64,000 nt of DNA from Sphingopyxis sp. GW247-27LB (GTDB lineage: Bacteria; Pseudomonadota; Alphaproteobacteria; Sphingomonadales; Sphingomonadaceae), in assembly GCF_002277025.1 (NCBI RefSeq), contig NZ_NIWD01000015.1:179968-243967 (forward strand), written 5' to 3'. Under the pieces are notes generated by a model. It ran no database searches. It was not told where the DNA came from and worked only from the letters and a program-made list of their open reading frames with translations. This document shows, one piece after another, positions 1 through 64,000 of the stretch. The position numbers were made by a program, and so were the translations under genes. Position 1 is the first letter of the stretch. Each line of letters opens with the position of its first letter.

Positions 1-57
1 TTGCGCTGCGCGCGCCTCCGGTCGGGCTACGCCCGCCCTCCGCCGCACGCAGCGCAA
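1..57. repeat. GC-rich inverted repeat at left edge
   Basis: The ten bases at 1-10 (TTGCGCTGCG) are the exact reverse complement of 48-57. A smaller nested hairpin (CGGGC, TAC, GCCCG) lies at 23-35. It sits just downstream of the minus-strand gene ending at 66, so it could act as a transcription-terminating hairpin or be a dispersed palindromic element. There is no T tract. The element may extend beyond the window. Confidence 0.5.
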
Positions 58-65
58 GGCGACCC

Positions 66-1235
66 TCAACTAACCGGCATCATATCCGAAAAGGGGGTCC
101 CTCTTCGACGCCGATAGGGGGTCCCTTTTGAACGCCGTTTGACATCCAGACATTCGCTACGAAGATGCATCGCCATTTCACGGGAACGGCCGGACGCCTG
201 CAGCAGGTCGAGATAGACCTGCAGCGGCGGCGCATAGCAGACGCCGTCGATCCGTTGGCCCACCGCGACATCGCGCCGGCTCTTCGCCTCGATGATGCCA
301 AGGTTCCACCCCTCTGCGACCGGCCGCGCGTCGAGATTGAGCAGCGCCTCGATCAGCTTCTGCCCAGGCTCGATCCGGCAACGAAGCTGCGAGATGGAAG
401 AAAGATAGGGGGCATAGATTTGAGCGGCGACTTCGCCGGTGACCGCATAGGCGGCCTTCGCCTCGTCGCACGCCTGATCAAGGCGCAGCGCCAGCTCCAG
501 TGCGTCACTCCCTTTCGGAACATAGTAGCGCCGCACCGTCGGTGCCTTTTGATCGCTCGCATAGCTGGTCCAGGCTTCGAGAAGGGGCCGTGCGGCACGC
601 AGGCGACGCTGTTTCGACGGGCCCGCGCCCTGCACATCGACCCACTCGCGCCGTTCGAGTTCCGTGAGGGTCTCGGAAGCCGTAGCCGGCGAAACCCCGC
701 TCGCATCGGCGAGATCCTTCACGCCCAGCCAGTCCTGCCGCCTCTCATAAATTTCATGGAGTGCGCGCGCCTTTTGTCCCTGAAAAATGGAATCGAACTT
801 CTTCGTCCCTTTTTTCGGAGCCGGTTTATCGAGAAATATGAATGTCTTTTTCCCCGGAATATAAAGCGAGCCTCCGAGGTCGTAATATCCGACGCGCTCT
901 TCCCGAAAAATCTCTCGAGCGCCCGGCGAGATCGCACGGGCGACAAAAAAAGGAATGATTTCCCGGTCGTCACCGGAATTGCTGAGATGGGCCTGATTAT
1001 TCCGAAGCTGCCAGATTGCTTCGCGCACATCGCGCGGAAAAAGCTGCGCCTTGATTTCGACAAGCAATAAGAGCGGCTGGCGGCCGATATATGCGCCGAT
1101 CAGGGCGTCGGCGCGGCCGCGAGGCCCGATTTCGACCTCATATCGCTCGATTTGCGCGTGCGACTGCGGCAGCGCCAAAAGCGCCTCCAAAAGCGCATCG
1201 AGCAATTCGCGCTGAGAATTTTCAAATTCGGCCAT
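66..1235 (-). CDS. PD-(D/E)XK-like / winged-helix / AbiEi-like fusion protein
   Basis: A 389-aa protein with three recognisable parts. Residues about 25-80 show a PD-(D/E)XK-like pattern: D43 in RADALIG, then E60-I-K62 after a hydrophobic strand, followed by a Gln/Arg-rich helix. Residues about 165-215 look like a winged helix (LADASGVSPATASETLTEL). The C-terminal part, with QVYLDLLQASGRSREMAMHL, resembles AbiEi-type antitoxins of type IV toxin-antitoxin systems. No AbiEii nucleotidyltransferase toxin lies beside it, although an unrelated nucleotidyltransferase-HEPN gene lies 1.7 kb away. The upstream 160 bases are AT-rich and probably hold the promoter. A role in phage defence or in regulation is inference; the nuclease residues are a reading by eye. 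Confidence 0.6.
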   Translation of the reverse strand: MAEFENSQRELLDALLEALLALPQSHAQIERYEVEIGPRGRADALIGAYIGRQPLLLLVEIKAQLFPRDVREAIWQLRNNQAHLSNSGDDREIIPFFVARAISPGAREIFREERVGYYDLGGSLYIPGKKTFIFLDKPAPKKGTKKFDSIFQGQKARALHEIYERRQDWLGVKDLADASGVSPATASETLTELERREWVDVQGAGPSKQRRLRAARPLLEAWTSYASDQKAPTVRRYYVPKGSDALELALRLDQACDEAKAAYAVTGEVAAQIYAPYLSSISQLRCRIEPGQKLIEALLNLDARPVAEGWNLGIIEAKSRRDVAVGQRIDGVCYAPPLQVYLDLLQASGRSREMAMHLRSECLDVKRRSKGTPYRRRRGTPFSDMMPVS

Positions 1236-1398
1236 ATTTTGTGCCCAGCAAAAATCACCCTAAAAGTGAATATTCGGAAAAACCTTGATATTTGCTGCGC
1301 AGAAAATTTGCATTAAAAAAATGGAAAAAATTTCATCTGAAATCTGGAAAGCGTCGAAACTGGCAACGTTCCGGTGGCGTCAACGAAGGATTTTGGCG

Positions 1399-2475
1399 TC
1401 ACCGCGCCTCGAGGGTGATTTCACGCCTGCTGAACTGAGATGGCAATTTGATCTCGATATCGCCCGATGTGATAGCCCAATCGGTCGTCACCAAGGCTGG
1501 CTCTTCGCCACTATCGTCCTCAGACACCAGCACCTCAACATAAATAGCCGCGCTGGAAGTTGGACGAGCATGGTAAGTCCGAATATCCAAATCAGGCTCT
1601 CCCCGCCGCGAGATGACATACTCATGACCCGTCTCACGAACGTCGGCTTCGACCTCAGCCAAGACTTCGACCTCAAGGACAAAATCCTGTCCCTCCTCGG
1701 ATTCGTCGACGAGAAACACGCTCGAAATCTCAAGATCGAAGAACTCGACATCTTCAACCTCGATATCGACACGGCGCGGACGATAGGAGTTAAGGCGTGC
1801 CCTCAGCCTTTCGAGCAGGGACGCGTCTCCACGGACATGCGCTTCAAGACGCTTCACCAACTGGGCTGACGCCAGAGCCAGCGAGAGAAGCTGGGCAACG
1901 GAGTCCAATTGGATCAGATCGTCCCGTCCCTCGCAGAATTTCACTAGGTCCGGATCCTTGCCAACCACATATATTCTGGGTCGACCGGGCCGGATCCAGG
2001 CGAGGAGGCTCGACAGCACAAAGGCGTCCGGAAACTCGCTCTTTTTTTTGCCCTCCCCAAAGGGCGCAGCACCAGCAAAATAATCGTCAAAAATCGCTTT
2101 GTGATCGGCAACAAGGGGGATTTCGGTAAATTTTGCTGTCGCTAGGAATTCTCGAAAGCGCGCGTGAAGCAGTGCCTTCCGATCGGCTGGATCGGTATCA
2201 CCAAAGGGACCGCTTTCTCCAAGCTGGCCAAAAATCGCGCCGTGCTTCTTCGCTGCTGCTTCCGCCTCCGCCAGCGCTTCCGAAAGTCTCGCTTCAACCT
2301 CCCGCGTGGTGATGGAAGTCGTGATCGGCTCGAGCGTGCTCTTCGACGCTAGATCGATCAGGCTGGACCAAGTTCGCGATTGCCAGTCGAGACCCGCTGC
2401 ACGAAAAGCCTCGGTATCGATGAAAGCATATGGTGTGACGAGGCGCTGTCCGCGCGGTGCTGGTGGTTCGCTCAT
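1399..2475 (-). CDS. PIN domain protein (DUF4935 type)
   Basis: A 358-aa protein. The first 190 residues match PIN-like ribonucleases: D20 in YAFIDTEAF after the first strand, acidic E59/E61 after the first helices, D150 in KSEFPDAFVL, and D174/D176 in VVGKDPDL. The GEGKKKSEFPDA stretch is characteristic of the DUF4935 group. The C-terminal 160 residues are rich in Glu, Asp and beta-strand-like segments and match nothing I recognise. PIN proteins cleave RNA with a metal ion, and this group is often found in mobile regions. No obvious antitoxin gene is adjacent. A defence or toxin role is inferred from the neighbours, which include AbiEi-like and HEPN proteins. Confidence 0.7.
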   Translation of the reverse strand: MSEPPAPRGQRLVTPYAFIDTEAFRAAGLDWQSRTWSSLIDLASKSTLEPITTSITTREVEARLSEALAEAEAAAKKHGAIFGQLGESGPFGDTDPADRKALLHARFREFLATAKFTEIPLVADHKAIFDDYFAGAAPFGEGKKKSEFPDAFVLSSLLAWIRPGRPRIYVVGKDPDLVKFCEGRDDLIQLDSVAQLLSLALASAQLVKRLEAHVRGDASLLERLRARLNSYRPRRVDIEVEDVEFFDLEISSVFLVDESEEGQDFVLEVEVLAEVEADVRETGHEYVISRRGEPDLDIRTYHARPTSSAAIYVEVLVSEDDSGEEPALVTTDWAITSGDIEIKLPSQFSRREITLEAR

Positions 2476-2684
2476 CGTTGCAAACTAGCTTTTGCGACGG
2501 ATTTCCTCAATCGTTCCCTTGAGCCTCGCCGCCCAATGCGACGCTTGAGAGAGAGCTAAGAATGGCGCAAAACTGGCTCACATAGGCCGATGGACGGAGA
2601 ACTAGCCTCAATTTGGTTCTAAATCTCAAATCGCCACTGCATGGACCGGGTCGCCGACGCTAGAGTTGATCGTCGGAGGTGACG

Positions 2685-2915
2685 ATGATCATTTTCAAGA
2701 TGCTGGCGATCGCCAGCCTGACGATCCTGACAGCATGTGCTCCGCCGGAGCCACGCAGCGTTCAATATTTCGAGGCCAATCTCGATGAGGCACGCGACGT
2801 CGTCCAAAGCTGCACGGCGGGCGACAAGCGCGGCGATGAATGCAGCAATGCCAATGTCGCGGTCGAGACTGCCGAGGGAAAGGCCAAATTCGAGCGGTTC
2901 CGCGGGAAAAAGTAG
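2685..2915 (+). CDS. EexN-like small lipoprotein
   Basis: A 76-aa secreted lipoprotein. A hydrophobic signal (IIFKMLAIASLTIL) ends in the lipobox LTAC, with Cys at residue 18 as the lipidated residue. The mature part has YFEANLDEARDVVQSC and GDECSNANVAVETAEGK, the pattern of EexN-family entry-exclusion lipoproteins carried by conjugative plasmids and integrative elements, where they block uptake of a related element from another donor. ATG 2685 is preferred over GTG 2679 because CGGAGG ends five bases before the ATG and overlaps the GTG. No trb/vir mating genes are in the window, so the rest of such a module would lie elsewhere. Confidence 0.65.
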   Translation: MIIFKMLAIASLTILTACAPPEPRSVQYFEANLDEARDVVQSCTAGDKRGDECSNANVAVETAEGKAKFERFRGKK

Positions 2916-2921
2916 CGGGTC

Positions 2922-3851
2922 TCAACCTGCCTGACGCGCTGTTGCCTCAAGCTCAGCGATGCGGTCACGGCAAATAGTCTCGACGATATCGGCGAGATGC
3001 TGAACCCGCGCGCCGAGCCATTCCAGTTCGTCGGCGGTGATCGCGTAATGCTTCGAATAGCGCGCCTTGATGTACGCTTCCTTCAACTTTTCGAACCGCG
3101 ACCGGTCGGCCTTAACTTCTCGCGGCCATGCCTCGATCAATCGATCATCGATCCGCTCGGCTTGGGTGCGCAGGAAAACAAGATTATGGATGTGCGGCGT
3201 GTGGAAAGTGCATACCAATAGGATGCAGTGGTAATATCGTTCCGTCGCCTGATGAAGCTGAAAGGCCGCATTGTTCAACCAACCTTCAGCGACCGCGCTT
3301 CGATAGTGATGAAGAAACTGCGCTCCGCTAGGATACCACTCATCAAAATACTCGCGCGCCATCTCGAGCGCCGCATGCGGCGTCATCGGCTTGGGTTCTG
3401 CGAGCTCCTTCCCGTCGGCCTCGTACAGCGCGATCCCGTCACGAGCGACGTCGATGAAGAAATAGCGACCCTGCGTCAGTCCGGCATTCACCTCGTCGAG
3501 ACTGTGAACGATGAAGTTCACCGGCGTGCGGAGCCGCTTCGTTACCGACAGCTCACGAATGAGCCGGTCGTCGAGCTTCGACCAATAGTCCGCCCGATCG
3601 GTCAGCCGCTTGTCGTTGACGATGATCAGCAGGTCATAGTCCGACTGATAGCCCTTCGCCGTGTGCGGCTCGTCGACCCACCCACCCCGTGCATAGCTGC
3701 CGTAGAGGATGATCTTGGAAATCCGGCCCTTGCGCTTCCAGTCCTGCGTCGCGAGCGCCAGCGCATCCTCGAATTCCTCAAAGATGATCTCGACGACGCG
3801 CTCGATCTCGCGTTGCTTGTGCGGGGGAAGATGTTCGAGGCTGCTCTGCAT
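2922..3851 (-). CDS. Fused minimal nucleotidyltransferase-HEPN protein
   Basis: A 309-aa protein. The N-terminal nucleotidyltransferase shows GSYARG at 51-56 and the metal-binding D71-Y-D73, the polymerase-beta type signature. The C-terminal half is a HEPN-like helical domain with HQATERYYH (200-208) and HTPHIHNL. In MNT-HEPN toxin-antitoxin pairs the nucleotidyltransferase AMPylates and silences the HEPN ribonuclease; here both are in one chain. A longer in-frame opening to 4337 exists, but its added residues are low-complexity Arg/Ala and overlap the DUF736 gene. The ATG at 3849-3851 begins a natural MQSSLEHLPPHKQ sequence. The mobile-element setting suggests defence or plasmid maintenance. 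Confidence 0.75.
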   Translation of the reverse strand: MQSSLEHLPPHKQREIERVVEIIFEEFEDALALATQDWKRKGRISKIILYGSYARGGWVDEPHTAKGYQSDYDLLIIVNDKRLTDRADYWSKLDDRLIRELSVTKRLRTPVNFIVHSLDEVNAGLTQGRYFFIDVARDGIALYEADGKELAEPKPMTPHAALEMAREYFDEWYPSGAQFLHHYRSAVAEGWLNNAAFQLHQATERYYHCILLVCTFHTPHIHNLVFLRTQAERIDDRLIEAWPREVKADRSRFEKLKEAYIKARYSKHYAITADELEWLGARVQHLADIVETICRDRIAELEATARQAG

Positions 3852-3934
3852 TGGGGTCACCCTAACAAGGTGGCGGCACCCTTGCACCCGGAAGATTGTT
3901 CCGATGCGCACGGATGCCGCAGGCTGGCTGCCGC

Positions 3935-4258
3935 TCAGTCGGCGGGTGTCCAGATGATCGCGAAGACATCGTCGCGATCCTGCCCCGCGGCCCGCCCGAG
4001 ATTGGCGTAGATACGCCGCGGCCCGAACTCGGGGGTCGCGAGCGAGAGCGACACATAGGGGCGTCCGGATTGCTCGGCGACGCGGATCCAGCCGGCGCCG
4101 ATCTCGACGCCATCGGACCAAACGCGATAGTCGGGCTGCACATCGCTCGCCTTGCCGCGGTTGGGGCGTATCTCGATCGGTGCCTTGATAGACAGCGTGA
4201 TGAGCTGGCCCGCAAAGCCCTTCTCGATGCTGCCGCTGACGATGCCGATGCTCGCCAT
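3935..4258 (-). CDS. DUF736 family protein
   Basis: A 107-aa protein starting MASIGIVSGSIEKGF. The sequence RPNRGKASDVQPDYRVW, with the following GAGWIR and YVSLSL, is typical of DUF736, a small protein of unknown function found almost only on conjugative plasmids and integrative elements of alphaproteobacteria, usually near DUF2493, ParB and relaxase genes. The ATG at 4256-4258 is chosen because upstream in-frame residues are Arg/Ala-rich and non-conserved. Here it is separated from the rest of the backbone (20.7-31.4 kb) by 16 kb of cargo, which suggests insertion into an older element. Confidence 0.8.
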   Translation of the reverse strand: MASIGIVSGSIEKGFAGQLITLSIKAPIEIRPNRGKASDVQPDYRVWSDGVEIGAGWIRVAEQSGRPYVSLSLATPEFGPRRIYANLGRAAGQDRDDVFAIIWTPAD

Positions 4259-4563
4259 GTCGATACTCCTGCTGATCGACCCGAGACCATCCCGGGCGTG
4301 AAGCCGGGCAGGACGGCGGTTCAAGGCAGGCGCGCACCCGCAGGGCCGAAGCGAAGCGGCGGAGCGGGACGACGGCCCGCTTGCGCGGCGGCCGCCGCCG
4401 TCCAGTTTGGCGAAGCGCCTCAGGATGGTCACGGACGCGCGGGACATTCAGCGAAGGACGTTGGGTGGCGTGAGCTGGTTTCGAGACAGGTTGGCCTCGT
4501 TAACGGGGATAGCGCGCAAGACCCGGGAAGAACGCCCCGCGACAATCGGGATAGGGCTTCGCT
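4259..4563. other. Gene-free 305-base stretch
   Basis: No convincing gene lies here. The stretch is very GC-rich around 4320-4400, with a perfect 14-base palindrome at 4385-4398 (GCGGCGG then CCGCCGC). The phrase GAAGCGAAGCGGCGGAG nearby loosely resembles the sequence just before the large inverted repeat at 21789. It marks the join between the DUF736 backbone gene and the metal-response genes. Confidence 0.4.
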
Positions 4564-4965
4564 TCAGTCCCGCAGTGCGTCGAGGACCCGGCATTGCTCC
4601 ACAGTCGTGTGGCTGCAAATGTCGAGCAGTCCTTCGAGCGTTCCCTCAAGCGACTTCAGGGCAGCGATCTTCTCGCGCACTTCGACAAGATGCCGCGAGG
4701 CGATGTGATCGACATCGGCACAGGGCGTGCCTTCGGGCGTCTCCGACAGCGACAACAGACTTCGCACGGTGTCGAGCGAGAATCCCAGCTCGCGCGCCTT
4801 TCGCACGAAGGTGAGCCGGTCGCGATGCTCTGGCCCATAGATGCGGTGCCCGCCGTTACTGCGCCCCGGCTCGGCCAATATGCCAATCTTCTCGTAATAT
4901 CGGATGGTCACGACCTGGCAGCCGGTGAGCCTGCCCAAATCGCCGATCGAGAAACTTTCCTGCAT
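4564..4965 (-). CDS. MerR-family metal-responsive regulator (CadR/PbrR-like)
   Basis: A 133-aa MerR regulator. The winged helix-turn-helix is at residues 5-45 (FSIGDLGRLTG, TIRYYEKIGIL, HRIYG), followed by the dimerisation helix and a metal loop. Cys82, Cys117 and Cys125 fit the three-Cys arrangement of CadR and PbrR, which bind cadmium or lead and twist an over-long promoter into an active form. ATG 4963-4965 is chosen because it gives a standard MerR N-terminus; the longer opening to 5028 would run through the shared promoter. It is divergent from the Cys-rich CDF gene at 5040 and almost certainly controls it. Cadmium, lead or zinc as the inducer is inference. Confidence 0.85.
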   Translation of the reverse strand: MQESFSIGDLGRLTGCQVVTIRYYEKIGILAEPGRSNGGHRIYGPEHRDRLTFVRKARELGFSLDTVRSLLSLSETPEGTPCADVDHIASRHLVEVREKIAALKSLEGTLEGLLDICSHTTVEQCRVLDALRD

Positions 4966-4972
4966 AAAGTGC

Positions 4973-5003
4973 TTGAACCTATAGTTGCTATAGGTCGTAT
5001 AGG
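4973..5003 (+). promoter_or_regulatory. MerR-type promoter with 19-base spacer
   Basis: The -35 box TTGAAC (4973-4978) and -10 box TATAGG (4998-5003) are 19 bases apart, the stretched spacing typical of MerR-controlled promoters. Between them lies a perfect dyad, ACCTATAG (4977-4984), TTG, CTATAGGT (4988-4995). It reads toward the CDF gene at 5040 and begins 8 bases from the MerR start codon, so the regulator would also control itself. Confidence 0.85.
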
Positions 5004-5039
5004 CCTGCGCGAACCACTTGCCAAACATGGAACGCGATC

Positions 5040-5879
5040 ATGGATAAATGCTGCGGCGACGGCGATGCCGTCTCGAAACCTGTCACCGAAAAGAGCGGAT
5101 GCTGCGGCGAGACGGCCCCGAATCCGCCGGTGATCGACAGCTGCTGCGCACCTGCCTCGGGTTGTTCCAGCACGGCTGCGAAGGCCCCCGCGTCCGACGC
5201 GCCTGCCGTCGAAGCGCCGCGCCATTTCGCCGGGGATGATTGCTGCTCGGCAAAGGAAGACGAGATCGCGGCGCTTGGCGCCTATGCAGACGTCCGCCGC
5301 GTTCTGCAGATCGTGCTCGTCATCAACCTTGTGATGTTCTTCGCCGAGTTCACCGCCGGCGTCTTCGCCCGTTCGACCGCGCTGATGGCTGACTCGGTCG
5401 ACATGCTGGGCGATGCGCTCGTCTATATTCTCAGCCTTTACGCCCTGGAACGGAGTATTCGCTGGCGCGCCGGGGCAGCCCTGTTCAAGGGCGGTATCAT
5501 CGCAGCTTTCGGCATCTGGGTGGCGATCGAGGTTGTTCTCAAACTCACCGGCGACATCGTGCCGACGGCGGGAACGATGGGCATTTTCGGCTTCATCGCG
5601 CTGGCAGCAAATCTCACCTGTCTCGCGCTGCTCTATCAGCACCGTAACCGCGACGTGAACATGTCGAGCACTTTCGAATGCTCGCGCAACGACGTTATCG
5701 CCAACACCGGTGTGATCGTGGCGGCCGCGGGCGTCTGGCTGACGGGGTCGGGATGGCCCGACATTCTGGTTGGGAGCATCATTGCCGTCCTCTTCTTCCG
5801 GTCGGCGATCCGTGTTCTCAGCCAGGCATGGCCGCAATTTCGCGCCTCGCGACCGACGGTAGCGGCCGCCCTGGACTGA
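5040..5879 (+). CDS. Cys-rich, C-terminally short CDF cation transporter
   Basis: A 279-aa member of the cation diffusion facilitator superfamily. The cytoplasmic N-terminus (1-75) carries paired cysteines (4-5, 21-22, 35-36, 68-69, plus Cys42), likely a metal-capture segment. Six membrane segments follow. The TM2 site is D121xxxD125, but the expected HxxxD of TM5 reads C214-S-R-N-D218. The protein stops soon after TM6, so it lacks the usual cytoplasmic metallochaperone-like domain; CDFs without that domain are known. It lies under the MerR-type promoter, so it is probably an exporter of a soft metal such as cadmium, lead or zinc. A second CDF of the same build is at 55787. Confidence 0.8.
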   Translation: MDKCCGDGDAVSKPVTEKSGCCGETAPNPPVIDSCCAPASGCSSTAAKAPASDAPAVEAPRHFAGDDCCSAKEDEIAALGAYADVRRVLQIVLVINLVMFFAEFTAGVFARSTALMADSVDMLGDALVYILSLYALERSIRWRAGAALFKGGIIAAFGIWVAIEVVLKLTGDIVPTAGTMGIFGFIALAANLTCLALLYQHRNRDVNMSSTFECSRNDVIANTGVIVAAAGVWLTGSGWPDILVGSIIAVLFFRSAIRVLSQAWPQFRASRPTVAAALD

Positions 5880-6055
5880 GCGCCTGTCGCTGTCGTCCAT
5901 GCCGCGCCGAAGCTCGTCGGCAGGAACCTCAAGCGGCCCCGCGCAGCCGCAACCCCGCTGTCCAAGCGTCGACGTATAAGCCGCACCCATCGGCGCGCCG
6001 CCTTTCAAAGCGCGCGGCGATGGCATGAATTTTTCCTCCACACAGGGATCAGCAG

Positions 6056-6982
6056 ATGACGTGGCCCAAAGGAACGCGCGCCCTCGTGCTGCATAATGCC
6101 AAGGCGCGGCAGGGCGAGCAGGCGCTCGTTCCCGTTCGCGAGCGCCTCGCCGCGGGCGGCCTTCTGGTGACGGTCGAATCGTTCGAGAGCCTGCCCGAAA
6201 TTGCACGCGACGTGACACGCCTGCATCAGACCGCCGATATCATTGTCGTGTGCGGCGGCGACGGTTCGATCTCATCCGCTGCGCCCGCGGTGATCGAGAG
6301 CGGCCTGCCGCTGGGAATCATTCCCGCCGGAACCGCGAATGATCTGGCGCGCACCCTGTCGATCCCGCTCGATTTCGGGGCGGCGGCCGATGTCATTGTC
6401 GAAGGTCACAGCCGACGGATCGATGTCGGCACGGTCAATGGCCATGCCTTCTTCAATGTCGCGAGCATCGGGATCAGCAGCGAGCTTGCGCAGAAGCTCG
6501 ACCCGGCGATCAAGAAAAGGTTCGGGCGCCTCGGCTATGCCGTCGCCGCGCTGCGGGTCATCCTGGCTGCCCAGCGGTTCCGGGCGAGGATCAGGGAGAA
6601 GGGCGAGTCGAGGACCGTCAGCACCTATCAGGTCGCGATCGGCAACGGGCGCCTCTATGGCGGCGGCAATGTCGTCGAGGAGAATGCCGCGATCGATGAC
6701 GGCACGCTCGATCTTTATAGTCTCGAGGTGAAAAACCTCTGGAAGCTCGCCCTCATGCTCCGCGCTTTCCGGTCCGGCACGCATGGCGCGTGGAAGGAAG
6801 TGCGCACCGCCAAATGCGTCGAGTTCGACATCGAGACGCGGCGGCCGATGCCGGTGAACACTGACGGTGAGATCGTTACCGCGACGCCGGCGCATTTCCG
6901 TGTTTTACCGCGCGCGATATCGGTCCTGGCCCCGTGCGAATGCCCCGTCACAGCCCGGCAATTCCCGCTCTATCACCATTGA
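6056..6982 (+). CDS. Lipid kinase, YegS/BmrU/diacylglycerol kinase type
   Basis: A 308-aa protein of the DAGK catalytic-domain family. Visible hallmarks are VVCGGDGSISSA near residue 65-75 (nucleotide-binding GGDG), GIIPAGTANDLARTL (the conserved GTxNDfAr motif) and, near the C-terminus, VNTDGEI before a beta-rich domain. Such enzymes phosphorylate diacylglycerol, ceramide or related lipids at the inner membrane. The start at ATG 6056 directly precedes TWPKGTRALVLHNAKA. It stands alone between the CDF gene and terC with 170-base gaps on both sides, so a shared operon is possible but not shown. The substrate is unknown; sphingolipid is plausible in a sphingomonad. Confidence 0.8.
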   Translation: MTWPKGTRALVLHNAKARQGEQALVPVRERLAAGGLLVTVESFESLPEIARDVTRLHQTADIIVVCGGDGSISSAAPAVIESGLPLGIIPAGTANDLARTLSIPLDFGAAADVIVEGHSRRIDVGTVNGHAFFNVASIGISSELAQKLDPAIKKRFGRLGYAVAALRVILAAQRFRARIREKGESRTVSTYQVAIGNGRLYGGGNVVEENAAIDDGTLDLYSLEVKNLWKLALMLRAFRSGTHGAWKEVRTAKCVEFDIETRRPMPVNTDGEIVTATPAHFRVLPRAISVLAPCECPVTARQFPLYHH

Positions 6983-7196
6983 GCCAAGGACCGGCGACCG
7001 CCGCGAAGCCCTTGTGAGAAGGACGGTTTTGCCGTAAATCGCGAAGCGCGGGCCGGGCCCCTCTGACGGTCGTACAGCGACGGCCGTGATGTCGGACCGC
7101 ATCGAGCGACGCTCGGTGCAATTGTCTGCGTTCCCATCGATCTGCACCTTCGCGCGACCGGTTCAGTGGCAGCATCGCTGAGGAAGGGCGTTCGAC

Positions 7197-8009
7197 ATGG
7201 AAGGCTTGGTCACCCTGTTTCAGGATCCCGCAGTGTGGGCGGCACTGCTGACGCTCGTGGTGATGGAAATCGTCCTCGGCATCGACAACCTCATTTTCAT
7301 CTCGATTATCTCCAACAAATTGCCCGAAGCCCAGCGACAGAGAGCGCGGCGAATCGGCATCTCGCTGGCGCTGGTCATGCGCCTCGCGCTGCTTTCGGTG
7401 ATTGCCTGGCTCGTGGGGCTGACGGCGATCGTCGTCGATTTCGGATTGCAGGGCGCGCCGGATGCCTATGGCAAGCCAAGCTTCGAGACCGCCTTTTCCT
7501 GGCGCGACATCATATTGATCGCCGGCGGCCTCTTCCTGATCTGGAAGGCGACTTCGGAAATCCACCATAATGTCGATCCTAACCCGAACGACGATGTCTT
7601 CAACGCCGGCAAGAAGGCGCTGACATTCGGATCGGCCATCATCCAGATCCTGCTGCTCGATCTCGTCTTCTCGGTCGACTCGATCCTGACCGCTGTCGGC
7701 ATGACCGAACATCTGCCGATCATGGTGATCGCGGTGGTTTCGGCGGTCCTCGTCATGCTGCTCGCGGCCGACCCGCTGGCCAACTTCATCCGCGACAACC
7801 CGACCGTCGTGATGCTGGCGCTCGGCTTCCTGCTGATGATCGGTGTCGTGCTGATCGCTGACGGCTTCGGAGCAAAGGTGCCCAAGGGCTATATCTACAC
7901 CGCCATGGCATTTTCGGCCGGGGTAGAAGGGCTCAATATTTGGGCGCGGCGCCGGCGTGAGCGGGTCGCGCTTGCAAAAGCCTCGGGCGAAACCGCCGAG
8001 GCGAAATAG
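7197..8009 (+). CDS. terC: TerC family integral membrane protein
   Basis: A 270-aa membrane protein with about seven hydrophobic segments. [15 protein letters not shown] near residue 21 and [17 protein letters not shown] near residue 160 are the two repeated acidic membrane motifs of the TerC/Alx family, which acts in manganese or calcium export or in metalation of secreted proteins, and is linked to tellurite resistance in some gene sets. No ter operon partners are nearby. GGAAGG lies 5-10 bases before the ATG. The 214 bases upstream were searched by eye for a yybP-ykoY-like manganese riboswitch and none was evident. A general metal-homeostasis role fits the surrounding genes. Confidence 0.85.
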
Positions 8010-8308
8010 TCGAAGCCCGGCAGCACCGAAGCTGTTCTGCCGTGTTTCCGGAGAATAGACTCGATCTGGATCTATCTCGGTGCAGTCGGCTTGCATGCCG
8101 CAGCGGCAAGGCTATGCTTTGAAGTGCATCGGGCAAGGCGCACGGTGCCAGGCGTGAGAACCTGCTTAGCTTAGTCTTCCTATTCCATCCTGCCGGGTGG
8201 CCGCTGCGCATGTCCAAGCCTTAGGGCTAAAGGCGGCGGCGCTTGTTCGCTAAGCAAGTTCTCAACGCCCGGCTTGCCGCCTTCGTCCCGAACGGGAAGG
8301 CGGCAGGT

Positions 8309-8887
8309 ATGGACTTCGAGGACAAGGACAGCGAGCGACCGGGTATTGCCGGCGGCGACCCCTTGCCGCCGGAGGATTGGGAGCGGGTCGGGCGCTCGGC
8401 GCGCATCGAGGCGATCTACTCCGAGCACCGGCCGCACATCACCCGCTTCTTCCGCGGACGCGCCCCGAACCAGGATGTCGGCGACCTTGTGCAGGAAGTC
8501 TTCAGCCGCTTTGCGAGCGCGCGAGGCGGCCTCGCTGCGCTGGTCGAAGGCCCCGGCGCCTATCTGGTGAAGAGCGCCCGGATGCTCCTCGCCGAATATG
8601 GTCGCGCCGACGCGCGCCGCCACCGGTCGCAGCACGACAGTTTCAGTGACGAGCATGAGGGAGCGAGCGACCCGCACGCCGCGCTCGAGGCGCGAGACGT
8701 CCTGCGCCGGGCAGAAAGAGCCATTTCGAGGCTATCTCCGCTCACGCGCGAGATTTTCCTGATGCATCGCTTCGAAGGACTACGCTATCCCGAGATCGCT
8801 CGAATCAAGGGAATCAGCGTGAAGACGGTCGAAAGCCATATGACCAAAGCCCTTGCCGCCATCAAGCGCGCGCGGGGTAAGCAGTGA
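8309..8887 (+). CDS. ECF RNA polymerase sigma factor, FecI-like
   Basis: A 192-aa sigma factor. Region 2 (IYSEHRPHITRFFRGRAPNQDVGDLVQEVFSRF) and region 4 (RLSPLTREIFLMHRFEGLRYPEIARI, then VKTVESHMTKALAAI) are clear. FecI-type sigma factors drive the adjacent TonB receptor genes when signalled through FecR. The ATG at 8309 is preferred over an in-frame TTG at 8243, whose extra residues look random. Its stop overlaps the fecR start by four bases, so the two are coupled in translation. About 300 bases upstream are free of genes and should hold the promoter. In lasso loci of this type the pair probably senses lasso peptide at the receptor. Confidence 0.85.
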   Translation: MDFEDKDSERPGIAGGDPLPPEDWERVGRSARIEAIYSEHRPHITRFFRGRAPNQDVGDLVQEVFSRFASARGGLAALVEGPGAYLVKSARMLLAEYGRADARRHRSQHDSFSDEHEGASDPHAALEARDVLRRAERAISRLSPLTREIFLMHRFEGLRYPEIARIKGISVKTVESHMTKALAAIKRARGKQ

Positions 8888-9804
8888 GCCGCGCCGAAAG
8901 CGAAGCCACTGCCTGGCTCGACAAAATGATGGGACCCGATTCCGAAATGCACCGGGAAGCGTTCGACGAGTGGCTGGCCGAGCCGGGCAATGCCAAGGCC
9001 TACGATGAAGCGCGCGACAATTGGACCTGGGCCGCCGCCATGTCGCCTTCCCGGATCGAGGCCGATGTTCGGGCCGATGCTCGGGAGCGTGAACCCGGCG
9101 GGCGGCGATGGGCTTTTGCCACAATTCTCGCTGCGGTGATCGCGGTCGGGTTCGCTTGGTATCTGGTTGGCCGCGACAGCGATCAGCCGATCATCGCCAC
9201 CAATTCGGCGCAAGGCGAGAGCAGGCTCGCCGACGGGACGCGCGTGACGCTGATGGACGGTGCCCGCATCGAGACGCGCTTCTCGGACGGCGAACGCCGC
9301 GTCATTCTGTATGACGGCCGCGCCAGGTTCGAGGTCGCACACGACGCGTCGCGTCCCTTCCTCGTCGAGGCCGGAGATTCGGTCACCCGCGCGCTCGGCA
9401 CCATCTTCGAGGTCGATCTCCGCGCGGATGTCCCGCGCATCGCACTGGTCGAAGGCTCGGTCGAGGTGCGGCGCCTCGAGGGCGGCAAGGCACTTCGCCT
9501 CCGTCCCGGCGAACGCGCCGAGGTCAGGTCGACAGGCCCCCAGCCGATCACGGGTGAGGAAGCGAACACCCCGGCCAAATCGCTGTGGGCCGACAATCTC
9601 CCGCTTGGTGCGATCCTCGACCGCGCGGGCCGCGAGAATGGCGTCAAGATCAGCTTGGCCGATCCGGCGTTGGCATCGCTGCAGGTGACGGGGCGCTTCG
9701 ACATGACCGATGCCCGGAAACTTGCGCTGAAGCTCGGCGCCGCGCTTGATCTCAAGGTCGAGTTCGGTGCGAACGGACCAATTCTCGGCGCGAAATCCGA
9801 CTAG
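8884..9804 (+). CDS. FecR-family anti-sigma/sigma regulator
   Basis: A 306-aa inner-membrane signal protein starting at a GTG that overlaps the sigma stop (GTGA). The N-terminal cytoplasmic part has the FecR-type FDEWLAEPGNAKAYDE segment. One membrane helix lies near residues 76-95 (WAFATILAAVIAVGFAWYLV), and a periplasmic FecR domain follows with TRVTLMDGARIETRFSDGERRVILYDGRARFEV split over strands and a DUF4974-like C-terminus. It would receive a signal from the plug and STN domain of the TonB receptor encoded next and pass it to the sigma factor. The three genes run in order and in one direction, with only 87 bases before the receptor. Confidence 0.85.
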   Translation: MSRAESEATAWLDKMMGPDSEMHREAFDEWLAEPGNAKAYDEARDNWTWAAAMSPSRIEADVRADAREREPGGRRWAFATILAAVIAVGFAWYLVGRDSDQPIIATNSAQGESRLADGTRVTLMDGARIETRFSDGERRVILYDGRARFEVAHDASRPFLVEAGDSVTRALGTIFEVDLRADVPRIALVEGSVEVRRLEGGKALRLRPGERAEVRSTGPQPITGEEANTPAKSLWADNLPLGAILDRAGRENGVKISLADPALASLQVTGRFDMTDARKLALKLGAALDLKVEFGANGPILGAKSD

Positions 9805-9891
9805 GACGCCCAAGAAAAACCCATAGGGTGTTCGGAGCACCCGTCATTTTTTCCCTTCAGACGGCCAAAATCGGCCGCACGGGAGGGATGA

Positions 9892-12816
9892 ATGACGATG
9901 AAATTTTTCGCGGCCGCTCTGGCTTCGGGCGTATCCGCGACCGCATTTTACGCACCCAGCGCGTGTGCGCAGACGGGCGAGCAGACATACAATATCGAGG
10001 CACAGCGCCTTAGCGATGCGCTTCGCAAATATTCGGACATTTCCGGCCGCGAGGTCATCGCGGCTTCGAGCCTGCTTGAAGGCAGACGCAGCAACCGGGT
10101 CCGCGGGCGACTCTCTCCCGACGAAGCCCTCTCGCGCCTCCTTTCCGGCACGGGCCTGACGATCGAACTCGTCGAAGGCGCATGGGTGCTTCGGTCGGGA
10201 AACGTCGATGCCCGGGAAACTGGATCGACTGATCGAACCGACGAAGCGATCGTCGTCACAGGCTCTCGTATCCGTGGCGCAGGGCCAGTTGGTTCTCCCA
10301 TGACGACGGTCGACCGCGACGTTCTCGACCGGAGCGGTCGCGCGACTTTGGCCGATTTCATCCAGACCATTCCGCAGAATTTCTCGGGCGGTCCGACCGA
10401 AGCGAATGTCGGCTTCAGCAACCGAGGCAAAGCCTCGTCTAACATAGCCTATGGCACTGGCATCAACCTCCGCGGTCTGGGACCAGGGGCCACCCTGACG
10501 CTGTTCGACGGATCCCGGCCGGCCCTTGGAGGCGGTTCGGGCGCCTATGCCGACGTTTCGCTCGTCCCTTCGATCGCAATCGATCGTGTCGAAATCCTGA
10601 CCGATGGCGCATCCGCAATTTATGGTTCGGATGCCGTCGCGGGCGTGGTGAACATTCGCTTCCGCAACCGCTTCGAAGGCGCTGAAACTCGCCTGCGGGC
10701 CGGCACGGCAGACGGTGACTATGGCGAGGTCCAGATTAGCCAGATGCTAGGAAAAGGCTGGTCGACGGGCCACATCGTCGTGGCGGGGGAATATAGCCAG
10801 CGCGGCAATCTGGCTGCGACGAAGCGGCCCTTCGCGACCGAGGATCTGCGACCATTCGGCGGCCCCGACCTCCGGTCGAACTACAATAATCCCGGCACTG
10901 TCGTGGCGGCGAACGGCCAAAAGTTCCTGATTCCGCGCGGCCAGGACGGGCGCAATCTCACTCCTGCCGACCTTACGCCCAGCGCTGATTTCAATCGCGG
11001 CGACGCACGTCGACATACCGACATTCTGCCCAAACAGGAGACGATGGGTCTCTACGCGGCCATCGAGCAATCGCTTGGCTCGACTATCACGATCTTCGCC
11101 CGCTCGCTTTACTCAGAACGCAACTTCGAGGCCCGACGCCGTGTGAGCGGCCCGACGCCTGTCCGCGTGACGAGCGCCAATCCCTATTATGTCGACCCCA
11201 TCGGAACGGGGCAGCCGGTCACCGTCTACTATGATCCCGCCGCCGAGTTCGGTCCTGAAAGCCTGCGTGGCAAAGCCAAGGCGTTCAACAACGTCGTCGG
11301 AGCGCGGGCCGACATCGGAAGCTGGGTCATCGAACTGACCGGAGGGTTCGGACGGCAGCGGGAGCGCTATGACAGCTTCAATCTCGTGCATAGCCTCCGC
11401 TTCTCGCGGGCGGTCGCGGCAACCAGTCCTGCGCAAGCGATCAATGTCTTTGGCGACGGCGCGGTCAACGACCCAGCGCTCATCGACAGCCTGCGCGGGA
11501 GCATCGTCGCAGAAACACAATTCAAGGTGTGGACGGCGGCGCTTCGCGCAGACGGCAAATTGTTGTCTCTCCCCGCGGGCGACCTTAAGATGGCAATCGG
11601 CGCCGAGTACCGCCGCGACCGCTTCGCCTTTTCTCAGACCCTCGATCTTGTGACCGATACGCCGCTCGTGATCGGCATCCCCGGCCTACCCGACAAGCGC
11701 ATCATCAAAGCTTTTTACGGCGAACTGGTCGCGCCAATCTTCGATGCCGGGGACGCATTCCCTGGGTCGCTGACCCTATCGGCGGCTGCCCGCTACGAGG
11801 ATTATTCGGATTTCGGGGACACTGCGAACCCCAAATTCGGAGCGCGCTGGACGCCGCTGCCGGGTGTCGCGTTGCGTGCGTCCTACGGAAAATCGTTCCG
11901 CGCTCCTTTCTTCGACGAACTGGTCGGCACGGCGAATGCGCTCTACCAAACCTTGCGGGTCGCCGATCCGTCCTCACCGACCGGGCAGACCGTCGTGCTT
12001 GCCCTGTTCGGCTTTCAACCGGCGCTCCAGCCTGAGCGCGCCGAGAGCTGGACGGCCGGGCTCGACTTCGAACCGCGCGCCCTTCCCGGCGCCAAGCTTT
12101 CGCTGACCTATTTCGACATACGTTATCGGGACCGCATTGCGTCGGCCTCGAGCGATAGCCGGAACATTCTCAATAGGCGTGATCTCTATTCACCGATCAT
12201 TGAGGACGATCCCGCCCTCGCCACGGTAACCGGCTATTTTACTGGTCCGAACTTCTCAAATGCACTCGGGGTTGCTCCCGGCGATGTGCGCGCGATTATC
12301 GATCTCAGAACTCGCAATCTTTCGACCTCGACGATCCGCGGCCTCGACTTCGACCTCGCCTATTCGCGGCCCGTTGGCGAAGGCATCTTTTCGTTCAGTG
12401 TCGGTGGCACCCGGCTATTCGCGATCGACAACCAGATTACGGCCAGCGCGCCGCGAGATCGCGTCGTCGGTACGCTCGGAAATCCGGTCAAGCTGCGCCT
12501 TCGCGGCCGCGCCGGCTTCTCGATGGGCGCGTTCGACGGGGGTCTCGCGGTCAATCATGTCGGCGAGTACCGCAACCTGACCGTCACGCCCGCGGAGCGA
12601 GTGAAGAGCTGGACGACCCTCGATCTGCAACTCGGCGCGCGAATCGGCGATCTGCGGGGTCGTTCGCTTCGACTCGGCTTCAGCATCAACAATCTGTTCG
12701 ACAAGGATCCGCCCTATGCGCAGTTCCGGGGCCCCAGCTACGCGCTCGCCTATGATCCCGAGCAGGCGAGCGCGATCGGCAGGACCATGGCGCTACAGGC
12801 CGTTATCGCGTGGTAA
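9892..12816 (+). CDS. TonB-dependent receptor with STN signalling domain, lasso-locus type
   Basis: A 974-aa outer-membrane receptor. A signal peptide ends near ACA-QT (residue 26). Residues about 34-100 form a secretin/TonB short N-terminal (STN) domain, the part that signals to FecR. The plug starts at EAIVVTGSRIRGAG near 120, and the 22-strand barrel closes with a terminal Trp (LQAVIAW). GGGAGGG lies five bases before ATG 9892. The gene follows sigma and FecR and overlaps the isopeptidase gene by seven bases, an arrangement found in lasso-peptide loci of sphingomonads and caulobacters. It may import the locus's own lasso peptide or a related peptide. Substrate specificity cannot be read from the sequence. 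Confidence 0.85.
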   Translation: MTMKFFAAALASGVSATAFYAPSACAQTGEQTYNIEAQRLSDALRKYSDISGREVIAASSLLEGRRSNRVRGRLSPDEALSRLLSGTGLTIELVEGAWVLRSGNVDARETGSTDRTDEAIVVTGSRIRGAGPVGSPMTTVDRDVLDRSGRATLADFIQTIPQNFSGGPTEANVGFSNRGKASSNIAYGTGINLRGLGPGATLTLFDGSRPALGGGSGAYADVSLVPSIAIDRVEILTDGASAIYGSDAVAGVVNIRFRNRFEGAETRLRAGTADGDYGEVQISQMLGKGWSTGHIVVAGEYSQRGNLAATKRPFATEDLRPFGGPDLRSNYNNPGTVVAANGQKFLIPRGQDGRNLTPADLTPSADFNRGDARRHTDILPKQETMGLYAAIEQSLGSTITIFARSLYSERNFEARRRVSGPTPVRVTSANPYYVDPIGTGQPVTVYYDPAAEFGPESLRGKAKAFNNVVGARADIGSWVIELTGGFGRQRERYDSFNLVHSLRFSRAVAATSPAQAINVFGDGAVNDPALIDSLRGSIVAETQFKVWTAALRADGKLLSLPAGDLKMAIGAEYRRDRFAFSQTLDLVTDTPLVIGIPGLPDKRIIKAFYGELVAPIFDAGDAFPGSLTLSAAARYEDYSDFGDTANPKFGARWTPLPGVALRASYGKSFRAPFFDELVGTANALYQTLRVADPSSPTGQTVVLALFGFQPALQPERAESWTAGLDFEPRALPGAKLSLTYFDIRYRDRIASASSDSRNILNRRDLYSPIIEDDPALATVTGYFTGPNFSNALGVAPGDVRAIIDLRTRNLSTSTIRGLDFDLAYSRPVGEGIFSFSVGGTRLFAIDNQITASAPRDRVVGTLGNPVKLRLRGRAGFSMGAFDGGLAVNHVGEYRNLTVTPAERVKSWTTLDLQLGARIGDLRGRSLRLGFSINNLFDKDPPYAQFRGPSYALAYDPEQASAIGRTMALQAVIAW

Positions 12817-14786
12817 TTGCCGCCGCACTGCTGGCCGTCGCCGCACCCGCGGCGGCGGCGACACCCCGCGAGCCGGTCGGGGCCGCCGACCTCGTCGAGG
12901 TGTCCGAGATCAGCGGCCCCACTCTATCGCCTGATGGCGAACGCTTCGCCTTCCGGGTGAGCCGCGCTTCCCTCGAGAGCAATGCCATAACGCTCGAGTG
13001 GTATGTGGGGAGCGTGGATGGGCCGCCCCAACTTGCGGCGAGCGGAGGCAGCGCACGCGTCGATGGAGCAGGGCTCGTCTCCGATCAGACTCCGATCTGG
13101 GACAAGGACAGTAAAGGCTTTCGTTTTCTCGCCTTCCGCGATGGAGAAGTGACCCTCTGGCACTGGCGCGACGATGGCGGCGCCAAAATGGAGGTTCGGA
13201 ACGATGCCGACATCCTGGACTTCGCCGTATCGGACGATGGGGGGCTACTTCGCTACACTGTCGGTGCGACGCGTGCCGAGATCTCTCGCGCACAGACCGC
13301 CGCCTACGAAGGGGGCGTGCTGGTCGACGCACGCGTCGACCTCAACCAGGCGATTGCGGGCGGTGTGATCGAAGACGGCAAGCGCGTCATGCAGAGATTT
13401 TCCGGACCCTGGTTCGACCGAAAAAGTTTGTTGTGGGATGCGCCGCGCCGCGAGATTTTTGTGCCGAGCGTCGGCGCCACCCCCCATTCCGCGCCCAATG
13501 ACCAATTCTCGCTCCACTCCGCATCCCAACGTCCGTGGGCTGCAGCGCCCGATGGCAGCAAAGCAGAGATATTGCGTAAGGCAGGCAGCGCCTCCCTCGT
13601 GGTCACGCGCCCCGGCGGAGAGCGGATCCAATGCGAGGCGGAGTTCTGCCGTTCGCCAAAGCTGCTCGCAACCACGTGGCTGCCAAATCAGGACATCTTG
13701 CTGGCGTTTGTCGACGAAGGAAGCGCCCGCGAAGCCGTCTGGCTATGGAAAGTCGGGGCTGCGACGGCTCGCAAAGTCGCAATCACCGACGGAGCATTGC
13801 GTCTCGCCGACCGGCCATCGCGATGCGCCGTCACCATGCGCGCGCTGATTTGCGCCGAAAGCATGCCGCTCATTCCGCCACGCCTCGTCCGGATCGACCT
13901 TGCGACAGGGCAGCGCCGACCACTATTCGAACCGAACTCTGCGCTTGCCGCCAGAATTGACGCGGAGGCGAAGTCGCTTGAGCTGCCAGGCGGATACTCC
14001 GCGATATTGCTCAGCCCCCCACGGGCGAAAGCGCCACCCGTCGTGGTCCAGAATTATCATTGTGCCGGGTTCCTCAAGGGCGGCACGGGCGAAGAATTGC
14101 CGATGCTGCCCCTTGCGGAACATGGAATCGCGGTCCTTTGCATTGATCCGTTTCGGGGCCCGCCCGGAAGCGGAACCGATGGAACATATGAACTTGCCCG
14201 CACGGTCATCGCATCCGCGATCGCCGACCTTGGGCAACGCAAACTCGTTGATCCGAACCGCGTCGGCATCGCCGGTTTCAGCCACAGCTCGGGTGTAGCG
14301 CTCTGGGCGGTCCGGCACAGCACGAATTTCAAAGCCGCGACGATAGGCACGGGTCAGATTTCGCCTCATTATTTCTGGACCAACGCAGTTCCGGATCGAG
14401 GCTTTGAAGCCATGCTAAAGGATTACTGGAGCATCGGCGACCCGGATGCCGACCCCGCCCGCTGGCGTCTCGCCTCTGCAGTTCACAATGTTGAAGCGAT
14501 CAACACTCCCATCCTAATGCAATTGCCCGACGCGGAAGCAGCCTGGACGGCGGAGCTCCATACCAAGCTCAAACGCGCCGGAAAGCCTGCGGAAATGGTC
14601 GTCTATCCGGACGAGCTGCACAATAAATATCAGCTGCGGCACAAGCGCGCCGTTTACGAACGCAACCTCGACTGGTTCCGTTTCTGGCTGACCGGCGAGG
14701 AGGACCCAGCTCCCGGGAAATCCAAACAATATAACCGCTGGCGCCATTATCGCGCGGGACCGTCCTTGCCTGTGCCCGCGCGGTAG
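12810..14786 (+). CDS. atxE: Lasso peptide isopeptidase, Atxe2 family
   Basis: A 658-aa secreted serine hydrolase of the S9/prolyl-oligopeptidase fold. The GTG start overlaps the receptor stop and opens a signal peptide ending near AAAA-TPRE. A beta-propeller-like part (about 30-380) precedes an alpha/beta-hydrolase part with G489-F-S491-H-S493, S491 being the probable nucleophile, and H604 in YPDELHNKYQ as the probable catalytic His. Atxe2-type enzymes cut the isopeptide bond of lasso peptides and turn the knot into a linear chain. The position directly after a TonB receptor and facing lasso A-B-C genes is the family's usual setting. It probably acts in the periplasm on imported lasso peptide. 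Confidence 0.88.
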   Translation: MVIAAALLAVAAPAAAATPREPVGAADLVEVSEISGPTLSPDGERFAFRVSRASLESNAITLEWYVGSVDGPPQLAASGGSARVDGAGLVSDQTPIWDKDSKGFRFLAFRDGEVTLWHWRDDGGAKMEVRNDADILDFAVSDDGGLLRYTVGATRAEISRAQTAAYEGGVLVDARVDLNQAIAGGVIEDGKRVMQRFSGPWFDRKSLLWDAPRREIFVPSVGATPHSAPNDQFSLHSASQRPWAAAPDGSKAEILRKAGSASLVVTRPGGERIQCEAEFCRSPKLLATTWLPNQDILLAFVDEGSAREAVWLWKVGAATARKVAITDGALRLADRPSRCAVTMRALICAESMPLIPPRLVRIDLATGQRRPLFEPNSALAARIDAEAKSLELPGGYSAILLSPPRAKAPPVVVQNYHCAGFLKGGTGEELPMLPLAEHGIAVLCIDPFRGPPGSGTDGTYELARTVIASAIADLGQRKLVDPNRVGIAGFSHSSGVALWAVRHSTNFKAATIGTGQISPHYFWTNAVPDRGFEAMLKDYWSIGDPDADPARWRLASAVHNVEAINTPILMQLPDAEAAWTAELHTKLKRAGKPAEMVVYPDELHNKYQLRHKRAVYERNLDWFRFWLTGEEDPAPGKSKQYNRWRHYRAGPSLPVPAR

Positions 14787-14788
14787 GT

Positions 14789-14828
14789 TCGTGCCGGGCG
14801 GGCCTTCCCCGGGGGCCGCCCGGCACGA
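14789..14828. terminator. Hairpin between convergent isopeptidase and cyclase genes
   Basis: A perfect 13-base-pair stem, 14789-14801 (TCGTGCCGGGCGG) against 14816-14828, with a 14-base loop. It lies in the 81-base gap where the plus-strand receptor/isopeptidase arm meets the minus-strand lasso cyclase gene. There is no T run, so it may stall transcripts in both directions rather than be a classic terminator. Confidence 0.6.
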
Positions 14829-14867
14829 CATCTGCTGGATCGCGGCCGATGTTCCGGTCCATCGCCG

Positions 14868-16568
14868 CTAAATAGCGACATCCGGATGGCCCGACACCGA
14901 CCGCGCCCAGCGCTCAATGTCGGCGAAGCTCAATATTCGCGTCACCATCACGGGGTCTGGCCGCACGTTGTCGGCAAACAATGCCCCGACAGCTTCGAGG
15001 TCAAGAAGGCCCGCTCCCGCCAGCCACCCGTCGAGGAGGTAGGAACGTAGTCGACGGCGATGCGCCTCGAACGCCGGCAGGAATACCGACAATATACGCC
15101 CCTTTCCCAGTCGCTCGATTACCATCTCTGGCAGGTCTTGGCGAAAGGCCCTGCGCGCCAGCGCGCGGTTCTGGCCGCCTTCGCCCCACTGCCAGCTCGG
15201 CACGCCGAGCGTAAATTCGATGATTGGCTGCGAGAGCAACGGGGCGATCATCGGCATTGCCAAGGCGCGATCATAGCCGTCGAGGAACGGCTGTGCGATG
15301 AGAAGCTTGATCGCATAGACCTGCTGTCCGGGGGATGCCCGGTCTGCGTCAGCCATCCAGGGGTGCTCAGGATAGTCTCGCGCATAGCGACGCGTGAGGA
15401 GGCTGTGATCAACCGGCCACATTGGCGGCGGTCTCAGCAGTCGCTTTGCCGAATAGCCAAGGGCACGCCACATATTGTCATTGGCAAGGCGGGCAAGGTC
15501 GCCGGCAGCGCGCCATGCTTCGACCGGCCCAGCGTAACGTAGCGCGTCGAGAATGGGCGCCGCCGATGTCAGATAGCCGAAGACATTGTCGCCGCCGGTG
15601 CCTGTGAAGATCGCATCTGCCTCGAACTCTCGGGCGCCTTGGAGGTAAGCGCGGTCACTTGGTCCTAGCAGGCCGAAGCCGCCCGGACGCGCGCGCAGAA
15701 TTTCGAGCGGAGCCATCGGATCCCCGAACGGTGGACGCTGCCATTCCGCAAGGGGCGTTCCGACACGTTCGGCGACGGCGCGCGCATAGGGACGCTCGTC
15801 GCCGTCGGGATCGCTGGTCGCCATTGTCAGGGCGCGCCAAGGTCTGCGTCGGCCGGCGAGGCATGCCGCCATAATGCTGCTGTCGATCCCTCCCGACAGC
15901 TCAAGCTGGATACGCTCGAAGCGCATGCTCCAGGCCGACACCGTCCGACTGACCTTGTTGCGCAGATCTTCGGGATCGATCCGAGCAGGCGAGCGGCGCG
16001 TGTGGGCCCATGGCGACCAGCTTGTGGCCAGCGGCCGCACCGACCCCAAGGCGATAACCTCCCCCGGAAGGAGTTCACGCACACCGCGCAATTCAGCATC
16101 AGGGCCGCGAAGTAGAGGGAAGCGCATCCACGCGTCGATGCGTTCGGGGTCAGGCTGATCGAGCCGAAAGCCGAGGCTGCGTGCGAGTGAGAGATCGGTG
16201 AAAGCGATCGCACGCCCATCGCGATCTTCAAAACAGAATAGGGCTGGTCCGGTCATTGGGGAGCGAAGCAGCAAAATGCGCCCTTCCGGGTCAGCCCAGA
16301 AGAGCAGGAAGTTGCCCCATAGCTCCTTGATGGCCCATGCCCCTTCGCTCGACACGAGCCGGTCCACCTCGATCGCGGTCAAATGCTCGCAAACTCCCGA
16401 ACTCTGCCGATGAAAGGCCCAGCCAATAAGCGCAGTGCCGTTCGAGATCTCGGCGGGTGTATCCTTTTCCACAATTAGCCGGGCTCGCCCGACCGTCCCG
16501 GCCTCGACAAAGCCGACGGGAATGTTGCGATCGCTCGGGCCGATGATGAGGGCGATACGTAACGTCAC
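14868..16568 (-). CDS. Lasso peptide macrolactam synthetase (asparagine synthetase-like, C protein)
   Basis: A 566-aa protein of the asparagine synthetase B fold. The N-terminal half is a degenerate glutaminase-like domain: it lacks the start Cys needed for glutaminase activity and contains GAWAIKELWGNFLLFW. The ATP pyrophosphatase domain has SGGIDSS at 225-231 and a downstream GGDNVFGY. In lasso biosynthesis this enzyme adenylates the Asp or Glu side chain of the core and joins it to the freed N-terminal amine. It overlaps the B gene by four bases (ATGA), so both are translated together. It is the last gene of the A-B-C arm. Confidence 0.92.
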   Translation of the reverse strand: MTLRIALIIGPSDRNIPVGFVEAGTVGRARLIVEKDTPAEISNGTALIGWAFHRQSSGVCEHLTAIEVDRLVSSEGAWAIKELWGNFLLFWADPEGRILLLRSPMTGPALFCFEDRDGRAIAFTDLSLARSLGFRLDQPDPERIDAWMRFPLLRGPDAELRGVRELLPGEVIALGSVRPLATSWSPWAHTRRSPARIDPEDLRNKVSRTVSAWSMRFERIQLELSGGIDSSIMAACLAGRRRPWRALTMATSDPDGDERPYARAVAERVGTPLAEWQRPPFGDPMAPLEILRARPGGFGLLGPSDRAYLQGAREFEADAIFTGTGGDNVFGYLTSAAPILDALRYAGPVEAWRAAGDLARLANDNMWRALGYSAKRLLRPPPMWPVDHSLLTRRYARDYPEHPWMADADRASPGQQVYAIKLLIAQPFLDGYDRALAMPMIAPLLSQPIIEFTLGVPSWQWGEGGQNRALARRAFRQDLPEMVIERLGKGRILSVFLPAFEAHRRRLRSYLLDGWLAGAGLLDLEAVGALFADNVRPDPVMVTRILSFADIERWARSVSGHPDVAI

Positions 16569-17224
16569 AGCCGAAACACCGGCGTATAGTCAGCGACCAC
16601 ATTGACGTTGTCGGACAGCACCATTTCATTGTGTTGAACCCAGGCGTGCGCCGCAAAGGGATCAAGCCTGACACCGAAATAGACCTGGCCGGGTATTCCG
16701 CGCTGCCAGAGGTAGCGAGCCAAGGCCAGACTATCGGGCACGCAAAGACGCCGCCAAGGCAGCTGGACGCGCGCAGCCGCATATCCACGGGCAACCGCAC
16801 AGGCATGTCGGCGATCCACCATTGTCTCCGCGGTAAGGAGGTTATTCTTCAAGCGGCGCCATTGGGCTATGGTTTGTCCGAGACCGCGCAAACGTAGCCG
16901 GAGAGCCGCATCGAGCCGGTAACGTGCGATCTCCAGCGCGCCAGCACGCTGGCTCGGACCTGCCAGCTCGAGTGCGCTGCTCGTTGCGATGGGCGCGGAA
17001 ATTGGAGCGATTGAGGGGCCCGGCCCGTCGCCAATGAGGCGGCGTCTGGACAGCCTGCCTAACGCAGGTTCGATAGCCGCCGTCGTGAGCCCAGCGCCGA
17101 GCGCTTCGAGGACGCCAACCTCGGCACCTCGGAGCATCAAGTAGCGGTCCGCCTCAATGTCGAGGAGAACTGCACCGCCGCCCAGGAAGGCGAAGCTGAT
17201 GTGGGGTGGGAGATGATGGTCCAT
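16565..17224 (-). CDS. Lasso peptide leader peptidase with fused RRE (B1-B2 fusion)
   Basis: A 219-aa protein. The first 80 residues form a PqqD-like recognition element (HISFAFLGGGAVLLDIEADRY split over strands) that binds the leader. The C-terminal part is a transglutaminase-like cysteine protease with Cys161 (LCVPDSLALARYLWQRG), His193 (AAHAWV) and Asp205 (VLSDN) as the catalytic triad. It removes the leader after the conserved Thr at the -2 position and hands the core to the cyclase. A 45-base gap with a strong hairpin separates it from the precursor gene, and it overlaps the cyclase gene by four bases. Fused B1-B2 proteins are normal in proteobacterial lasso loci. Confidence 0.92.
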   Translation of the reverse strand: MDHHLPPHISFAFLGGGAVLLDIEADRYLMLRGAEVGVLEALGAGLTTAAIEPALGRLSRRRLIGDGPGPSIAPISAPIATSSALELAGPSQRAGALEIARYRLDAALRLRLRGLGQTIAQWRRLKNNLLTAETMVDRRHACAVARGYAAARVQLPWRRLCVPDSLALARYLWQRGIPGQVYFGVRLDPFAAHAWVQHNEMVLSDNVNVVADYTPVFRL

Positions 17225-17234
17225 TGAGGCAGTA

Positions 17235-17261
17235 CGGACGCGGCGCGGTGCGCCGCGTCCG
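17235..17261 (-). terminator. Attenuator-type hairpin between lasso A and B genes
   Basis: An 11-base-pair GC-rich stem, 17235-17245 (CGGACGCGGCG) against 17251-17261, with a five-base loop, fills the 45-base gap after the precursor stop codon. Hairpins at this place are known in several proteobacterial lasso operons, where they stabilise the A message and lower read-through into B and C. That would give many precursor chains per enzyme. Confidence 0.75.
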
Positions 17262-17269
17262 CCATCCCG

Positions 17270-17404
17270 TCAGTCGGCGGTGATCGCGCCGTCCGGCTTG
17301 AAGTGGATGACCGAGCCATCCTCGGGATAGGGCAGAAGCCCGCCGAGCGTTTCGACGCTGGCGACGCCCAGTTCTTCGATTTCGGCGTTGTCGATGCGGT
17401 CCAT
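17270..17404 (-). CDS. Lasso peptide precursor (A), 44 aa
   Basis: A 44-codon gene that sits directly before the B and C genes and is preceded by AAGGAGG six to eight bases from the ATG. The leader (residues 1-20) is MDRIDNAEIEELGVASVETL, with Thr19 at the -2 position that leader peptidases require. The predicted core is residues 21-44 (24 aa): it starts Gly21-Gly22, has Glu at core position 8 and Asp at core position 9 as possible ring acceptors, His14-Phe15-Lys16 as bulky candidates for the steric plug, and ends Ile-Thr-Ala-Asp. An 8- or 9-residue macrolactam ring with a long tail is expected. The tail ending recalls that of sphingopyxin I from memory. Confidence 0.88.
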   Translation of the reverse strand: MDRIDNAEIEELGVASVETLGGLLPYPEDGSVIHFKPDGAITAD

Positions 17405-17422
17405 GGGACCCTCCTTGGTTGA

Positions 17423-17440
17423 TGCCGCGGAATTGCGGCA
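17423..17440. promoter_or_regulatory. Dyad upstream of lasso precursor
   Basis: A perfect inverted repeat, TGCCGC (17423-17428), GGAATT, GCGGCA (17435-17440), lies 19 bases upstream of the precursor start codon. A TTGACC element abuts it on the minus strand (17442-17447). It could be an operator for the adjoining GntR regulator or a lux-box-like site; the sequence does not decide between them. Confidence 0.45.
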
Positions 17441-17476
17441 AGGTCAAAGCTACGCCTTTGATTTGGAATAGGAATT

Positions 17477-17493
17477 TTATAGTTTTGCTATAA
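17477..17493. promoter_or_regulatory. AT-rich dyad overlapping possible -10 of the lasso promoter
   Basis: TTATAG (17477-17482), five bases, CTATAA (17488-17493) forms a dyad in a short AT-rich stretch between the GntR stop and the lasso precursor. On the minus strand a TATAAA hexamer (17476-17481) overlaps it and could be the -10 box of the lasso A-B-C operon. No good -35 box was found at the expected distance. Confidence 0.45.
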
Positions 17494-17501
17494 CCCGAAT
17501 G

Positions 17502-18125
17502 TTATCGGAGCGGGTCGCTGCGCGGCCTCACTGCCGCAGCAATACGTCCGGCTTGCCGGGTACGCCGACGATGGAAGCTCGTGATTTTGCTGCGTAAACT
17601 TGTCCAACGGCCGAACCGGTAGTCTTCCTCCATCGCAGCCAGAGTGGCGCGCGATGCGGCGTCGATACGTAGCTCCGCCGAACGAAAAGCCCTACTTCGC
17701 TCGATAAAGTTCACGATGGCGTATCGAAGTTCGCGATTCGAAGCGCCGACGGCGATGACACCAAACAGCGAATCAATCGCCTCCGGATAAGGCTCGATCC
17801 GCTGCAGTTCGCTGAGTCCCGCCCGGAGATTCGGCGAAGGGTGCCTGCCCTTCAGCGCAAGTGCGAGTAGCATCCCACCCCATTCGTACAACTCAACAAG
17901 GTCTGCCTCAGCCAGCAAGGGCTGTCGAAAACCTTCTTGGTGCCAGCTATCGACGATGCGTTCTCCGGACAGGCGATGAAGGGCATCTCGCACCGGCGTT
18001 GCGCTCGCACCTAACGCGCGGGCCAATTGCCGCGGGTCGAGGCGCGTCCCGGGCGGATAGGCGCCGCTCATAATGCGCACCTTTAGGTCGATGTAGACCC
18101 GCTCCATCGTAGCGCCGGGGCTCAT
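17502..18125 (-). CDS. GntR-family transcriptional regulator (FadR-like)
   Basis: A 207-aa protein with a GntR winged helix at the N-terminus (VYIDLKVRIMSGAYPPGTRL, then RQLARALGASATPVRDALHRL) and a helical C-terminal part of the FadR/FCD kind, without clearly complete metal-binding His residues. Its ATG overlaps the stop of the PhyH gene by four bases, so it is co-translated with the luxI-phyH genes. The next gene downstream is the lasso precursor. Two dyad symmetries lie between its stop and that gene, which makes it the prime local candidate to control lasso production. The effector is unknown and could be a product of the PhyH-family enzyme. Confidence 0.8.
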   Translation of the reverse strand: MSPGATMERVYIDLKVRIMSGAYPPGTRLDPRQLARALGASATPVRDALHRLSGERIVDSWHQEGFRQPLLAEADLVELYEWGGMLLALALKGRHPSPNLRAGLSELQRIEPYPEAIDSLFGVIAVGASNRELRYAIVNFIERSRAFRSAELRIDAASRATLAAMEEDYRFGRWTSLRSKITSFHRRRTRQAGRIAAAVRPRSDPLR

Positions 18126-19033
18126 GCCGCCAGCGTCCCGTCCTCGCCCAACGATCGCTGCTCACCGATATAGTCAGCAAGAAGCGCCTGCTGATCTGGG
18201 CGAAGAGCATCCACGGCTGCGATCGGGTCGGGGGGATAGCCGCGGAACAGGATCGAGGGACACTGACCCTCGAAGTTGCCGAGGTTTGGGCGATGCTGGA
18301 CATAGCCGGTCAAGGCCGCCAGCTCGGGCGGAAAGTCCTTCGCGACGTCGGGTGGATAGGCGAGCCACTGGTTCTCGTAAGGTTTCAGCCAGCCGAGGCA
18401 GTAGCTGATGATGATCCCGCGCCGCGCCGCCGGGCTGCAATTGCCGCCGGCGCCGTGGAGCGTCGAACCCAGGAAGACGATAGCGTCACCCGGCATCGTC
18501 TCGGCAATGATCGGCGCTTCCGCCGGCTCCTCGACAAGCGCTTCGAGCCCATGGCTGTTCGGCCAGATGATCGTGGCGCCATTCTCCGCGGTGAAGGGCG
18601 TCAGCGGCCACATCACATTCACGAGATACTCGACCTCTCCGAGCGTCCCCTGCCACATGTCCTGATCGCGATGCGGGAACTGCGGAAGCGCTCCCGGATG
18701 CAGCTCGATCGCCTGGGCGAGATTGAGCTGAATACGCTCGCACCAGTCGCCGAGCGCGGCCTCGGCGAGGGCGAGGATCGCCGGGTTCATGACCAGCGCG
18801 CCGACGTGCGGCGAGCGGATGAGCAGGCGGCCGAAGCGCTTGGTGCGCTCGCCATAGAAGCCGCCCTCGCAAAAGGGCGTCGCGGCGTAGCGCGGATCGA
18901 GGTCGCGATCGATCGCCGCGATCAGCTCGGCGGGAACGGCTGAGCGGACGATCGCATAACCGTCTTCCTTGAGCGCCCGCATCGAGGCGGAGGGCGGCTG
19001 ATGGCTCTCTGCCGCAGCAATATTGGTACTCAT
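18122..19033 (-). CDS. Phytanoyl-CoA dioxygenase (PhyH) family protein
   Basis: A 303-aa Fe(II)/2-oxoglutarate-dependent oxygenase of the PhyH family. Iron ligands are visible as H-R-D in QFPHRDQDMW and the distal His in STLHGAGGN, followed by the 2-oxoglutarate-binding Arg in RRGIIISYC. The ATG at 19031-19033 follows AAAGGAG and is favoured over a longer opening to 19093. It lies 13 bases after luxI and overlaps the GntR gene. PhyH-family genes next to luxI/luxR recur in sphingomonads as I recall, suggesting the enzyme modifies or processes the signal or a linked metabolite. Its substrate is unknown. Confidence 0.82.
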   Translation of the reverse strand: MSTNIAAAESHQPPSASMRALKEDGYAIVRSAVPAELIAAIDRDLDPRYAATPFCEGGFYGERTKRFGRLLIRSPHVGALVMNPAILALAEAALGDWCERIQLNLAQAIELHPGALPQFPHRDQDMWQGTLGEVEYLVNVMWPLTPFTAENGATIIWPNSHGLEALVEEPAEAPIIAETMPGDAIVFLGSTLHGAGGNCSPAARRGIIISYCLGWLKPYENQWLAYPPDVAKDFPPELAALTGYVQHRPNLGNFEGQCPSILFRGYPPDPIAAVDALRPDQQALLADYIGEQRSLGEDGTLAA

Positions 19034-19046
19034 GGCCCCGCTCCTT

Positions 19047-19664
19047 TCACGCTGCATTGGCCGCGACCGGCGTCGCAGCGCTGCCCGAAACAATCCCCGC
19101 CGCCTTGAGCCTTGCGGGGGTGTCGGCGTCGATCTCGATCCGCAGCGAAGTCAGCGCGCGGCCATCGTAAATGCCGGGTTCGCCGAGCGCCGTGCAATCC
19201 CAGCCGAAGGTCCGGATCTGAGCGAACCAGTCGAGCTCGGCGACGCCGGTGTAGGAGCGGATGCCGTTAGCGAGCGCATAGTCGATCAGCCCGGCAAGAA
19301 GCGTGTCGCGAGCGATGCGGCGCTGACGCGCACCGATCCCCGGCGACAGGCAGAAGCGGGTGATCTCGAAGATATCGGGACCGGACGGCGGGATGCCGTT
19401 GACGAGGCCGGGGAAGAGACCGTCGAGAAGGGCCGGGCGCGTGGTGGGAAGGAGGCGCGCCGAGGCGAGATGCCCGCCGTCCTGATCGCCGACGATCAGA
19501 TAGGTCGCGTGGGGATCGTCGAAATGATCGATCTCGAACCGGTCGGCGAGCACCGGCAGGTCCCATTTCAGAAGATCGATGAAGACGCGCTTGCGCGCCT
19601 CGAACATCGCGCGGAGCAATTGATGCTCGTGTGCGCGGTTGGAATGGTCGATTACCGAAAGCAT
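19047..19664 (-). CDS. luxI: Acyl-homoserine-lactone synthase (LuxI family)
   Basis: A 205-aa autoinducer synthase. The conserved LuxI residues are all present at nearly the classic numbers: R24, F28 and W34 (EARKRVFIDLLKW), E44-D46-D49 (FEIDHFDD), R70 (ASARLLPT), E100 and R103 (FEITRF). The enzyme makes N-acyl-homoserine lactones from S-adenosylmethionine and an acyl-carrier protein. The ATG at 19662-19664 follows AAGGAGA; a longer opening to 19796 overlaps luxR and lacks conserved residues. It lies 91 bases after luxR in the same direction and leads the luxI-phyH-gntR unit. The acyl chain length cannot be read from the sequence. Confidence 0.93.
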   Translation of the reverse strand: MLSVIDHSNRAHEHQLLRAMFEARKRVFIDLLKWDLPVLADRFEIDHFDDPHATYLIVGDQDGGHLASARLLPTTRPALLDGLFPGLVNGIPPSGPDIFEITRFCLSPGIGARQRRIARDTLLAGLIDYALANGIRSYTGVAELDWFAQIRTFGWDCTALGEPGIYDGRALTSLRIEIDADTPARLKAAGIVSGSAATPVAANAA

Positions 19665-19755
19665 GGATGTGTCTCCTTTTCGAAAGAGACCATCCAATTG
19701 AACGGCTTTTTGCGGCTCCACCATAGCACGATCGGGGGGTGTCGACGAAAAAAGT

Positions 19756-20499
19756 TCAGCGCTTGGCGATATCCTCGTAGCTGAGGTCGCCGGCATAAAG
19801 CGCGCGCACGGTCAGCGTGATCCCGCCATTCGCGTCGTAACGCTGCCGCGCGTTGCGAAGATGCTCGCGAACCGTGTCGGGACTGAGATCGAGGATCCGA
19901 CCGACCTTCGGAGCGCTGTTCCCCTTGGCCGACAGGATCAGGCATTCGCGCTGGCGATCGGTCAGTCGCGGCCCGACCTGCGCGAGTTCGGGATTGGCGA
20001 GCAGGCGCGCGGCTTCGAAGGCCGGCCCACCGATCATTCTAGCAAAGAGCAGCGCCATATCATTGGCGGCGATCCCCGGCGTCCAGGCGAAGGACACCGA
20101 GCCATGCGCCTCGCCAGGAATGTGCGCCGGTATGGTAAGCCCGTCTCCTATTCCGTGCCGCTGCGCCTCGCTGAGAACCAGTTCGTCCTCGGGGCGTTCG
20201 CCCGAGAGCGGCTTCATGTTGCGCCAAAAGAAACCCTCGAGACTGCGGTGGCTGGCGCGATGCACGGGATCTGTGAGCCCAAGTCCGCGCTCGTCGAACC
20301 AGCGCGCCCAATCCTCGGGATAGTTGTGGACGCGAACACCCCTGTCGGGAGCCGCGAGGAAATCGACATGGTGGCTCAGCGCGAACCAGGAACAGCCCAT
20401 GCGCGCGCAGGCCTCCGCCAGCAGATCGGCCAGACCCGCCGCATCCTTCACCCGCGTGACGTCGAGCGCAAAAGCATGCGCAGCGTCCATCGTCGGCAT
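19756..20499 (-). CDS. luxR: LuxR-family acyl-homoserine-lactone receptor/regulator
   Basis: A 247-aa regulator. The autoinducer-binding domain keeps W64, D77-P78 and W92, equal to TraR W57, D70-P71 and W85; the usual Tyr61 is Phe68 here. The C-terminal LuxR helix-turn-helix reads LTDRQRECLILSAKGNSAPKVGRILDLSPDTVREHL across two helices. It binds acyl-homoserine lactone and activates or represses target promoters. It is placed first in the direction of transcription, before luxI, phyH, gntR and the lasso genes. Its own upstream region carries two AT-rich palindromes (20644-20653 and 20662-20684). Confidence 0.92.
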   Translation of the reverse strand: MPTMDAAHAFALDVTRVKDAAGLADLLAEACARMGCSWFALSHHVDFLAAPDRGVRVHNYPEDWARWFDERGLGLTDPVHRASHRSLEGFFWRNMKPLSGERPEDELVLSEAQRHGIGDGLTIPAHIPGEAHGSVSFAWTPGIAANDMALLFARMIGGPAFEAARLLANPELAQVGPRLTDRQRECLILSAKGNSAPKVGRILDLSPDTVREHLRNARQRYDANGGITLTVRALYAGDLSYEDIAKR

Positions 20500-20643
20500 T
20501 GCGACCCATGGCAGCGGACGGCAGTCGTCGCCAAGTCGGCCGACCGTCCCTGCTCCTCGTCATGGCCTGCGAGCGGTGCCCTCTCAATGGGCCGTCCCGC
20601 CGGCGACGGGTGATCGCCGCTGGTCATAGCGATCTACAATGAT

Positions 20644-20653
20644 GCAAATTTGC
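20644..20653. promoter_or_regulatory. 10-base palindrome GCAAATTTGC upstream of luxR
   Basis: A perfect 10-base AT-centred palindrome about 145 bases upstream of the luxR start. It is separated by eight bases from the 23-base palindrome. It may be part of the luxR control region or of a boundary site. Confidence 0.4.
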
Positions 20654-20661
20654 GGATGTTA

Positions 20662-20684
20662 CGAATATATTTCAAATATATTCG
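20662..20684. repeat. Perfect 23-base AT-rich palindrome
   Basis: CGAATATATTT (20662-20672), a single C, then its exact reverse complement (20674-20684). This is strikingly AT-rich in GC-rich surroundings. It sits in the 243-base gap between the mobile-element backbone (DUF2493 gene ends at 20743) and luxR. Possible roles are an operator for luxR, the extruded arm of a recombination or replication site, or a terminator for the DUF2493 transcript; no T tract supports the last. Confidence 0.6.
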
Positions 20685-20742
20685 GGAGATAGAACCAGAT
20701 TGGGGCCATTTTGCCGAAAGCCTCCGAATGCCCCGACTGCGA

Positions 20743-21675
20743 TCATCGGCCCCGCTTGCGAAAATCCCAGACGGGAAGGCCGATCTTCGCAGCCTTGTCG
20801 GCGAGATTGTCCTGAATGCCGGTGCCGGGGAAGATGATAACCCCGACCGGCAGAGCTTCGAGCATCCGGTCGTTGCGCTTGAATGGCGCGGATTTGCCAT
20901 GGCGGCTCCAGTCGGGCCGGAAGGCCACCTGCGTCACCTTGCGGGTTTCGGCCCAGCAGGCGGCGATACGCTCGGCCCCCGTTGGTGTCGCGCCATGGAG
21001 CAGGATCATGTCGGGATGGCGGTCGCGTGCGCGATCGAGAGCATCCCATATCGCCCTATGATCGTCGACATCGGCGCCGCCAGTGAACAGGATGCGCGTG
21101 CCCTCGGGAAGAAGTGCGGCCGCTTTCTGGCGCAATCGCGCGTCGAGAAAGTCGCGGCTGTCGATCATCGACGCGGTCATTGAGCGGTGCTGCGCGCGAG
21201 ATCCGGTGCGCGGCGCCCAGGCCTTGCGGCAAAGGGTCCGGAACTGGTCGGCGGCGCATTCGCGGAAGAATTCCATCGCGTCCCGGCGCTCGATGAGGGA
21301 AATTCCCTCGCGCGTCGCCCGTTCGAGCTCGACCGAGCGGATCTCGCTGCCGTCCTGCTCGCGCTGAAGTCGGCGCTGCGCCTGTTCATTGTCGTCGAGC
21401 TGCCGCTCGACCCGCTCGCCGGCGCGGTGGAAGATGTTGACGAGATTCCAGAGCAGGTCCTCGAGGTCGGGTTCGATACGGGTTTCGACGAGGCATCCCG
21501 CAAGCGCCTCGAACATGTCGGCAACCGCGCCGCCGGCGAGATGGGCGTCGGGGAGCGGCCGCGGATCGGGCTCGTCCTCGAAGGGCCTGTGGCCGAAGAG
21601 CTGCATCTCCTGGAGCAGATAGGCCGTCGTCCCGGGTTCTGCAGGGTGGTCGTGAGGGGCGGTATCGTCGCGCAT
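20743..21675 (-). CDS. DUF2493 (YspA-like SLOG) domain protein
   Basis: A 310-aa protein. The C-terminal 130 residues form a DUF2493 domain of the SLOG superfamily (RILFTGGADVDDHRAIW, HGATPTGAERIAACWAE, and FPGTGIQDNLADKAAKIGLPVW). The N-terminal half is helical, with a Glu/Arg-rich coiled-coil-like segment. DUF2493 proteins are staples of alphaproteobacterial plasmids and integrative elements and lie near Toprim, strawberry-notch and ParB genes, as here. SLOG domains bind nucleotides or nucleotide-derived ligands; the precise job is unknown. Confidence 0.85.
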   Translation of the reverse strand: MRDDTAPHDHPAEPGTTAYLLQEMQLFGHRPFEDEPDPRPLPDAHLAGGAVADMFEALAGCLVETRIEPDLEDLLWNLVNIFHRAGERVERQLDDNEQAQRRLQREQDGSEIRSVELERATREGISLIERRDAMEFFRECAADQFRTLCRKAWAPRTGSRAQHRSMTASMIDSRDFLDARLRQKAAALLPEGTRILFTGGADVDDHRAIWDALDRARDRHPDMILLHGATPTGAERIAACWAETRKVTQVAFRPDWSRHGKSAPFKRNDRMLEALPVGVIIFPGTGIQDNLADKAAKIGLPVWDFRKRGR

Positions 21676-21788
21676 CTTGGATCTCCGTCTGTGCCAGCCG
21701 CGCCTCGTGCGGCCTTCGCGGCGACGGAGAGCGGCATGCGGGGCGGGGCTGCATCGCGGCGCGCCGCGACCGTAGCGAAGCGGAGGAT

Positions 21789-21864
21789 GGCGGGTGCGCG
21801 GCTATTTTGCTTCGCGATGCAAAGGGGCCGGCAGGCCCCGGCGGAAAATAGCCGCGCACCCGCC
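21789..21864. repeat. 20-base inverted repeat with nested hairpin
   Basis: The 20 bases at 21789-21808 (GGCGGGTGCGCGGCTATTTT) are exactly complementary to 21845-21864. A second hairpin, GGGGCC (21824-21829) and GGCCCC (21834-21839), sits inside the loop. The structure fills the middle of a 310-base gap (21676-21985) without a gene, between DUF2493 and the Toprim gene. It could be a structured RNA, a strong terminator for the Toprim transcript, or a transfer or replication element of the mobile backbone. Confidence 0.75.
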
Positions 21865-21985
21865 GTTGCTGCCCCGCGCTGCCTGCCGCAGTCGCCCTCT
21901 CAAGAAGGCCGGGCGCGCGCCGCGCCAGTGGAAGGCCAACGCGGCCTCATGCTGCCACCCGCCCGTTCCGGCAAACCCGGCGCGA

Positions 21986-23017
21986 TCAGAGATGCGTCAG
22001 GCGGTCCGCACTCACCAGCTGCCTGCGAAGGCTGGCGGCCAACGCGCTCCGCCCGAGGGTCTGGAGATCACCGTTGAAGTCGCCGTGCTGCGGCTCCAGC
22101 GGACAAACCTCGATTCCGCGTTCCAACGCGCGTTCCCGGAGCGTCGCCAGCGCGATCACGCCCGCCGGATCGTCGTCGCATGCAACGTAAAGGCGTCTGA
22201 GTGCAGCCGGAAACGCGATTGCGGCAAGGTGGGCTCCGGAAAGCCCCGCGATCATCGGCAACCGCGGCATGATCTGGCGTAGCGACAATATGGTCTCGAT
22301 GCCTTCGCCGGCCGCCATGACGGGACCCGCCGCCCCGAAGCGCACGCCATTTCCGAGAAGGTGGCCCATGGCGCGCCGGGGAAAGGCGACCGGTGCCTTG
22401 TCCATCGCCTCGGGATCGAGCCACGTCCGATGCACGCCCGTGATTGCTCCGGCCAGATCAGTCACCGCGGCAATCATGGCTGGCCACGCCGGACGGCCGC
22501 CCGGCGCATCATCGTCGGACGGCCGATAAAAGCAGTGCGGATGAAATCGCAAGGGGTCGCTCGGCAGCACGTCGATGATAGACCGTCCGGCGAGGTAGAA
22601 GCTCGCGATGCTCCCCCCAAGCGCCTTCGATGCCGCCCAGAGCCTGCGTGCCGATTCCGGCGAGCCGGTCGGAGCCTTTGCCGGTGCAGGATTTCGGGGA
22701 GCGTCCGGCGGCGGCGGCAGGCTGAGAAAGTGACGCGCCTCCTCGAGCGTTTCGCGGAAACTGGAATGGCCGCAGCTTGCCGCGATGATGTCGAGCAGAT
22801 CGCCATGATCTCCACTCGCGGCATCGGTCCATTTGCCCGGCGCACCGCCGTCGCCGCTCGCCGCAAGCCGGACGTAAAGGCTGCGCCCGGGCGTGTTACG
22901 GATATCGCCGACCATCCAATAATGGCCCTCGCGGCGTCCGCGTGAGAGGTAGCGGCGACACACCGCCTCGGCATTTTCCCCGAGACGGCGCGATATGTCG
23001 GATGCTGGACTGGACAT
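21986..23017 (-). CDS. Toprim-domain primase-like protein
   Basis: A 343-aa protein. The N-terminal part (about 25-100) resembles plasmid primase zinc-less regions (HYWMVGDIRNTPGRSLYVRL). The C-terminal Toprim domain shows the catalytic Glu in AAGEGIETILSLRQ and the DxD of RRLYVACDDDPAG. Such proteins are encoded beside strawberry-notch helicases on alphaproteobacterial mobile elements and probably act in replication or in processing DNA during transfer. The ATG at 23015-23017 is chosen; it lies 12 bases after the helicase stop and follows GGAG. The longer opening to 23137 overlaps the helicase gene. Confidence 0.82.
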   Translation of the reverse strand: MSSPASDISRRLGENAEAVCRRYLSRGRREGHYWMVGDIRNTPGRSLYVRLAASGDGGAPGKWTDAASGDHGDLLDIIAASCGHSSFRETLEEARHFLSLPPPPDAPRNPAPAKAPTGSPESARRLWAASKALGGSIASFYLAGRSIIDVLPSDPLRFHPHCFYRPSDDDAPGGRPAWPAMIAAVTDLAGAITGVHRTWLDPEAMDKAPVAFPRRAMGHLLGNGVRFGAAGPVMAAGEGIETILSLRQIMPRLPMIAGLSGAHLAAIAFPAALRRLYVACDDDPAGVIALATLRERALERGIEVCPLEPQHGDFNGDLQTLGRSALAASLRRQLVSADRLTHL

Positions 23018-23028
23018 AAGGGGCTCCT

Positions 23029-26000
23029 TCAGGCGGCCTTGCGATCCTGAACCCGAACGATCGGAAAGCGATCGACGAGCGCAGTGAACACATCGGCGCC
23101 AGCAGCCCCTGCCGGCACGTAGAGCTTCAGTTTCCACGAGACGATCTCGGAGATCAAGCCCATTGCTTTCAGGCGCTCGACGCCGAGATCGTTGAAGCCG
23201 ACAAGCTCGACACGCCAGTCATTCATCGCGCGAACCCGCCGCAAGCTTTGCCCTTCGGCGAGCGCAAGTATGACCTCACCCGTCTGCACCATGCGCCAGG
23301 CATCGGCGACGGGCAACTTCGCCGGCGCTTCCCCGGTCACAGAAGCCGCCCATCCCTGCGAAACCTTGCGCCCGATGACCCGCTCGCCGGCGATAGTTTG
23401 CAGGCGATAGACACGCGTCGACTCCTTCGGCAGCCGCTTCCAGATCGGCAGGAGCAGACCTGCGACGATATGCAGCGTCGAGAGTTCAAATTCCGGGAGC
23501 TCGGCGAGCTCGGCGCTCCAGGCCGCGCCAAAGGTGCCTGCATCGACCGGTCGCCAGTGCGAATGCTCGAAGTCCTCGGCGAGCATTTTCATCTTCTCGA
23601 GGGGTCGCTGCAGCCCGACCCGCCGATGGACGCGGCCGTCGTCGTCGACGAGGCTGCGGGCCCGGACCTTCACCGCGGCCCGCCCCGAGCGCGCGTTGAC
23701 GACGAGCTCGCCGCCCCAGCCCGAGACGATGCCCAACGCATCCTCGATCGACAGAGGTGCGACGCGGTCCTTGCGCTCGATCGTGAGGAGCTGCGTCACC
23801 GCGCCGGTGCCGGGATGCGCATAGATGGTCTCGCGCGCGGTCACCGTGAAGCTCTCGGCGCGCAGGGTCTCGAGCCCCATTTCATAGGTGCCCGCCGCGA
23901 TCGCGCCTTCGATGCGGGTCGCGAGCAGGCCCTCGAAGGTTTCGAAAAGGATGTTCTGCAGATCGATCGTCAGCGCGAGCATCCGGTTGAGGAAGGTCGT
24001 GATCGGCGGCAGCTCGTCCTTCAGACCTCCGTCGTCGAGGAGCGAGAGTCCCGTGGCCGCCTCGAAGGTGAGCAGCGAGCAGTCCTCGACCTTGCCGTCA
24101 GCGAGGAGCTGATAGAGCTGGCGGAGCGCATCGCGCGCATAGAAGGACTCCAGATTGTCCTGCGGCCGAAACATGTTCTGACCGCCGGTCTGCCGCTGGC
24201 CGCGGGTGATCGCACCCAGCGTGTCGAGGCGCCGCGCAATGGTAGAGATGAAGCGCTTCTGCGCCTTCACGTCGGTCGAGACGGGCCGGAAGAGCGGCGG
24301 CTGCTTCTGGTTCGTGCGATTGGTGCGCCCGAAGCCCTGGATCGCGGTGTCGGCCTTCCAGCCGGGCTCGAGCAAATAGTGGATTCGGCGGCGCTGGTTC
24401 TTCACCTCGAGATCGGCATGATAGGATCGCCCCGTCCCGCCCGCTTCCGAGAAGATGAGGATGCGCTTCTCGTCGTCCATGAAGGCGTGGGTCTCGCCAA
24501 GATTGGCGCTGCCGGGCCGGTTCTGGACGGCGAAGCGAACCGCGCCATCGTCGCCGCCGACTGGAATGATCCTCCGCGAACGCCCGGTGACCTCGGCCAC
24601 CGCATCCGCGCCGAAATGCTGGACGATCTGGTCGAGCGCCCCCGGCACCGGGGGCAGCGCGGCGAGTTTTTCGATCAGCGCATCGCGGTGGCGCGCCGCC
24701 TCGCGGTTGACGACGGGATTTCCCTCACCGTCGAACACAGGACGTGACGAGAGATTGCCCTCGCTGTCGGTGCACGGTTCATAGAGCTGGACCGGGAAGC
24801 TGTGCGCGAGATAGTCGAGGACATATTCGCGCGGCGTGATGTCGACCGACACGTCGCCCCATTCCTCGGTCGGAATTTCGGCGAGCCGCCGCTCCTGCAG
24901 CGCCTCACCGGTCGAGACGATCTGCACCACCGCCGCATGCCCCGCTTCAAGATCCTTACCGATGCTCGCGATCGTCGCCGGCGTCTGCATCGCCGTGATC
25001 AGATGATTGAAGAAACGCTGCTTGGTGCTCTCGAACGCCGAGCGCGCCGCGGACTTCGCCTGCGCATTGAGGGTGCCGTGGAGCGAGCTGGTGACCCCGG
25101 CCGCTTCCATCGCCGCGTCGAGATTGTTGTGGATGACCTGAAAAGCACCGGCATAGCTGTCGTAGATTCGCCGCTGCTCTTGCGTAAGCGCATGTTCGAG
25201 CAGCTCATATTCGACGCCATCGAACGACAGCGATCGCGCGGCGTAGAGCCCGAGCGCCTTCAGATCGCGCGCGAGCACCTCCATCGCCGCGACGCCGCCG
25301 TCCTCGATCGCGGCGACAAATTCGCTCCGCGTCGCGAAAGGGAAATCACTGCCGCCCCAGAGACCGAGCCGCTGCGCATAAGCGAGGTTCTGTACGGTCG
25401 TCGCGCCGGTTGCCGACACATAGACGATGCGGGCATCGGGCAGCGCGTGCTGCAGCCGGAGTCCCGCGCGCCCTTGCTGCGACGGCTTTTGCTCGCCGCG
25501 ATCGCCCTTGCCGCCGGCGGCGTTCGCCATCGCATGCGCCTCGTCGAAGATGATGACCCCGTCGAAGTCGGCGCCGAGCCACTCGACGATCTGGTCGACC
25601 CGGCTCGCCTTGCCCTCGCGTCCCTGGCTGCGCAGGGTCGCGTAGGTCGTAAACAAGATGCCCTCGGCCAGCTTGATCGGACTTCCCTGCCGGTAGCGCG
25701 ACAGCGGCGTGACGAGCAATCGTTCCTGCCCAAGCGCCGACCAGTCGCGCTGCGCATCCTCGAGCAGCCGGTCCGAAATCGACAGCCAGACCGCACGCTT
25801 CCGGCCCTTCAGCATATTGTCGAGGATGATGCCGGCGACCTGTCGGCCCTTGCCGGCGCCGGTGCCGTCGCCGAGAAACCAGCCGCGGCGAAAACGAACG
25901 GCATTGTCATTGTCGTCGCTCGCCGCGGTCACCATGTCCCACGTCTCGTCGACGGTCCATGCACCCGACAGATGCCCGGCATGGGCCTCACCGGCATAAA

Positions 26001-27384
26001 TGATCGCTTCCAGCTGCGCGTCCGACAAAATGCCGTCGTCGATCAGCCTTTCGGGAAGGTTCGGCCGATAGGAGGGCTGCGGCGGTGCAACCGACGCCAT
26101 GGCGGCGGACTGCACGAGTGCAGTCGGATGGGGCTTCGACGACGGAATAACGAGAGACTGCAGCGCGTAGGGCTCGTAGATCGTCTCGGCGAGCTGCCCC
26201 TCGGGCGATTGCCAGTCGCAGGTTTCATAGGCCAGTTCGGGAGCAAGAGCGGGGCTCGCCGACAGAATGTTCTGCCGCGCCGCAACCGTCGGGCGCCCAG
26301 AAAGTTCGGGCGAGGTAAGGGCAGTAACGGGCCGGGCCGGCGCTGTGGGCGGCTGTGGTGCCGTGCGGGTCGGCACGGCGCTCCGAACCCAGTGAAGCAA
26401 AGTGGCAAGATCGGCTGCCTCGCCGTGTGAAGGCGCAATCGCCGACGGATCGGCAGCGGGCCGCTTGTCGATCACGATAAGCCGCGTGCTCGTCGTCGTG
26501 CCATGTTTGGCGTAGACTTTTCCGTCGATCGCCGCCGAGAAGATCAGCGTAGCTTGCGCCTGCAGGCGCACGAAGGCATCGTGCCAGGCGGGAGCATCCG
26601 GCGAATAGTTCGCCCCGACGATAGCAACCAGCCTTCCCTCATCCTCCAGCCGAGCCAGCGCCGATGCAATATGCCGAAGGGCCGTGTCGCGCATAGTGCG
26701 CTCGACTTTCGCCACCGCCGAAAAGGGCGGGTTCATCAGGATGACCGTCGGGCGGACGCCGGGATCGAGACGATCGTCGATCGACGCGGCGTCATGACGC
26801 GTGACCGCGCCCTTTGCGAACAGCAGATCGAGCAGGTCTGCGCGTGCTTCGGCAAGTTCGTTGAGCGCAATGCGGGCGCCAGCGAGTTCGGCGTGGATTG
26901 CGAGCATGCCTGTGCCGGCCGAGGGTTCGAGAACCGCGTCGCCGGGCTGGATCGAGGCGGCGTGGGCCGCGACGAACGCGAGCGGCAAGGGCGTCGAATA
27001 TTGCTGCATCGACTGGCTCTCGAGCGAGCGCCGCGTATGCGTTGGAATGCGGCTGGCGAGACGCTGCCACATCGCGAGCTGAGCGATCGGCGTCAGCTTG
27101 CGGACGGCCGGGGTGACGCCGTAGCGGCGCAGCAACAGGATCTGTGCGACCTCGCAAGCGTCATAAGCGGCCTTCCAGTCCCACGCGCCCTCGGCATCGC
27201 TCGCGCCGAAAGCGCCGGTCATCGCCGCGCGGAGCGCGGCCGTGTCGAAGGGCCGCCCGGCCTCAAGCAGCGGGAGAATGGCCTTCGCTGCCGCGAGCAG
27301 GCGAGCAGCGCCGAGGGCGGCGGCAGGTGTCGAGACAGGAAGCGCGGCGCCACCAGGCGCCGCGCGAGAGGGAAGAAGCTGCAT
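23029..27384 (-). CDS. Strawberry-notch family helicase with N-terminal methyltransferase domain
   Basis: A 1451-aa protein. Residues about 140-300 form a SAM-dependent methyltransferase (AVLEPSAGTGMLAIHAE and the adenine-type NPPF motif in VILMNPPFSAV). A superfamily 2 helicase of the strawberry-notch class follows, with a Walker-A-like FLGDGTGAGKGRQ, the DEAH box in VIIFDEAHAMANAA, VYVSATGATT, and a C-terminal helicase part ending in the Q-x-x-GRTNRTNQ motif. Such giants are common on alphaproteobacterial plasmids and integrative elements and have been suspected of an anti-restriction or replication role. It lies upstream of and in line with the Toprim gene. Function remains inference. Confidence 0.88.
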   Translation of the reverse strand: MQLLPSRAAPGGAALPVSTPAAALGAARLLAAAKAILPLLEAGRPFDTAALRAAMTGAFGASDAEGAWDWKAAYDACEVAQILLLRRYGVTPAVRKLTPIAQLAMWQRLASRIPTHTRRSLESQSMQQYSTPLPLAFVAAHAASIQPGDAVLEPSAGTGMLAIHAELAGARIALNELAEARADLLDLLFAKGAVTRHDAASIDDRLDPGVRPTVILMNPPFSAVAKVERTMRDTALRHIASALARLEDEGRLVAIVGANYSPDAPAWHDAFVRLQAQATLIFSAAIDGKVYAKHGTTTSTRLIVIDKRPAADPSAIAPSHGEAADLATLLHWVRSAVPTRTAPQPPTAPARPVTALTSPELSGRPTVAARQNILSASPALAPELAYETCDWQSPEGQLAETIYEPYALQSLVIPSSKPHPTALVQSAAMASVAPPQPSYRPNLPERLIDDGILSDAQLEAIIYAGEAHAGHLSGAWTVDETWDMVTAASDDNDNAVRFRRGWFLGDGTGAGKGRQVAGIILDNMLKGRKRAVWLSISDRLLEDAQRDWSALGQERLLVTPLSRYRQGSPIKLAEGILFTTYATLRSQGREGKASRVDQIVEWLGADFDGVIIFDEAHAMANAAGGKGDRGEQKPSQQGRAGLRLQHALPDARIVYVSATGATTVQNLAYAQRLGLWGGSDFPFATRSEFVAAIEDGGVAAMEVLARDLKALGLYAARSLSFDGVEYELLEHALTQEQRRIYDSYAGAFQVIHNNLDAAMEAAGVTSSLHGTLNAQAKSAARSAFESTKQRFFNHLITAMQTPATIASIGKDLEAGHAAVVQIVSTGEALQERRLAEIPTEEWGDVSVDITPREYVLDYLAHSFPVQLYEPCTDSEGNLSSRPVFDGEGNPVVNREAARHRDALIEKLAALPPVPGALDQIVQHFGADAVAEVTGRSRRIIPVGGDDGAVRFAVQNRPGSANLGETHAFMDDEKRILIFSEAGGTGRSYHADLEVKNQRRRIHYLLEPGWKADTAIQGFGRTNRTNQKQPPLFRPVSTDVKAQKRFISTIARRLDTLGAITRGQRQTGGQNMFRPQDNLESFYARDALRQLYQLLADGKVEDCSLLTFEAATGLSLLDDGGLKDELPPITTFLNRMLALTIDLQNILFETFEGLLATRIEGAIAAGTYEMGLETLRAESFTVTARETIYAHPGTGAVTQLLTIERKDRVAPLSIEDALGIVSGWGGELVVNARSGRAAVKVRARSLVDDDGRVHRRVGLQRPLEKMKMLAEDFEHSHWRPVDAGTFGAAWSAELAELPEFELSTLHIVAGLLLPIWKRLPKESTRVYRLQTIAGERVIGRKVSQGWAASVTGEAPAKLPVADAWRMVQTGEVILALAEGQSLRRVRAMNDWRVELVGFNDLGVERLKAMGLISEIVSWKLKLYVPAGAAGADVFTALVDRFPIVRVQDRKAA

Positions 27385-27477
27385 TTCGGAAGATCCTTGG
27401 GAGAGCGGGAAGGGGACAAGCCGCCGGCCGCTCTCTCTGGGACCGGGTGGCTCATCCCTTTCCGGCCACCCTCTCCT

Positions 27478-28122
27478 CTATCCGAACCTTTCTCCGTCCT
27501 CGGTGAAGCTGTAGCCATTGGCAGCGATCGCTTCGTCGACGACCTCGTCCGAGTTCAGATAATCAAATTCGTCTTCGAGTTTACCGTAAAGCCAGCGAGC
27601 AAGATCGCGTAGCGCCTCGGCCACTTCGTCCTCCGCGGTCGTCGTCATCGCCTGATAGACATGGCTGTCGCGCTCGACCCCGATATCCATGCTATGTTCG
27701 TGGTAGTAGCGGCCGCGGTGGCTGACCCGCGCGCTGAGCTGAAAGAAATTGCTCCACTGGATCGCCAAGAGCGCGTCGGCGATCCTGTGCAGCTCTTGGT
27801 CCTTCGGCGAATAACGGCGGATGGCTGATGCGCATCCGCGCGCATAACTATAGTCGCCTTCGAAGCAGGCGCCGTCGCCTTGGCTTGCGAAGCCCGAGAA
27901 CCAGATGCACGGCTTTCGCCTTGTGCCGCCACCGTGGAGGCGAACCGGCACGCTGGCGAGCTCGATCCCGAGAATTTCGCATATCCGTTCGAAGTCCGCA
28001 TAGACGGCCCAATACCAGTCGTGATCGAAAGCGCCCTCGCGATACCAGTCCCTCGCCTTTTCCTTCGCGTCGTCGGACAATTCCTCCATTTGATAGACCG
28101 TCGTCTCGATAATCTCGGCCAT
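27478..28122 (-). CDS. Mobile-element protein of unknown function
   Basis: A 214-aa protein with the N-terminal pattern VYQMEELSDDAKEKARDWYREG, recurring in proteins of plasmids and phages that are sometimes labelled antitoxin of a stability system, a label I do not trust. The rest is acidic and aromatic, with YSYARGCASAI and a C-terminal helical segment EDEVAEALRDLARWLYGKLEDE. No catalytic motif is seen. AGGAG lies seven bases before the ATG. It lies between the terminator hairpin at 28134-28167 and the helicase gene, in the same direction. Confidence 0.75.
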   Translation of the reverse strand: MAEIIETTVYQMEELSDDAKEKARDWYREGAFDHDWYWAVYADFERICEILGIELASVPVRLHGGGTRRKPCIWFSGFASQGDGACFEGDYSYARGCASAIRRYSPKDQELHRIADALLAIQWSNFFQLSARVSHRGRYYHEHSMDIGVERDSHVYQAMTTTAEDEVAEALRDLARWLYGKLEDEFDYLNSDEVVDEAIAANGYSFTEDGERFG

Positions 28123-28133
28123 GACAATCTCCT

Positions 28134-28167
28134 GAAACGAAAATGGCCCGGCGCTGCGGCCGGGCCA
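28134..28167 (-). terminator. Rho-independent-type terminator
   Basis: Reading on the minus strand, a nine-base-pair stem (28159-28167 with 28144-28152, six-base loop) is followed by TTTTCGTTTC. It lies directly downstream of the gene ending at 28187 and upstream of the gene starting at 28122. Confidence 0.7.
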
Positions 28168-28186
28168 GAGTGAGCGGTTCGAGCGG

Positions 28187-28696
28187 TCAGGCTTCGGCCT
28201 GCCCGGCCGACTGCAGGCGGTGCCGCGCCTCGTCGAGGAACGAGCCGGTCGACATCGTCTCGATCGCGTCCGCGGTGATCAGCGTCGCCATCCCGCCGAA
28301 CCCGTCAGGCCGCATCTTGGTGCAGGTCCAGGCGGCCACGACTTCGATATCGTCGATCGCATCGCAGCGCTTCACGATGTCCCGAAAGATCTCCTCATAG
28401 CCGATCACCGACATGTCGAGCGCGAGCTCTCCCTCTGCCGGGTCGAGTTTGGCGAGTTCTTCGCGGATCACCTTCGCAGCGTAACTCTCCGGGAAGGGAT
28501 CGGCCTCGAGAAGGCGATGCACCTCGGGAAGGTCGAGGTGAAGCAGGTCGTTCACATAGTCCTCCGCGAAGAAATAGACCGCGTCCTCTCCTCCCTCATG
28601 GCTGAACATCCCGATCAGTAGCCGGTGCTCGAGCAGGGTCATCGCGCCGCGCGGGATGTCCGGGCGCACGATCGTCGGCGAATGATAATCAGCCAT
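28187..28696 (-). CDS. Hypothetical mobile-element protein, 169 aa
   Basis: A 169-aa acidic protein, starting MADYHSPTIVRPD, that I do not recognise. It has a helical look, with YFFAEDYVNDLLHLDLPEVH and a short C-terminal helix DEARHRLQSAGQAEA. The ATG at 28694-28696 overlaps the stop of the upstream gene by eight bases, so the two are translationally coupled. It is followed by a terminator hairpin. Position inside the ParB-to-DUF2493 backbone suggests an accessory gene of the element. Confidence 0.65.
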   Translation of the reverse strand: MADYHSPTIVRPDIPRGAMTLLEHRLLIGMFSHEGGEDAVYFFAEDYVNDLLHLDLPEVHRLLEADPFPESYAAKVIREELAKLDPAEGELALDMSVIGYEEIFRDIVKRCDAIDDIEVVAAWTCTKMRPDGFGGMATLITADAIETMSTGSFLDEARHRLQSAGQAEA

Positions 28697-29180
28697 GCGC
28701 CGCCTCCTGCTCGCCAACCCTGATGGCAAGGTCAGGATCGCCCGCAACGGCCAAGGGCGGCACCGTGAATTCGGCCTCGTCGAAGTAACCAAGGATCGCC
28801 CCGATGTTGCCGCGGCGGACGATCTCGTGCCGATCGATCAGCACCCGGTCGGATTCGTCGGCAATGAAGCTGTCGGGCGTCCCGCCGCCGCGGTAGACGA
28901 TCCGCTCGGCGCTCCACTCCGCGAAGAAGCCGCCGGCCCAGAAGCGATAAGGCAGACCATGCTCCTGACAGAAGGTCTCGAGGGGTTCGACCTTCCCCCA
29001 CGCGACTTCATTCGCGAACAGTTCGAGCGCGTCGCCCGGCCTGCGGTGCGAAGGTTCGAACGAAGGTCCATCCCATTCGATCGACAGGCCTTCGGCCGCG
29101 ATCACCGCCGCAAGTTCAAGCCAGGCGTCGGGCGACAAGGTGCCGCCGAGCGTGAACGATACAGAAACGCGGTCAGCCAT
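28689..29180 (-). CDS. Hypothetical mobile-element protein, 163 aa
   Basis: A 163-aa protein beginning MADRVSVSFTLGGTLSPDAW, with FEPSHRRPGDALELFANEV and a later GGGTPDSFIADE segment. I do not recognise a family; similar proteins accompany ParB and strawberry-notch genes on alphaproteobacterial elements. The ATG at 29178-29180 follows GGGAGG at a good distance, unlike the longer opening that starts with Arg-rich residues. It overlaps the next gene (28187-28696) by eight bases. Confidence 0.65.
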   Translation of the reverse strand: MADRVSVSFTLGGTLSPDAWLELAAVIAAEGLSIEWDGPSFEPSHRRPGDALELFANEVAWGKVEPLETFCQEHGLPYRFWAGGFFAEWSAERIVYRGGGTPDSFIADESDRVLIDRHEIVRRGNIGAILGYFDEAEFTVPPLAVAGDPDLAIRVGEQEAAHG

Positions 29181-29254
29181 GATTGCCTCCCGCCGCCAGC
29201 GCCAGCATCGCCGACGCACCGCCAAGAAAGTCGTTTCGCATTTTCATTCTCCGT

Positions 29255-29290
29255 AAAAAGCGAAAGCCCGGCGCGATGACCGGGCTTTCG
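29255..29290 (-). terminator. Rho-independent terminator after parB
   Basis: On the minus strand an 11-base-pair stem (29280-29290 with 29261-29271, eight-base loop) is followed by CTTTTTA. It lies 37 bases after the ParB stop codon and separates that gene from the two small genes downstream. Confidence 0.85.
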
Positions 29291-29327
29291 AGGTGAAGTT
29301 CAGGTCGCCGCCATGCGCGGCGGAAGA

Positions 29328-31445
29328 TCATTCGGCGGCGATCGCGTCGGGATCGCCGACATCGTCACCTCCTTCCCCGGCGAGAAAGGCGGGAAGCTCG
29401 CCATCTGCATCGTCATTTGCCGGACCGACCGAGCCGGCGTCCGGCTGCTCCGCGCTTTCGAGTTCGGGCGTGCGCATAGGCTCGGGAAGCCACCCGGCGT
29501 CTTCGAGCAGGCGTTCGGCTTCGCGGGCCATGTCGCCCTTTTTCAGATGATCGATCATCCCCGCGAAATTCTCGCCCCGCGCCTCTGTGACGTCGGCGAG
29601 TATCCGCGGCTTCGGGACGCTGTTCAGATAGCCGTCGGCGGTCGGGCGCCACCCCGCCTCGACGACATCGAGGCCAACCGCCCGTGCGAGGATGTGGCTG
29701 TGCGCAAGCCGGCGCGCGATGCCGTGGGCCGACACGCGGCCGTCGTAGCCCTTCACGATCTCGGCCTGCGCATTGACGCCGAGCGACGCGCAATGCGCCA
29801 GGAGGTTCGCCCGATCGTCGTCACCGAGCTCGAGCAGCCAGTCCCAGACCTCCTTGTCGGTCTTCGGCAGGCGGCCCCGCCATTCGTCGATCCGCGCTGC
29901 GATCGCCTGACCCGGCGCACAGTCGCGCAGACCTGCCGGGGCATTGGAAAATCCGACCGAATTGATCGACGTCTGAAGACAGCTTTCCCGGCTGTAGCCA
30001 TAAAAGCAGGACAGCACGAAGGCGTGCAGCACCGCGATATAAGCAGTCGCCGGGCTTTGCGCGAACGCATCCTGCAAGGCGAGCGTGCGCCAGGCGGTGA
30101 GATCGGAGACGAGGCGCTCGGAGAGCGGCTTCAGCCCACTCTCGTCTTCCTCGGCTTCGCGGGCAGCATCGCCGCCGCCCGGCCCAGCGGCGCCGTCAGC
30201 GCTCGGGGCTGCCTCCGCCCCTTCGCCGCCGCCGGTCCCGCCGTCCTGTTCCGCAGGCGGCGCTTCGTCTTCCGGTTTCACGAAGCCGCGTTCGACCCGC
30301 AGCGTCCCGTCGTTGTCGATGGACACGAAGGCGCCGGCGATCGCGACATCGGCGGGATCGAAATTGATCGGCCGCTCGTTGATCCGGCTGATCTCGGCAT
30401 CGATCGCTTCGAGGCGAGCATGCACCTCGTCGGGGACATCCTCGACATCGCTCCATTCGGCGCTGAGCGCTTCGCCTTCGGCCTCGAGTTCGGCCGCACG
30501 CTTCGCCTCCTCGTCGCTCATCGGCACTTCATCGCCAGCGATCGTGCGGAGGCCGCGCCCCGGGTTCCAGGGATGCTCCTCGGCGACCTCGATCCACTTC
30601 CAGCCTTCCGCGCCGATCCGCAGCCCCTCGGCCTCGAGCTTCGCTGCGACCAGCCTGTCGATCAAGGCGGGATCGGTCAGCCAGCCGCCGCGATCGGCCT
30701 CGAACAGGTCGCGCACGACGCTGCCGCCGGCCTCGACATAGGCCTCCATCCCGACAAAGCGGACGCGCTTGTCAGCGGCGCGCACGCTGTTCTCGGTCAG
30801 CTTCTGGCGAATGAAGGAGGGGGACGGCTGATAGGCGTTCGCCACCATCTCCCAGACCTGGATTTGCCGCTCCTCGTCGTCCGAAACCGTGAAGGCCATC
30901 AGGACTTCGAGCGACATGCCGTCTTCGGCATAGATGTCGAGAAGCTTCGGCGAGACACCCGCCAGCTTGAGGCGCTGCCTGACCACCGCGGGCGTGACGA
31001 AGAAATGCGCAGCGATGTCCTCGACGGCATTTCCCTTTTCCGCGAGCGACTGCATGCCGCGAAACTGATCGAGCGGATGCAGGTTCACGCGCTCCGCATT
31101 CTCCGCGAGACTGTCCTCTTCAGCGAGGATGTCGTCGTTCGCGGGGCGCACATTGCACGGAATCGGCGCGTCCTTGGCGAGCCGCTTCTGCTTCACCAGC
31201 AGTTCGAGCGCGCGTATGCGTCGCCCGCCAGCGGGGACTTCATAGTCGCCCGTGACATTGCCCTCGCTGTCGAGGATCGGCCGCACGTTCAGATTGTGCA
31301 GCAACCCCCGCCGCGCGATGCTGTCGGCCAGTTGGGCAACCGACGCGTCGGGTTTCACCCGCCGGACATTCGCCTTCGAGAGGCGCAGCCGATCGAGGGG
31401 GATGGCCTGAGGCTGGCTGAGTATGATCTTTTGCTTGGAAGCCAT
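29328..31445 (-). CDS. parB: Large ParB/RepB-like partition protein
   Basis: A 705-aa ParB-family protein, about twice the size of chromosomal ParB. The N-terminal ParB nuclease/CTPase fold includes AGGRRIRALE near residue 72 and ENAERVNLHPLDQFRGMQ; a helix-turn-helix follows (VEDIAAHFFVTPAVVRQRLKLAG in two helices). The long C-terminal half is acidic, with a Gly/Ala/Glu-rich linker near 480-520, and is of unknown role. These long ParB-like proteins belong to the backbone of alphaproteobacterial conjugative elements. No ParA gene is adjacent and no parS site was seen. The ATG at 31443-31445 is chosen because upstream residues are not conserved. Confidence 0.85.
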   Translation of the reverse strand: MASKQKIILSQPQAIPLDRLRLSKANVRRVKPDASVAQLADSIARRGLLHNLNVRPILDSEGNVTGDYEVPAGGRRIRALELLVKQKRLAKDAPIPCNVRPANDDILAEEDSLAENAERVNLHPLDQFRGMQSLAEKGNAVEDIAAHFFVTPAVVRQRLKLAGVSPKLLDIYAEDGMSLEVLMAFTVSDDEERQIQVWEMVANAYQPSPSFIRQKLTENSVRAADKRVRFVGMEAYVEAGGSVVRDLFEADRGGWLTDPALIDRLVAAKLEAEGLRIGAEGWKWIEVAEEHPWNPGRGLRTIAGDEVPMSDEEAKRAAELEAEGEALSAEWSDVEDVPDEVHARLEAIDAEISRINERPINFDPADVAIAGAFVSIDNDGTLRVERGFVKPEDEAPPAEQDGGTGGGEGAEAAPSADGAAGPGGGDAAREAEEDESGLKPLSERLVSDLTAWRTLALQDAFAQSPATAYIAVLHAFVLSCFYGYSRESCLQTSINSVGFSNAPAGLRDCAPGQAIAARIDEWRGRLPKTDKEVWDWLLELGDDDRANLLAHCASLGVNAQAEIVKGYDGRVSAHGIARRLAHSHILARAVGLDVVEAGWRPTADGYLNSVPKPRILADVTEARGENFAGMIDHLKKGDMAREAERLLEDAGWLPEPMRTPELESAEQPDAGSVGPANDDADGELPAFLAGEGGDDVGDPDAIAAE

Positions 31446-31625
31446 GGCTTTTCTCCGTGGCGGGTCGCCGCGAGACACTCTCTCGGCCCTTGACTCGCCG
31501 CCCGGCACCTGGCCCCTCTCCCTCTCGGCTGGGCTCGCCCAGCCGCTTCCGGAAGCGCGTGAAGCGGTCCCCGAAGCGCGGGGAAGAGGGTCGGACTTCC
31601 GCTTCGGCAATGCTATCGAACGCCC

Positions 31626-32315
31626 ATGACTGTCACGCCCGACTGGAAAGGCCGACTTCAGGTCGCCGACTATATTGCCCGCTGGTCGGGTTCGGTCGGC
31701 GACGCTGTTCCGCACCGGCACTTCGCCGCCCAAGCGGTTATCGCCAATGAACCCATCATTGTGACCGATGGCGCGGGCCGGCAATCCGCGAGCCGATGCC
31801 TGCTCATTGAGCCCGACGCGGTCCACTGCCTGCATCCGGCGCACGATGTGGAGCTCTGGTATATCGAGCCGACCGTCCGCTTCGGTCCCCCGAATGACCT
31901 CGAAACAAGGCTGCGCCATGCAGGGCCAGTCCATGTCGTCGGAGACGGGTCAGGCAGATTTTGGCCCACCTGGCTGGCGCGAGAACCCCGCGGGGCACTC
32001 GACAGGCGGATCGTAGCGGCGGCGAAGACGATCGATCGGGCGCTCGCGACGGGATCCGTCCGCCTCGCCGATGCGGCCCAGGAGAGCGGCCTGTCACTCG
32101 GCCGCTTCCGACACCTCTTTACCGCCGAAGTCGGAATGCCGTTCCAGCGCTATGTCTTGTGGCGCCGGCTGCTCGTGGCCTTCGAGGCCCTTCATGCGGG
32201 CCGCAATGTTACGGAGGCCGCCCACGCTGCCGGGTTCAGCGACAGTGCCCACCTTGCCCGCACGATCAAGGCTATGTTCGGCATCCGAGCAAGCGACCTC
32301 TATTTCACGGCGTAG
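31626..32315 (+). CDS. AraC-family transcriptional regulator
   Basis: A 229-aa regulator. Two helix-turn-helix units are at the C-terminus: LADAAQESGLSLGRFRHLFTAEVG split over two helices, then VTEAAHAAGFSDSAHLARTIKAMFG, the AraC signature. The N-terminal 110 residues form a small cupin-like sensor (PHRHFAAQAVIA, HCLHPAHDVELWYIEP). It starts a plus-strand pair with the methyltransferase gene 46 bases downstream, just outside the mobile-element backbone. Its ligand is unknown. Confidence 0.82.
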   Translation: MTVTPDWKGRLQVADYIARWSGSVGDAVPHRHFAAQAVIANEPIIVTDGAGRQSASRCLLIEPDAVHCLHPAHDVELWYIEPTVRFGPPNDLETRLRHAGPVHVVGDGSGRFWPTWLAREPRGALDRRIVAAAKTIDRALATGSVRLADAAQESGLSLGRFRHLFTAEVGMPFQRYVLWRRLLVAFEALHAGRNVTEAAHAAGFSDSAHLARTIKAMFGIRASDLYFTA

Positions 32316-32361
32316 CCGCTGCGTTCAAGCCGGTCGCCTCCCAGCCCTGCTAGGAAGGGGC

Positions 32362-33021
32362 ATGACCGAAACAAACAGAGACTTCGTGCCGGCGCTCGGG
32401 AAGAGCGGATCGCTCGATCGCTATGATGCCGCGATCGCCCTGATGACCCGCGAAAAGCGCTGGCGCAGCGACCTCGTCCGATTTGTCGATCCGAAGCCAG
32501 GTGAGCGGATCGTCGACATCGGCTGCGGGACCGGCACGCTCGCCATCGCGCTCAAGGCCGCAGCGCCGGCGAGTAACCTGCTTGCGGTCGATCCCGACCC
32601 GGCGGTCCTCGAGATCGCGCGCGCCAAGGCCGATGCAGCGAGCGCTGATATCCGATGGTTCGAGGCGATGGGCGATGAACTCGACGCCATCGACGCGCTC
32701 CAGCACTGCGACAAGATCGTCTCAAGCCTCGTCCTCCACCAGTGTCCGATGGACGTCAAGCAAGCGATCGCCGCGCAGATGTTCAGGCTCCTGAAGCCCG
32801 GCGGCACCCTCTTCATCGCCGACTATGGCGAGCAGCGCTCGCTCCTGATGCGCATGCTGTTTCGCCAGATTCAGCTGCTCGACGGGTTCGAATATACCGA
32901 GCCCAACGCCAAGGGCTGCGTCCCGGAAATCCTCACGGACGCGGGCTTCGAGGCGGTCGAAGAGGTAAGGATCATTCCCACGCCGACCGGCTCGATTTCG
33001 ATCTACCGCGCGCGGCGATAG
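32362..33021 (+). CDS. Class I SAM-dependent methyltransferase
   Basis: A 219-aa methyltransferase with motif I VDIGCGTGTLAIAL near residue 50, an acidic motif II (LLAVDPDPAVL), and the later LKPGGTLFIADYG. The C-terminal region resembles small-molecule methyltransferases of the UbiE or arsenite-methyltransferase build, but the Cys residues of ArsM are absent. The ATG at 32362 follows GGAAGGGG; the longer opening from 32071 overlaps the AraC gene. It is probably expressed with the AraC gene. Substrate unknown. Confidence 0.8.
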   Translation: MTETNRDFVPALGKSGSLDRYDAAIALMTREKRWRSDLVRFVDPKPGERIVDIGCGTGTLAIALKAAAPASNLLAVDPDPAVLEIARAKADAASADIRWFEAMGDELDAIDALQHCDKIVSSLVLHQCPMDVKQAIAAQMFRLLKPGGTLFIADYGEQRSLLMRMLFRQIQLLDGFEYTEPNAKGCVPEILTDAGFEAVEEVRIIPTPTGSISIYRARR

Positions 33022-33047
33022 CGATCAGCCGGGTGCCGCGCCCGCCG

Positions 33048-33464
33048 TCAGCCGTTCGCCGGTGAAGGGCTCACCGCCTGCCTCCAGGCGAGAAAGAGCG
33101 CCCAGACCATCACGATCGCCACGATCATGAGGGAGACCGCGACGATCGGGAGGACGAACGACGCCTCGCCGTTGACCGGCGATGCGCCGCGCTCCAGCCC
33201 CTCCAGTCTGCCAAAGGCGCTCCGCCACCCGAAGCCGAGATTGTAGGTCCAGGCGGCGGCCAGCAGGCCGGCCGCACTACGCGGCCTGATGCGGAGCGAT
33301 GTCACGGCCCCGAAAATCATCAGCGCCACGCTGATATAGTCGACGAGCAACGCCTGAAGCGTCTGCCCCCAGACCATATGATACCAGGTTTCGAGGGTGA
33401 AATGGACCGTCATCGCGAAAAGCGAAAACCAGGCAAGCCATGTCTCGGATTGGTGCCGCATCAT
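33048..33464 (-). CDS. Small integral membrane protein
   Basis: A 138-aa protein with four likely membrane segments, near residues 9-25, 38-55, 62-78 and 103-128. It is rich in aromatic residues at the start (WLAWFSLFAMTVHFTLETWYHMVW). I do not recognise the family with confidence. It lies convergent with the methyltransferase gene and 66 bases downstream of the secreted Tyr/Arg-rich protein. Confidence 0.6.
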   Translation of the reverse strand: MMRHQSETWLAWFSLFAMTVHFTLETWYHMVWGQTLQALLVDYISVALMIFGAVTSLRIRPRSAAGLLAAAWTYNLGFGWRSAFGRLEGLERGASPVNGEASFVLPIVAVSLMIVAIVMVWALFLAWRQAVSPSPANG

Positions 33465-33530
33465 CTATCCCCCCATAGAAGCGGCTCATCCTAGACGAGC
33501 GCGACCCCGGCGCCAACGGTCCCCGCCCGC

Positions 33531-33836
33531 TCACCCGCGCCAGTGGCGACCGCGATGATGGTGGTGCATCCGGCGCTTCTGATAGCGCCGCTCGTAGCGG
33601 TCGCGGCGTTCGTAGCGGCGGTCATATCCCTGATAATAGGGGTCGTAACCGCGATAGCCGCGGTCATTGCCATAATGGGGCATGCCGTGCCGGTTGGAAC
33701 GATAGTCGCGGTCGTGGCCCCGCGGCGCATCATGGCCGCGGCTATATCCGCCGCGATCGCCATGGTGCTGGGCAAGCGCCGTTCCGGGGAGCGCGAAGGC
33801 GAGCATCGCGGCCGCGATCGTCATCAGTTTTCGCAT
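33531..33836 (-). CDS. Secreted Arg/Tyr/His/Gly-rich small protein
   Basis: A 101-aa exported protein. A signal peptide (MRKLMTIAAAMLAFALPGTALA) is followed by a mature part made mostly of Arg, Tyr, His, Gly and Asp, ending MHHHHRGRHWRG. The composition suggests metal binding, binding to an acidic polymer, or a disordered envelope protein; it resembles short RcnB/YXWGXW-type secreted proteins but lacks their core motif. AAAAGGAGAG before the ATG supports translation. It lies at the end of the metal-resistance block, after the DsbA terminator hairpin. Confidence 0.65.
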   Translation of the reverse strand: MRKLMTIAAAMLAFALPGTALAQHHGDRGGYSRGHDAPRGHDRDYRSNRHGMPHYGNDRGYRGYDPYYQGYDRRYERRDRYERRYQKRRMHHHHRGRHWRG

Positions 33837-33985
33837 GTCAGTCTCTCCTTTTCGTGGCGTTCAAAGTCCCTTTCATCGTTGAATGCGCTGTGAATATTGG
33901 CTCTTTCACACTCGATTCGACGGTGACCCGGCGTCTCCATGCGACAGGCCGATGGCGGGTGAGACAGCATCGCGACGGATGCTAG

Positions 33986-34020
33986 GCACCCGTCCCGCGT
34001 GGACGAAGCGGGACGGGTGC
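33986..34020 (-). terminator. Strong hairpin after dsbA
   Basis: A perfect 13-base-pair stem, GCACCCGTCCCGC (33986-33998) against 34008-34020, with a nine-base loop. It lies six bases after the stop of the DsbA-family gene on the minus strand. It lacks a T tract but probably marks the end of the P-ATPase/RND/DsbBA transcript. Confidence 0.65.
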
Positions 34021-34026
34021 GGGCCC

Positions 34027-34671
34027 TTATTTGCCCTTGGCCGCTACCGCGGCCTGGACTCGGGCCTCGACCTGTTCGGGGCTGGGCTGGACGAGCATCT
34101 CGCCATTGACGAAGAAGGTCGGGGTGCCCTTGACGCCGACCGCACGCGCATCGGCAATGTCCTGCTCCATCCACGCCATCGCATCGGCGGTCGGCATCGC
34201 GCGCGCCTTCGCGACATTGAGGCCGGCCTTCTCGGCCGCGGCCCAGGCGCCGTCCATCTTGCCGTCGTGCCAGTCGGGCTGCGCCTCGAGCAGCGCCGCC
34301 GTCACCGGCTCGAGCTTGCCCTGGACGCGCGCGGCTTCGAGGATCACGATCGCCTCGGCCGAACCGGGGTGCAGTGGCAGGTAGCGCATCACGAGACGCA
34401 CATCCTTGGGATATTTGGCGACGATGCCCTTCACCGTCGGATAGAAGGCGCGGCAGGCCTCGCACGACGGGTCGAAGAATTCGACGATCGTGACCGGCGC
34501 ATTCTTGGGGCCGATGATCGGCGAGTGCGGGCGAATGAGGCTGTCGACGGGCCCCGCCACTACCTTCTTCGTGGGTTCGCCCTCGGCGGTTCCGCTGTAG
34601 AGCATAGCGCCGCCGGTGAAGGCGAGTGCCGAGAGGACAAGCGTGGCCACGACTCCGATACGTCTGTTCAT
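34027..34671 (-). CDS. DsbA-family thiol-disulfide oxidoreductase
   Basis: A 214-aa exported thioredoxin-fold protein. A signal/anchor covers the first 25 residues. The active site is C-E-A-C in EFFDPSCEACRAFYP, and the cis-Pro loop is GVKGTPTFFVNG. It introduces or rearranges disulfides in periplasmic proteins. Its start codon overlaps the dsbB stop by four bases, so the pair forms a local oxidising system; DsbB would reoxidise it. The location behind an efflux pump and a metal ATPase suggests it serves envelope proteins of this block or protects against metal-induced mis-oxidation. Confidence 0.85.
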   Translation of the reverse strand: MNRRIGVVATLVLSALAFTGGAMLYSGTAEGEPTKKVVAGPVDSLIRPHSPIIGPKNAPVTIVEFFDPSCEACRAFYPTVKGIVAKYPKDVRLVMRYLPLHPGSAEAIVILEAARVQGKLEPVTAALLEAQPDWHDGKMDGAWAAAEKAGLNVAKARAMPTADAMAWMEQDIADARAVGVKGTPTFFVNGEMLVQPSPEQVEARVQAAVAAKGK

Positions 34672-35102
34672 GATTTCAGTCTCCTTTGGAAGTTGAGCAA
34701 GAGGGTCAGGATGAGCGCGAATGCGGCCAGCGACAGGAGGGGCAGCGGCGCGCCTCCGATGGCCATGCTCTCTCCCGAGCATGAGGGACCGCCGGTGCAG
34801 GGGACGATCGGGGCCGGAATGACGCCGACGTAGAGCAGGCTATGATAGAGCGCGACGAGACCGCCGCCGAAGGCCAGCGCCAGTCCATAAGGAACGACGG
34901 CGCGGTCCGACCTGAACGCCGCGATGCCGAGAATGATCGCGAGCGGGAACATGAAGGCGCGCTGGAACCAGCAAAGGTCGCACGGCGCCTGGCCCATGAC
35001 CTCGCCGACGAAGAGGACGGCGAGGCTCGACAGGAGGGCGATGGCCCAGGCCGCGCCGAGCGGACGCCATTTGTGCGGCGCGAGCAGCGGAAAGCTCGTC
35101 AT
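34668..35102 (-). CDS. dsbB: DsbB-family disulfide bond protein
   Basis: A 144-aa inner-membrane protein with four membrane helices. The first periplasmic loop has C-D-L-C in APCDLCWFQRAF, the quinone-linked redox pair of DsbB, and the second loop has VPCTGGPSCSGES with the DsbA-facing Cys pair. It passes electrons from DsbA to the quinone pool. The ATG at 35100-35102 overlaps the stop of the SRPBCC gene by four bases, and its stop overlaps the dsbA start, so three genes are tightly coupled. Confidence 0.85.
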   Translation of the reverse strand: MTSFPLLAPHKWRPLGAAWAIALLSSLAVLFVGEVMGQAPCDLCWFQRAFMFPLAIILGIAAFRSDRAVVPYGLALAFGGGLVALYHSLLYVGVIPAPIVPCTGGPSCSGESMAIGGAPLPLLSLAAFALILTLLLNFQRRLKS

Positions 35103-35584
35103 CGCCGGCCACCTTTGAACTTGGACTTGGGCCGTCGCGGCGGCGGTTGCGGCTTGCTGTATTTGGACTTGAGGTAGCTGAGCAGGATGCCGTCGATCGA
35201 CGCGATCATTCGCTGGAAGCTGGTCTTGATGCCGGGAAGCCGGAGCCAGGCAAAGGGCCCGCGGCAACGATAGCGGTGAACGAACTTCGTCCCGCTTGCC
35301 GTCGGGGTCAGGATATAACTCTCCTCGAACTGGAGGATGAAGCTCGGCTTGACGTCGAATATCAGCTCCTCGCCGGGGCGCGCGGAGATCACCGTCGCGG
35401 AGACTTCGAGAAATTTGGGTTTGTGCGGATCCATACGCATCGCATAGCGGATCGCGATCGGGTCCTCGGCAAGCCGCTCGATCCGGACATAGGGGTTCCA
35501 GATCCGGTGATTCTCGAAATCGCCGAGGACCGCCCATATCTGTTCCGGACTATAGGGGAGGTCATGCTCCAGCTCGAACTCCAT
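35099..35584 (-). CDS. SRPBCC-family (polyketide cyclase/START-like) protein
   Basis: A 161-aa protein with the SRPBCC hydrophobic-pocket fold: LPYSPEQIWAVLGDFENHRIWNPYV at the start, a middle beta sheet, and a long C-terminal helix (FQRMIASIDGILLSYLKSKY), followed by a basic tail. The ATG at 35582-35584 is preferred to the GTG nine bases upstream because AGGAG is eight bases before it. It is coupled to dsbB and lies 13 bases after the RND pump gene. The ligand is unknown. A related protein lies at 41553. Confidence 0.75.
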   Translation of the reverse strand: MEFELEHDLPYSPEQIWAVLGDFENHRIWNPYVRIERLAEDPIAIRYAMRMDPHKPKFLEVSATVISARPGEELIFDVKPSFILQFEESYILTPTASGTKFVHRYRCRGPFAWLRLPGIKTSFQRMIASIDGILLSYLKSKYSKPQPPPRRPKSKFKGGRR

Positions 35585-35597
35585 CAACTTCACTCCT

Positions 35598-38500
35598 CTA
35601 TCGATCGGCCGCCGGGCTTTGCCCCGCGCCGATGACGGTGACGCCCGCAGGCGATGGGTCGGCGTGCGCGCCGCCCGTCGTGAACCAGCGGCGCAGGCGC
35701 GGGGCCATCCGGCGTTCGAAGCCCGCCGCGAGGCTGAAGGACGCCGGCACGATCAGCAGCGTCAGCATCGTCGACAGGATGAGCCCGCCGATCACCGTGA
35801 CCGCCATCGGCGCGCGCCATGCGCCGTCTCCGGTGAGCGACAGCGCGGTCGGGATCATGCCCGCGACCATCGCGACCGTGGTCATCAGGATCGGCTGCGC
35901 GCGCTTGTGTCCGGCGTCGACGATCGCCTCGTCGCGCGGCACCCCGGACGCCATTTCCTCGATCGCGAAGTCGACGAGCAGGATGCTGTTCTTGCCGACG
36001 ATGCCGAGCAGCATCAGCACGCCGATGAACACGGGAAGCGAGAGCGGATAGCCGGTCAGCAGCAACGCGACCGCACCGCCGAGCGGGGCGAGCAGAAGCG
36101 AGCCCATGTTGACGAAGGGCGGGATGATCTTGCGATAGAGCAGGATCAGGACCGCCAGCACGAGGAAGATCCCCGATACGACCGCGATCGCGAAGTTGCG
36201 CAGCATCTCGGCCTGCCACTTGGCACTTCCGAGGACCAGCCGCGTGACCCCGGGGGGCAGCGTCTTGAGCGCCGGCAGCGCCTCGACCTTATCCATCGCC
36301 TGACCGGTCACGAGACCCGGAGCAAGGTCGGCCCCGATGGTGAGCTGGCGCACCTGGTTGGTGCGATTGATCTGGGTCGGGCCGGCGCCGAAGCCGATTT
36401 CGGCCACGACCGAGAGCGGCACCGTTCCCCCGTTCCGGGTCGGAACCGGCATGTTGCGCAGCGTATCGAGCCGCTCGCGCGCGGTTTCCGCAAGCGCGAC
36501 GCGCACCGGTATCTGCCGGTCGGACAGCGAGAATTTCGCGCTATTCTGGTCGATCTCGCCAAGCGTCGCGACGCGGATCGACTGGCTGAGAGCCTGGGTG
36601 GTGACGCCGAGCTGCGCCGCGAGCGCGAAGCGCGGGCGAATGACGATCTCCGGGCGCTGAAGATTGCCCTCGACACGCGGCGAGCGGATCTCTTTCACCT
36701 TGGCCATTTCGGCAAGCAGCCGGTTGCCGACATCTTCGAGCTTCTTCGGGTCGTCGCTGCCGAGCGTGATCGAGATGTCGCGGCTGCTCCCGCCGCCGCC
36801 GCCATGCTGTGACTGGAAGTTGATGCGGGCATCGGGAACCTGCGCGAGCCGTGGCGCGCGGTCCTTTTCGAACTCGGTCGAGGTGAGCTCGCGATCCTTG
36901 CGCAATTTCAGATAGACCGTCGCCGTGCCGACATCGATCCGCGACAGGGCGGATTCGACGAGCGGGTCGCGCTTCATGAGATCGGTCACCTCGTCGGCCA
37001 CCGCCTCGGTCTGTTCGAGCGTTGCACCCGGGGCGAGCTGGATGGCGACGCGGCTCGTGTCGGAATCGATCGACGGCTGGAAGGTCATCGGGAGGAGCGA
37101 GAAGCTGAAAATGGTCGCGAAGAGCGCCAGCACCCCGATGCCGACCACCCAGACGCGATGGTCCTTGATGTAACCGAGCCATTTCCAGCGCCCGCCGCGC
37201 GCACGCGCGGCAGCGGCCCCGCTGGTATCGAGGCTCCAGCGCAAGATGCGCATATAGGTGTCGATCAGCGGGCCCTCGCCATGCTTTTGCGGACCCTGCG
37301 CGGAGAGAAAGTAGGCGGCGAGCATGGGTGTGATCATGCGCGCGACCGCGAGGCTCATCAGCACCGCGGCCACGACCGTCAGTCCGAAATTCTTGAAATA
37401 TTGCCCGGCGACGCCCGGCATGAGCCCGACCGGCAGGAACACCGCGACAATCGTCATGGTTGTCGCGAGCACCGCGAGGCCGATCTCGTCGGCGGCATCG
37501 ATCGAGGCCTGATAGGCCGATTTGCCCATCCGCATGTGGCGCACGATATTCTCGATCTCGACGATCGCATCGTCGACCAGCACGCCGGCAACGAGGCTCA
37601 ATGCGAGCAAGGTCATCATGTTGAGCGAGAAGCCCATGAGGTCCATGAACAGGAAGGTCGGGACCGCCGACAGCGGGATAGCGAGCGCGGATATCAGCGT
37701 CGCACGCCAGTCGCGCAAGAAAAGGAAGACGACGACGACCGCGAGAATCGCGCCCTCGACCATCGCATTGATCGCCGAATGATATTGGCCCTTGGTATAT
37801 TCGATATCGCTGAACAGCTCGGTGAATTTGACCTTGGGGTTTTCCTTCTCGAGCTTGCGCAGCTCCTCGACCGCCGCGTCGTAAACGGTGACATCCGAGG
37901 CGCCCTTGGCGCGCTCGAAGCCGAAGGTCAGCACCTGCCGCCCGTCCTGCTTCGAGACCGAGCGCTGCTCGGCGTAGAGATCCTTGACCTCGGCGATATC
38001 GGCGAGGCGCACGGTCCGGTTGGTGCCGACCGAGATCAGCGTCTCGCCGAGCGCGTTGGCGCTGCTGGCGTTGCCGAGGATACGCACCGCCTGCTCGGAC
38101 CCCGCGACCTCCATCCGGCCGCCGGCCGCATTGACGTTGAGCTGGACGAGCTGGGTGTTCACCGCGGCAGCGGTGAGGCCATAGGCACGCATTCGCTCGG
38201 GGTTGAGGATGACGCGGATTTCGCGGCTGACCCCGCCCCGTCGATAGGCGTCGCCCATGCCGGGGACCGCGATCAGCCGCTTCGCGACGACATTATCGAC
38301 ATACCAGCTCAATTCCTCGAGCGTCATGTCGGTGGCCGAGGCCGACCAATAGGCAAGCGTGTTGCCCGAGGTCGAGAGGCGGATAACCTGCGGTTCGAGG
38401 ATTCCGTTCGGCAGGTTGCTGCGGATCTGGGTGATCTTGTCGCGGATGTCGGTCACCGCTCGGTCGATCGGCGTGCCGATCGCGAACTGGACGAAGGTCT

Positions 38501-38777
38501 GCGACTGGCCTTCGGTAACCGTCGAATTGAGCTCGTCGATCCCCTCGATCGTCCGCACCGCCGCCTCGACGCGCTGCGTGACCTGGGTTTCGAGTTCGGT
38601 CGGCGCGGCGCCCGGCTGGGCGATGATGACGATGGCGCCCGGAAAATCGATGTCGGGATCGCTCTGGACCCCCATCATGAGGAAGGAGACGATGCCCGCC
38701 ACCGTCAGACCGAAGAACATGACGAGCGGCGGGATCGGGTTCCGGATGGACCAGGCCGAGATATTCTTGAAGTTCAT
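35598..38777 (-). CDS. RND efflux permease, HAE1-like
   Basis: A 1059-aa inner-membrane pump of the RND superfamily with the two-fold repeat of one membrane helix, a large periplasmic loop and five helices. MNFKNISAWSIRNPIPPLVMF at the start and the TM4 region LLALSLVAGVLVDDAIVEIENI, with paired Asp, place it with drug or amphiphile pumps rather than with CzcA-type metal pumps, which carry DFGxxxDGA. No membrane-fusion or outer-membrane partner is beside it; the nearest are in the czc operons. It is in one run with a P1B-type ATPase upstream (44-base gap) and SRPBCC-dsbB-dsbA downstream (13-base gap). Substrate unknown. Confidence 0.85.
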   Translation of the reverse strand: MNFKNISAWSIRNPIPPLVMFFGLTVAGIVSFLMMGVQSDPDIDFPGAIVIIAQPGAAPTELETQVTQRVEAAVRTIEGIDELNSTVTEGQSQTFVQFAIGTPIDRAVTDIRDKITQIRSNLPNGILEPQVIRLSTSGNTLAYWSASATDMTLEELSWYVDNVVAKRLIAVPGMGDAYRRGGVSREIRVILNPERMRAYGLTAAAVNTQLVQLNVNAAGGRMEVAGSEQAVRILGNASSANALGETLISVGTNRTVRLADIAEVKDLYAEQRSVSKQDGRQVLTFGFERAKGASDVTVYDAAVEELRKLEKENPKVKFTELFSDIEYTKGQYHSAINAMVEGAILAVVVVFLFLRDWRATLISALAIPLSAVPTFLFMDLMGFSLNMMTLLALSLVAGVLVDDAIVEIENIVRHMRMGKSAYQASIDAADEIGLAVLATTMTIVAVFLPVGLMPGVAGQYFKNFGLTVVAAVLMSLAVARMITPMLAAYFLSAQGPQKHGEGPLIDTYMRILRWSLDTSGAAAARARGGRWKWLGYIKDHRVWVVGIGVLALFATIFSFSLLPMTFQPSIDSDTSRVAIQLAPGATLEQTEAVADEVTDLMKRDPLVESALSRIDVGTATVYLKLRKDRELTSTEFEKDRAPRLAQVPDARINFQSQHGGGGGSSRDISITLGSDDPKKLEDVGNRLLAEMAKVKEIRSPRVEGNLQRPEIVIRPRFALAAQLGVTTQALSQSIRVATLGEIDQNSAKFSLSDRQIPVRVALAETARERLDTLRNMPVPTRNGGTVPLSVVAEIGFGAGPTQINRTNQVRQLTIGADLAPGLVTGQAMDKVEALPALKTLPPGVTRLVLGSAKWQAEMLRNFAIAVVSGIFLVLAVLILLYRKIIPPFVNMGSLLLAPLGGAVALLLTGYPLSLPVFIGVLMLLGIVGKNSILLVDFAIEEMASGVPRDEAIVDAGHKRAQPILMTTVAMVAGMIPTALSLTGDGAWRAPMAVTVIGGLILSTMLTLLIVPASFSLAAGFERRMAPRLRRWFTTGGAHADPSPAGVTVIGAGQSPAADR

Positions 38778-38821
38778 CCTCTCTCCCCCTTCCGGTTCGA
38801 TCCCACCGCGACTGTGCGCTC

Positions 38822-41362
38822 TCAGCCCATGCTGCGATCGCGATAGGCGAGCAGGCGAAGCGCATTGGCGACGACGACGAGGGTCGAGCCTTCGTGCGCC
38901 GCGACCGCCGCACCGATTCCGAGCCCGAAGATCGTCGCCGGCACGAGGACCACGACGACGCCGAGGCTGACCACCAGATTCTGGCGGATGATGCGGCGCG
39001 TCTGGCGGCTGAGCCCGATCGCGAACGGGAGATGAGCGAGGTCATCGGCCATCAGCGCGACGTCGGCGGTTTCGAGGGCGACATCGGACCCCGCGGCGCC
39101 CATCGCGATCCCGACGGTGGCGCTCGCCATCGCCGGCGCATCGTTCACGCCGTCACCGACCATTGCGACCGGCTGCTGCGCCTTGAGGTCGCGAATGGCG
39201 TCGACTTTCTGGTCGGGCATAAGGTCGCCCCAAGCCTCGTCGATCCCGACTTCGGCGGCAATCGATTCCGCGACCTTCTGGTGATCGCCCGAAATCATGA
39301 TCATCCGGCCGATTCCGAGTTCGCGCAGTTTGGCGATCGCTGTGCGCGCCGCTTCGCGCGGCGTGTCCATCAGACCGATCGCGCCAAGGTCGCGGTCGCC
39401 CATTCGAACGACCATCGTCGTGCGGCCCTGCTCGCGGAGGCCGGCGATCGCAGCTGCCACTTCGCCGCCGATCGGCGCGATGCCGTCGGCACCAAACATT
39501 TCGGCCTTGCCGATCAGGACGGTCTCGCCCTCGACCTTCGCCGTGACGCCGCGACCCGTCAGGCTGTTGAGGTCGTCCGCTACCGGTACGCGCGTCGACG
39601 TCAGCATGGCCTCACCATCGCGCGCGATGGCAGCGGCAAGCGGATGATCGCTCAGTCGCTCGACCGCCACGGCGATGCGCAGCAGTTCCTCCTTCGGCAC
39701 GCCGCTGGCCGGCAAGACGTCGGTGATGCGCGGCTTTCCTTCGGTGAGCGTGCCCGTCTTGTCGAACGCCAGCGCGGTCAGCGAGCCGAGATTTTCAAGC
39801 GGGCCACCGCCTTTGACCAGCACGCCGCCGCGCGCCGCCCGCGCAACGCCCGACAGGACGGCGCTCGGCGTCGCGATCGCGAGCGCGCACGGGCTTGCCG
39901 CAACGAGGACCGCCATGGCGCGATAGAAGCTGTCGCGGAACGGCTCATCGACAACGACCCAGGCGAAGAGCAGGACGAACACGAGCGCGAGCACGCTCGG
40001 CACGAAGATGCGCTCGAATTTGTCGGTGAAGCGCTGGGTTGGCGATTTCTGCGTTTCCGCCTCGCTCACCATCTTCACGACCTTGGCGAGCGTGGTATCG
40101 GCCGCAAGACGGGTTACCGCGATCTCGATCGCGCCATAGCCATTGATGGTGCCCGCGAAGACGCGAAACTTCGCGTCGAGTGCATCGGGCTTTGCCGCGG
40201 CCTGCGCGCGATCGGCTACCGGTTCCTTGTCGACGGGGACGCTCTCGCCGGTCACCGGGGCCTGATCGATCGCCGTGCGGCCAACGACGACGAAGCCGTC
40301 GGCGGCAAGACGCTCGTTGGGCTTGACGATGACGGTGTCGCCAATCGCCAGCTGCTCGACGGGGACTTCGCGAGCCGTCCCGTCGGCATCCTTCACCGTC
40401 GCGGTCTGCGGCGCCAGCTCCGCAAGCGCCTCGATCGCGCGCTTGGCGCGGCCCATGGCATAATGTTCGAGCGCATGGCCGAGGCTGAAGAGGAAGAGGA
40501 GCAGCGCGCCTTCGGCCCACGCCCCGAGCGCGGCAGCGCCGGCCGCGGCGACGAGCATCAGCGTGTCGATCTCGAAGCGCTTGAGCTTCAGATTCTCGAT
40601 GGCCTCGCGGACCGTAAACCAGCCGCCGAAGCCATAAGCGGCAATATAGAATGCGAGCGGCACCCACTCCGGTGCCGCGGCGAGCTTCTCGATCGCAAAG
40701 CCGATGCCGAGGACGAGACCGCACAGCAGCGCGAAGATCAACTCGGTCCGCTCGCCGAAAATGCCGCCATGATCATGGCCATGGTCGTGGCTGTCCTCGC
40801 CCGTATGGCCATGTTTGTGATCAGGCCCATGCGCATGATCCGGTCCATGGTCATGGCCATCATCACCATGCTGATGGGGGGCCTGTGCCGGGGTAGCCGC
40901 GGCGACGGTAGCCGATTTCTGTGTGACGCCCATATCCGAGAGTGTCTTTCTGATCGTTTCGATGGAGGTCTCCGAGCGCTGGAACTCGGCGCGCAGCGTA
41001 CCGGCGGCGCCGACTTCGGCCTCGATCACGCCCGGCATTTCGCGAAGCTTCAGTCCGATCGTCCGCGCGCGACGGGCGTGGCCGACGCCTTCGAGGTCGT
41101 CCCAGAAGAGATGTTGATATTGGTCCGTGAGCTCGGCACCGGCGCTGCGCGCGAGCTGCCGCACACGTTCGAGCGGGAGAATATCCGGACGGTAATGGAT
41201 GCAGAGCTGCGGCAGCGAACCGTCGCTCGAGCGGACCACATGGACCTTGTCGACGCCTTCGCGTCCTTCGAGTTCGCCCATCAGGCGCGCGACGCAGCGG
41301 TCGGCGGTGTCAGCGACCTCAGGGAGGAGAAGCGGAATATCGAGCCGCAACTGGTCACTCAT
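38822..41362 (-). CDS. P1B-4-type heavy-metal ATPase with His-rich N-terminal segment
   Basis: An 846-aa P-type ATPase. The N-terminus has degenerate metal-binding-like folds, then a His/Asp-rich stretch at about 165-205. Catalytic features are clear: TGES actuator (APVTGESVPV), SPC in ASPCALAIATP, the phosphorylation site DKTGTLT, and GDGVNDAPA. SPC together with HEGST in the last helix (AAHEGSTLVVVANALRLL) marks the P1B-4 class, which exports cobalt, iron(II), zinc or cadmium; CPC enzymes would be copper or zinc types. The ATG at 41360-41362 is used. It heads the run to RND, SRPBCC, dsbB and dsbA and is preceded by a terminator hairpin. Confidence 0.88.
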   Translation of the reverse strand: MSDQLRLDIPLLLPEVADTADRCVARLMGELEGREGVDKVHVVRSSDGSLPQLCIHYRPDILPLERVRQLARSAGAELTDQYQHLFWDDLEGVGHARRARTIGLKLREMPGVIEAEVGAAGTLRAEFQRSETSIETIRKTLSDMGVTQKSATVAAATPAQAPHQHGDDGHDHGPDHAHGPDHKHGHTGEDSHDHGHDHGGIFGERTELIFALLCGLVLGIGFAIEKLAAAPEWVPLAFYIAAYGFGGWFTVREAIENLKLKRFEIDTLMLVAAAGAAALGAWAEGALLLFLFSLGHALEHYAMGRAKRAIEALAELAPQTATVKDADGTAREVPVEQLAIGDTVIVKPNERLAADGFVVVGRTAIDQAPVTGESVPVDKEPVADRAQAAAKPDALDAKFRVFAGTINGYGAIEIAVTRLAADTTLAKVVKMVSEAETQKSPTQRFTDKFERIFVPSVLALVFVLLFAWVVVDEPFRDSFYRAMAVLVAASPCALAIATPSAVLSGVARAARGGVLVKGGGPLENLGSLTALAFDKTGTLTEGKPRITDVLPASGVPKEELLRIAVAVERLSDHPLAAAIARDGEAMLTSTRVPVADDLNSLTGRGVTAKVEGETVLIGKAEMFGADGIAPIGGEVAAAIAGLREQGRTTMVVRMGDRDLGAIGLMDTPREAARTAIAKLRELGIGRMIMISGDHQKVAESIAAEVGIDEAWGDLMPDQKVDAIRDLKAQQPVAMVGDGVNDAPAMASATVGIAMGAAGSDVALETADVALMADDLAHLPFAIGLSRQTRRIIRQNLVVSLGVVVVLVPATIFGLGIGAAVAAHEGSTLVVVANALRLLAYRDRSMG

Positions 41363-41430
41363 GATGCCATCCTTTTCTCTTGGCGATCGGCACTGCGATC
41401 CGGACTTACACGAAACGCCCGGCAGGATGA

Positions 41431-41471
41431 GGTGCGGGAGCCTTTGCGGGATGCGACCCGGCTCCCGCACC
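41431..41471 (-). terminator. Hairpin between SRPBCC gene and P-ATPase gene
   Basis: A perfect 12-base-pair stem, GGTGCGGGAGCC (41431-41442) against 41460-41471, with a 17-base loop. It lies in the 190-base gap after the SRPBCC gene and before the ATPase start. It probably ends the first czc operon; no T tract follows. Confidence 0.6.
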
Positions 41472-41552
41472 TCCCTGACAGCCGGAGATCCCTGCCCGTG
41501 GTGAGGGGGGCGATTGAGAGGGGCCTCCGACGGCCAGGTTTCGAATTCCATA

Positions 41553-42023
41553 TCATGCGCGACGTCCGCTCGGCCGCGCGTAGCGGGACTGGACCGTCGT
41601 GCGGCGGAAATGCTTTTCGAGCGCAGCGTTCGAGCGGCGCAGGAACACCGAGCAGGCGCGGCGCAGGAAGGGATAGCCGAGCCACGAGAAGAAACCGCGG
41701 CAATCGAGCCGGTGCGTCACCTCGACACCCTGCCCGAGCTTTTCGAGCCGGTAGCTTTCCTCGATGACGAGGAGGCCGCGCATACCCGTCCGCCAGGAGA
41801 AGCCAGAGAGCCAGTCGAGCCCCGTGATCCGGCCCTCGGCAGACAGTTCCGGCCCGCGCGGTCCGCGCGGCGAGTAGACATAGTCGACGCGTTCTTCATC
41901 TCCGGGGCGATCGGTGAAGCGAAGCGTCGGATGCCAGTCGCCGTAGCGCTCGATATCGACGAGCAGACGCCAGACGCGCCCGATCGGGACCGGCAAGCGG
42001 AGCGAGGTGCCTACCGAGAACAT
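41553..42023 (-). CDS. SRPBCC-family protein
   Basis: A 156-aa protein with the SRPBCC fold (LPVPIGRVWRLLVDIERYGDWHPTLRF at the start, GVEVTHRLDCRGFF in the sheet, and a C-terminal helix that ends in basic residues). It resembles the protein at 35099 in length and in the run of aromatic residues, so the two are probably paralogues that flank the ATPase-RND pair. It lies 81 bases after the DUF190 gene in the same direction and may end the czcICBA-DUF190 transcript. Ligand unknown. Confidence 0.75.
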   Translation of the reverse strand: MFSVGTSLRLPVPIGRVWRLLVDIERYGDWHPTLRFTDRPGDEERVDYVYSPRGPRGPELSAEGRITGLDWLSGFSWRTGMRGLLVIEESYRLEKLGQGVEVTHRLDCRGFFSWLGYPFLRRACSVFLRRSNAALEKHFRRTTVQSRYARPSGRRA

Positions 42024-42104
42024 CGGAGACCTCCTCGCTCGCGCGAGCTGGTCCGCGACGCAGGCCGGGGACCTGCGCCGCGGTGTAGACCGGCAAGATG
42101 CCGG

Positions 42105-42449
42105 TCAGCTCTGAACATCGGGGGGCTCCGCGGCGGATTTCCCGCCGAGGATGTCGACCGCTTCGAGCGTGATGAGCCCGATGTCCGGTATCTCGGTCAG
42201 CTGCGCCGCAAAGTCGCGGAGCCGCTGCTCCTCGTCGATGATCTCGATCACCACCGCCCGGTCATTCTCCAGCGCATGCTTGCGATGGAGATGCGCCGAG
42301 CGACCGAAACCGAGAACCGCTTCGAGCACCGTAACGCCTGCCAGCTTTTGCTGGCGAGCGAGTTCGGCAATGAACTCGAAAACCCGCTGATCGCCGAAGA
42401 AGGCGGATTCGTCGGTGTAGATGCGCAAGAGCTTGGATGCTTTTGTCAT
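42105..42449 (-). CDS. DUF190 (PII-like) protein
   Basis: A 114-aa protein of the DUF190 family, a PII-like ferredoxin fold (KLLRIYTDESAFFGDQRVFEFI, then GVTVLEAVLGFGRSAHLH). PII-like proteins are signal carriers, and copies beside czc or cus operons are common, where they have been proposed to sense metal or nucleotide state. It starts 12 bases after the czcA stop and so belongs to the czcICBA operon. Confidence 0.85.
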   Translation of the reverse strand: MTKASKLLRIYTDESAFFGDQRVFEFIAELARQQKLAGVTVLEAVLGFGRSAHLHRKHALENDRAVVIEIIDEEQRLRDFAAQLTEIPDIGLITLEAVDILGGKSAAEPPDVQS

Positions 42450-42461
42450 GACAGTCTCTCC

Positions 42462-45400
42462 CTATTCCGTGACCGGCTGAGCCGCCGGCTCCGCTTTTCG
42501 CTTCAGGAACTTCGGCTGCCAGTCCGCCCCGAGAACGACCTTTGCGATCGCTGGGAGAACAAGCAGCGTCAGGATGGTCGCCGCGATGAGGCCGCCGATG
42601 ACGGTCGTCGCGAGCGGCTTCTGCACTTCGGCACCCGTGCCGGTCGCAATCGCCATCGGCACGAAGCCGATTGCGGGCACGAAGCCGGTCATGATCACCG
42701 CGCGCATCTTCTCGGTCATGCCCTCGCGGATGGCCTCCGCGAGCGGGACGTCATTCTCGAGCCGCTCTCGGATCGCCGTCATGACGACGAGACCGTTGAG
42801 CACCGCGACGCCGGCAAGGCAGATGAAGCCCACTGCCGCAGAGACCGAGAAGTTGATGCCCGTAAGCGCGAGCGTGAACACGCCGCCAGCGAGCCCAAGC
42901 GGCACCGCGAGGAACACGGCGGTCGCGCGTCCGAAGGTGCCGAGTGCCATGTAGAGCAGGATGAAGATGCCTGCGAAGCAGAGCGGCACCACGATCGAGA
43001 GCCGCTTCGACGCCGCCTGCAAGCTTTCGAACTGGCCACCCCATTCGAGGTAATAGCCAGCCGGAAGCTTCACATTGGCGATCTTCGCCTGCGCTTCGGC
43101 CACGAAGGAGCCGGCATCGCGGCCCTCGAGGTTCACCTGCACGACGACGCGCCGCTTGCCATTTTCGCGGCTGATCTGGTTGAGCCCTTCGGTCAGCCGG
43201 ATCTGCGCCACCTGAGCGAGCGGCACTTGTCCGCGGATGCCGCCTTCCGAGGGAAGGAGAACAGGCAGCGCGCGGATGTCGTCGAGATTGACGCGGGTCG
43301 CATCGGGCACGCGCACGGTGATGTCGAACCGGCGATCGCCCTCGTAAAGGAGACCCGATTCCCGCCCACCGAGTGCGGCCGACACGGTGTCGGCCACCTC
43401 CTGCACCGACAGGCCGTAGCGTGCGATCGCATTGCGATCGAGCTGCACGTCCAGCATGGGAGCGCCGCCGACTTGGTCAGCCTTGACGCTGCCCGCACCC
43501 GGGATGCCCTGGAGCACCTTCACCATCTCGTTCGCGGCGAGCGACATCTTGTCAAGGTCGTCGCCGTAAAGCTTGATGGCGACGTCGCCGCGGACACCCG
43601 CGATCAGTTCGTTGAAGCGAAGTTCAATCGGCTGGCTTACTTCATAGAGCTGGCCGAGTTGGCCGCCAGCGGCCTTCTCGATCCGCTCGACGACATCGGC
43701 CTTGGAGTCGACGCCCGCCGGCCATTGATCCTGCGGCTTCAGGATCACGAAGCCGTCCGAGATGTTCGGCGGCATCGGATCGGTCGCTACCTCCGCCGTA
43801 CCCGTCTTCGAGAACATCAACTCGACTTCGGGCAGCTTCGAGATGGCCGTCTCGACGTTTCGCTGCATGGCGAGAGACTGTTCGAGACTCACCGACGGAA
43901 CGCGAGTGGAAGCGAGGGCCATATTCTTTTCGTCGAGCTGCGGAATGAATTCCGAGCCGAGCAGTCCGAACGCCGGGATGGCGAGGAGGAAGAAGGCGAA
44001 ACCACCGGCGATGAAAGCCCAGGGCTTGGCGATCGCCTTGTCGAGCAGCGGCAGATAACGCTCCTTCGACTTGCGGATTGCCCAGACTTCCTTCTCCGCG
44101 ACCTTGCCGCGGATCATCAGCGCGACGAGCGCCGGGACAAGCGTGATCGCGAGAATGAAGGCGGCGACGAGCGCGAGCATGATGGTGATGGCCATCGGCG
44201 AGAAGGTCTTGCCCTCGACGCCCGTGAACATCAGCAGCGGTGCGAAGGCGAGCAGGATGATCGCCTGGCCGAAGACAGTCGGTTTGATCATCTCCTGACT
44301 GGCGCGCATCGTCTCTTCGAGACGTTCGCGAAGGTCGAGCAATCTCCCTTCATGTTCCTGCCGGTGCGCCAATCTGGCCAAGCAGTTCTCGATGATGATC
44401 ACCGCGCCGTCGACGATCAGACCGAAGTCGAGCGCGCCGAGGCTCATCAGGTTACCGGGGACCCGGAACGCGTTCATGCCCATCGCCATCATCAGGAAGG
44501 AGAAGGGGATGACGAGCACCGCGATGATCGCCGCGCGCCAGTTGCCGAGCAGGAAGAAGAGCGCGGCCGCCACGAGCAGCGCGCCTTCGGTGAGGTTCTT
44601 CTCGACCGTTCCGACCGTTGCATTGACGAGGCTGGCACGGTCGAGCACCACCTTCACTTCGACGCCGGGCGGCAGGGTCTTCGACACTTGCGCGATTTTC
44701 GCCGAGACGTCTTCGGCGACGGTGCGGCTGTTCTGGCCGATCAGCATGAGCACGGTGCCGATCACGGCCTCCTTGCCGTTCATGCTGCCCGCACCGGTTC
44801 GAAGATCGCCGCCAATTTTCACATTGGCGAGCTGTCCGACGGTGACGGGAACCCCGCCGCGCGTCGCGACAACGGCGTTGCGGATTTCATCGACCGAACG
44901 CACGCGCGCGTCGACACGCACGAGATAGGCTTCGCCCGCCCGGTTATAATAGTTGGCGCCGACTGCGAGATTGGCCCGTTCGAGCGCCTCGCCAAGTTCA
45001 CTGTAGGAAATGCCGTAGCTGGTGAGGCGGGTCGGATCGGGTTCGACGACGAAGGTCTTGGCGTAACCGCCGATCGAGTCGACGCCAGCCACGCCGCCAA
45101 CCGACTTCAGCTGCGGGCTCACGATCCAGTCCTGGACCGTGCGCAGATACCCCGATTTAGCGATTTCGTCGGTTAGGATATCGCCCTCGGGGGTCAGATA
45201 GCTGCCATCCGGCTGCCAGCCGGGCTGACCAGCGACCTTCTTCGCGCCCTTGCCGTCTGGGTTCTTGTAGCCGACGGTGTACATGACGACTTCGCCAAGA
45301 CCCGTCGTCACCGGCCCGATTTGCGGCTGCACGCCGTCGGGCAGATTTTCGCCCGCCTGAAGCAGGCGTTCACCCACCTGCTGGCGCGCGAAATAGAGAT

Positions 45401-45704
45401 CGGTCTCGTCGGTGAAAATCGCCGTCACCTGGCTGAAGCCGTTGCGCGAGATCGAGCGTGTTGTCTCGAGCCCCGGAATGCCTGCCAGCGAGATTTCGAT
45501 CGGGTAGGTTACGAGCTTCTCGATTTCGACCGGCGAAAGGCGCGGGTCGATCGTGTTGATTTGCACCTGCTTGTTGGTGATGTCGGGAACCGCGTCGATC
45601 GGCAGCTTGGTGAGCTGCCAGACGCCGAGGCCCGCGATCACGAGGAAGAGGAAGAGCACCGCCCAGCGCGCGCGGACGGATAGCGCTATCAGTTTCGCGA
45701 TCAC
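42462..45704 (-). CDS. czcA: CzcA/CusA-type heavy-metal RND efflux pump (copy 1)
   Basis: A 1080-aa heavy-metal-efflux RND permease. The start [31 protein letters not shown] and the TM4 motif [16 protein letters not shown] are typical of the HME class; the acidic DFG-DG-E pattern is that of divalent-cation (cobalt, zinc, cadmium) pumps rather than copper/silver pumps. It uses proton flow to move metal from the periplasm out through the adaptor and TolC-like partners encoded just upstream. It lies four bases after czcB and 12 bases before the DUF190 gene. A second copy, 1053 aa, is at 52508. Confidence 0.92.
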   Translation of the reverse strand: MIAKLIALSVRARWAVLFLFLVIAGLGVWQLTKLPIDAVPDITNKQVQINTIDPRLSPVEIEKLVTYPIEISLAGIPGLETTRSISRNGFSQVTAIFTDETDLYFARQQVGERLLQAGENLPDGVQPQIGPVTTGLGEVVMYTVGYKNPDGKGAKKVAGQPGWQPDGSYLTPEGDILTDEIAKSGYLRTVQDWIVSPQLKSVGGVAGVDSIGGYAKTFVVEPDPTRLTSYGISYSELGEALERANLAVGANYYNRAGEAYLVRVDARVRSVDEIRNAVVATRGGVPVTVGQLANVKIGGDLRTGAGSMNGKEAVIGTVLMLIGQNSRTVAEDVSAKIAQVSKTLPPGVEVKVVLDRASLVNATVGTVEKNLTEGALLVAAALFFLLGNWRAAIIAVLVIPFSFLMMAMGMNAFRVPGNLMSLGALDFGLIVDGAVIIIENCLARLAHRQEHEGRLLDLRERLEETMRASQEMIKPTVFGQAIILLAFAPLLMFTGVEGKTFSPMAITIMLALVAAFILAITLVPALVALMIRGKVAEKEVWAIRKSKERYLPLLDKAIAKPWAFIAGGFAFFLLAIPAFGLLGSEFIPQLDEKNMALASTRVPSVSLEQSLAMQRNVETAISKLPEVELMFSKTGTAEVATDPMPPNISDGFVILKPQDQWPAGVDSKADVVERIEKAAGGQLGQLYEVSQPIELRFNELIAGVRGDVAIKLYGDDLDKMSLAANEMVKVLQGIPGAGSVKADQVGGAPMLDVQLDRNAIARYGLSVQEVADTVSAALGGRESGLLYEGDRRFDITVRVPDATRVNLDDIRALPVLLPSEGGIRGQVPLAQVAQIRLTEGLNQISRENGKRRVVVQVNLEGRDAGSFVAEAQAKIANVKLPAGYYLEWGGQFESLQAASKRLSIVVPLCFAGIFILLYMALGTFGRATAVFLAVPLGLAGGVFTLALTGINFSVSAAVGFICLAGVAVLNGLVVMTAIRERLENDVPLAEAIREGMTEKMRAVIMTGFVPAIGFVPMAIATGTGAEVQKPLATTVIGGLIAATILTLLVLPAIAKVVLGADWQPKFLKRKAEPAAQPVTE

Positions 45705-45707
45705 GGT

Positions 45708-46877
45708 TTATTCCTCCTCGCCCGCGCCCTTGCCGAGTTCGGCCTTGAGCAGGAAAGCGTTCTTGGTCGCGACGATCTGGCCCGGCTTCAGCCCGGAGAG
45801 GATTTCGACACGGCCCGCGCTGCGCTGGCCGACGGTGACCTGCTGCGCCCGGAAGCCGTCCTTCGTGCGGACGAACACCACGTCGCGGCCTTCGAGCGTC
45901 TGGAGGGCTTCGTCGGCGATCACGATCCGGGCCGGCCCACCGGTTTCGGCGCCGCGGCTCGGGAGCAACCGCACCCGGACCGCAAGGCCCGGCTGGAGCG
46001 CCCCGGGTACGTCGAGCACGGCGGTTGCCGAGCGCGTATCGCCGGACAGGCCGGGGGTCACAGCCCGCACGCGGGCATCGATCGTGCGTCCGTCGGGAAG
46101 TTCGATGATCGCACGGTCTCCGGGCGAGAGCCGCTGTGCATCGGCCGGGCCGACGGCCGCCTCGATCTGCACCTTGCTGGGATCGGCAACGCGGAACAAT
46201 TCGGTTTCGGGCTGAACGAAGGCGCCAAGGCTGGCGTTCTCGGCCGTGATCCGTCCCGAGATCGGGCTTGCCACGATGACGCTGCTGCCATCGCGCGTGA
46301 CCTGCGCGGCGCTCGCTGCGGCACGCGCGCGCTGCGCTTCGGCCGCGGCGGCCGCGGCTTCGGCTTGCGCCTGCTCATAGTCGACGCGCGCCGACACCTT
46401 CTGGTCGAACAGGGTCTTCTCGCGGTGGAGATTTTTCTGCGCGAGCGTCGAGCGCGCATCGGCGGCAATCCGTTCGGCCGCAATCTGGGCGGCGTCGCGG
46501 CTTTGCACGATCGCGATCGTCTCACCGGCGCTGACCGGATCGCCGAGCCGCTTGAAGAGACGGGTGACCGCGCCGCCCGCGCGGGCGGTGACGATCGCCT
46601 CGCCGCTCGGCGCGGCGGTAACGGTCGCTTGCGAGATGATTTCCGAACCGAGTCCGCCGGCGCCGATCGTCTCGACGCCGATCTCGGCGGCCTTGATCGC
46701 TTCGGGCGTGATGGCGAGGCTGCTCGGAAGAGCTTCGCTCGCCGCTTCCTTTTCGCCGTCGGCAGCCGGTGCGGCGGCCGGGTCGGCGGTGCAGCGGGCA
46801 ACGCCGAAGCCCGTGACGGCGGCGAGTATCATGGCGCCCGCGACAGTGCCGAGGAGACGCTTGTCCTTGGTGATCAT
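45708..46877 (-). CDS. czcB: CzcB-type periplasmic adaptor (copy 1)
   Basis: A 389-aa membrane-fusion protein. An N-terminal signal/anchor with GFGVARCTADPA holds a Cys that could be lipidated, though the lipobox is imperfect. Then come the barrel-sandwich parts (GGAVTRLFKRLGDPVSAGE and ASPISGRITAENASLGAFV), a coiled-coil Ala/Glu-rich hairpin (about 130-190), and C-terminal beta domains ending VATKNAFLLKAELGKG. It links the inner-membrane pump CzcA with the outer-membrane channel CzcC. It follows czcC with a 109-base gap and is followed at once by czcA. Confidence 0.9.
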   Translation of the reverse strand: MITKDKRLLGTVAGAMILAAVTGFGVARCTADPAAAPAADGEKEAASEALPSSLAITPEAIKAAEIGVETIGAGGLGSEIISQATVTAAPSGEAIVTARAGGAVTRLFKRLGDPVSAGETIAIVQSRDAAQIAAERIAADARSTLAQKNLHREKTLFDQKVSARVDYEQAQAEAAAAAAEAQRARAAASAAQVTRDGSSVIVASPISGRITAENASLGAFVQPETELFRVADPSKVQIEAAVGPADAQRLSPGDRAIIELPDGRTIDARVRAVTPGLSGDTRSATAVLDVPGALQPGLAVRVRLLPSRGAETGGPARIVIADEALQTLEGRDVVFVRTKDGFRAQQVTVGQRSAGRVEILSGLKPGQIVATKNAFLLKAELGKGAGEEE

Positions 46878-46986
46878 ATTCTATCTCCGCTGTTGATGCG
46901 GTTCGCGCGCCGACCGGCGGCGCACCCCTGTTGACTTGGAAGGACGATGGCGAAGGCGCCTCCGTCCACTGGAAGGCTCGGCGCGC

Positions 46987-48294
46987 TCATGGCTGATGAT
47001 CCGCATCGCCGTCGGCGGCTGCCTGGCGCGAGAGGATGGCGCGGGCTTCGGCCCGGGCCTGGCGCGCCGCGATCAGCTCGGCCTGCGTTGCCGCATAGGC
47101 TTGCTGCGCGTCGATATATTCGACGAGCGAGGACTTGCCGGCGCGGTAGCTGAGTTCGGCGAGCCGGACGCCCTCGCGCGCCTGCTCGATGCCGCTGCCC
47201 TCAAGCGCCGCGAGGCGGGCCTCTGCGGCTTCGAGTTCGGCCTGCGCATTGGCGATCTCCGCCTGAGCGTTGACCACCGCATTCTCGCGCCGCGCAATGG
47301 CGGCGGCGACATCGGACTTGGCTGCCGAGATGTTGCCGCGGTTGCGATCGAAGACGGGGAGCGGCACGGAGACGTTGGCGATCAATGCGCGATCGCCGGT
47401 GTCGCGAAGCTGACGCACCCCGAAGCCGACCGACGGATCGAGCCGGCCATCGGCGCGCTGCCCCTGGAGCCGCGCTTCGGCAATCAGCTTCTCGGTTTCT
47501 GCCAAGCGAACGTCGAGCGTCGCAAGCGAGTCCACCGTCTCCGGTGCCACCCACATATCGCCTTCCATCAACTCGGCAGGCGAGACCGAGCTTCCGAGGA
47601 GCGCCGCGAGCGAACGCCGGGCGGTTCTTTCTTCGGCCTCGGCCGTGCGCAGCTCGGCGGTGGCCTGAACGAGAGCCGCGTTGGCGCGGAACGCGCGGAG
47701 CGGCGGCTCGTTGCCGGTATCGACCATGGCCTGTGCCACGCGAACGAGTTCACGGGCACGCGCTTCATTTTCGCGTGCGAGCGCGAGGCTATCGCGCGCC
47801 GCAAGAGCGGTCGCGAACTGGTTGCGGACATCGAGCGCAAGATCTGCGCGTGCAATCTCCAACCTGTACTTCGCTGCCAGAAACTCGGCGTCGGCGAGCG
47901 TCATGCGCGCCCGGCGCCGGCCCCCGATATCGAGGCGCTGGTTTACCGAAACGGTCGTCTCGAGACCGTTCAGGCCCGAATAGGGGCCGGTGCCTGCGAA
48001 ATTCTCGACATCGACATTGAGCGTCGGATTGTAGCGATAGCCCGCCTGACGCTGGCGACCGCGCGCGGCCTCCACTTCGGCTTCGGCGGCAACCACGCGC
48101 GGCGATCGGGCGTCGGCTTCCTCCATCGCCTGTGCGAGGGACAATCGAGCGGGAAGCGGGCCGGTACGCACGGCCTCGCCTGCGGAAGAAGGCGGTCCCA
48201 CCAGCTCCGTCGCTGCCGACTGGGCAGCGGCGGGCGCGGAATTTGCGCCTGCAACGAGCGCCACGAGACTCGCGGCGACAACTATGGATTTCAT
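46987..48294 (-). CDS. czcC: CzcC-type outer-membrane channel protein, TolC family (copy 1)
   Basis: A 435-aa outer-membrane efflux protein. A signal peptide (about 1-24) ends near AAAQS. Two repeats of long alpha-helical hairpins follow; the first ends in YNPTLNVDVENFAG and the second includes VSVPLPVFDRNRGNISAAKSD, the TolC/CzcC repeat pattern. It forms the outer channel for the CzcAB pump. Copy 2, at 49996, shares these two segments almost word for word in type (VSVDMENGVG, IPLGRFDRNQGNIARAQAE). Confidence 0.9.
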   Translation of the reverse strand: MKSIVVAASLVALVAGANSAPAAAQSAATELVGPPSSAGEAVRTGPLPARLSLAQAMEEADARSPRVVAAEAEVEAARGRQRQAGYRYNPTLNVDVENFAGTGPYSGLNGLETTVSVNQRLDIGGRRRARMTLADAEFLAAKYRLEIARADLALDVRNQFATALAARDSLALARENEARARELVRVAQAMVDTGNEPPLRAFRANAALVQATAELRTAEAEERTARRSLAALLGSSVSPAELMEGDMWVAPETVDSLATLDVRLAETEKLIAEARLQGQRADGRLDPSVGFGVRQLRDTGDRALIANVSVPLPVFDRNRGNISAAKSDVAAAIARRENAVVNAQAEIANAQAELEAAEARLAALEGSGIEQAREGVRLAELSYRAGKSSLVEYIDAQQAYAATQAELIAARQARAEARAILSRQAAADGDADHQP

Positions 48295-48359
48295 GAAAAA
48301 GAGACTCCTGACGTTTCCAGGGAGAAGCGCACGCGAAGGGCGCGCGCAGACCTAAAGCG

Positions 48360-48722
48360 TCAGGCGATTGGAGGGCGGAACGTCCCGATATAGGCGACGG
48401 GCGGCAAGGCGGCCGTCAGGATGCGCGTGTGCGCTTCAGGAGCAGGGGTTTCGGTCGCTGCCGACAGCGTTTCCGCCGGGACGCCCGAATGGTGACCATG
48501 GCAACCATGAGCGGCGGCTGGCACCTGCTGTTTTTCGCCGGGAGAGGATTTTTTCTTGTCGACTTCGGCGCTTTCGATCGCCGGTGCGGAAACGCAGCCG
48601 GCCTCGATCGCCGCGACAAAAAGGCTCGCTTCGGCCCGATCCTCGGTCGCATGTGCGAGCGACCCCGCAACCGTTCCGGATGCAAGGAGAAGGGTCAGGA
48701 GGAAGAGGATCACCCGTCGCAT
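48360..48722 (-). CDS. CzcI-like small secreted His/Cys protein (copy 1)
   Basis: A 120-aa exported protein. A signal peptide (VILFLLTLLLASGTVAGSLA) is followed by a mature part with one HGCHGHH motif and C-terminal APPVAYI-type residues. It occupies the place of czcI, upstream of czcC, in the czc operon, where small periplasmic proteins tune expression. A similar protein with HGSHHNC lies in the mirror-image operon at 49592. Sequence is short and poorly conserved, so the CzcI label rests mainly on position. Confidence 0.65.
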   Translation of the reverse strand: MRRVILFLLTLLLASGTVAGSLAHATEDRAEASLFVAAIEAGCVSAPAIESAEVDKKKSSPGEKQQVPAAAHGCHGHHSGVPAETLSAATETPAPEAHTRILTAALPPVAYIGTFRPPIA

Positions 48723-48771
48723 TGAAACCGGCCCCTAGCATCGAAACGGCGCGGTGAAAAGTAGAAGATTT

Positions 48772-48999
48772 TCAATCAACTTCGGCGGCACTCTTCGAAC
48801 CCCCGAACCGGCTCCGTAATATTATCTCATGGAGGTAAGGGAGCAGTGCATCTTGCCCCTCTATAGTTGCAGAAGCGTCTAAAGAAACAGGATATCCGCC
48901 GAACAATCGCGCGTTAAGCACAATAATTCTACGATTGTCTTTTGCTGTTATTTCTATCGTTTCGCTATTGGCTGCCGCCTCCTTTGTTCGGGACGACAT
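48772..48999 (-). CDS. Small AT-rich hypothetical gene
   Basis: A 75-aa reading frame starting MSSRTKEAAANSETIEITAKDN and ending GGSKSAAEVD. The DNA is much more AT-rich than its neighbours, and no Shine-Dalgarno sequence is seen. It lies in the centre of the two divergent czc operons, where a regulator would usually be, but it shows no helix-turn-helix. It may be a real gene with foreign base composition or only control DNA. Confidence 0.35.
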   Translation of the reverse strand: MSSRTKEAAANSETIEITAKDNRRIIVLNARLFGGYPVSLDASATIEGQDALLPYLHEIILRSRFGGSKSAAEVD

Positions 49000-49077
49000 T
49001 CGAGCGATATGCTTCCCGTGAGACGAGGGCGTAAATCGGAAGCCGAGCGGCACAGCGTCCCGCCGGAACATCAGGGC

Positions 49078-49101
49078 TTGACCCTGTATCTACTACAGGG
49101 T
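49078..49101 (+). promoter_or_regulatory. Orphan MerR-type operator
   Basis: TTGACC (49078-49083) leads into a perfect dyad, ACCCTGTA (49081-49088), TCTAC, TACAGGGT (49094-49101), the form bound by MerR-type metal regulators such as CadR/ZntR/PbrR. It reads toward the DUF3703-czc operon, 30 bases before its first start codon. The -10 box expected 19-20 bases from the -35 is weak (CAAAAG). No merR gene is adjacent; the one in this window is 44 kb away. Confidence 0.7.
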
Positions 49102-49131
49102 GCAAAAGCCTGCCCTGCACAAAAAGGGGGA

Positions 49132-49542
49132 ATGGACATGGTGCCGCCGACAGTAAATCCCGTGAGCATGGCCGTCATCGAGCCGCTGCTGCGCGATCAA
49201 TATCGCCTGTTTTGCGAATCACGCCGAATCGGAGATGAAGCCGCTGCGTGGCAGGCGCTGGAATGGGAACATATATTGAGCCAGCCCTATATGGGCGCGC
49301 ATCTCGCCTCCCACTGGCACATGCTTCGCTATGCGATCGAGCTCGGCGATGCCCGTGAAGCTGCCGGTCAGGCGATGCGGTTCCTGCTCGTCCCGCTCGG
49401 TTCGCTGACCGGTCGCCTCCCCGCGGGCAACAATGGCCGCGCGCGGGTGAGCGCCTTCGAGCCGATGCCAATGCCGAACGCCCTGGAAGCGCTGATCGAA
49501 GCGGCCCGATCGAGGGAGAGCGGCGCTGCGCGAACCGATTGA
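49132..49542 (+). CDS. DUF3703 family protein
   Basis: A 136-aa protein matching DUF3703: RRIGDEAAAWQALEWEHILSQ, then HLASHWHMLRYAIELGDAREAAGQAMRF and RLPAGNNGRARVSAF, with conserved His, Trp and Glu residues. DUF3703 genes occur next to MerR regulators and metal-efflux genes in many proteobacteria; the function is unknown. The ATG at 49132 follows AAGGGGG. It lies directly behind the MerR-type operator and heads the second czc operon. Confidence 0.85.
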   Translation: MDMVPPTVNPVSMAVIEPLLRDQYRLFCESRRIGDEAAAWQALEWEHILSQPYMGAHLASHWHMLRYAIELGDAREAAGQAMRFLLVPLGSLTGRLPAGNNGRARVSAFEPMPMPNALEALIEAARSRESGAARTD

Positions 49543-49591
49543 TCCGGTTTTGGACTTCCGGAACAGGGCATTCGCTGTTAGGGGCGCGACC

Positions 49592-49930
49592 ATGTCCGGC
49601 GCTCCCCTTCGCCTGTTGCTTGTGTTCATCCTGCTGCTCAGCGGGCTCCACAATGCTGCGCCGGCGATGGCGGGCATGACGCACCATGCGACGGATTCGC
49701 ATCTTTCGCACCATGTCGAGCCGGGCCATGCGTCGGACAAGGACACGCAAAAAGGTCAGCAGGACGCCGACCTCCACGGCAGTCACCATAATTGCCCGGT
49801 CGCATCCGATCAGGCCCTTTCGGGTCATGACGATCTGTCCTGTTTTTCCGGCGGCCTGCACTTTGCGCTGCCCGCGACGCGCCTCGCTTCGCGCGCGCTC
49901 GCACCTCCCCTGAACCCTCCCCTCGCCTGA
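49592..49930 (+). CDS. CzcI/CopL-like secreted His-rich protein (copy 2)
   Basis: A 112-aa exported protein. A signal peptide (APLRLLLVFILLLSGLHNAAPAMA) is followed by a His-rich mature part (MTHHATDSHLSHHVEPGH and HGSHHNC) suited to metal binding. It lies 49 bases after the DUF3703 gene and 65 bases before the TolC-type gene, matching the czcI position in the mirror-image operon at 48360. A periplasmic metal buffer or regulator of efflux is likely. Confidence 0.65.
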   Translation: MSGAPLRLLLVFILLLSGLHNAAPAMAGMTHHATDSHLSHHVEPGHASDKDTQKGQQDADLHGSHHNCPVASDQALSGHDDLSCFSGGLHFALPATRLASRALAPPLNPPLA

Positions 49931-49995
49931 ACGACGCCTGCCGCGCGGCTCCTTTTCGGCCTGCGCTCAGTCGAACCGTTCAGGAGTGATCATTC

Positions 49996-51227
49996 ATGCA
50001 TATCCATATGCGCGCCGCCCTGTTGGCCGGGGCTGCGCTGCTGGCGGGGTCCGTTTGGGCCCAGCCGCTAACGCTCAACCAGGCGGTCGAGCGGGCCATC
50101 GCTGCATCGCCCGAGCTTAGAGCCGGCGAAGCGGGGGTCGACGCCGCGCGCGCCGACCAGCTGCAAGCCCGCGTCCGTCCCAATCCGACCGTGTCGGTCG
50201 ACATGGAAAATGGCGTCGGAACGGGCGGCTATGGCCTGTTCCGGCAATCGGAACTCACCGTCACCTATTCGCAGCCGCTCGAACGCGGGGGCAAGCGCGA
50301 GGCACGGATGGCGCTTGCCGAGCGCGGCGTCGTACTCGCCGAGGCGCAGTGGCGGCTCGTCCGGCTCGACATCGCCCAGGAAGTGCAGCGCGCCTATATC
50401 GACGTCCAGATCGCCGAGCAGATGGTCTGGATCGCAGAGGATCGCGTCAAACTCGAAAAGGAGATGCGGACCGAAGCGATCCGGCGCGTGCGCGGCTACA
50501 AGGATCCGCTCTTCGTCGAGACGCGCGCCGATGCCCGCATTCTCGAAGCCGAGCTGGCCCTGAAGGAAGCCCAGGCGAAGCGGCAATCCGCACGCGCGTT
50601 GCTCACCTCCTTCTGGGGCGGCACGCCTGACAGTCTCGTTATCGCCGAGGGGATCGAGAAACCCGATCCGCGCGATCCGCCGCTTGCCGAAGCCGACGCG
50701 GCGGTCTTCGACGCCGCCGTCGACCGGGCCCGCGCGCAGGTCGTCGTCGAGCAAAGCCGCGCGCACCAGGACTATACGGTCTCGGGCGGCACCCGCTTCC
50801 TTCGCGAGACCAACGATGTCGCCGTTCTCGGCGGCATCTCCATCCCGCTCGGACGGTTCGACCGCAACCAGGGCAATATCGCCCGGGCGCAGGCCGAACG
50901 GCGGCAGCTCGAGTTCCAATCCGAAGCGAGCCGGCTCGAGCGGCTGCGGCGCCTCGCGTCGCTGCGCGCCGACGCCGACGCCGCACGCGTCCGGGCCGAG
51001 GGCATCATGAACGACGTCTATCCCAAGGCGGTGAAGACGCTCGGCCAGGTGCGCGAAGGCTATGCCCGCGGCGGGTTCCTGTTCGCCGACGTACAGGATG
51101 CCGCCGACGTCATCATCCAGATCCAGGGTCAGTGGGCCGAGGCCATGACGCGCTTCCGCGATTTGCTCGCGGAGATCGATCGCCTGACCGGCCGCTTCGA
51201 TGCGGCCCCCCTTGCGGAGAATATTCC

Positions 51228-51231
<4 letters not shown>
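49996..51231 (+). CDS. czcC: CzcC-type outer-membrane channel protein, TolC family (copy 2)
   Basis: A 411-aa outer-membrane efflux protein with a signal peptide (MHIHMRAALLAGAALLAGSVWA) and the duplicated helical hairpins of CzcC (LNQAVERAIAASPELRAGEAG; GISIPLGRFDRNQGNIARAQ). Its stop overlaps the adaptor start by ATGA. It is the channel for the second Czc-like pump. Confidence 0.9.
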
Positions 51232-55669
<4,438 letters not shown>

Positions 55670-55727
55670 GACCCTCCCGGATGGCTGCCATTCCCCCCTG
55701 TCGGCGGCAACCGGGAGTGCTGACTGG

Positions 55728-55758
55728 GGCGGAACCCAAGCGGGTTCCGCCTCCTTTT
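55728..55758 (+). terminator. Rho-independent terminator after czcA copy 2
   Basis: A ten-base-pair stem, GGCGGAACCC (55728-55737) against 55742-55751, with a four-base loop AAGC, followed by TCCTTTT. It closes the DUF3703-czcICBA transcript before the CDF gene. Confidence 0.9.
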
Positions 55759-55786
55759 AGGGATGGTGAGGATGGAGGAGCTTGCA

Positions 55787-56383
55787 ATGAATGAAAAAGC
55801 ATCCGGGAGCGAACGCGAAAAGCGAACGCTCCAGATCGTTCTCGTCCTGAACGCGGCTATCGCGATCGCCTTCCTCGTGACGGGCGGGCTCGGTGATTCA
55901 AGCGCGCTCATCGCCAATGGGCTCGACAATCTGTCCGACGCCGCGGTCTATGCCTTGAGCCTCGTTGCGCTCAGCCACGGCCTGAAATGGAAAACCCGTG
56001 CTGCCACGGCATCGGGCGTCATGCTGCTGGTCTTCGCGGCCGGCGTCCTGTTCGATGTGGGACGCCGCTATTTCGAAGGCAGCGAACCGATCGGTCCGAC
56101 GATGATGATCATGTCGGCGGTCGCTGCGGTGGCGAACTATGCTTGCCTGAAGCTCTTGCAACGCATTCAGGATCCGGACGTCAACCTCAGAGCCGCGACA
56201 ACCTTCAGCTACAACGACTTCATCTCGAACGGCGGCATCCTGATCGCGGGTGTCCTTGTCTGGTGGCTCGGCACGAATTGGCCAGACCTTCTGGTTGGAT
56301 TTGCGACCGCGCTGATCGCGATCAAGGGCGGGATCGAAATTCTTCGCGATGCTCGCGCCGAGACTAAGAAGTCGCCCGTCTAA
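55787..56383 (+). CDS. C-terminally short CDF cation transporter (second copy)
   Basis: A 198-aa six-helix CDF-type transporter with no C-terminal cytoplasmic domain and none of the N-terminal cysteines of the copy at 5040. TM2 keeps D47xxxD51 (LIANGLDNLSDA), while the TM5 ligand pair reads F140-S-Y-N-D144, so the usual His is Phe. The GTNWPDLLVGFATALIAIKGG segment near TM6 parallels GSGWPDILVGSIIAVLFF of the other copy. GGAGGAG lies six bases before ATG 55787. It sits between two operons of metal and arsenic resistance. Transport of a divalent metal is presumed; the altered TM5 site makes the ion uncertain. Confidence 0.75.
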   Translation: MNEKASGSEREKRTLQIVLVLNAAIAIAFLVTGGLGDSSALIANGLDNLSDAAVYALSLVALSHGLKWKTRAATASGVMLLVFAAGVLFDVGRRYFEGSEPIGPTMMIMSAVAAVANYACLKLLQRIQDPDVNLRAATTFSYNDFISNGGILIAGVLVWWLGTNWPDLLVGFATALIAIKGGIEILRDARAETKKSPV

Positions 56384-56398
56384 TCGGGTTTTCCCGAT
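56383..56398. promoter_or_regulatory. Upstream dyad, possible second ArsR operator
   Basis: ATCGGG, TTTT, CCCGAT is a perfect dyad overlapping the CDF stop codon. It has the same build (ATCGG-plus-one, four bases, mirror) as the dyad at 56421-56436, so it may be a second ArsR site rather than merely a hairpin. Confidence 0.5.
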
Positions 56399-56403
56399 GC
56401 GAT

Positions 56404-56436
56404 TTGACAGAATGAAACACATCGGATAATTCCGAT
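56404..56436 (+). promoter_or_regulatory. ars operon promoter and ArsR operator
   Basis: TTGACA (56404-56409) is a consensus -35 box and GATAAT (56425-56430) a good -10 box, 15 bases apart. The dyad ATCGGA (56421-56426), TAAT, TCCGAT (56431-56436) overlaps the -10 and ends two bases before the arsR start codon, as expected of an ArsR repressor site. Confidence 0.75.
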
Positions 56437-56438
56437 GC

Positions 56439-56768
56439 ATGAACGTTGACACCGCGCTTCCCGCTCTCGCCGCCCTCGCTCATCCGACGCGTCTCGAGGC
56501 CTTCCGTTTGCTCGTCCGGCATGAGCCGGAAGGCCTGTCGACCGGGGAGCTTGTTGACGCATCGGGTCTCACGCAGAGCACCTTCTCGACGCATCTCGCC
56601 GTGCTCGCCAAAGCCGGTCTCGTAAAGTCCGAGAAGCTTGGGCGGCAGCAGATACAGCGAGCCGATATCGACACGCTCCGCGAACTGATGCTCTTCCTTG
56701 CGAAGGACTGTTGCCAAGGCCGCCCCGAGCTATGCGAGCCGCTGCTTGCCGAACTCACCTGCTGCTGA
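56439..56768 (+). CDS. arsR: ArsR-family arsenic-responsive repressor
   Basis: A 109-aa winged-helix repressor (ALAHPTRLEAFRLLV; GLTQSTFSTHLAVLAKAGLV). The classic metal site ELCVCDL in the recognition-helix region is absent. Instead the C-terminus carries Cys91-Cys92, Cys99 and Cys108-Cys109, close to the three-Cys C-terminal site known from Acidithiobacillus ferrooxidans ArsR. It would release the operator at 56421 when arsenite binds. It leads the arsR-arsC-acr3-arsH operon. Confidence 0.88.
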   Translation: MNVDTALPALAALAHPTRLEAFRLLVRHEPEGLSTGELVDASGLTQSTFSTHLAVLAKAGLVKSEKLGRQQIQRADIDTLRELMLFLAKDCCQGRPELCEPLLAELTCC

Positions 56769-56781
56769 AGGAACCAGCCGC

Positions 56782-57210
56782 GTGACCGACATCGTCATCT
56801 ACCACAATCCCGACTGCGGCACCTCGCGCAACACGCTCGCGCTGATCCGGAATGCCGGGATCGAACCGCACGTCGTCGAATATTTGAAGACCCCGCCGTC
56901 GCGAGCCTTGCTCGAACAGCTGATCGAACGCGCGGGCATCGCGCCACGCGACCTGCTTCGCGAAAAAGGCACGCCTTATGCGGACCGCGGCCTCGGCGAC
57001 CCCGGCCTCGGCGATAGCGAACTCGTCGATGCGATGATGGCGCATCCCATCCTCATCAACCGCCCGCTTGTCGTATCACCGCTGGGGGTCAGGCTCTGCC
57101 GCCCGTCCGAGGCTGTGCTCGATATTCTTCCCGCGCCGCAGCTCGGCGCCTTCGCCAAGGAGGATGGCGAACAGGTCGTCGACGCCGACGGCCATCGCGT
57201 CCAGGCCTGA
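56782..57210 (+). CDS. arsC: Arsenate reductase, glutaredoxin-linked ArsC
   Basis: A 142-aa ArsC of the glutathione/glutaredoxin class. The active Cys12 is in [12 protein letters not shown], and the later conserved segments [16 protein letters not shown] hold the anion-binding arginines. It reduces arsenate to arsenite for export. It begins with GTG at 56782, 13 bases after arsR; the longer opening to 56698 overlaps arsR and reads Arg-rich. Confidence 0.9.
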
Positions 57211-57220
57211 GGAGAGCATC

Positions 57221-58288
57221 ATGTCCTCTGCCGCGAAGCAGGAACGCCTGTCGTTCCTCGACCGCTATCTGACCCTCTGGATCTTTCTCGCGATGGCCTT
57301 CGGCGTCGCACTCGGATCGCTTTTCAAGGGACTTCCCGCCGCTATCGACGCGATTTCGATCGGGACGACGAATATCCCGATCGCGATTGGCCTGATCCTG
57401 ATGATGTACCCTCCGCTCGCGCGCGTGCGCTACAACGAGCTCCCGCGCGTGTTCGAGGACAAGCGCGTCCTTGCGATTTCGCTCATCCAGAACTGGATCA
57501 TCGGACCGGCGCTGATGTTCGCGCTCGCGGTCCTCTTTCTATCGGACAAGCCCGAATATATGACGGGCCTGATCCTGATCGGCCTCGCGCGCTGCATCGC
57601 GATGGTGATCATCTGGAACCAGCTCGCGAAAGGCGACAATCAATATGTCGCCGCGCTCGTCGCCTTCAACTCGATCTTCCAGATCCTCTTCTTCAGCGTT
57701 TACGCCTGGTTCTTCCTCGCCGTGCTGCCGCCGCTCTTCGGCCTCGAGGGCAGCGTGATCGACGTGAGTTTCTGGACGATTGCCGAGGCGGTTCTCATCT
57801 ATCTCGGCATCCCGTTCCTAGCCGGATACCTCACGCGGCGATTTCTCGCGCGCGCCAAGGGAGACGAGTGGTACGAGGCACGCTTCCTACCGAAGATCGG
57901 TCCAATCACGCTCGTCGCGCTGCTCTTCACCATCGTCGCGATGTTCAGCCTCAAGGGCGGCGAGATCGTCACCATTCCCGGCGACGTCGTCCGGATTGCC
58001 ATCCCGCTCACCATCTATTTCGTGGTGCAGTTCCTCATCAGCTTCTGGATGGGCAAGCTTATCGAAGCCGATTATCCGCGCACGACCGCGGTCGCCTTCA
58101 CCGCCGCGGGCAATAATTTCGAACTTGCGATCGCTGTCGCCATCGCCGCCTTTGGTCTCGCCTCGCCGGTGGCCTTTGCCGCCGTGATCGGCCCGCTCGT
58201 CGAGGTTCCCGTCCTCATTCTGCTCGTCGGCGTTGCATTCCGCCTCGGCCGCCGCTGGTTTCCCGCAACCGTTCCTTCAAAAGTCTGA
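57221..58288 (+). CDS. acr3: ACR3-type arsenite efflux transporter
   Basis: A 355-aa membrane protein of ten helices in the BASS/ACR3 family. The arsenite-binding Cys lies in [23 protein letters not shown], and [20 protein letters not shown] near the C-terminus carries the essential Glu. It exports arsenite with the proton gradient. The ATG at 57221 lies 10 bases after the arsC stop and follows GAGGAG. Confidence 0.92.
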
Positions 58289-58293
58289 GTAAC

Positions 58294-59049
58294 ATGACAG
58301 TACAAACCTACGGTCGCCTGCGCACGCTTGGCGATCCCGATCATCTTCCCGCGCTCAGCCCCGAATATCTTCACGCGCGGCCCGCGCTCGGCCTCGGGCC
58401 GCTCGATCCTGCCCCGCGCATCCTCCTCCTTTACGGAAGCTTGCGAGAAAGGTCCTACTCGCGGCTCGTCGTGGAAGAGACGGCGCGCCTGCTCCGGCTC
58501 TTCGGCTGCGAGACGCGCATCTTCGACCCGTCCGATCTCCCGCTTCCCGATCAGGTCGCCGACGACGATCATCCCGCGGTCGAGGAACTCAGACAGCATT
58601 CGATCTGGTCCGAAGGCCAGGTCTGGTGCAGCCCCGAGCGCCATGGCCAGATCACCGGCATCATGAAGGCGCAGGTCGATCATCTTCCCCTCGCCTATAA
58701 GGGTCTTCGTCCCACGCAGGGCCGGACCCTCGCGGTGATGCAGGTGTCGGCAGGATCGCAATCGTTCAACAGCGTCAACACGCTGCGCATCCTCGGCCGC
58801 TGGATGCGGATGATCACCATTCCCAACCAGTCGAGCGTCGCCAAAGCCTATCAGGAATTCGACGAATCGGGGCGCATGATCCGGTCGAGCTATTATGATC
58901 GCATCGTCGATGTCGCCGAGGAACTGGTGCGATTCACCGTGCTCACGCGCGTCCATGCCGACCAGCTCGTCGATCGCTATTCGGAACGGAAGGATCGGAA
59001 AGAGCCGGTCATCACGCCCGCCGAGCTCGCCAAACTACCCGGAGCCTAG
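58294..59049 (+). CDS. arsH: ArsH-type NADPH-dependent flavin oxidoreductase
   Basis: A 251-aa flavoprotein (flavodoxin-like). FMN-binding [15 protein letters not shown] and the following [12 protein letters not shown] are typical of ArsH, which oxidises toxic trivalent methylated or organic arsenicals and reduces dyes and quinones. It starts five bases after acr3 and ends the operon. It shows the operon handles organoarsenicals as well as arsenite. Confidence 0.9.
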
Positions 59050-59106
59050 CCGCCTCGTTGCAAACCTTCCGCTATCCGGCGTCGCGCAATTTTTATTTCC
59101 GAACGC

Positions 59107-59136
59107 TTGGAAAAGACCGAGGCCAACCTGTATAGA
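59107..59136 (+). promoter_or_regulatory. Promoter of hutC-like gene, possibly leaderless
   Basis: TTGGAA (59107-59112) and TATAGA (59131-59136) are 18 bases apart. Transcription starting about seven bases past the -10 would begin at or next to the ATG at 59143, so the message may be leaderless. The TGTATAGAC around the -10 partly resembles the TGTATA half-sites of HutC operators, which would suggest self-repression. Confidence 0.45.
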
Positions 59137-59142
59137 CGGGTT

Positions 59143-59943
59143 ATGGATTTTCCCTCTCGCACCTCGGGCAACGGGTCCCGGCCTTCAAACCAGTCCACAC
59201 CGGCGCGGCGCCCCAGCCCCGATGAGAAGGAGAACCAGCCTCCCCGCCGCTATGCCGCAATCAAGCAGAGCATTTGCGATGCCGTGCGCGACGGTCAACT
59301 GAAACCGGGCGATCGCGTGCCATCCGAGGCCGAACTCGTCGAGCAATTCGATGTCTCGCGAATGACCGCGAACCGGGCGCTTCGCGAGCTTCAGGCCGCG
59401 GGTGTCCTCGTCCGCCGGGCTGGCAGCGGTTCTTTCGTCGCGGAACCGAAGCCGATCGGCCAGATGATCGAAATACGGAATATCGCCGAGGAAATCCGCG
59501 ATCGCGGCCATGTCTATCGCGCCCGCGTTGTCCAGAATGACGAGATACGGGCAAACGCTGAAACCGCGGCCCTTCTTCAGGTTCCGGTCGGCACGAAGTT
59601 GTTCCACTCGATCATCGTGCATCACGAAGCCGAGTTCCCGATTCAGCTCGAGGAGCGTTTCGTGCTGGCGTCGGCCGCGCCCGACTATGGCAAGATCGAC
59701 TTCACGCAAATGACGCCGAACGAATATCTGACGCGCACGGCACCGTTGGAGCGGGTCGAGCATCGCGTTCGCGCCGAAGTGCCCGACGCGCAGACTCACA
59801 GCATGTTGGGCCTGTCGGATGGCGAACCGGTACTGCGGATGACCCGTCGGACCTGGAGCCACTCGCGGCTCGTCAGCCACGCATGGCTGACGCATCCGGG
59901 CTCGCGCTTCGAACTGTCGGCCGCCTTCTCGATCGACGACTGA
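59143..59943 (+). CDS. hutC: GntR/HutC-family repressor with UTRA domain
   Basis: A 266-aa regulator. A disordered N-terminus (1-45) is followed by the GntR winged helix (YAAIKQSICDAVRDG, PSEAELVEQFDVSRMTANRALREL) and a UTRA ligand domain ending LVSHAWLTHPGSRFELSAAF, which matches the histidine-utilisation repressor HutC closely. HutC binds urocanate and represses hut genes. No hut genes are in the window. The gene converges on the PepSY/TonB-receptor operon. ATG 59143 is chosen over TTG 59107, because that TTG lies inside the likely -35 box. Confidence 0.8.
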   Translation: MDFPSRTSGNGSRPSNQSTPARRPSPDEKENQPPRRYAAIKQSICDAVRDGQLKPGDRVPSEAELVEQFDVSRMTANRALRELQAAGVLVRRAGSGSFVAEPKPIGQMIEIRNIAEEIRDRGHVYRARVVQNDEIRANAETAALLQVPVGTKLFHSIIVHHEAEFPIQLEERFVLASAAPDYGKIDFTQMTPNEYLTRTAPLERVEHRVRAEVPDAQTHSMLGLSDGEPVLRMTRRTWSHSRLVSHAWLTHPGSRFELSAAFSIDD

Positions 59944-59954
59944 CCGCGGGCGCG

Positions 59955-60689
59955 TCAGGCTGTGCGGCGGATCACGACGGGCTTGCGGCGGCGCCGCAGC
60001 CAGCGAAAATCGGCGCGACTGAAGCTCTTGAACAAAAGGTAGAAGCCGGTCCCGGACAACCAGAGCACCCCGAACGCGACGAAAATGATCAACGGGTGAT
60101 TGAAGCTCTTCCGGTTCACATAGTCCATATTGTGAAGCATCCAGAAGAAGTCCCACGTTCGCCACGTGTCGCCGCGCATGACAAGAAAACGCGCGGTGTC
60201 GAGCGAGACATAGGCGCTGCTGTTCTCGGCATCGGCGAAATCGACGCGCCACATGGCACCCTCATGATCGCGCGATTCGAGGTTCGGCTTGGCGATCACG
60301 CTCACCTCCCGGATCGGCGCCTCGTTCATCATCGACGCGACTTCGCGCGCCATGGCTTCATCGACGCGAATAGTCTCGCCGCTCGTCGCATCGACGAGGC
60401 GGACGCCCTTCGCGGAGCGCACCTCGTAGACCGGCCGGGTTCCGAGATCGCGGAGTATTACGCCGGTGACGGGCTCGCCCCGCGGCAAGGCCGCAACGTC
60501 GAAATATTCCCCCGGAGGCAGCGGATGCCCGTGCGACATGCCGCCGCCGTGGCCGCCGACCTTGTCCTTGTCGAGAAGGGCCATCACCGAGCCGCTGAGC
60601 GCCCAGAGCAGGAACTGGAGCCCGAGGATCAGGCCGACCCATTTGTGGATGCGCCGGAAGAAAAGCGGCGTCAGGCGGATCTTCTTCAT
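59955..60689 (-). CDS. PepSY-domain membrane protein (second of pair)
   Basis: A 244-aa inner-membrane protein starting MKKIRLTPLFFRRIHKWVGLILGLQFLLW, the N-terminus of the PepSY_TM family. A periplasmic PepSY part follows, and a final membrane helix (LIIFVAFGVLWLSGTGFYLLF) lies before a basic tail. Such proteins beside TonB receptors are thought to reduce or release iron from siderophores. Its start overlaps the stop of the preceding PepSY gene by four bases. Confidence 0.8.
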   Translation of the reverse strand: MKKIRLTPLFFRRIHKWVGLILGLQFLLWALSGSVMALLDKDKVGGHGGGMSHGHPLPPGEYFDVAALPRGEPVTGVILRDLGTRPVYEVRSAKGVRLVDATSGETIRVDEAMAREVASMMNEAPIREVSVIAKPNLESRDHEGAMWRVDFADAENSSAYVSLDTARFLVMRGDTWRTWDFFWMLHNMDYVNRKSFNHPLIIFVAFGVLWLSGTGFYLLFKSFSRADFRWLRRRRKPVVIRRTA

Positions 60690-61390
60690 GCCTGCTTCCT
60701 CTTGCGGCGTTTGAAGGACCAGATCAGCAACCACGCACCGGTCAGCGCCATCGCAAAGGCGCTCCAGGTCGCGACGCGGAGCAACGGGTTGTTGACGTCC
60801 GTGCGCTCATCATAGTCCATGATGTGGAGCATCCACGCGAAGTCGAACACGCGCCACAATGCGTGGCGGCGCGAGATAAGCTCACCGGTCGTCGGCGACA
60901 GATAGAGCGTCGGGCGGTTCCAGCCTTCGAACTCGACCTGCCAATAGGGTGGCTTGCGCGCCTGCATTTCCTGAGGTGCCTCGGTCAAAAGTCGCACTGA
61001 GACGATCTTGCCGTCACCGGTGTAGAGGCGCCGTGCCTGTTCTCGGACCTGGGACTCGGTCAGGGCAGGCAGCGGCGCACCCGAACGCGCGTCGAACAAG
61101 CGCGCGCCTTCAGGAGTCTCGGCGCGCCAGACCGGTTGGCCAGAAAAGCGCTGGAGACGGATTTCGGACACCCCCGGCGTGGCCGCGACGACCTTCGACG
61201 GCGCTGCGAGGCCGTCGAGGTCGAAGGGCTGGGCCACCGGGGAGCGCACCAGATGATCGCCGTGGATGGTGTCAATGTGAACGACCACCATGTAGAAGCC
61301 GGTCAACGTCCAGAGCAAAGCCTGGACGCCCACGACCAGCGCCAGCCATTTATGCGTTCGCCGAACGAGCAGCGGCCAACGTATCGCCAT
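60686..61390 (-). CDS. PepSY-domain membrane protein (first of pair)
   Basis: A 234-aa protein of the same build as its downstream neighbour: RRTHKWLALVVGVQALLWTLTGFYMVV at the start, a periplasmic PepSY region (about 100-170), and a last helix (ATWSAFAMALTGAWLLIWSF) followed by basic residues. It starts 11 bases after the TonB receptor stop. Receptor, PepSY, PepSY is a likely metal or siderophore uptake operon. Confidence 0.8.
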   Translation of the reverse strand: MAIRWPLLVRRTHKWLALVVGVQALLWTLTGFYMVVVHIDTIHGDHLVRSPVAQPFDLDGLAAPSKVVAATPGVSEIRLQRFSGQPVWRAETPEGARLFDARSGAPLPALTESQVREQARRLYTGDGKIVSVRLLTEAPQEMQARKPPYWQVEFEGWNRPTLYLSPTTGELISRRHALWRVFDFAWMLHIMDYDERTDVNNPLLRVATWSAFAMALTGAWLLIWSFKRRKRKQA

Positions 61391-61401
61391 CTCCCAATTC
61401 C

Positions 61402-64000
61402 TCAGAAGGCGGTGCGGAAGCCGACATAGAAGCGCCGGCCGAGCAGGTCGTAGGTCATCGTGTCGGTGTTCGCATCGGTGAAGCTCTGGATGTACGGCGC
61501 CTTGCGATCGAAGAGGTTGTCGACCCCGAATTGGAAGCGGGTCTTCTCGTCGATCTCAAAGGCGAGCTGGAGATTATGATAGAAGACGTTCGGCGTGCGA
61601 TAACCGATTTCGCCGGGCGACGCATTGAAGTCGGTCGCCTTGCCGATCCACTGGGTCGACCAGGTCGCGCTGATGCCGTCCTTCTCGGCGGTCAGTACGC
61701 CATAGCCGCGCCACTTCGAATAGCCGCCGTTGCCGCCGCCGATGAAGCCGTCGAAATCGATCGGCGCGCCGCCCGGGAAGGGCAGGACGACATATTTATT
61801 GAGATAGGTGAGATTGACGTCGAGCGAGATGTTCACACTGCCGATGCCACCCGCGTAAACGAGACCGAGATCGAGCCCGTTCATTTCCTCGCGGCCGGTG
61901 TTGATCGGCTGCGCGGAGAGGAATGTCACTTCGCCGGTCAGCGGGCTGCGCGTGAAATCATCGCAGAAGGGATGCGACAGGTTCGTACTCGCGTAGCAGA
62001 TCGACAGCTTCGTGGACCCCGGAATCGCGCGGATCGCGTCCTTGATCTTGATATCGAACCAGTCGGCGGTGAGCGACAGGCCGGGGACCAGCCCCTTCGG
62101 CGAGATCACGGTGCCGACCGTCCAGGTGGTCGAGCTTTCGGGCTGGAGATTCTCGTTCCCGCCCACCGTGGTGAGGATCGTGGTGCCGAGCTGGACATAG
62201 TTGGCGGGCACGCCCGATGCCTGGCAGTTCGCGATCAGCGTCGCATTGCCGCTGGTCGCGTAGCGCGAGCAAGGATCGGTCGTCGTCAGATTGCCCTCCG
62301 ACACACCCCCGAACAGTTCGGGGACGTTCGGAATGCGGAAACCGGTGCCGTAGGTCCCGCGCAGGCGGAAGCTGTCATTGATGACCCAGTCAACGCTACC
62401 CTTGTAGTTCCAGTCGCTGCCGAACAGGTCGTAGTTCGAGTAGCGAACCGCACCATCGAGCGTAAGCGACTGGAAGAAGGGCTTGTCGGCGAGGATCGGC
62501 ACCGACAGTTCGAGATAGGCTTCCTTGGCGATGCTCGTTCCCGAAATCGGGCTTTGCTGGTTGGTGTTGGCGATGCCGAGCACGGTCAGCGGATCGGGAT
62601 CGCGCCAGCCCTTCTCCTTGCGATAGACGACGCCCGCCGCGAAGGAGACGGGCCCTGCGGGCAGCTTGAACAGGTCGCCGTTGATGTCTGCCGTGACCGT
62701 CGCCAGTTCGTTACCGCCACGATCGCGCGAGGTGAACAGGATATAGTCGAGAACTTCGGGCGTCAGGTCGCCGAACCCCAGATAGTCGGCGCAGGGAATC
62801 GAAGCCCCCGCCGCGAGGCTGCACTTGGTCGTATCGAGCGTGTTGCCGACGCGCTCGAGGTTGGCGATGTTGGTCGAACCATCGACCGCGGTGTTACGCC
62901 CGAACGCGCCCGCGACTTCCCATCCCCAATTGTTCGACAGCTTGCCGCGGAGGCCGAAGGTGCCCTGCCAGGTATCGGTTTCCTGGAAGAACTGACGCGG
63001 GCCGGGCTCGGCGAGGCGGCGCTGGATGAGGACGATATTCTGTCCGGTCGGGTTGGTCGGATTGCTCGCCGCGATCGACAGGTTGCGCAGCGTTCCCGGC
63101 GTCGCGATCTGGTTCGATTTGCGGAAGGTGTAGAGGAACTCGCCAAACGTCTCGATATTGTCGGTCAGGTCATAATCGGCGAAGAAGGCCGTGCTGACAC
63201 GCTCGACCGGGCTGACCGCGTTCAGGAACGGGTTCGAGTTGAAGTTGTGCTTCGCAGCGCTGTACGGCTCGAAGAAATTGCCGTTGCCGCCCGGCACCTG
63301 GTTGAAGTTGATCTGCTGACCGTTGGGCAGCACCGCACGCCCACCGATGGTCGAAGCGCTGTTGACGCAGCTCAGCGATCCCGGCGTCGTTTCCGCGAGC
63401 GAACAGGGCGCTCGCGAGGCCATGTTGACGGCCTTCGTCTTCTGGTAGGTGACGGCTGCCATGAAGCCGCCACGGTCGTTGCGGATACCCCAGAGGAGAT
63501 CGGCGGTGAAATCCGACCCATCGCCCTTTTCGGTGATCCCCTGCCGGACGCTGAGGCCGAGGCCTTCATAGTCGGTGCGCGTTACAAGGTTGACGACACC
63601 CGCCATCGCATCGGCGCCATAGATCGCCGAGGCGCCGTCCTTCAGCACATCGGTGCGCGCGAGTGCGGCGACCGGGATCATGTTGAGGTCGGGCGACGAG
63701 TTCGCCCCGGTGCCACCCGCGACGAGACGGCGGCCGTTGAGCAGCACAAGGGTGCGCTTGATACCGAGGCCGCGCAGGTTCACCTGCGCCGTCCCATAGC
63801 CATTGTTCGCCCAATAGGCCGAGGTCTGGTTGCCCGCGAAACCGGCGTTGGCCGGCAGGCGCTGCAGCACCGTCTCGATATTGACGACACCGGTATTTTC
63901 TATCTGTTCGGCGGATACCACCGTCGCAGGCCCCACGCCCGCGAGGTCCTGGCGACGAATGCGCGAGCCGGTCACGACGATGTCCGATCCGTTCGGAGCA
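61402..64000 (-). CDS. TonB-dependent receptor, 5' end outside window
   Basis: At least 866 aa of an outer-membrane receptor. The plug begins with DIVVTGSRIRRQDLAG at the window edge, NLRGLGIKRTLVLLNGRR and ASAIYGADAMAGVVN follow, and the barrel ends GRRFYVGFRTAF with a terminal Phe. It is open through base 64000, so the signal peptide and start are outside; the internal GTG at 63975 is not the start. It heads the operon with two PepSY genes, suggesting uptake of an iron or metal chelate. Substrate unknown. Confidence 0.88.
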   Translation of the reverse strand, partial: APNGSDIVVTGSRIRRQDLAGVGPATVVSAEQIENTGVVNIETVLQRLPANAGFAGNQTSAYWANNGYGTAQVNLRGLGIKRTLVLLNGRRLVAGGTGANSSPDLNMIPVAALARTDVLKDGASAIYGADAMAGVVNLVTRTDYEGLGLSVRQGITEKGDGSDFTADLLWGIRNDRGGFMAAVTYQKTKAVNMASRAPCSLAETTPGSLSCVNSASTIGGRAVLPNGQQINFNQVPGGNGNFFEPYSAAKHNFNSNPFLNAVSPVERVSTAFFADYDLTDNIETFGEFLYTFRKSNQIATPGTLRNLSIAASNPTNPTGQNIVLIQRRLAEPGPRQFFQETDTWQGTFGLRGKLSNNWGWEVAGAFGRNTAVDGSTNIANLERVGNTLDTTKCSLAAGASIPCADYLGFGDLTPEVLDYILFTSRDRGGNELATVTADINGDLFKLPAGPVSFAAGVVYRKEKGWRDPDPLTVLGIANTNQQSPISGTSIAKEAYLELSVPILADKPFFQSLTLDGAVRYSNYDLFGSDWNYKGSVDWVINDSFRLRGTYGTGFRIPNVPELFGGVSEGNLTTTDPCSRYATSGNATLIANCQASGVPANYVQLGTTILTTVGGNENLQPESSTTWTVGTVISPKGLVPGLSLTADWFDIKIKDAIRAIPGSTKLSICYASTNLSHPFCDDFTRSPLTGEVTFLSAQPINTGREEMNGLDLGLVYAGGIGSVNISLDVNLTYLNKYVVLPFPGGAPIDFDGFIGGGNGGYSKWRGYGVLTAEKDGISATWSTQWIGKATDFNASPGEIGYRTPNVFYHNLQLAFEIDEKTRFQFGVDNLFDRKAPYIQSFTDANTDTMTYDLLGRRFYVGFRTAF

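Follow-up and report, generated by a model that had tools for sequence, protein, structure and literature searches.

Gene clusters for lasso peptides of the isopeptidase type (astexin/AtxE2, benenodin-1/BenE, sphingopyxin I and subterisin) carry genes A, B and C, an isopeptidase, a TonB receptor, a sigma/anti-sigma pair and a GntR regulator, as does the locus described here. In the available portions of PMC9266682, the GntR regulator, TonB transporter and sigma/anti-sigma pair are given as the constant layout of such clusters, and the biological role of the peptides is called enigmatic. The Sphingocin locus of Sphingomonas BPH has the same A-B-C genes with a divergent isopeptidase and TonB receptor (excerpts of PMC11006600). 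Sphingomonad novR-novI-phyH loci show the luxR-luxI-phyH order found here (excerpts of PMC3704786, PMC4288048 and PMC5012321), and a gntR gene lies downstream of phyH in one quorum-sensing locus (excerpts of PMC5012321). The word lasso is absent from these three papers and from PMC7432010. Fec/Fpv-type cell-surface signalling uses the same STN receptor, FecR and ECF sigma factor, and their genes are adjacent in the locus studied here; the ligand proposed in this case would be a lasso peptide.

Genes of the locus and their linkage to quorum sensing

The window is the whole stretch of 64,000 nucleotides analysed, from the 4.79-Mb genome of Sphingopyxis sp. GW247-27LB. The genes of its lasso locus are:

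8309-8887, + strand: ECF sigma factor (open reading frame and profile matches)
8884-9804, + strand: FecR-type anti-sigma factor/regulator (profile matches)
9892-12816, + strand: TonB-dependent receptor with STN, plug and barrel (profile matches)
12810-14786, + strand: Atxe2-type lasso isopeptidase, S491/E576/H604 (profile, AtxE2 alignment, conserved residues)
14868-16568, - strand: C, macrolactam cyclase, asparagine-synthetase-like (assigned to the lasso pathway by position and motif)
16565-17224, - strand: B, leader peptidase, B2 domain (profile, conserved residues; N-terminus possibly an RRE)
17270-17404, - strand: lasso precursor, 44 aa (open reading frame and profile); predicted core GGLLPYPEDGSVIHFKPDGAITAD
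17502-18125, - strand: GntR-family regulator (profile match)
18122-19033, - strand: PhyH-family dioxygenase (profile match; ATG start chosen at 19033)
19047-19796, - strand: LuxI-type AHL synthase (profile match; start probably near 19664)
19756-20499, - strand: LuxR-type regulator, Autoind_bind and GerE domains (profile match)

The initial annotation had described seven of these genes (precursor, B, C, isopeptidase, receptor, FecR and ECF sigma) as a complete 9-kb unit. Their positions and families were confirmed, and profile matches agree with the STN-bearing receptor, FecR and ECF sigma factor facing the lasso strand. The unit itself is larger: gntR, phyH, luxI and luxR extend the lasso strand over 17502-20499. 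That account also lacked a structured RNA before the sigma gene (see below) and two more Transglut_core3 (lasso B) loci elsewhere in the genome. The lasso layout alone is not new, since it is the standard published for isopeptidase-type clusters (portions of PMC9266682). Plasmid/ICE-type genes occupy the 3′ flank.

The precursor matches Pfam Subterisin (PF24178) with 30.5 bits (gathering score 27), and scores 27.7 bits with NCBIfam benenodin (NF033522), below the curated cut-off of 33. B matches NF033537 (B2, 67.2 bits, cut-off 33) and Transglut_core3 (70.7 bits, cut-off 26). A full C161/H193/D205 triad had been proposed for it; C161 and H193 are present in 36 of 36 aligned B proteins, but 23 of them have D at position 205 and the other 13 have G, so that D205 is not supported as a family-wide residue. 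The N-terminal part of B carries invariant L21, D22 and Y28 and gave no RRE family match even at E≤5. C matches Asn_synthase (81.8 bits, cut-off 21) and has the SGGIDSS motif reported earlier; none of the lasso-specific cyclase models reaches its cut-off (NF033561, 61.6 of 300 bits; NF033535, 27 of 525). The isopeptidase scores 521.6 bits against NF033523 (Atxe2 isopeptidase, cut-off 400), and S491, E576 and H604 are found in all 36 aligned proteins. It aligns with AtxE2 (PDB 5txc, E=1.3e-52), whose Ser aligns with S491 and is replaced by Ala at the same place in PDB 5txe. A hydrophobic N-terminal stretch, read by eye, is the sole basis for calling it secreted. For the receptor, STN scores 37.7 bits (cut-off 28.4) and plug and barrel are also above their cut-offs. 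FecR reaches 56.2 bits (cut-off 24) and the ECF sigma factor 62.7 bits with Sigma70_r4_2 (cut-off 25.7), its region 2 staying at 19.9 bits, below the cut-off of 24. LuxI (PF00765, 70 bits, cut-off 24) and LuxR (PF03472, 86.2 bits, cut-off 23; PF00196, 32.3 bits, cut-off 23.5) also exceed their cut-offs. Conservation of LuxI Met45 in 35 aligned proteins (97% rule) places the true luxI start probably near 19664.

The precursor would be cut at ...VETL/GGLLPYPE, with Thr at leader position -2, a core starting with Gly and a ring acid within the 7-9 range. Precursors of the other loci were searched with a pattern that itself included Thr-x-Gly and the predicted cores were trimmed by eye behind the Thr-x site; this gave 45 cores across 36 loci (36 distinct), all 45 with Gly1 and Glu8 and seven with Asp9. 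Because Glu8 occurs in 45 of 45 and Asp9 in only seven, the ring of the window peptide is most likely Gly1-Glu8.

We searched 80 Sphingopyxis genomes and picked 40 stretches among the isopeptidase matches. Removal of L054-L057 (the window genome's own other loci) and L063 (on a 5-kb contig) left 35 loci, four of them near-duplicates. PhyH is present in 35 of 35 and LuxI in 34, the remaining locus (L050) stopping at its contig end; all ten modules occur in 30 of the 35. The third lasso locus of the window genome (L054) has no LuxI in the surrounding stretch and no quorum-sensing linkage; its predicted core is, by eye, identical at 17 of 22 positions to Sphingocin of Sphingomonas BPH (excerpts of PMC11006600).

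A scan of named genomes kept 78 loci from at least 245 relatives, ranked by similarity to the window query and with Sphingopyxis over-represented. C was found in 61 of the 78, and 52 of these 61 had room, that is at least 4.5 kb past C. Grouped by record titles and shared contigs, and among the matches listed, LuxI, LuxR and PhyH accompany 26 of 26 sphingomonad loci with room, and LuxI and PhyH none of 26 non-sphingomonad loci, mostly Xanthomonadales. Near the sigma gene of L098, whose record is titled Caulobacteraceae, a LuxR-like protein (69 bits) and a weakly scoring LuxI-like one (43 bits, cut-off 60) are encoded. In L089 (titled Rhodospirillales, excluded for want of room), GntR and a partial PhyH lie where the contig ends. 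Elsewhere in the family, 26 isopeptidase places in other genera are above cut-off, and 20 of them were fetched. In nine of the 20 the quorum genes directly adjoin the lasso genes, in two they lie beyond the sigma gene and in one LuxR alone is present; two loci show neither B nor C and one is cut off by the end of its contig. The linkage is thus not universal. Lasso peptide, homoserine lactone and Sphingopyxis together gave no match in the open-access literature, and no lasso locus joined to LuxI appeared in open-access titles and abstract starts, among the matches listed.

The frame and the cassette

As judged by sequence identity between loci, the locus is made of two modules. The frame comprises LuxR, LuxI, PhyH, ECF sigma, FecR, the receptor STN domain and, mostly, GntR; the cassette comprises the precursor, B, C, the isopeptidase and the receptor plug and barrel. 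By the same comparison the two recombine between species; one junction falls within the receptor gene itself, where a linker separates STN from the plug:

10192-10254, + strand: recombination junction zone in the receptor, residues ~101-121, linker before the plug (sliding-window identity correlations, DNA bins)

Four loci (L038, L046, L069 and L071) share the frame of the window: LuxR is 97-100% identical, LuxI 86-96%, PhyH 88-97%, STN 91-96%, FecR 93-95% and ECF sigma 94-99%. Their B (28-48%), C (33-56%), isopeptidase (35-52%), plug (56-83%) and barrel (48-68%) are far more distant and their peptides differ from that of the window. Two other loci, L035 and L036, share its cassette, with an identical core, plug at 91%, barrel at 84-88% and isopeptidase at 69-77%; their STN is 59-60%, FecR 49-53% and ECF sigma 47-49% identical.

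When 27 loci are compared pair by pair (351 pairs, after removal of four near-duplicates), identities fall into two correlated blocks: plug follows isopeptidase (0.88) and C (0.84), and STN follows FecR (rho 0.78) as LuxR follows PhyH (0.82). Plug and STN, parts of the same protein, correlate at 0.13. The barrel tracks the cassette more closely (0.69-0.84), yet the frame as well (0.43-0.54), and B correlates with the frame at 0.30-0.49. PhyH is unlikely to be a peptide-tailoring enzyme, its identity tracking LuxI (0.80) and LuxR (0.82) and not C (0.26).

Sliding a 40-residue window along the receptor, frame/cassette rank correlations change from 0.81/0.21 at residues 81-120 and 0.66/0.27 at 101-140 to 0.26/0.86 at 121-160. 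At the DNA level (150-base bins, four frame mates), identity is 81-100% at 8151-10250 and 18201-20700 and 17-78% between 10251 and 18050. One L069 bin, at 62%, is an exception. A motif in the junction zone is what we take to be TonB-box-like. The GntR of the window lies on the cassette side, with 91% identity to L035, 90% to L048 and 65-66% to the frame mates; in L038, L046 and L071 GntR stays with the frame (97%).

Frame data reject the group of window, L035 and L036 (p-AU 1e-37), and cassette data the group of window, L038, L046, L069 and L071 (p-AU 2e-6), both on quick trees with groups chosen after seeing the identities. These tests reject a common history of frame and cassette. A difference in rate alone, with a fast cassette and a slow frame, is also rejected, since L035 and L036 are nearer to the window in the cassette than in the frame and each tree refuses the other module's group. 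Nor does either module follow species descent, its rank correlation with the rpoB region being -0.05 to 0.24 (322 pairs). With analyst-set cut-offs, frame F8 is found with five cassette types (K2, K6, K7, K15 and K16) and cassette K2 in three frames (F8, F12 and F15). All other five F8 loci have the same SLOG-family and toprim genes beside luxR.

The 24-residue predicted core common to the window, L035 and L036 accompanies B proteins that are only 62-70% identical, and its coding DNA shows 0 to 3 base differences, none of which alters an amino acid; further identical-core sets likewise differ by 0 to 3 bases. Such identity in diverged backgrounds fits recent exchange or strong constraint. Since the cassette parts share a history apart from the frame, a cognate relation between receptor and peptide is well supported by these comparisons. 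Some loci have an extra receptor-isopeptidase pair. That of L062 is 89-91% identical to the pair of the cassette of L049, which has the same frame type, and its receptor gene is split into two reading frames; for that of L049 the nearest relatives, at 61-76%, are in the cassettes of L040 and L041. Such spare pairs could have been kept to receive a peptide that the strain once made or that a neighbour makes.

RNA and DNA elements upstream of the genes

Three conserved elements were found in the intergenic regions:

8126-8308, + strand: structured RNA leader of the ECF sigma gene (alignment, folds, covariation, model R1)
17423-17440, - strand: 18-nt inverted repeat between the precursor's promoter region and ribosome site (most loci listed)
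20667-20702, - strand: conserved AT-rich repeat and adjoining box upstream of luxR (alignment of loci)

The conserved leader is a 150-nt element (8126-8275) plus a start-codon hairpin; it contains a long-range helix, an alternative hairpin and a pseudoknot-like pairing, followed by the hairpin ahead of the start codon. In an alignment of 21 sequences (seven near-alike rows of 28 omitted), from which the structure itself was derived, 97.5% of 693 cells are paired. Changes on both sides affect 11 pairs and 40 cells, against 4.4 and 9.1 in shuffles, and 0 of 500 shuffles reach either value; one of five measures (further pair types) is reached by 20 of 500. Sliding of the alignment abolishes the signal. 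A second set, fitted with the model and comprising 29 matches from 28 loci, shows covariation at 20 of 24 pairs, with 113 cells against 19.9.

At E≤0.001, model R1 has matches in 58 of the 80 Sphingopyxis genomes; across the family it matches 83 of 249 genomes, which represent 50 of 96 genera. Of the 20 lasso loci from other genera, 13 have the leader ahead of the sigma gene; the model did not find it in the other two lasso loci of the window genome. In L269 it lies upstream of B instead of the sigma gene. For 48 further sites, downstream proteins were taken by a mechanical rule; of 37 scanned, 17 have sigma-70 region 4, and lower-scoring sites precede other genes. No Rfam family is above threshold (best for the window sRNA-Xcc1, 23.9 of 53 bits, E 0.036), and a known riboswitch is not supported. 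A C4 antisense RNA (RF01695/RF03163) is likewise not supported: in the window, c4-a1b1 scores 11.1 bits against a gathering score of 46.7 (E 2.4), and C4 RNA is above cut-off nowhere in the window genome and in one of 40 genus genomes. A distant match of the leader model, L236, overlaps a sub-threshold c4-a1b1 match (E 7.5e-4). No report of the leader was seen in open-access titles and abstract starts, among the matches listed.

Leader identity is 91-97% among frame mates and 66-67% to L035 and L036. Over 276 pairs it correlates with LuxR at 0.46, with ECF sigma at a weak 0.25 and with cassette genes at 0.02-0.04; the weak tie to ECF sigma argues against treating the RNA simply as part of the frame. 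The leader is a well-supported candidate RNA family, separate from the module finding. As the long-range helix and the alternative hairpin share bases, the folds suggest that it acts as a switch.

The gap between gntR and the precursor holds a conserved AT-rich promoter-like region and the 18-nt inverted repeat. Sharing of a GntR allele by the window, L035 and L048, which also have one version of a nearby repeat in common, suggests that GntR could act there. The AT-rich repeat upstream of luxR has no second site in the window. The box next to it, which 16 of 24 loci have ahead of luxR, has four window matches at three mismatches or fewer, which may be no more than chance (shuffles average 1.78, and 9 of 100 reach four). 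One of them, at 8062 with two mismatches, lies before the sigma leader. The box recurs there at constant distance in 6 of 26 loci, against 52 of 5000 random windows, the pattern having been chosen after seeing the sequences.

Proposed function and known systems

Taken together, these results lead us to favour, at slightly better than even confidence, a quorum-sensing-linked, polymorphic sphingomonad lasso locus in which an exchangeable cassette within a regulatory frame would provide density-gated, strain-specific recognition. Once cells are dense, precursor, B and C would be turned on by LuxR/AHL together with the local GntR, and the peptide with its Gly1-Glu8 ring would leave the cell. Uptake would be limited to cells with a matching barrel, where the ligand-bound receptor would signal through STN to FecR and free the ECF sigma factor. 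The latter would raise receptor and isopeptidase, and opening of the peptide by the isopeptidase would end the signal. Recognition would thereby be allelic: a lineage could swap its peptide type by one recombination step, because synthesis, recognition and destruction move jointly while the output remains resident. A loop of making, recapturing, sensing and opening the peptide had been proposed in the initial annotation; it is plausible and gains evolutionary support from the covariation of STN with FecR and of plug with isopeptidase and C, but its quorum half had been missed. Against the quorum-linked reading count the precursor's own conserved upstream region and the fact that no lux box was demonstrated. 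We infer that the peptide may be a pheromone rather than a carrier or weapon. The broader idea, that isopeptidase-type lasso peptides of sphingomonads are strain-specific pheromones, a second identity signal below AHL quorum sensing, through the receptor-junction cassette and a new RNA leader on the read-out operon, is tentative, and we lean somewhat against it.

The same genes could also serve a siderophore-like carrier of metal or small cargo, taken up by the cognate receptor and opened by the isopeptidase to free the cargo, quorum control limiting the sharing of a public good. We regard this as unlikely, although the TonB receptor and sigma/anti-sigma layout are akin to siderophore systems, a carrier hypothesis is reported in portions of PMC9266682 and PMC11006600, and a Sphingomonas BPH strain mutated in lasso gene B could no longer use phenanthrene (excerpts of PMC11006600). 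Pyoverdine receptors, too, group by peptide type and not by species, and a carrier would predict the same module pattern, cf. pyoverdine/FpvA (excerpts of PMC11366639). Against it, no cargo is named for isopeptidase-type lasso peptides in the portions of literature consulted on them, and what the 45 predicted cores all share is Gly1 and Glu8, the ring residues, with no conserved metal-ligand set discerned by eye.

If the peptide were instead a narrow-spectrum bacteriocin against relatives with the same barrel, the isopeptidase would confer immunity and the spare pairs would be kept resistance; allelic diversity and spare pairs matching other loci would fit such an arms race. We consider this improbable: known isopeptidase-type lasso peptides lack antimicrobial activity except astexin-1 (portions of PMC9266682), identical cores persist in diverged backgrounds, and a retained spare receptor would invite killing. 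A last reading treats the luxI/luxR linkage and the mosaic as side effects of a mobile-element-like region prone to recombination, in which quorum sensing and lasso peptide would not be functionally coupled; the plasmid/ICE-type flank agrees with it, as does the movement of frames and cassettes alike relative to rpoB. We hold this reading to be very improbable, because the junction falls at a domain border and the blocks unite functional partners, STN with FecR and plug with isopeptidase. Moreover, of the 35 genus loci 34 keep the linkage to luxI and all 35 that to phyH, and both linkages persist in 9 of 20 loci from other genera.

The module pattern points to the likely ligand of each receptor, and five cassette types within one frame make natural matched and mismatched peptide/receptor pairs available. 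The tie to quorum sensing makes the role of lasso peptides experimentally approachable. A close parallel is pyoverdine/FpvA of Pseudomonas, in which peptide and receptor are variable and track each other and some strains have extra receptors (excerpts of PMC11366639). The window system differs by its ribosomal knotted peptide, its dedicated isopeptidase and the in-receptor junction that leaves STN behind. Set against the astexin and benenodin-1-type clusters in the available portions of PMC9266682, the window adds luxR-luxI-phyH, the sigma RNA leader and cassette exchange. Quorum linkage and modularity are what is new relative to known isopeptidase clusters, and a swappable half of peptide plus receptor may help to explain the purpose of such peptides.

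The RNA leader of ECF sigma genes and its relatives

A structured RNA leader precedes the ECF sigma gene of the lasso locus, and strong covariation was found among the leaders that precede ECF sigma genes. The RNA model gave further matches in the fetched loci L214-L231, and a search with this model detected the leader in 50 of the 96 genera sampled within the family. Comparison with Rfam returned no family above threshold. The leader and the other features considered here lie in the window as follows:

8062-8075, recurrence, with mismatches, of the luxR-upstream box, before the sigma leader
8126-8308, RNA leader of the ECF sigma gene
17405-17501, stretch before the precursor gene with a conserved promoter-like region and an inverted repeat
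20689-20702, box upstream of luxR
20743-31934, plasmid/ICE-type genes adjoining the locus, namely SLOG-family YAcAr, DUF7146/toprim, Strawberry-notch helicase and ParB

Relatives of the leader with lower scores (L234-L261) were observed before genes without a sigma domain, the function of many of these downstream genes being unknown. One of them (L236, 1487-1541) shares positions with a match to RF03163, a C4 antisense target family, that scored below threshold. In one locus of another genus (L269, 12679-12808, minus strand), the RNA is placed not before the sigma gene but upstream of the gene for the lasso leader peptidase (B), on the same strand as that gene.

Candidate regulatory sites and flanking genes

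The version of the repeat found before the precursor gene seems to vary together with the GntR allele. The luxR-upstream box was seen again before the sigma leader in several loci. Further along the window (35598-55669), several putative RND-type efflux and metal-resistance-like genes were noticed by eye.

Lasso loci elsewhere and in the same genome

In the spare receptor-isopeptidase pair of one genus locus (L062, 13120-16919), the receptor gene is broken up into two reading frames, with about 0.8 kb between them. A record titled Caulobacteraceae (L098) carries weak LuxR-like and LuxI-like proteins close to the sigma gene, a possible quorum-sensing link outside sphingomonads. The TonB receptor-isopeptidase-C-B-GntR locus of a record titled Paenibacillus dendritiformis (L117) is of the Xanthomonadales kind and is probably a contamination.

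The second lasso locus of the genome (L056 and L057, contig C4) includes LuxR-LuxI-PhyH-GntR together with one additional LuxI, two receptor-isopeptidase arms and two candidate precursors. The third (L054 and L055, contig C20), for which no LuxI was found within the 40 kb fetched, also has two receptor-isopeptidase arms, which are divergent, and its predicted core is similar to that of sphingocin, the lasso peptide of Sphingomonas BPH.
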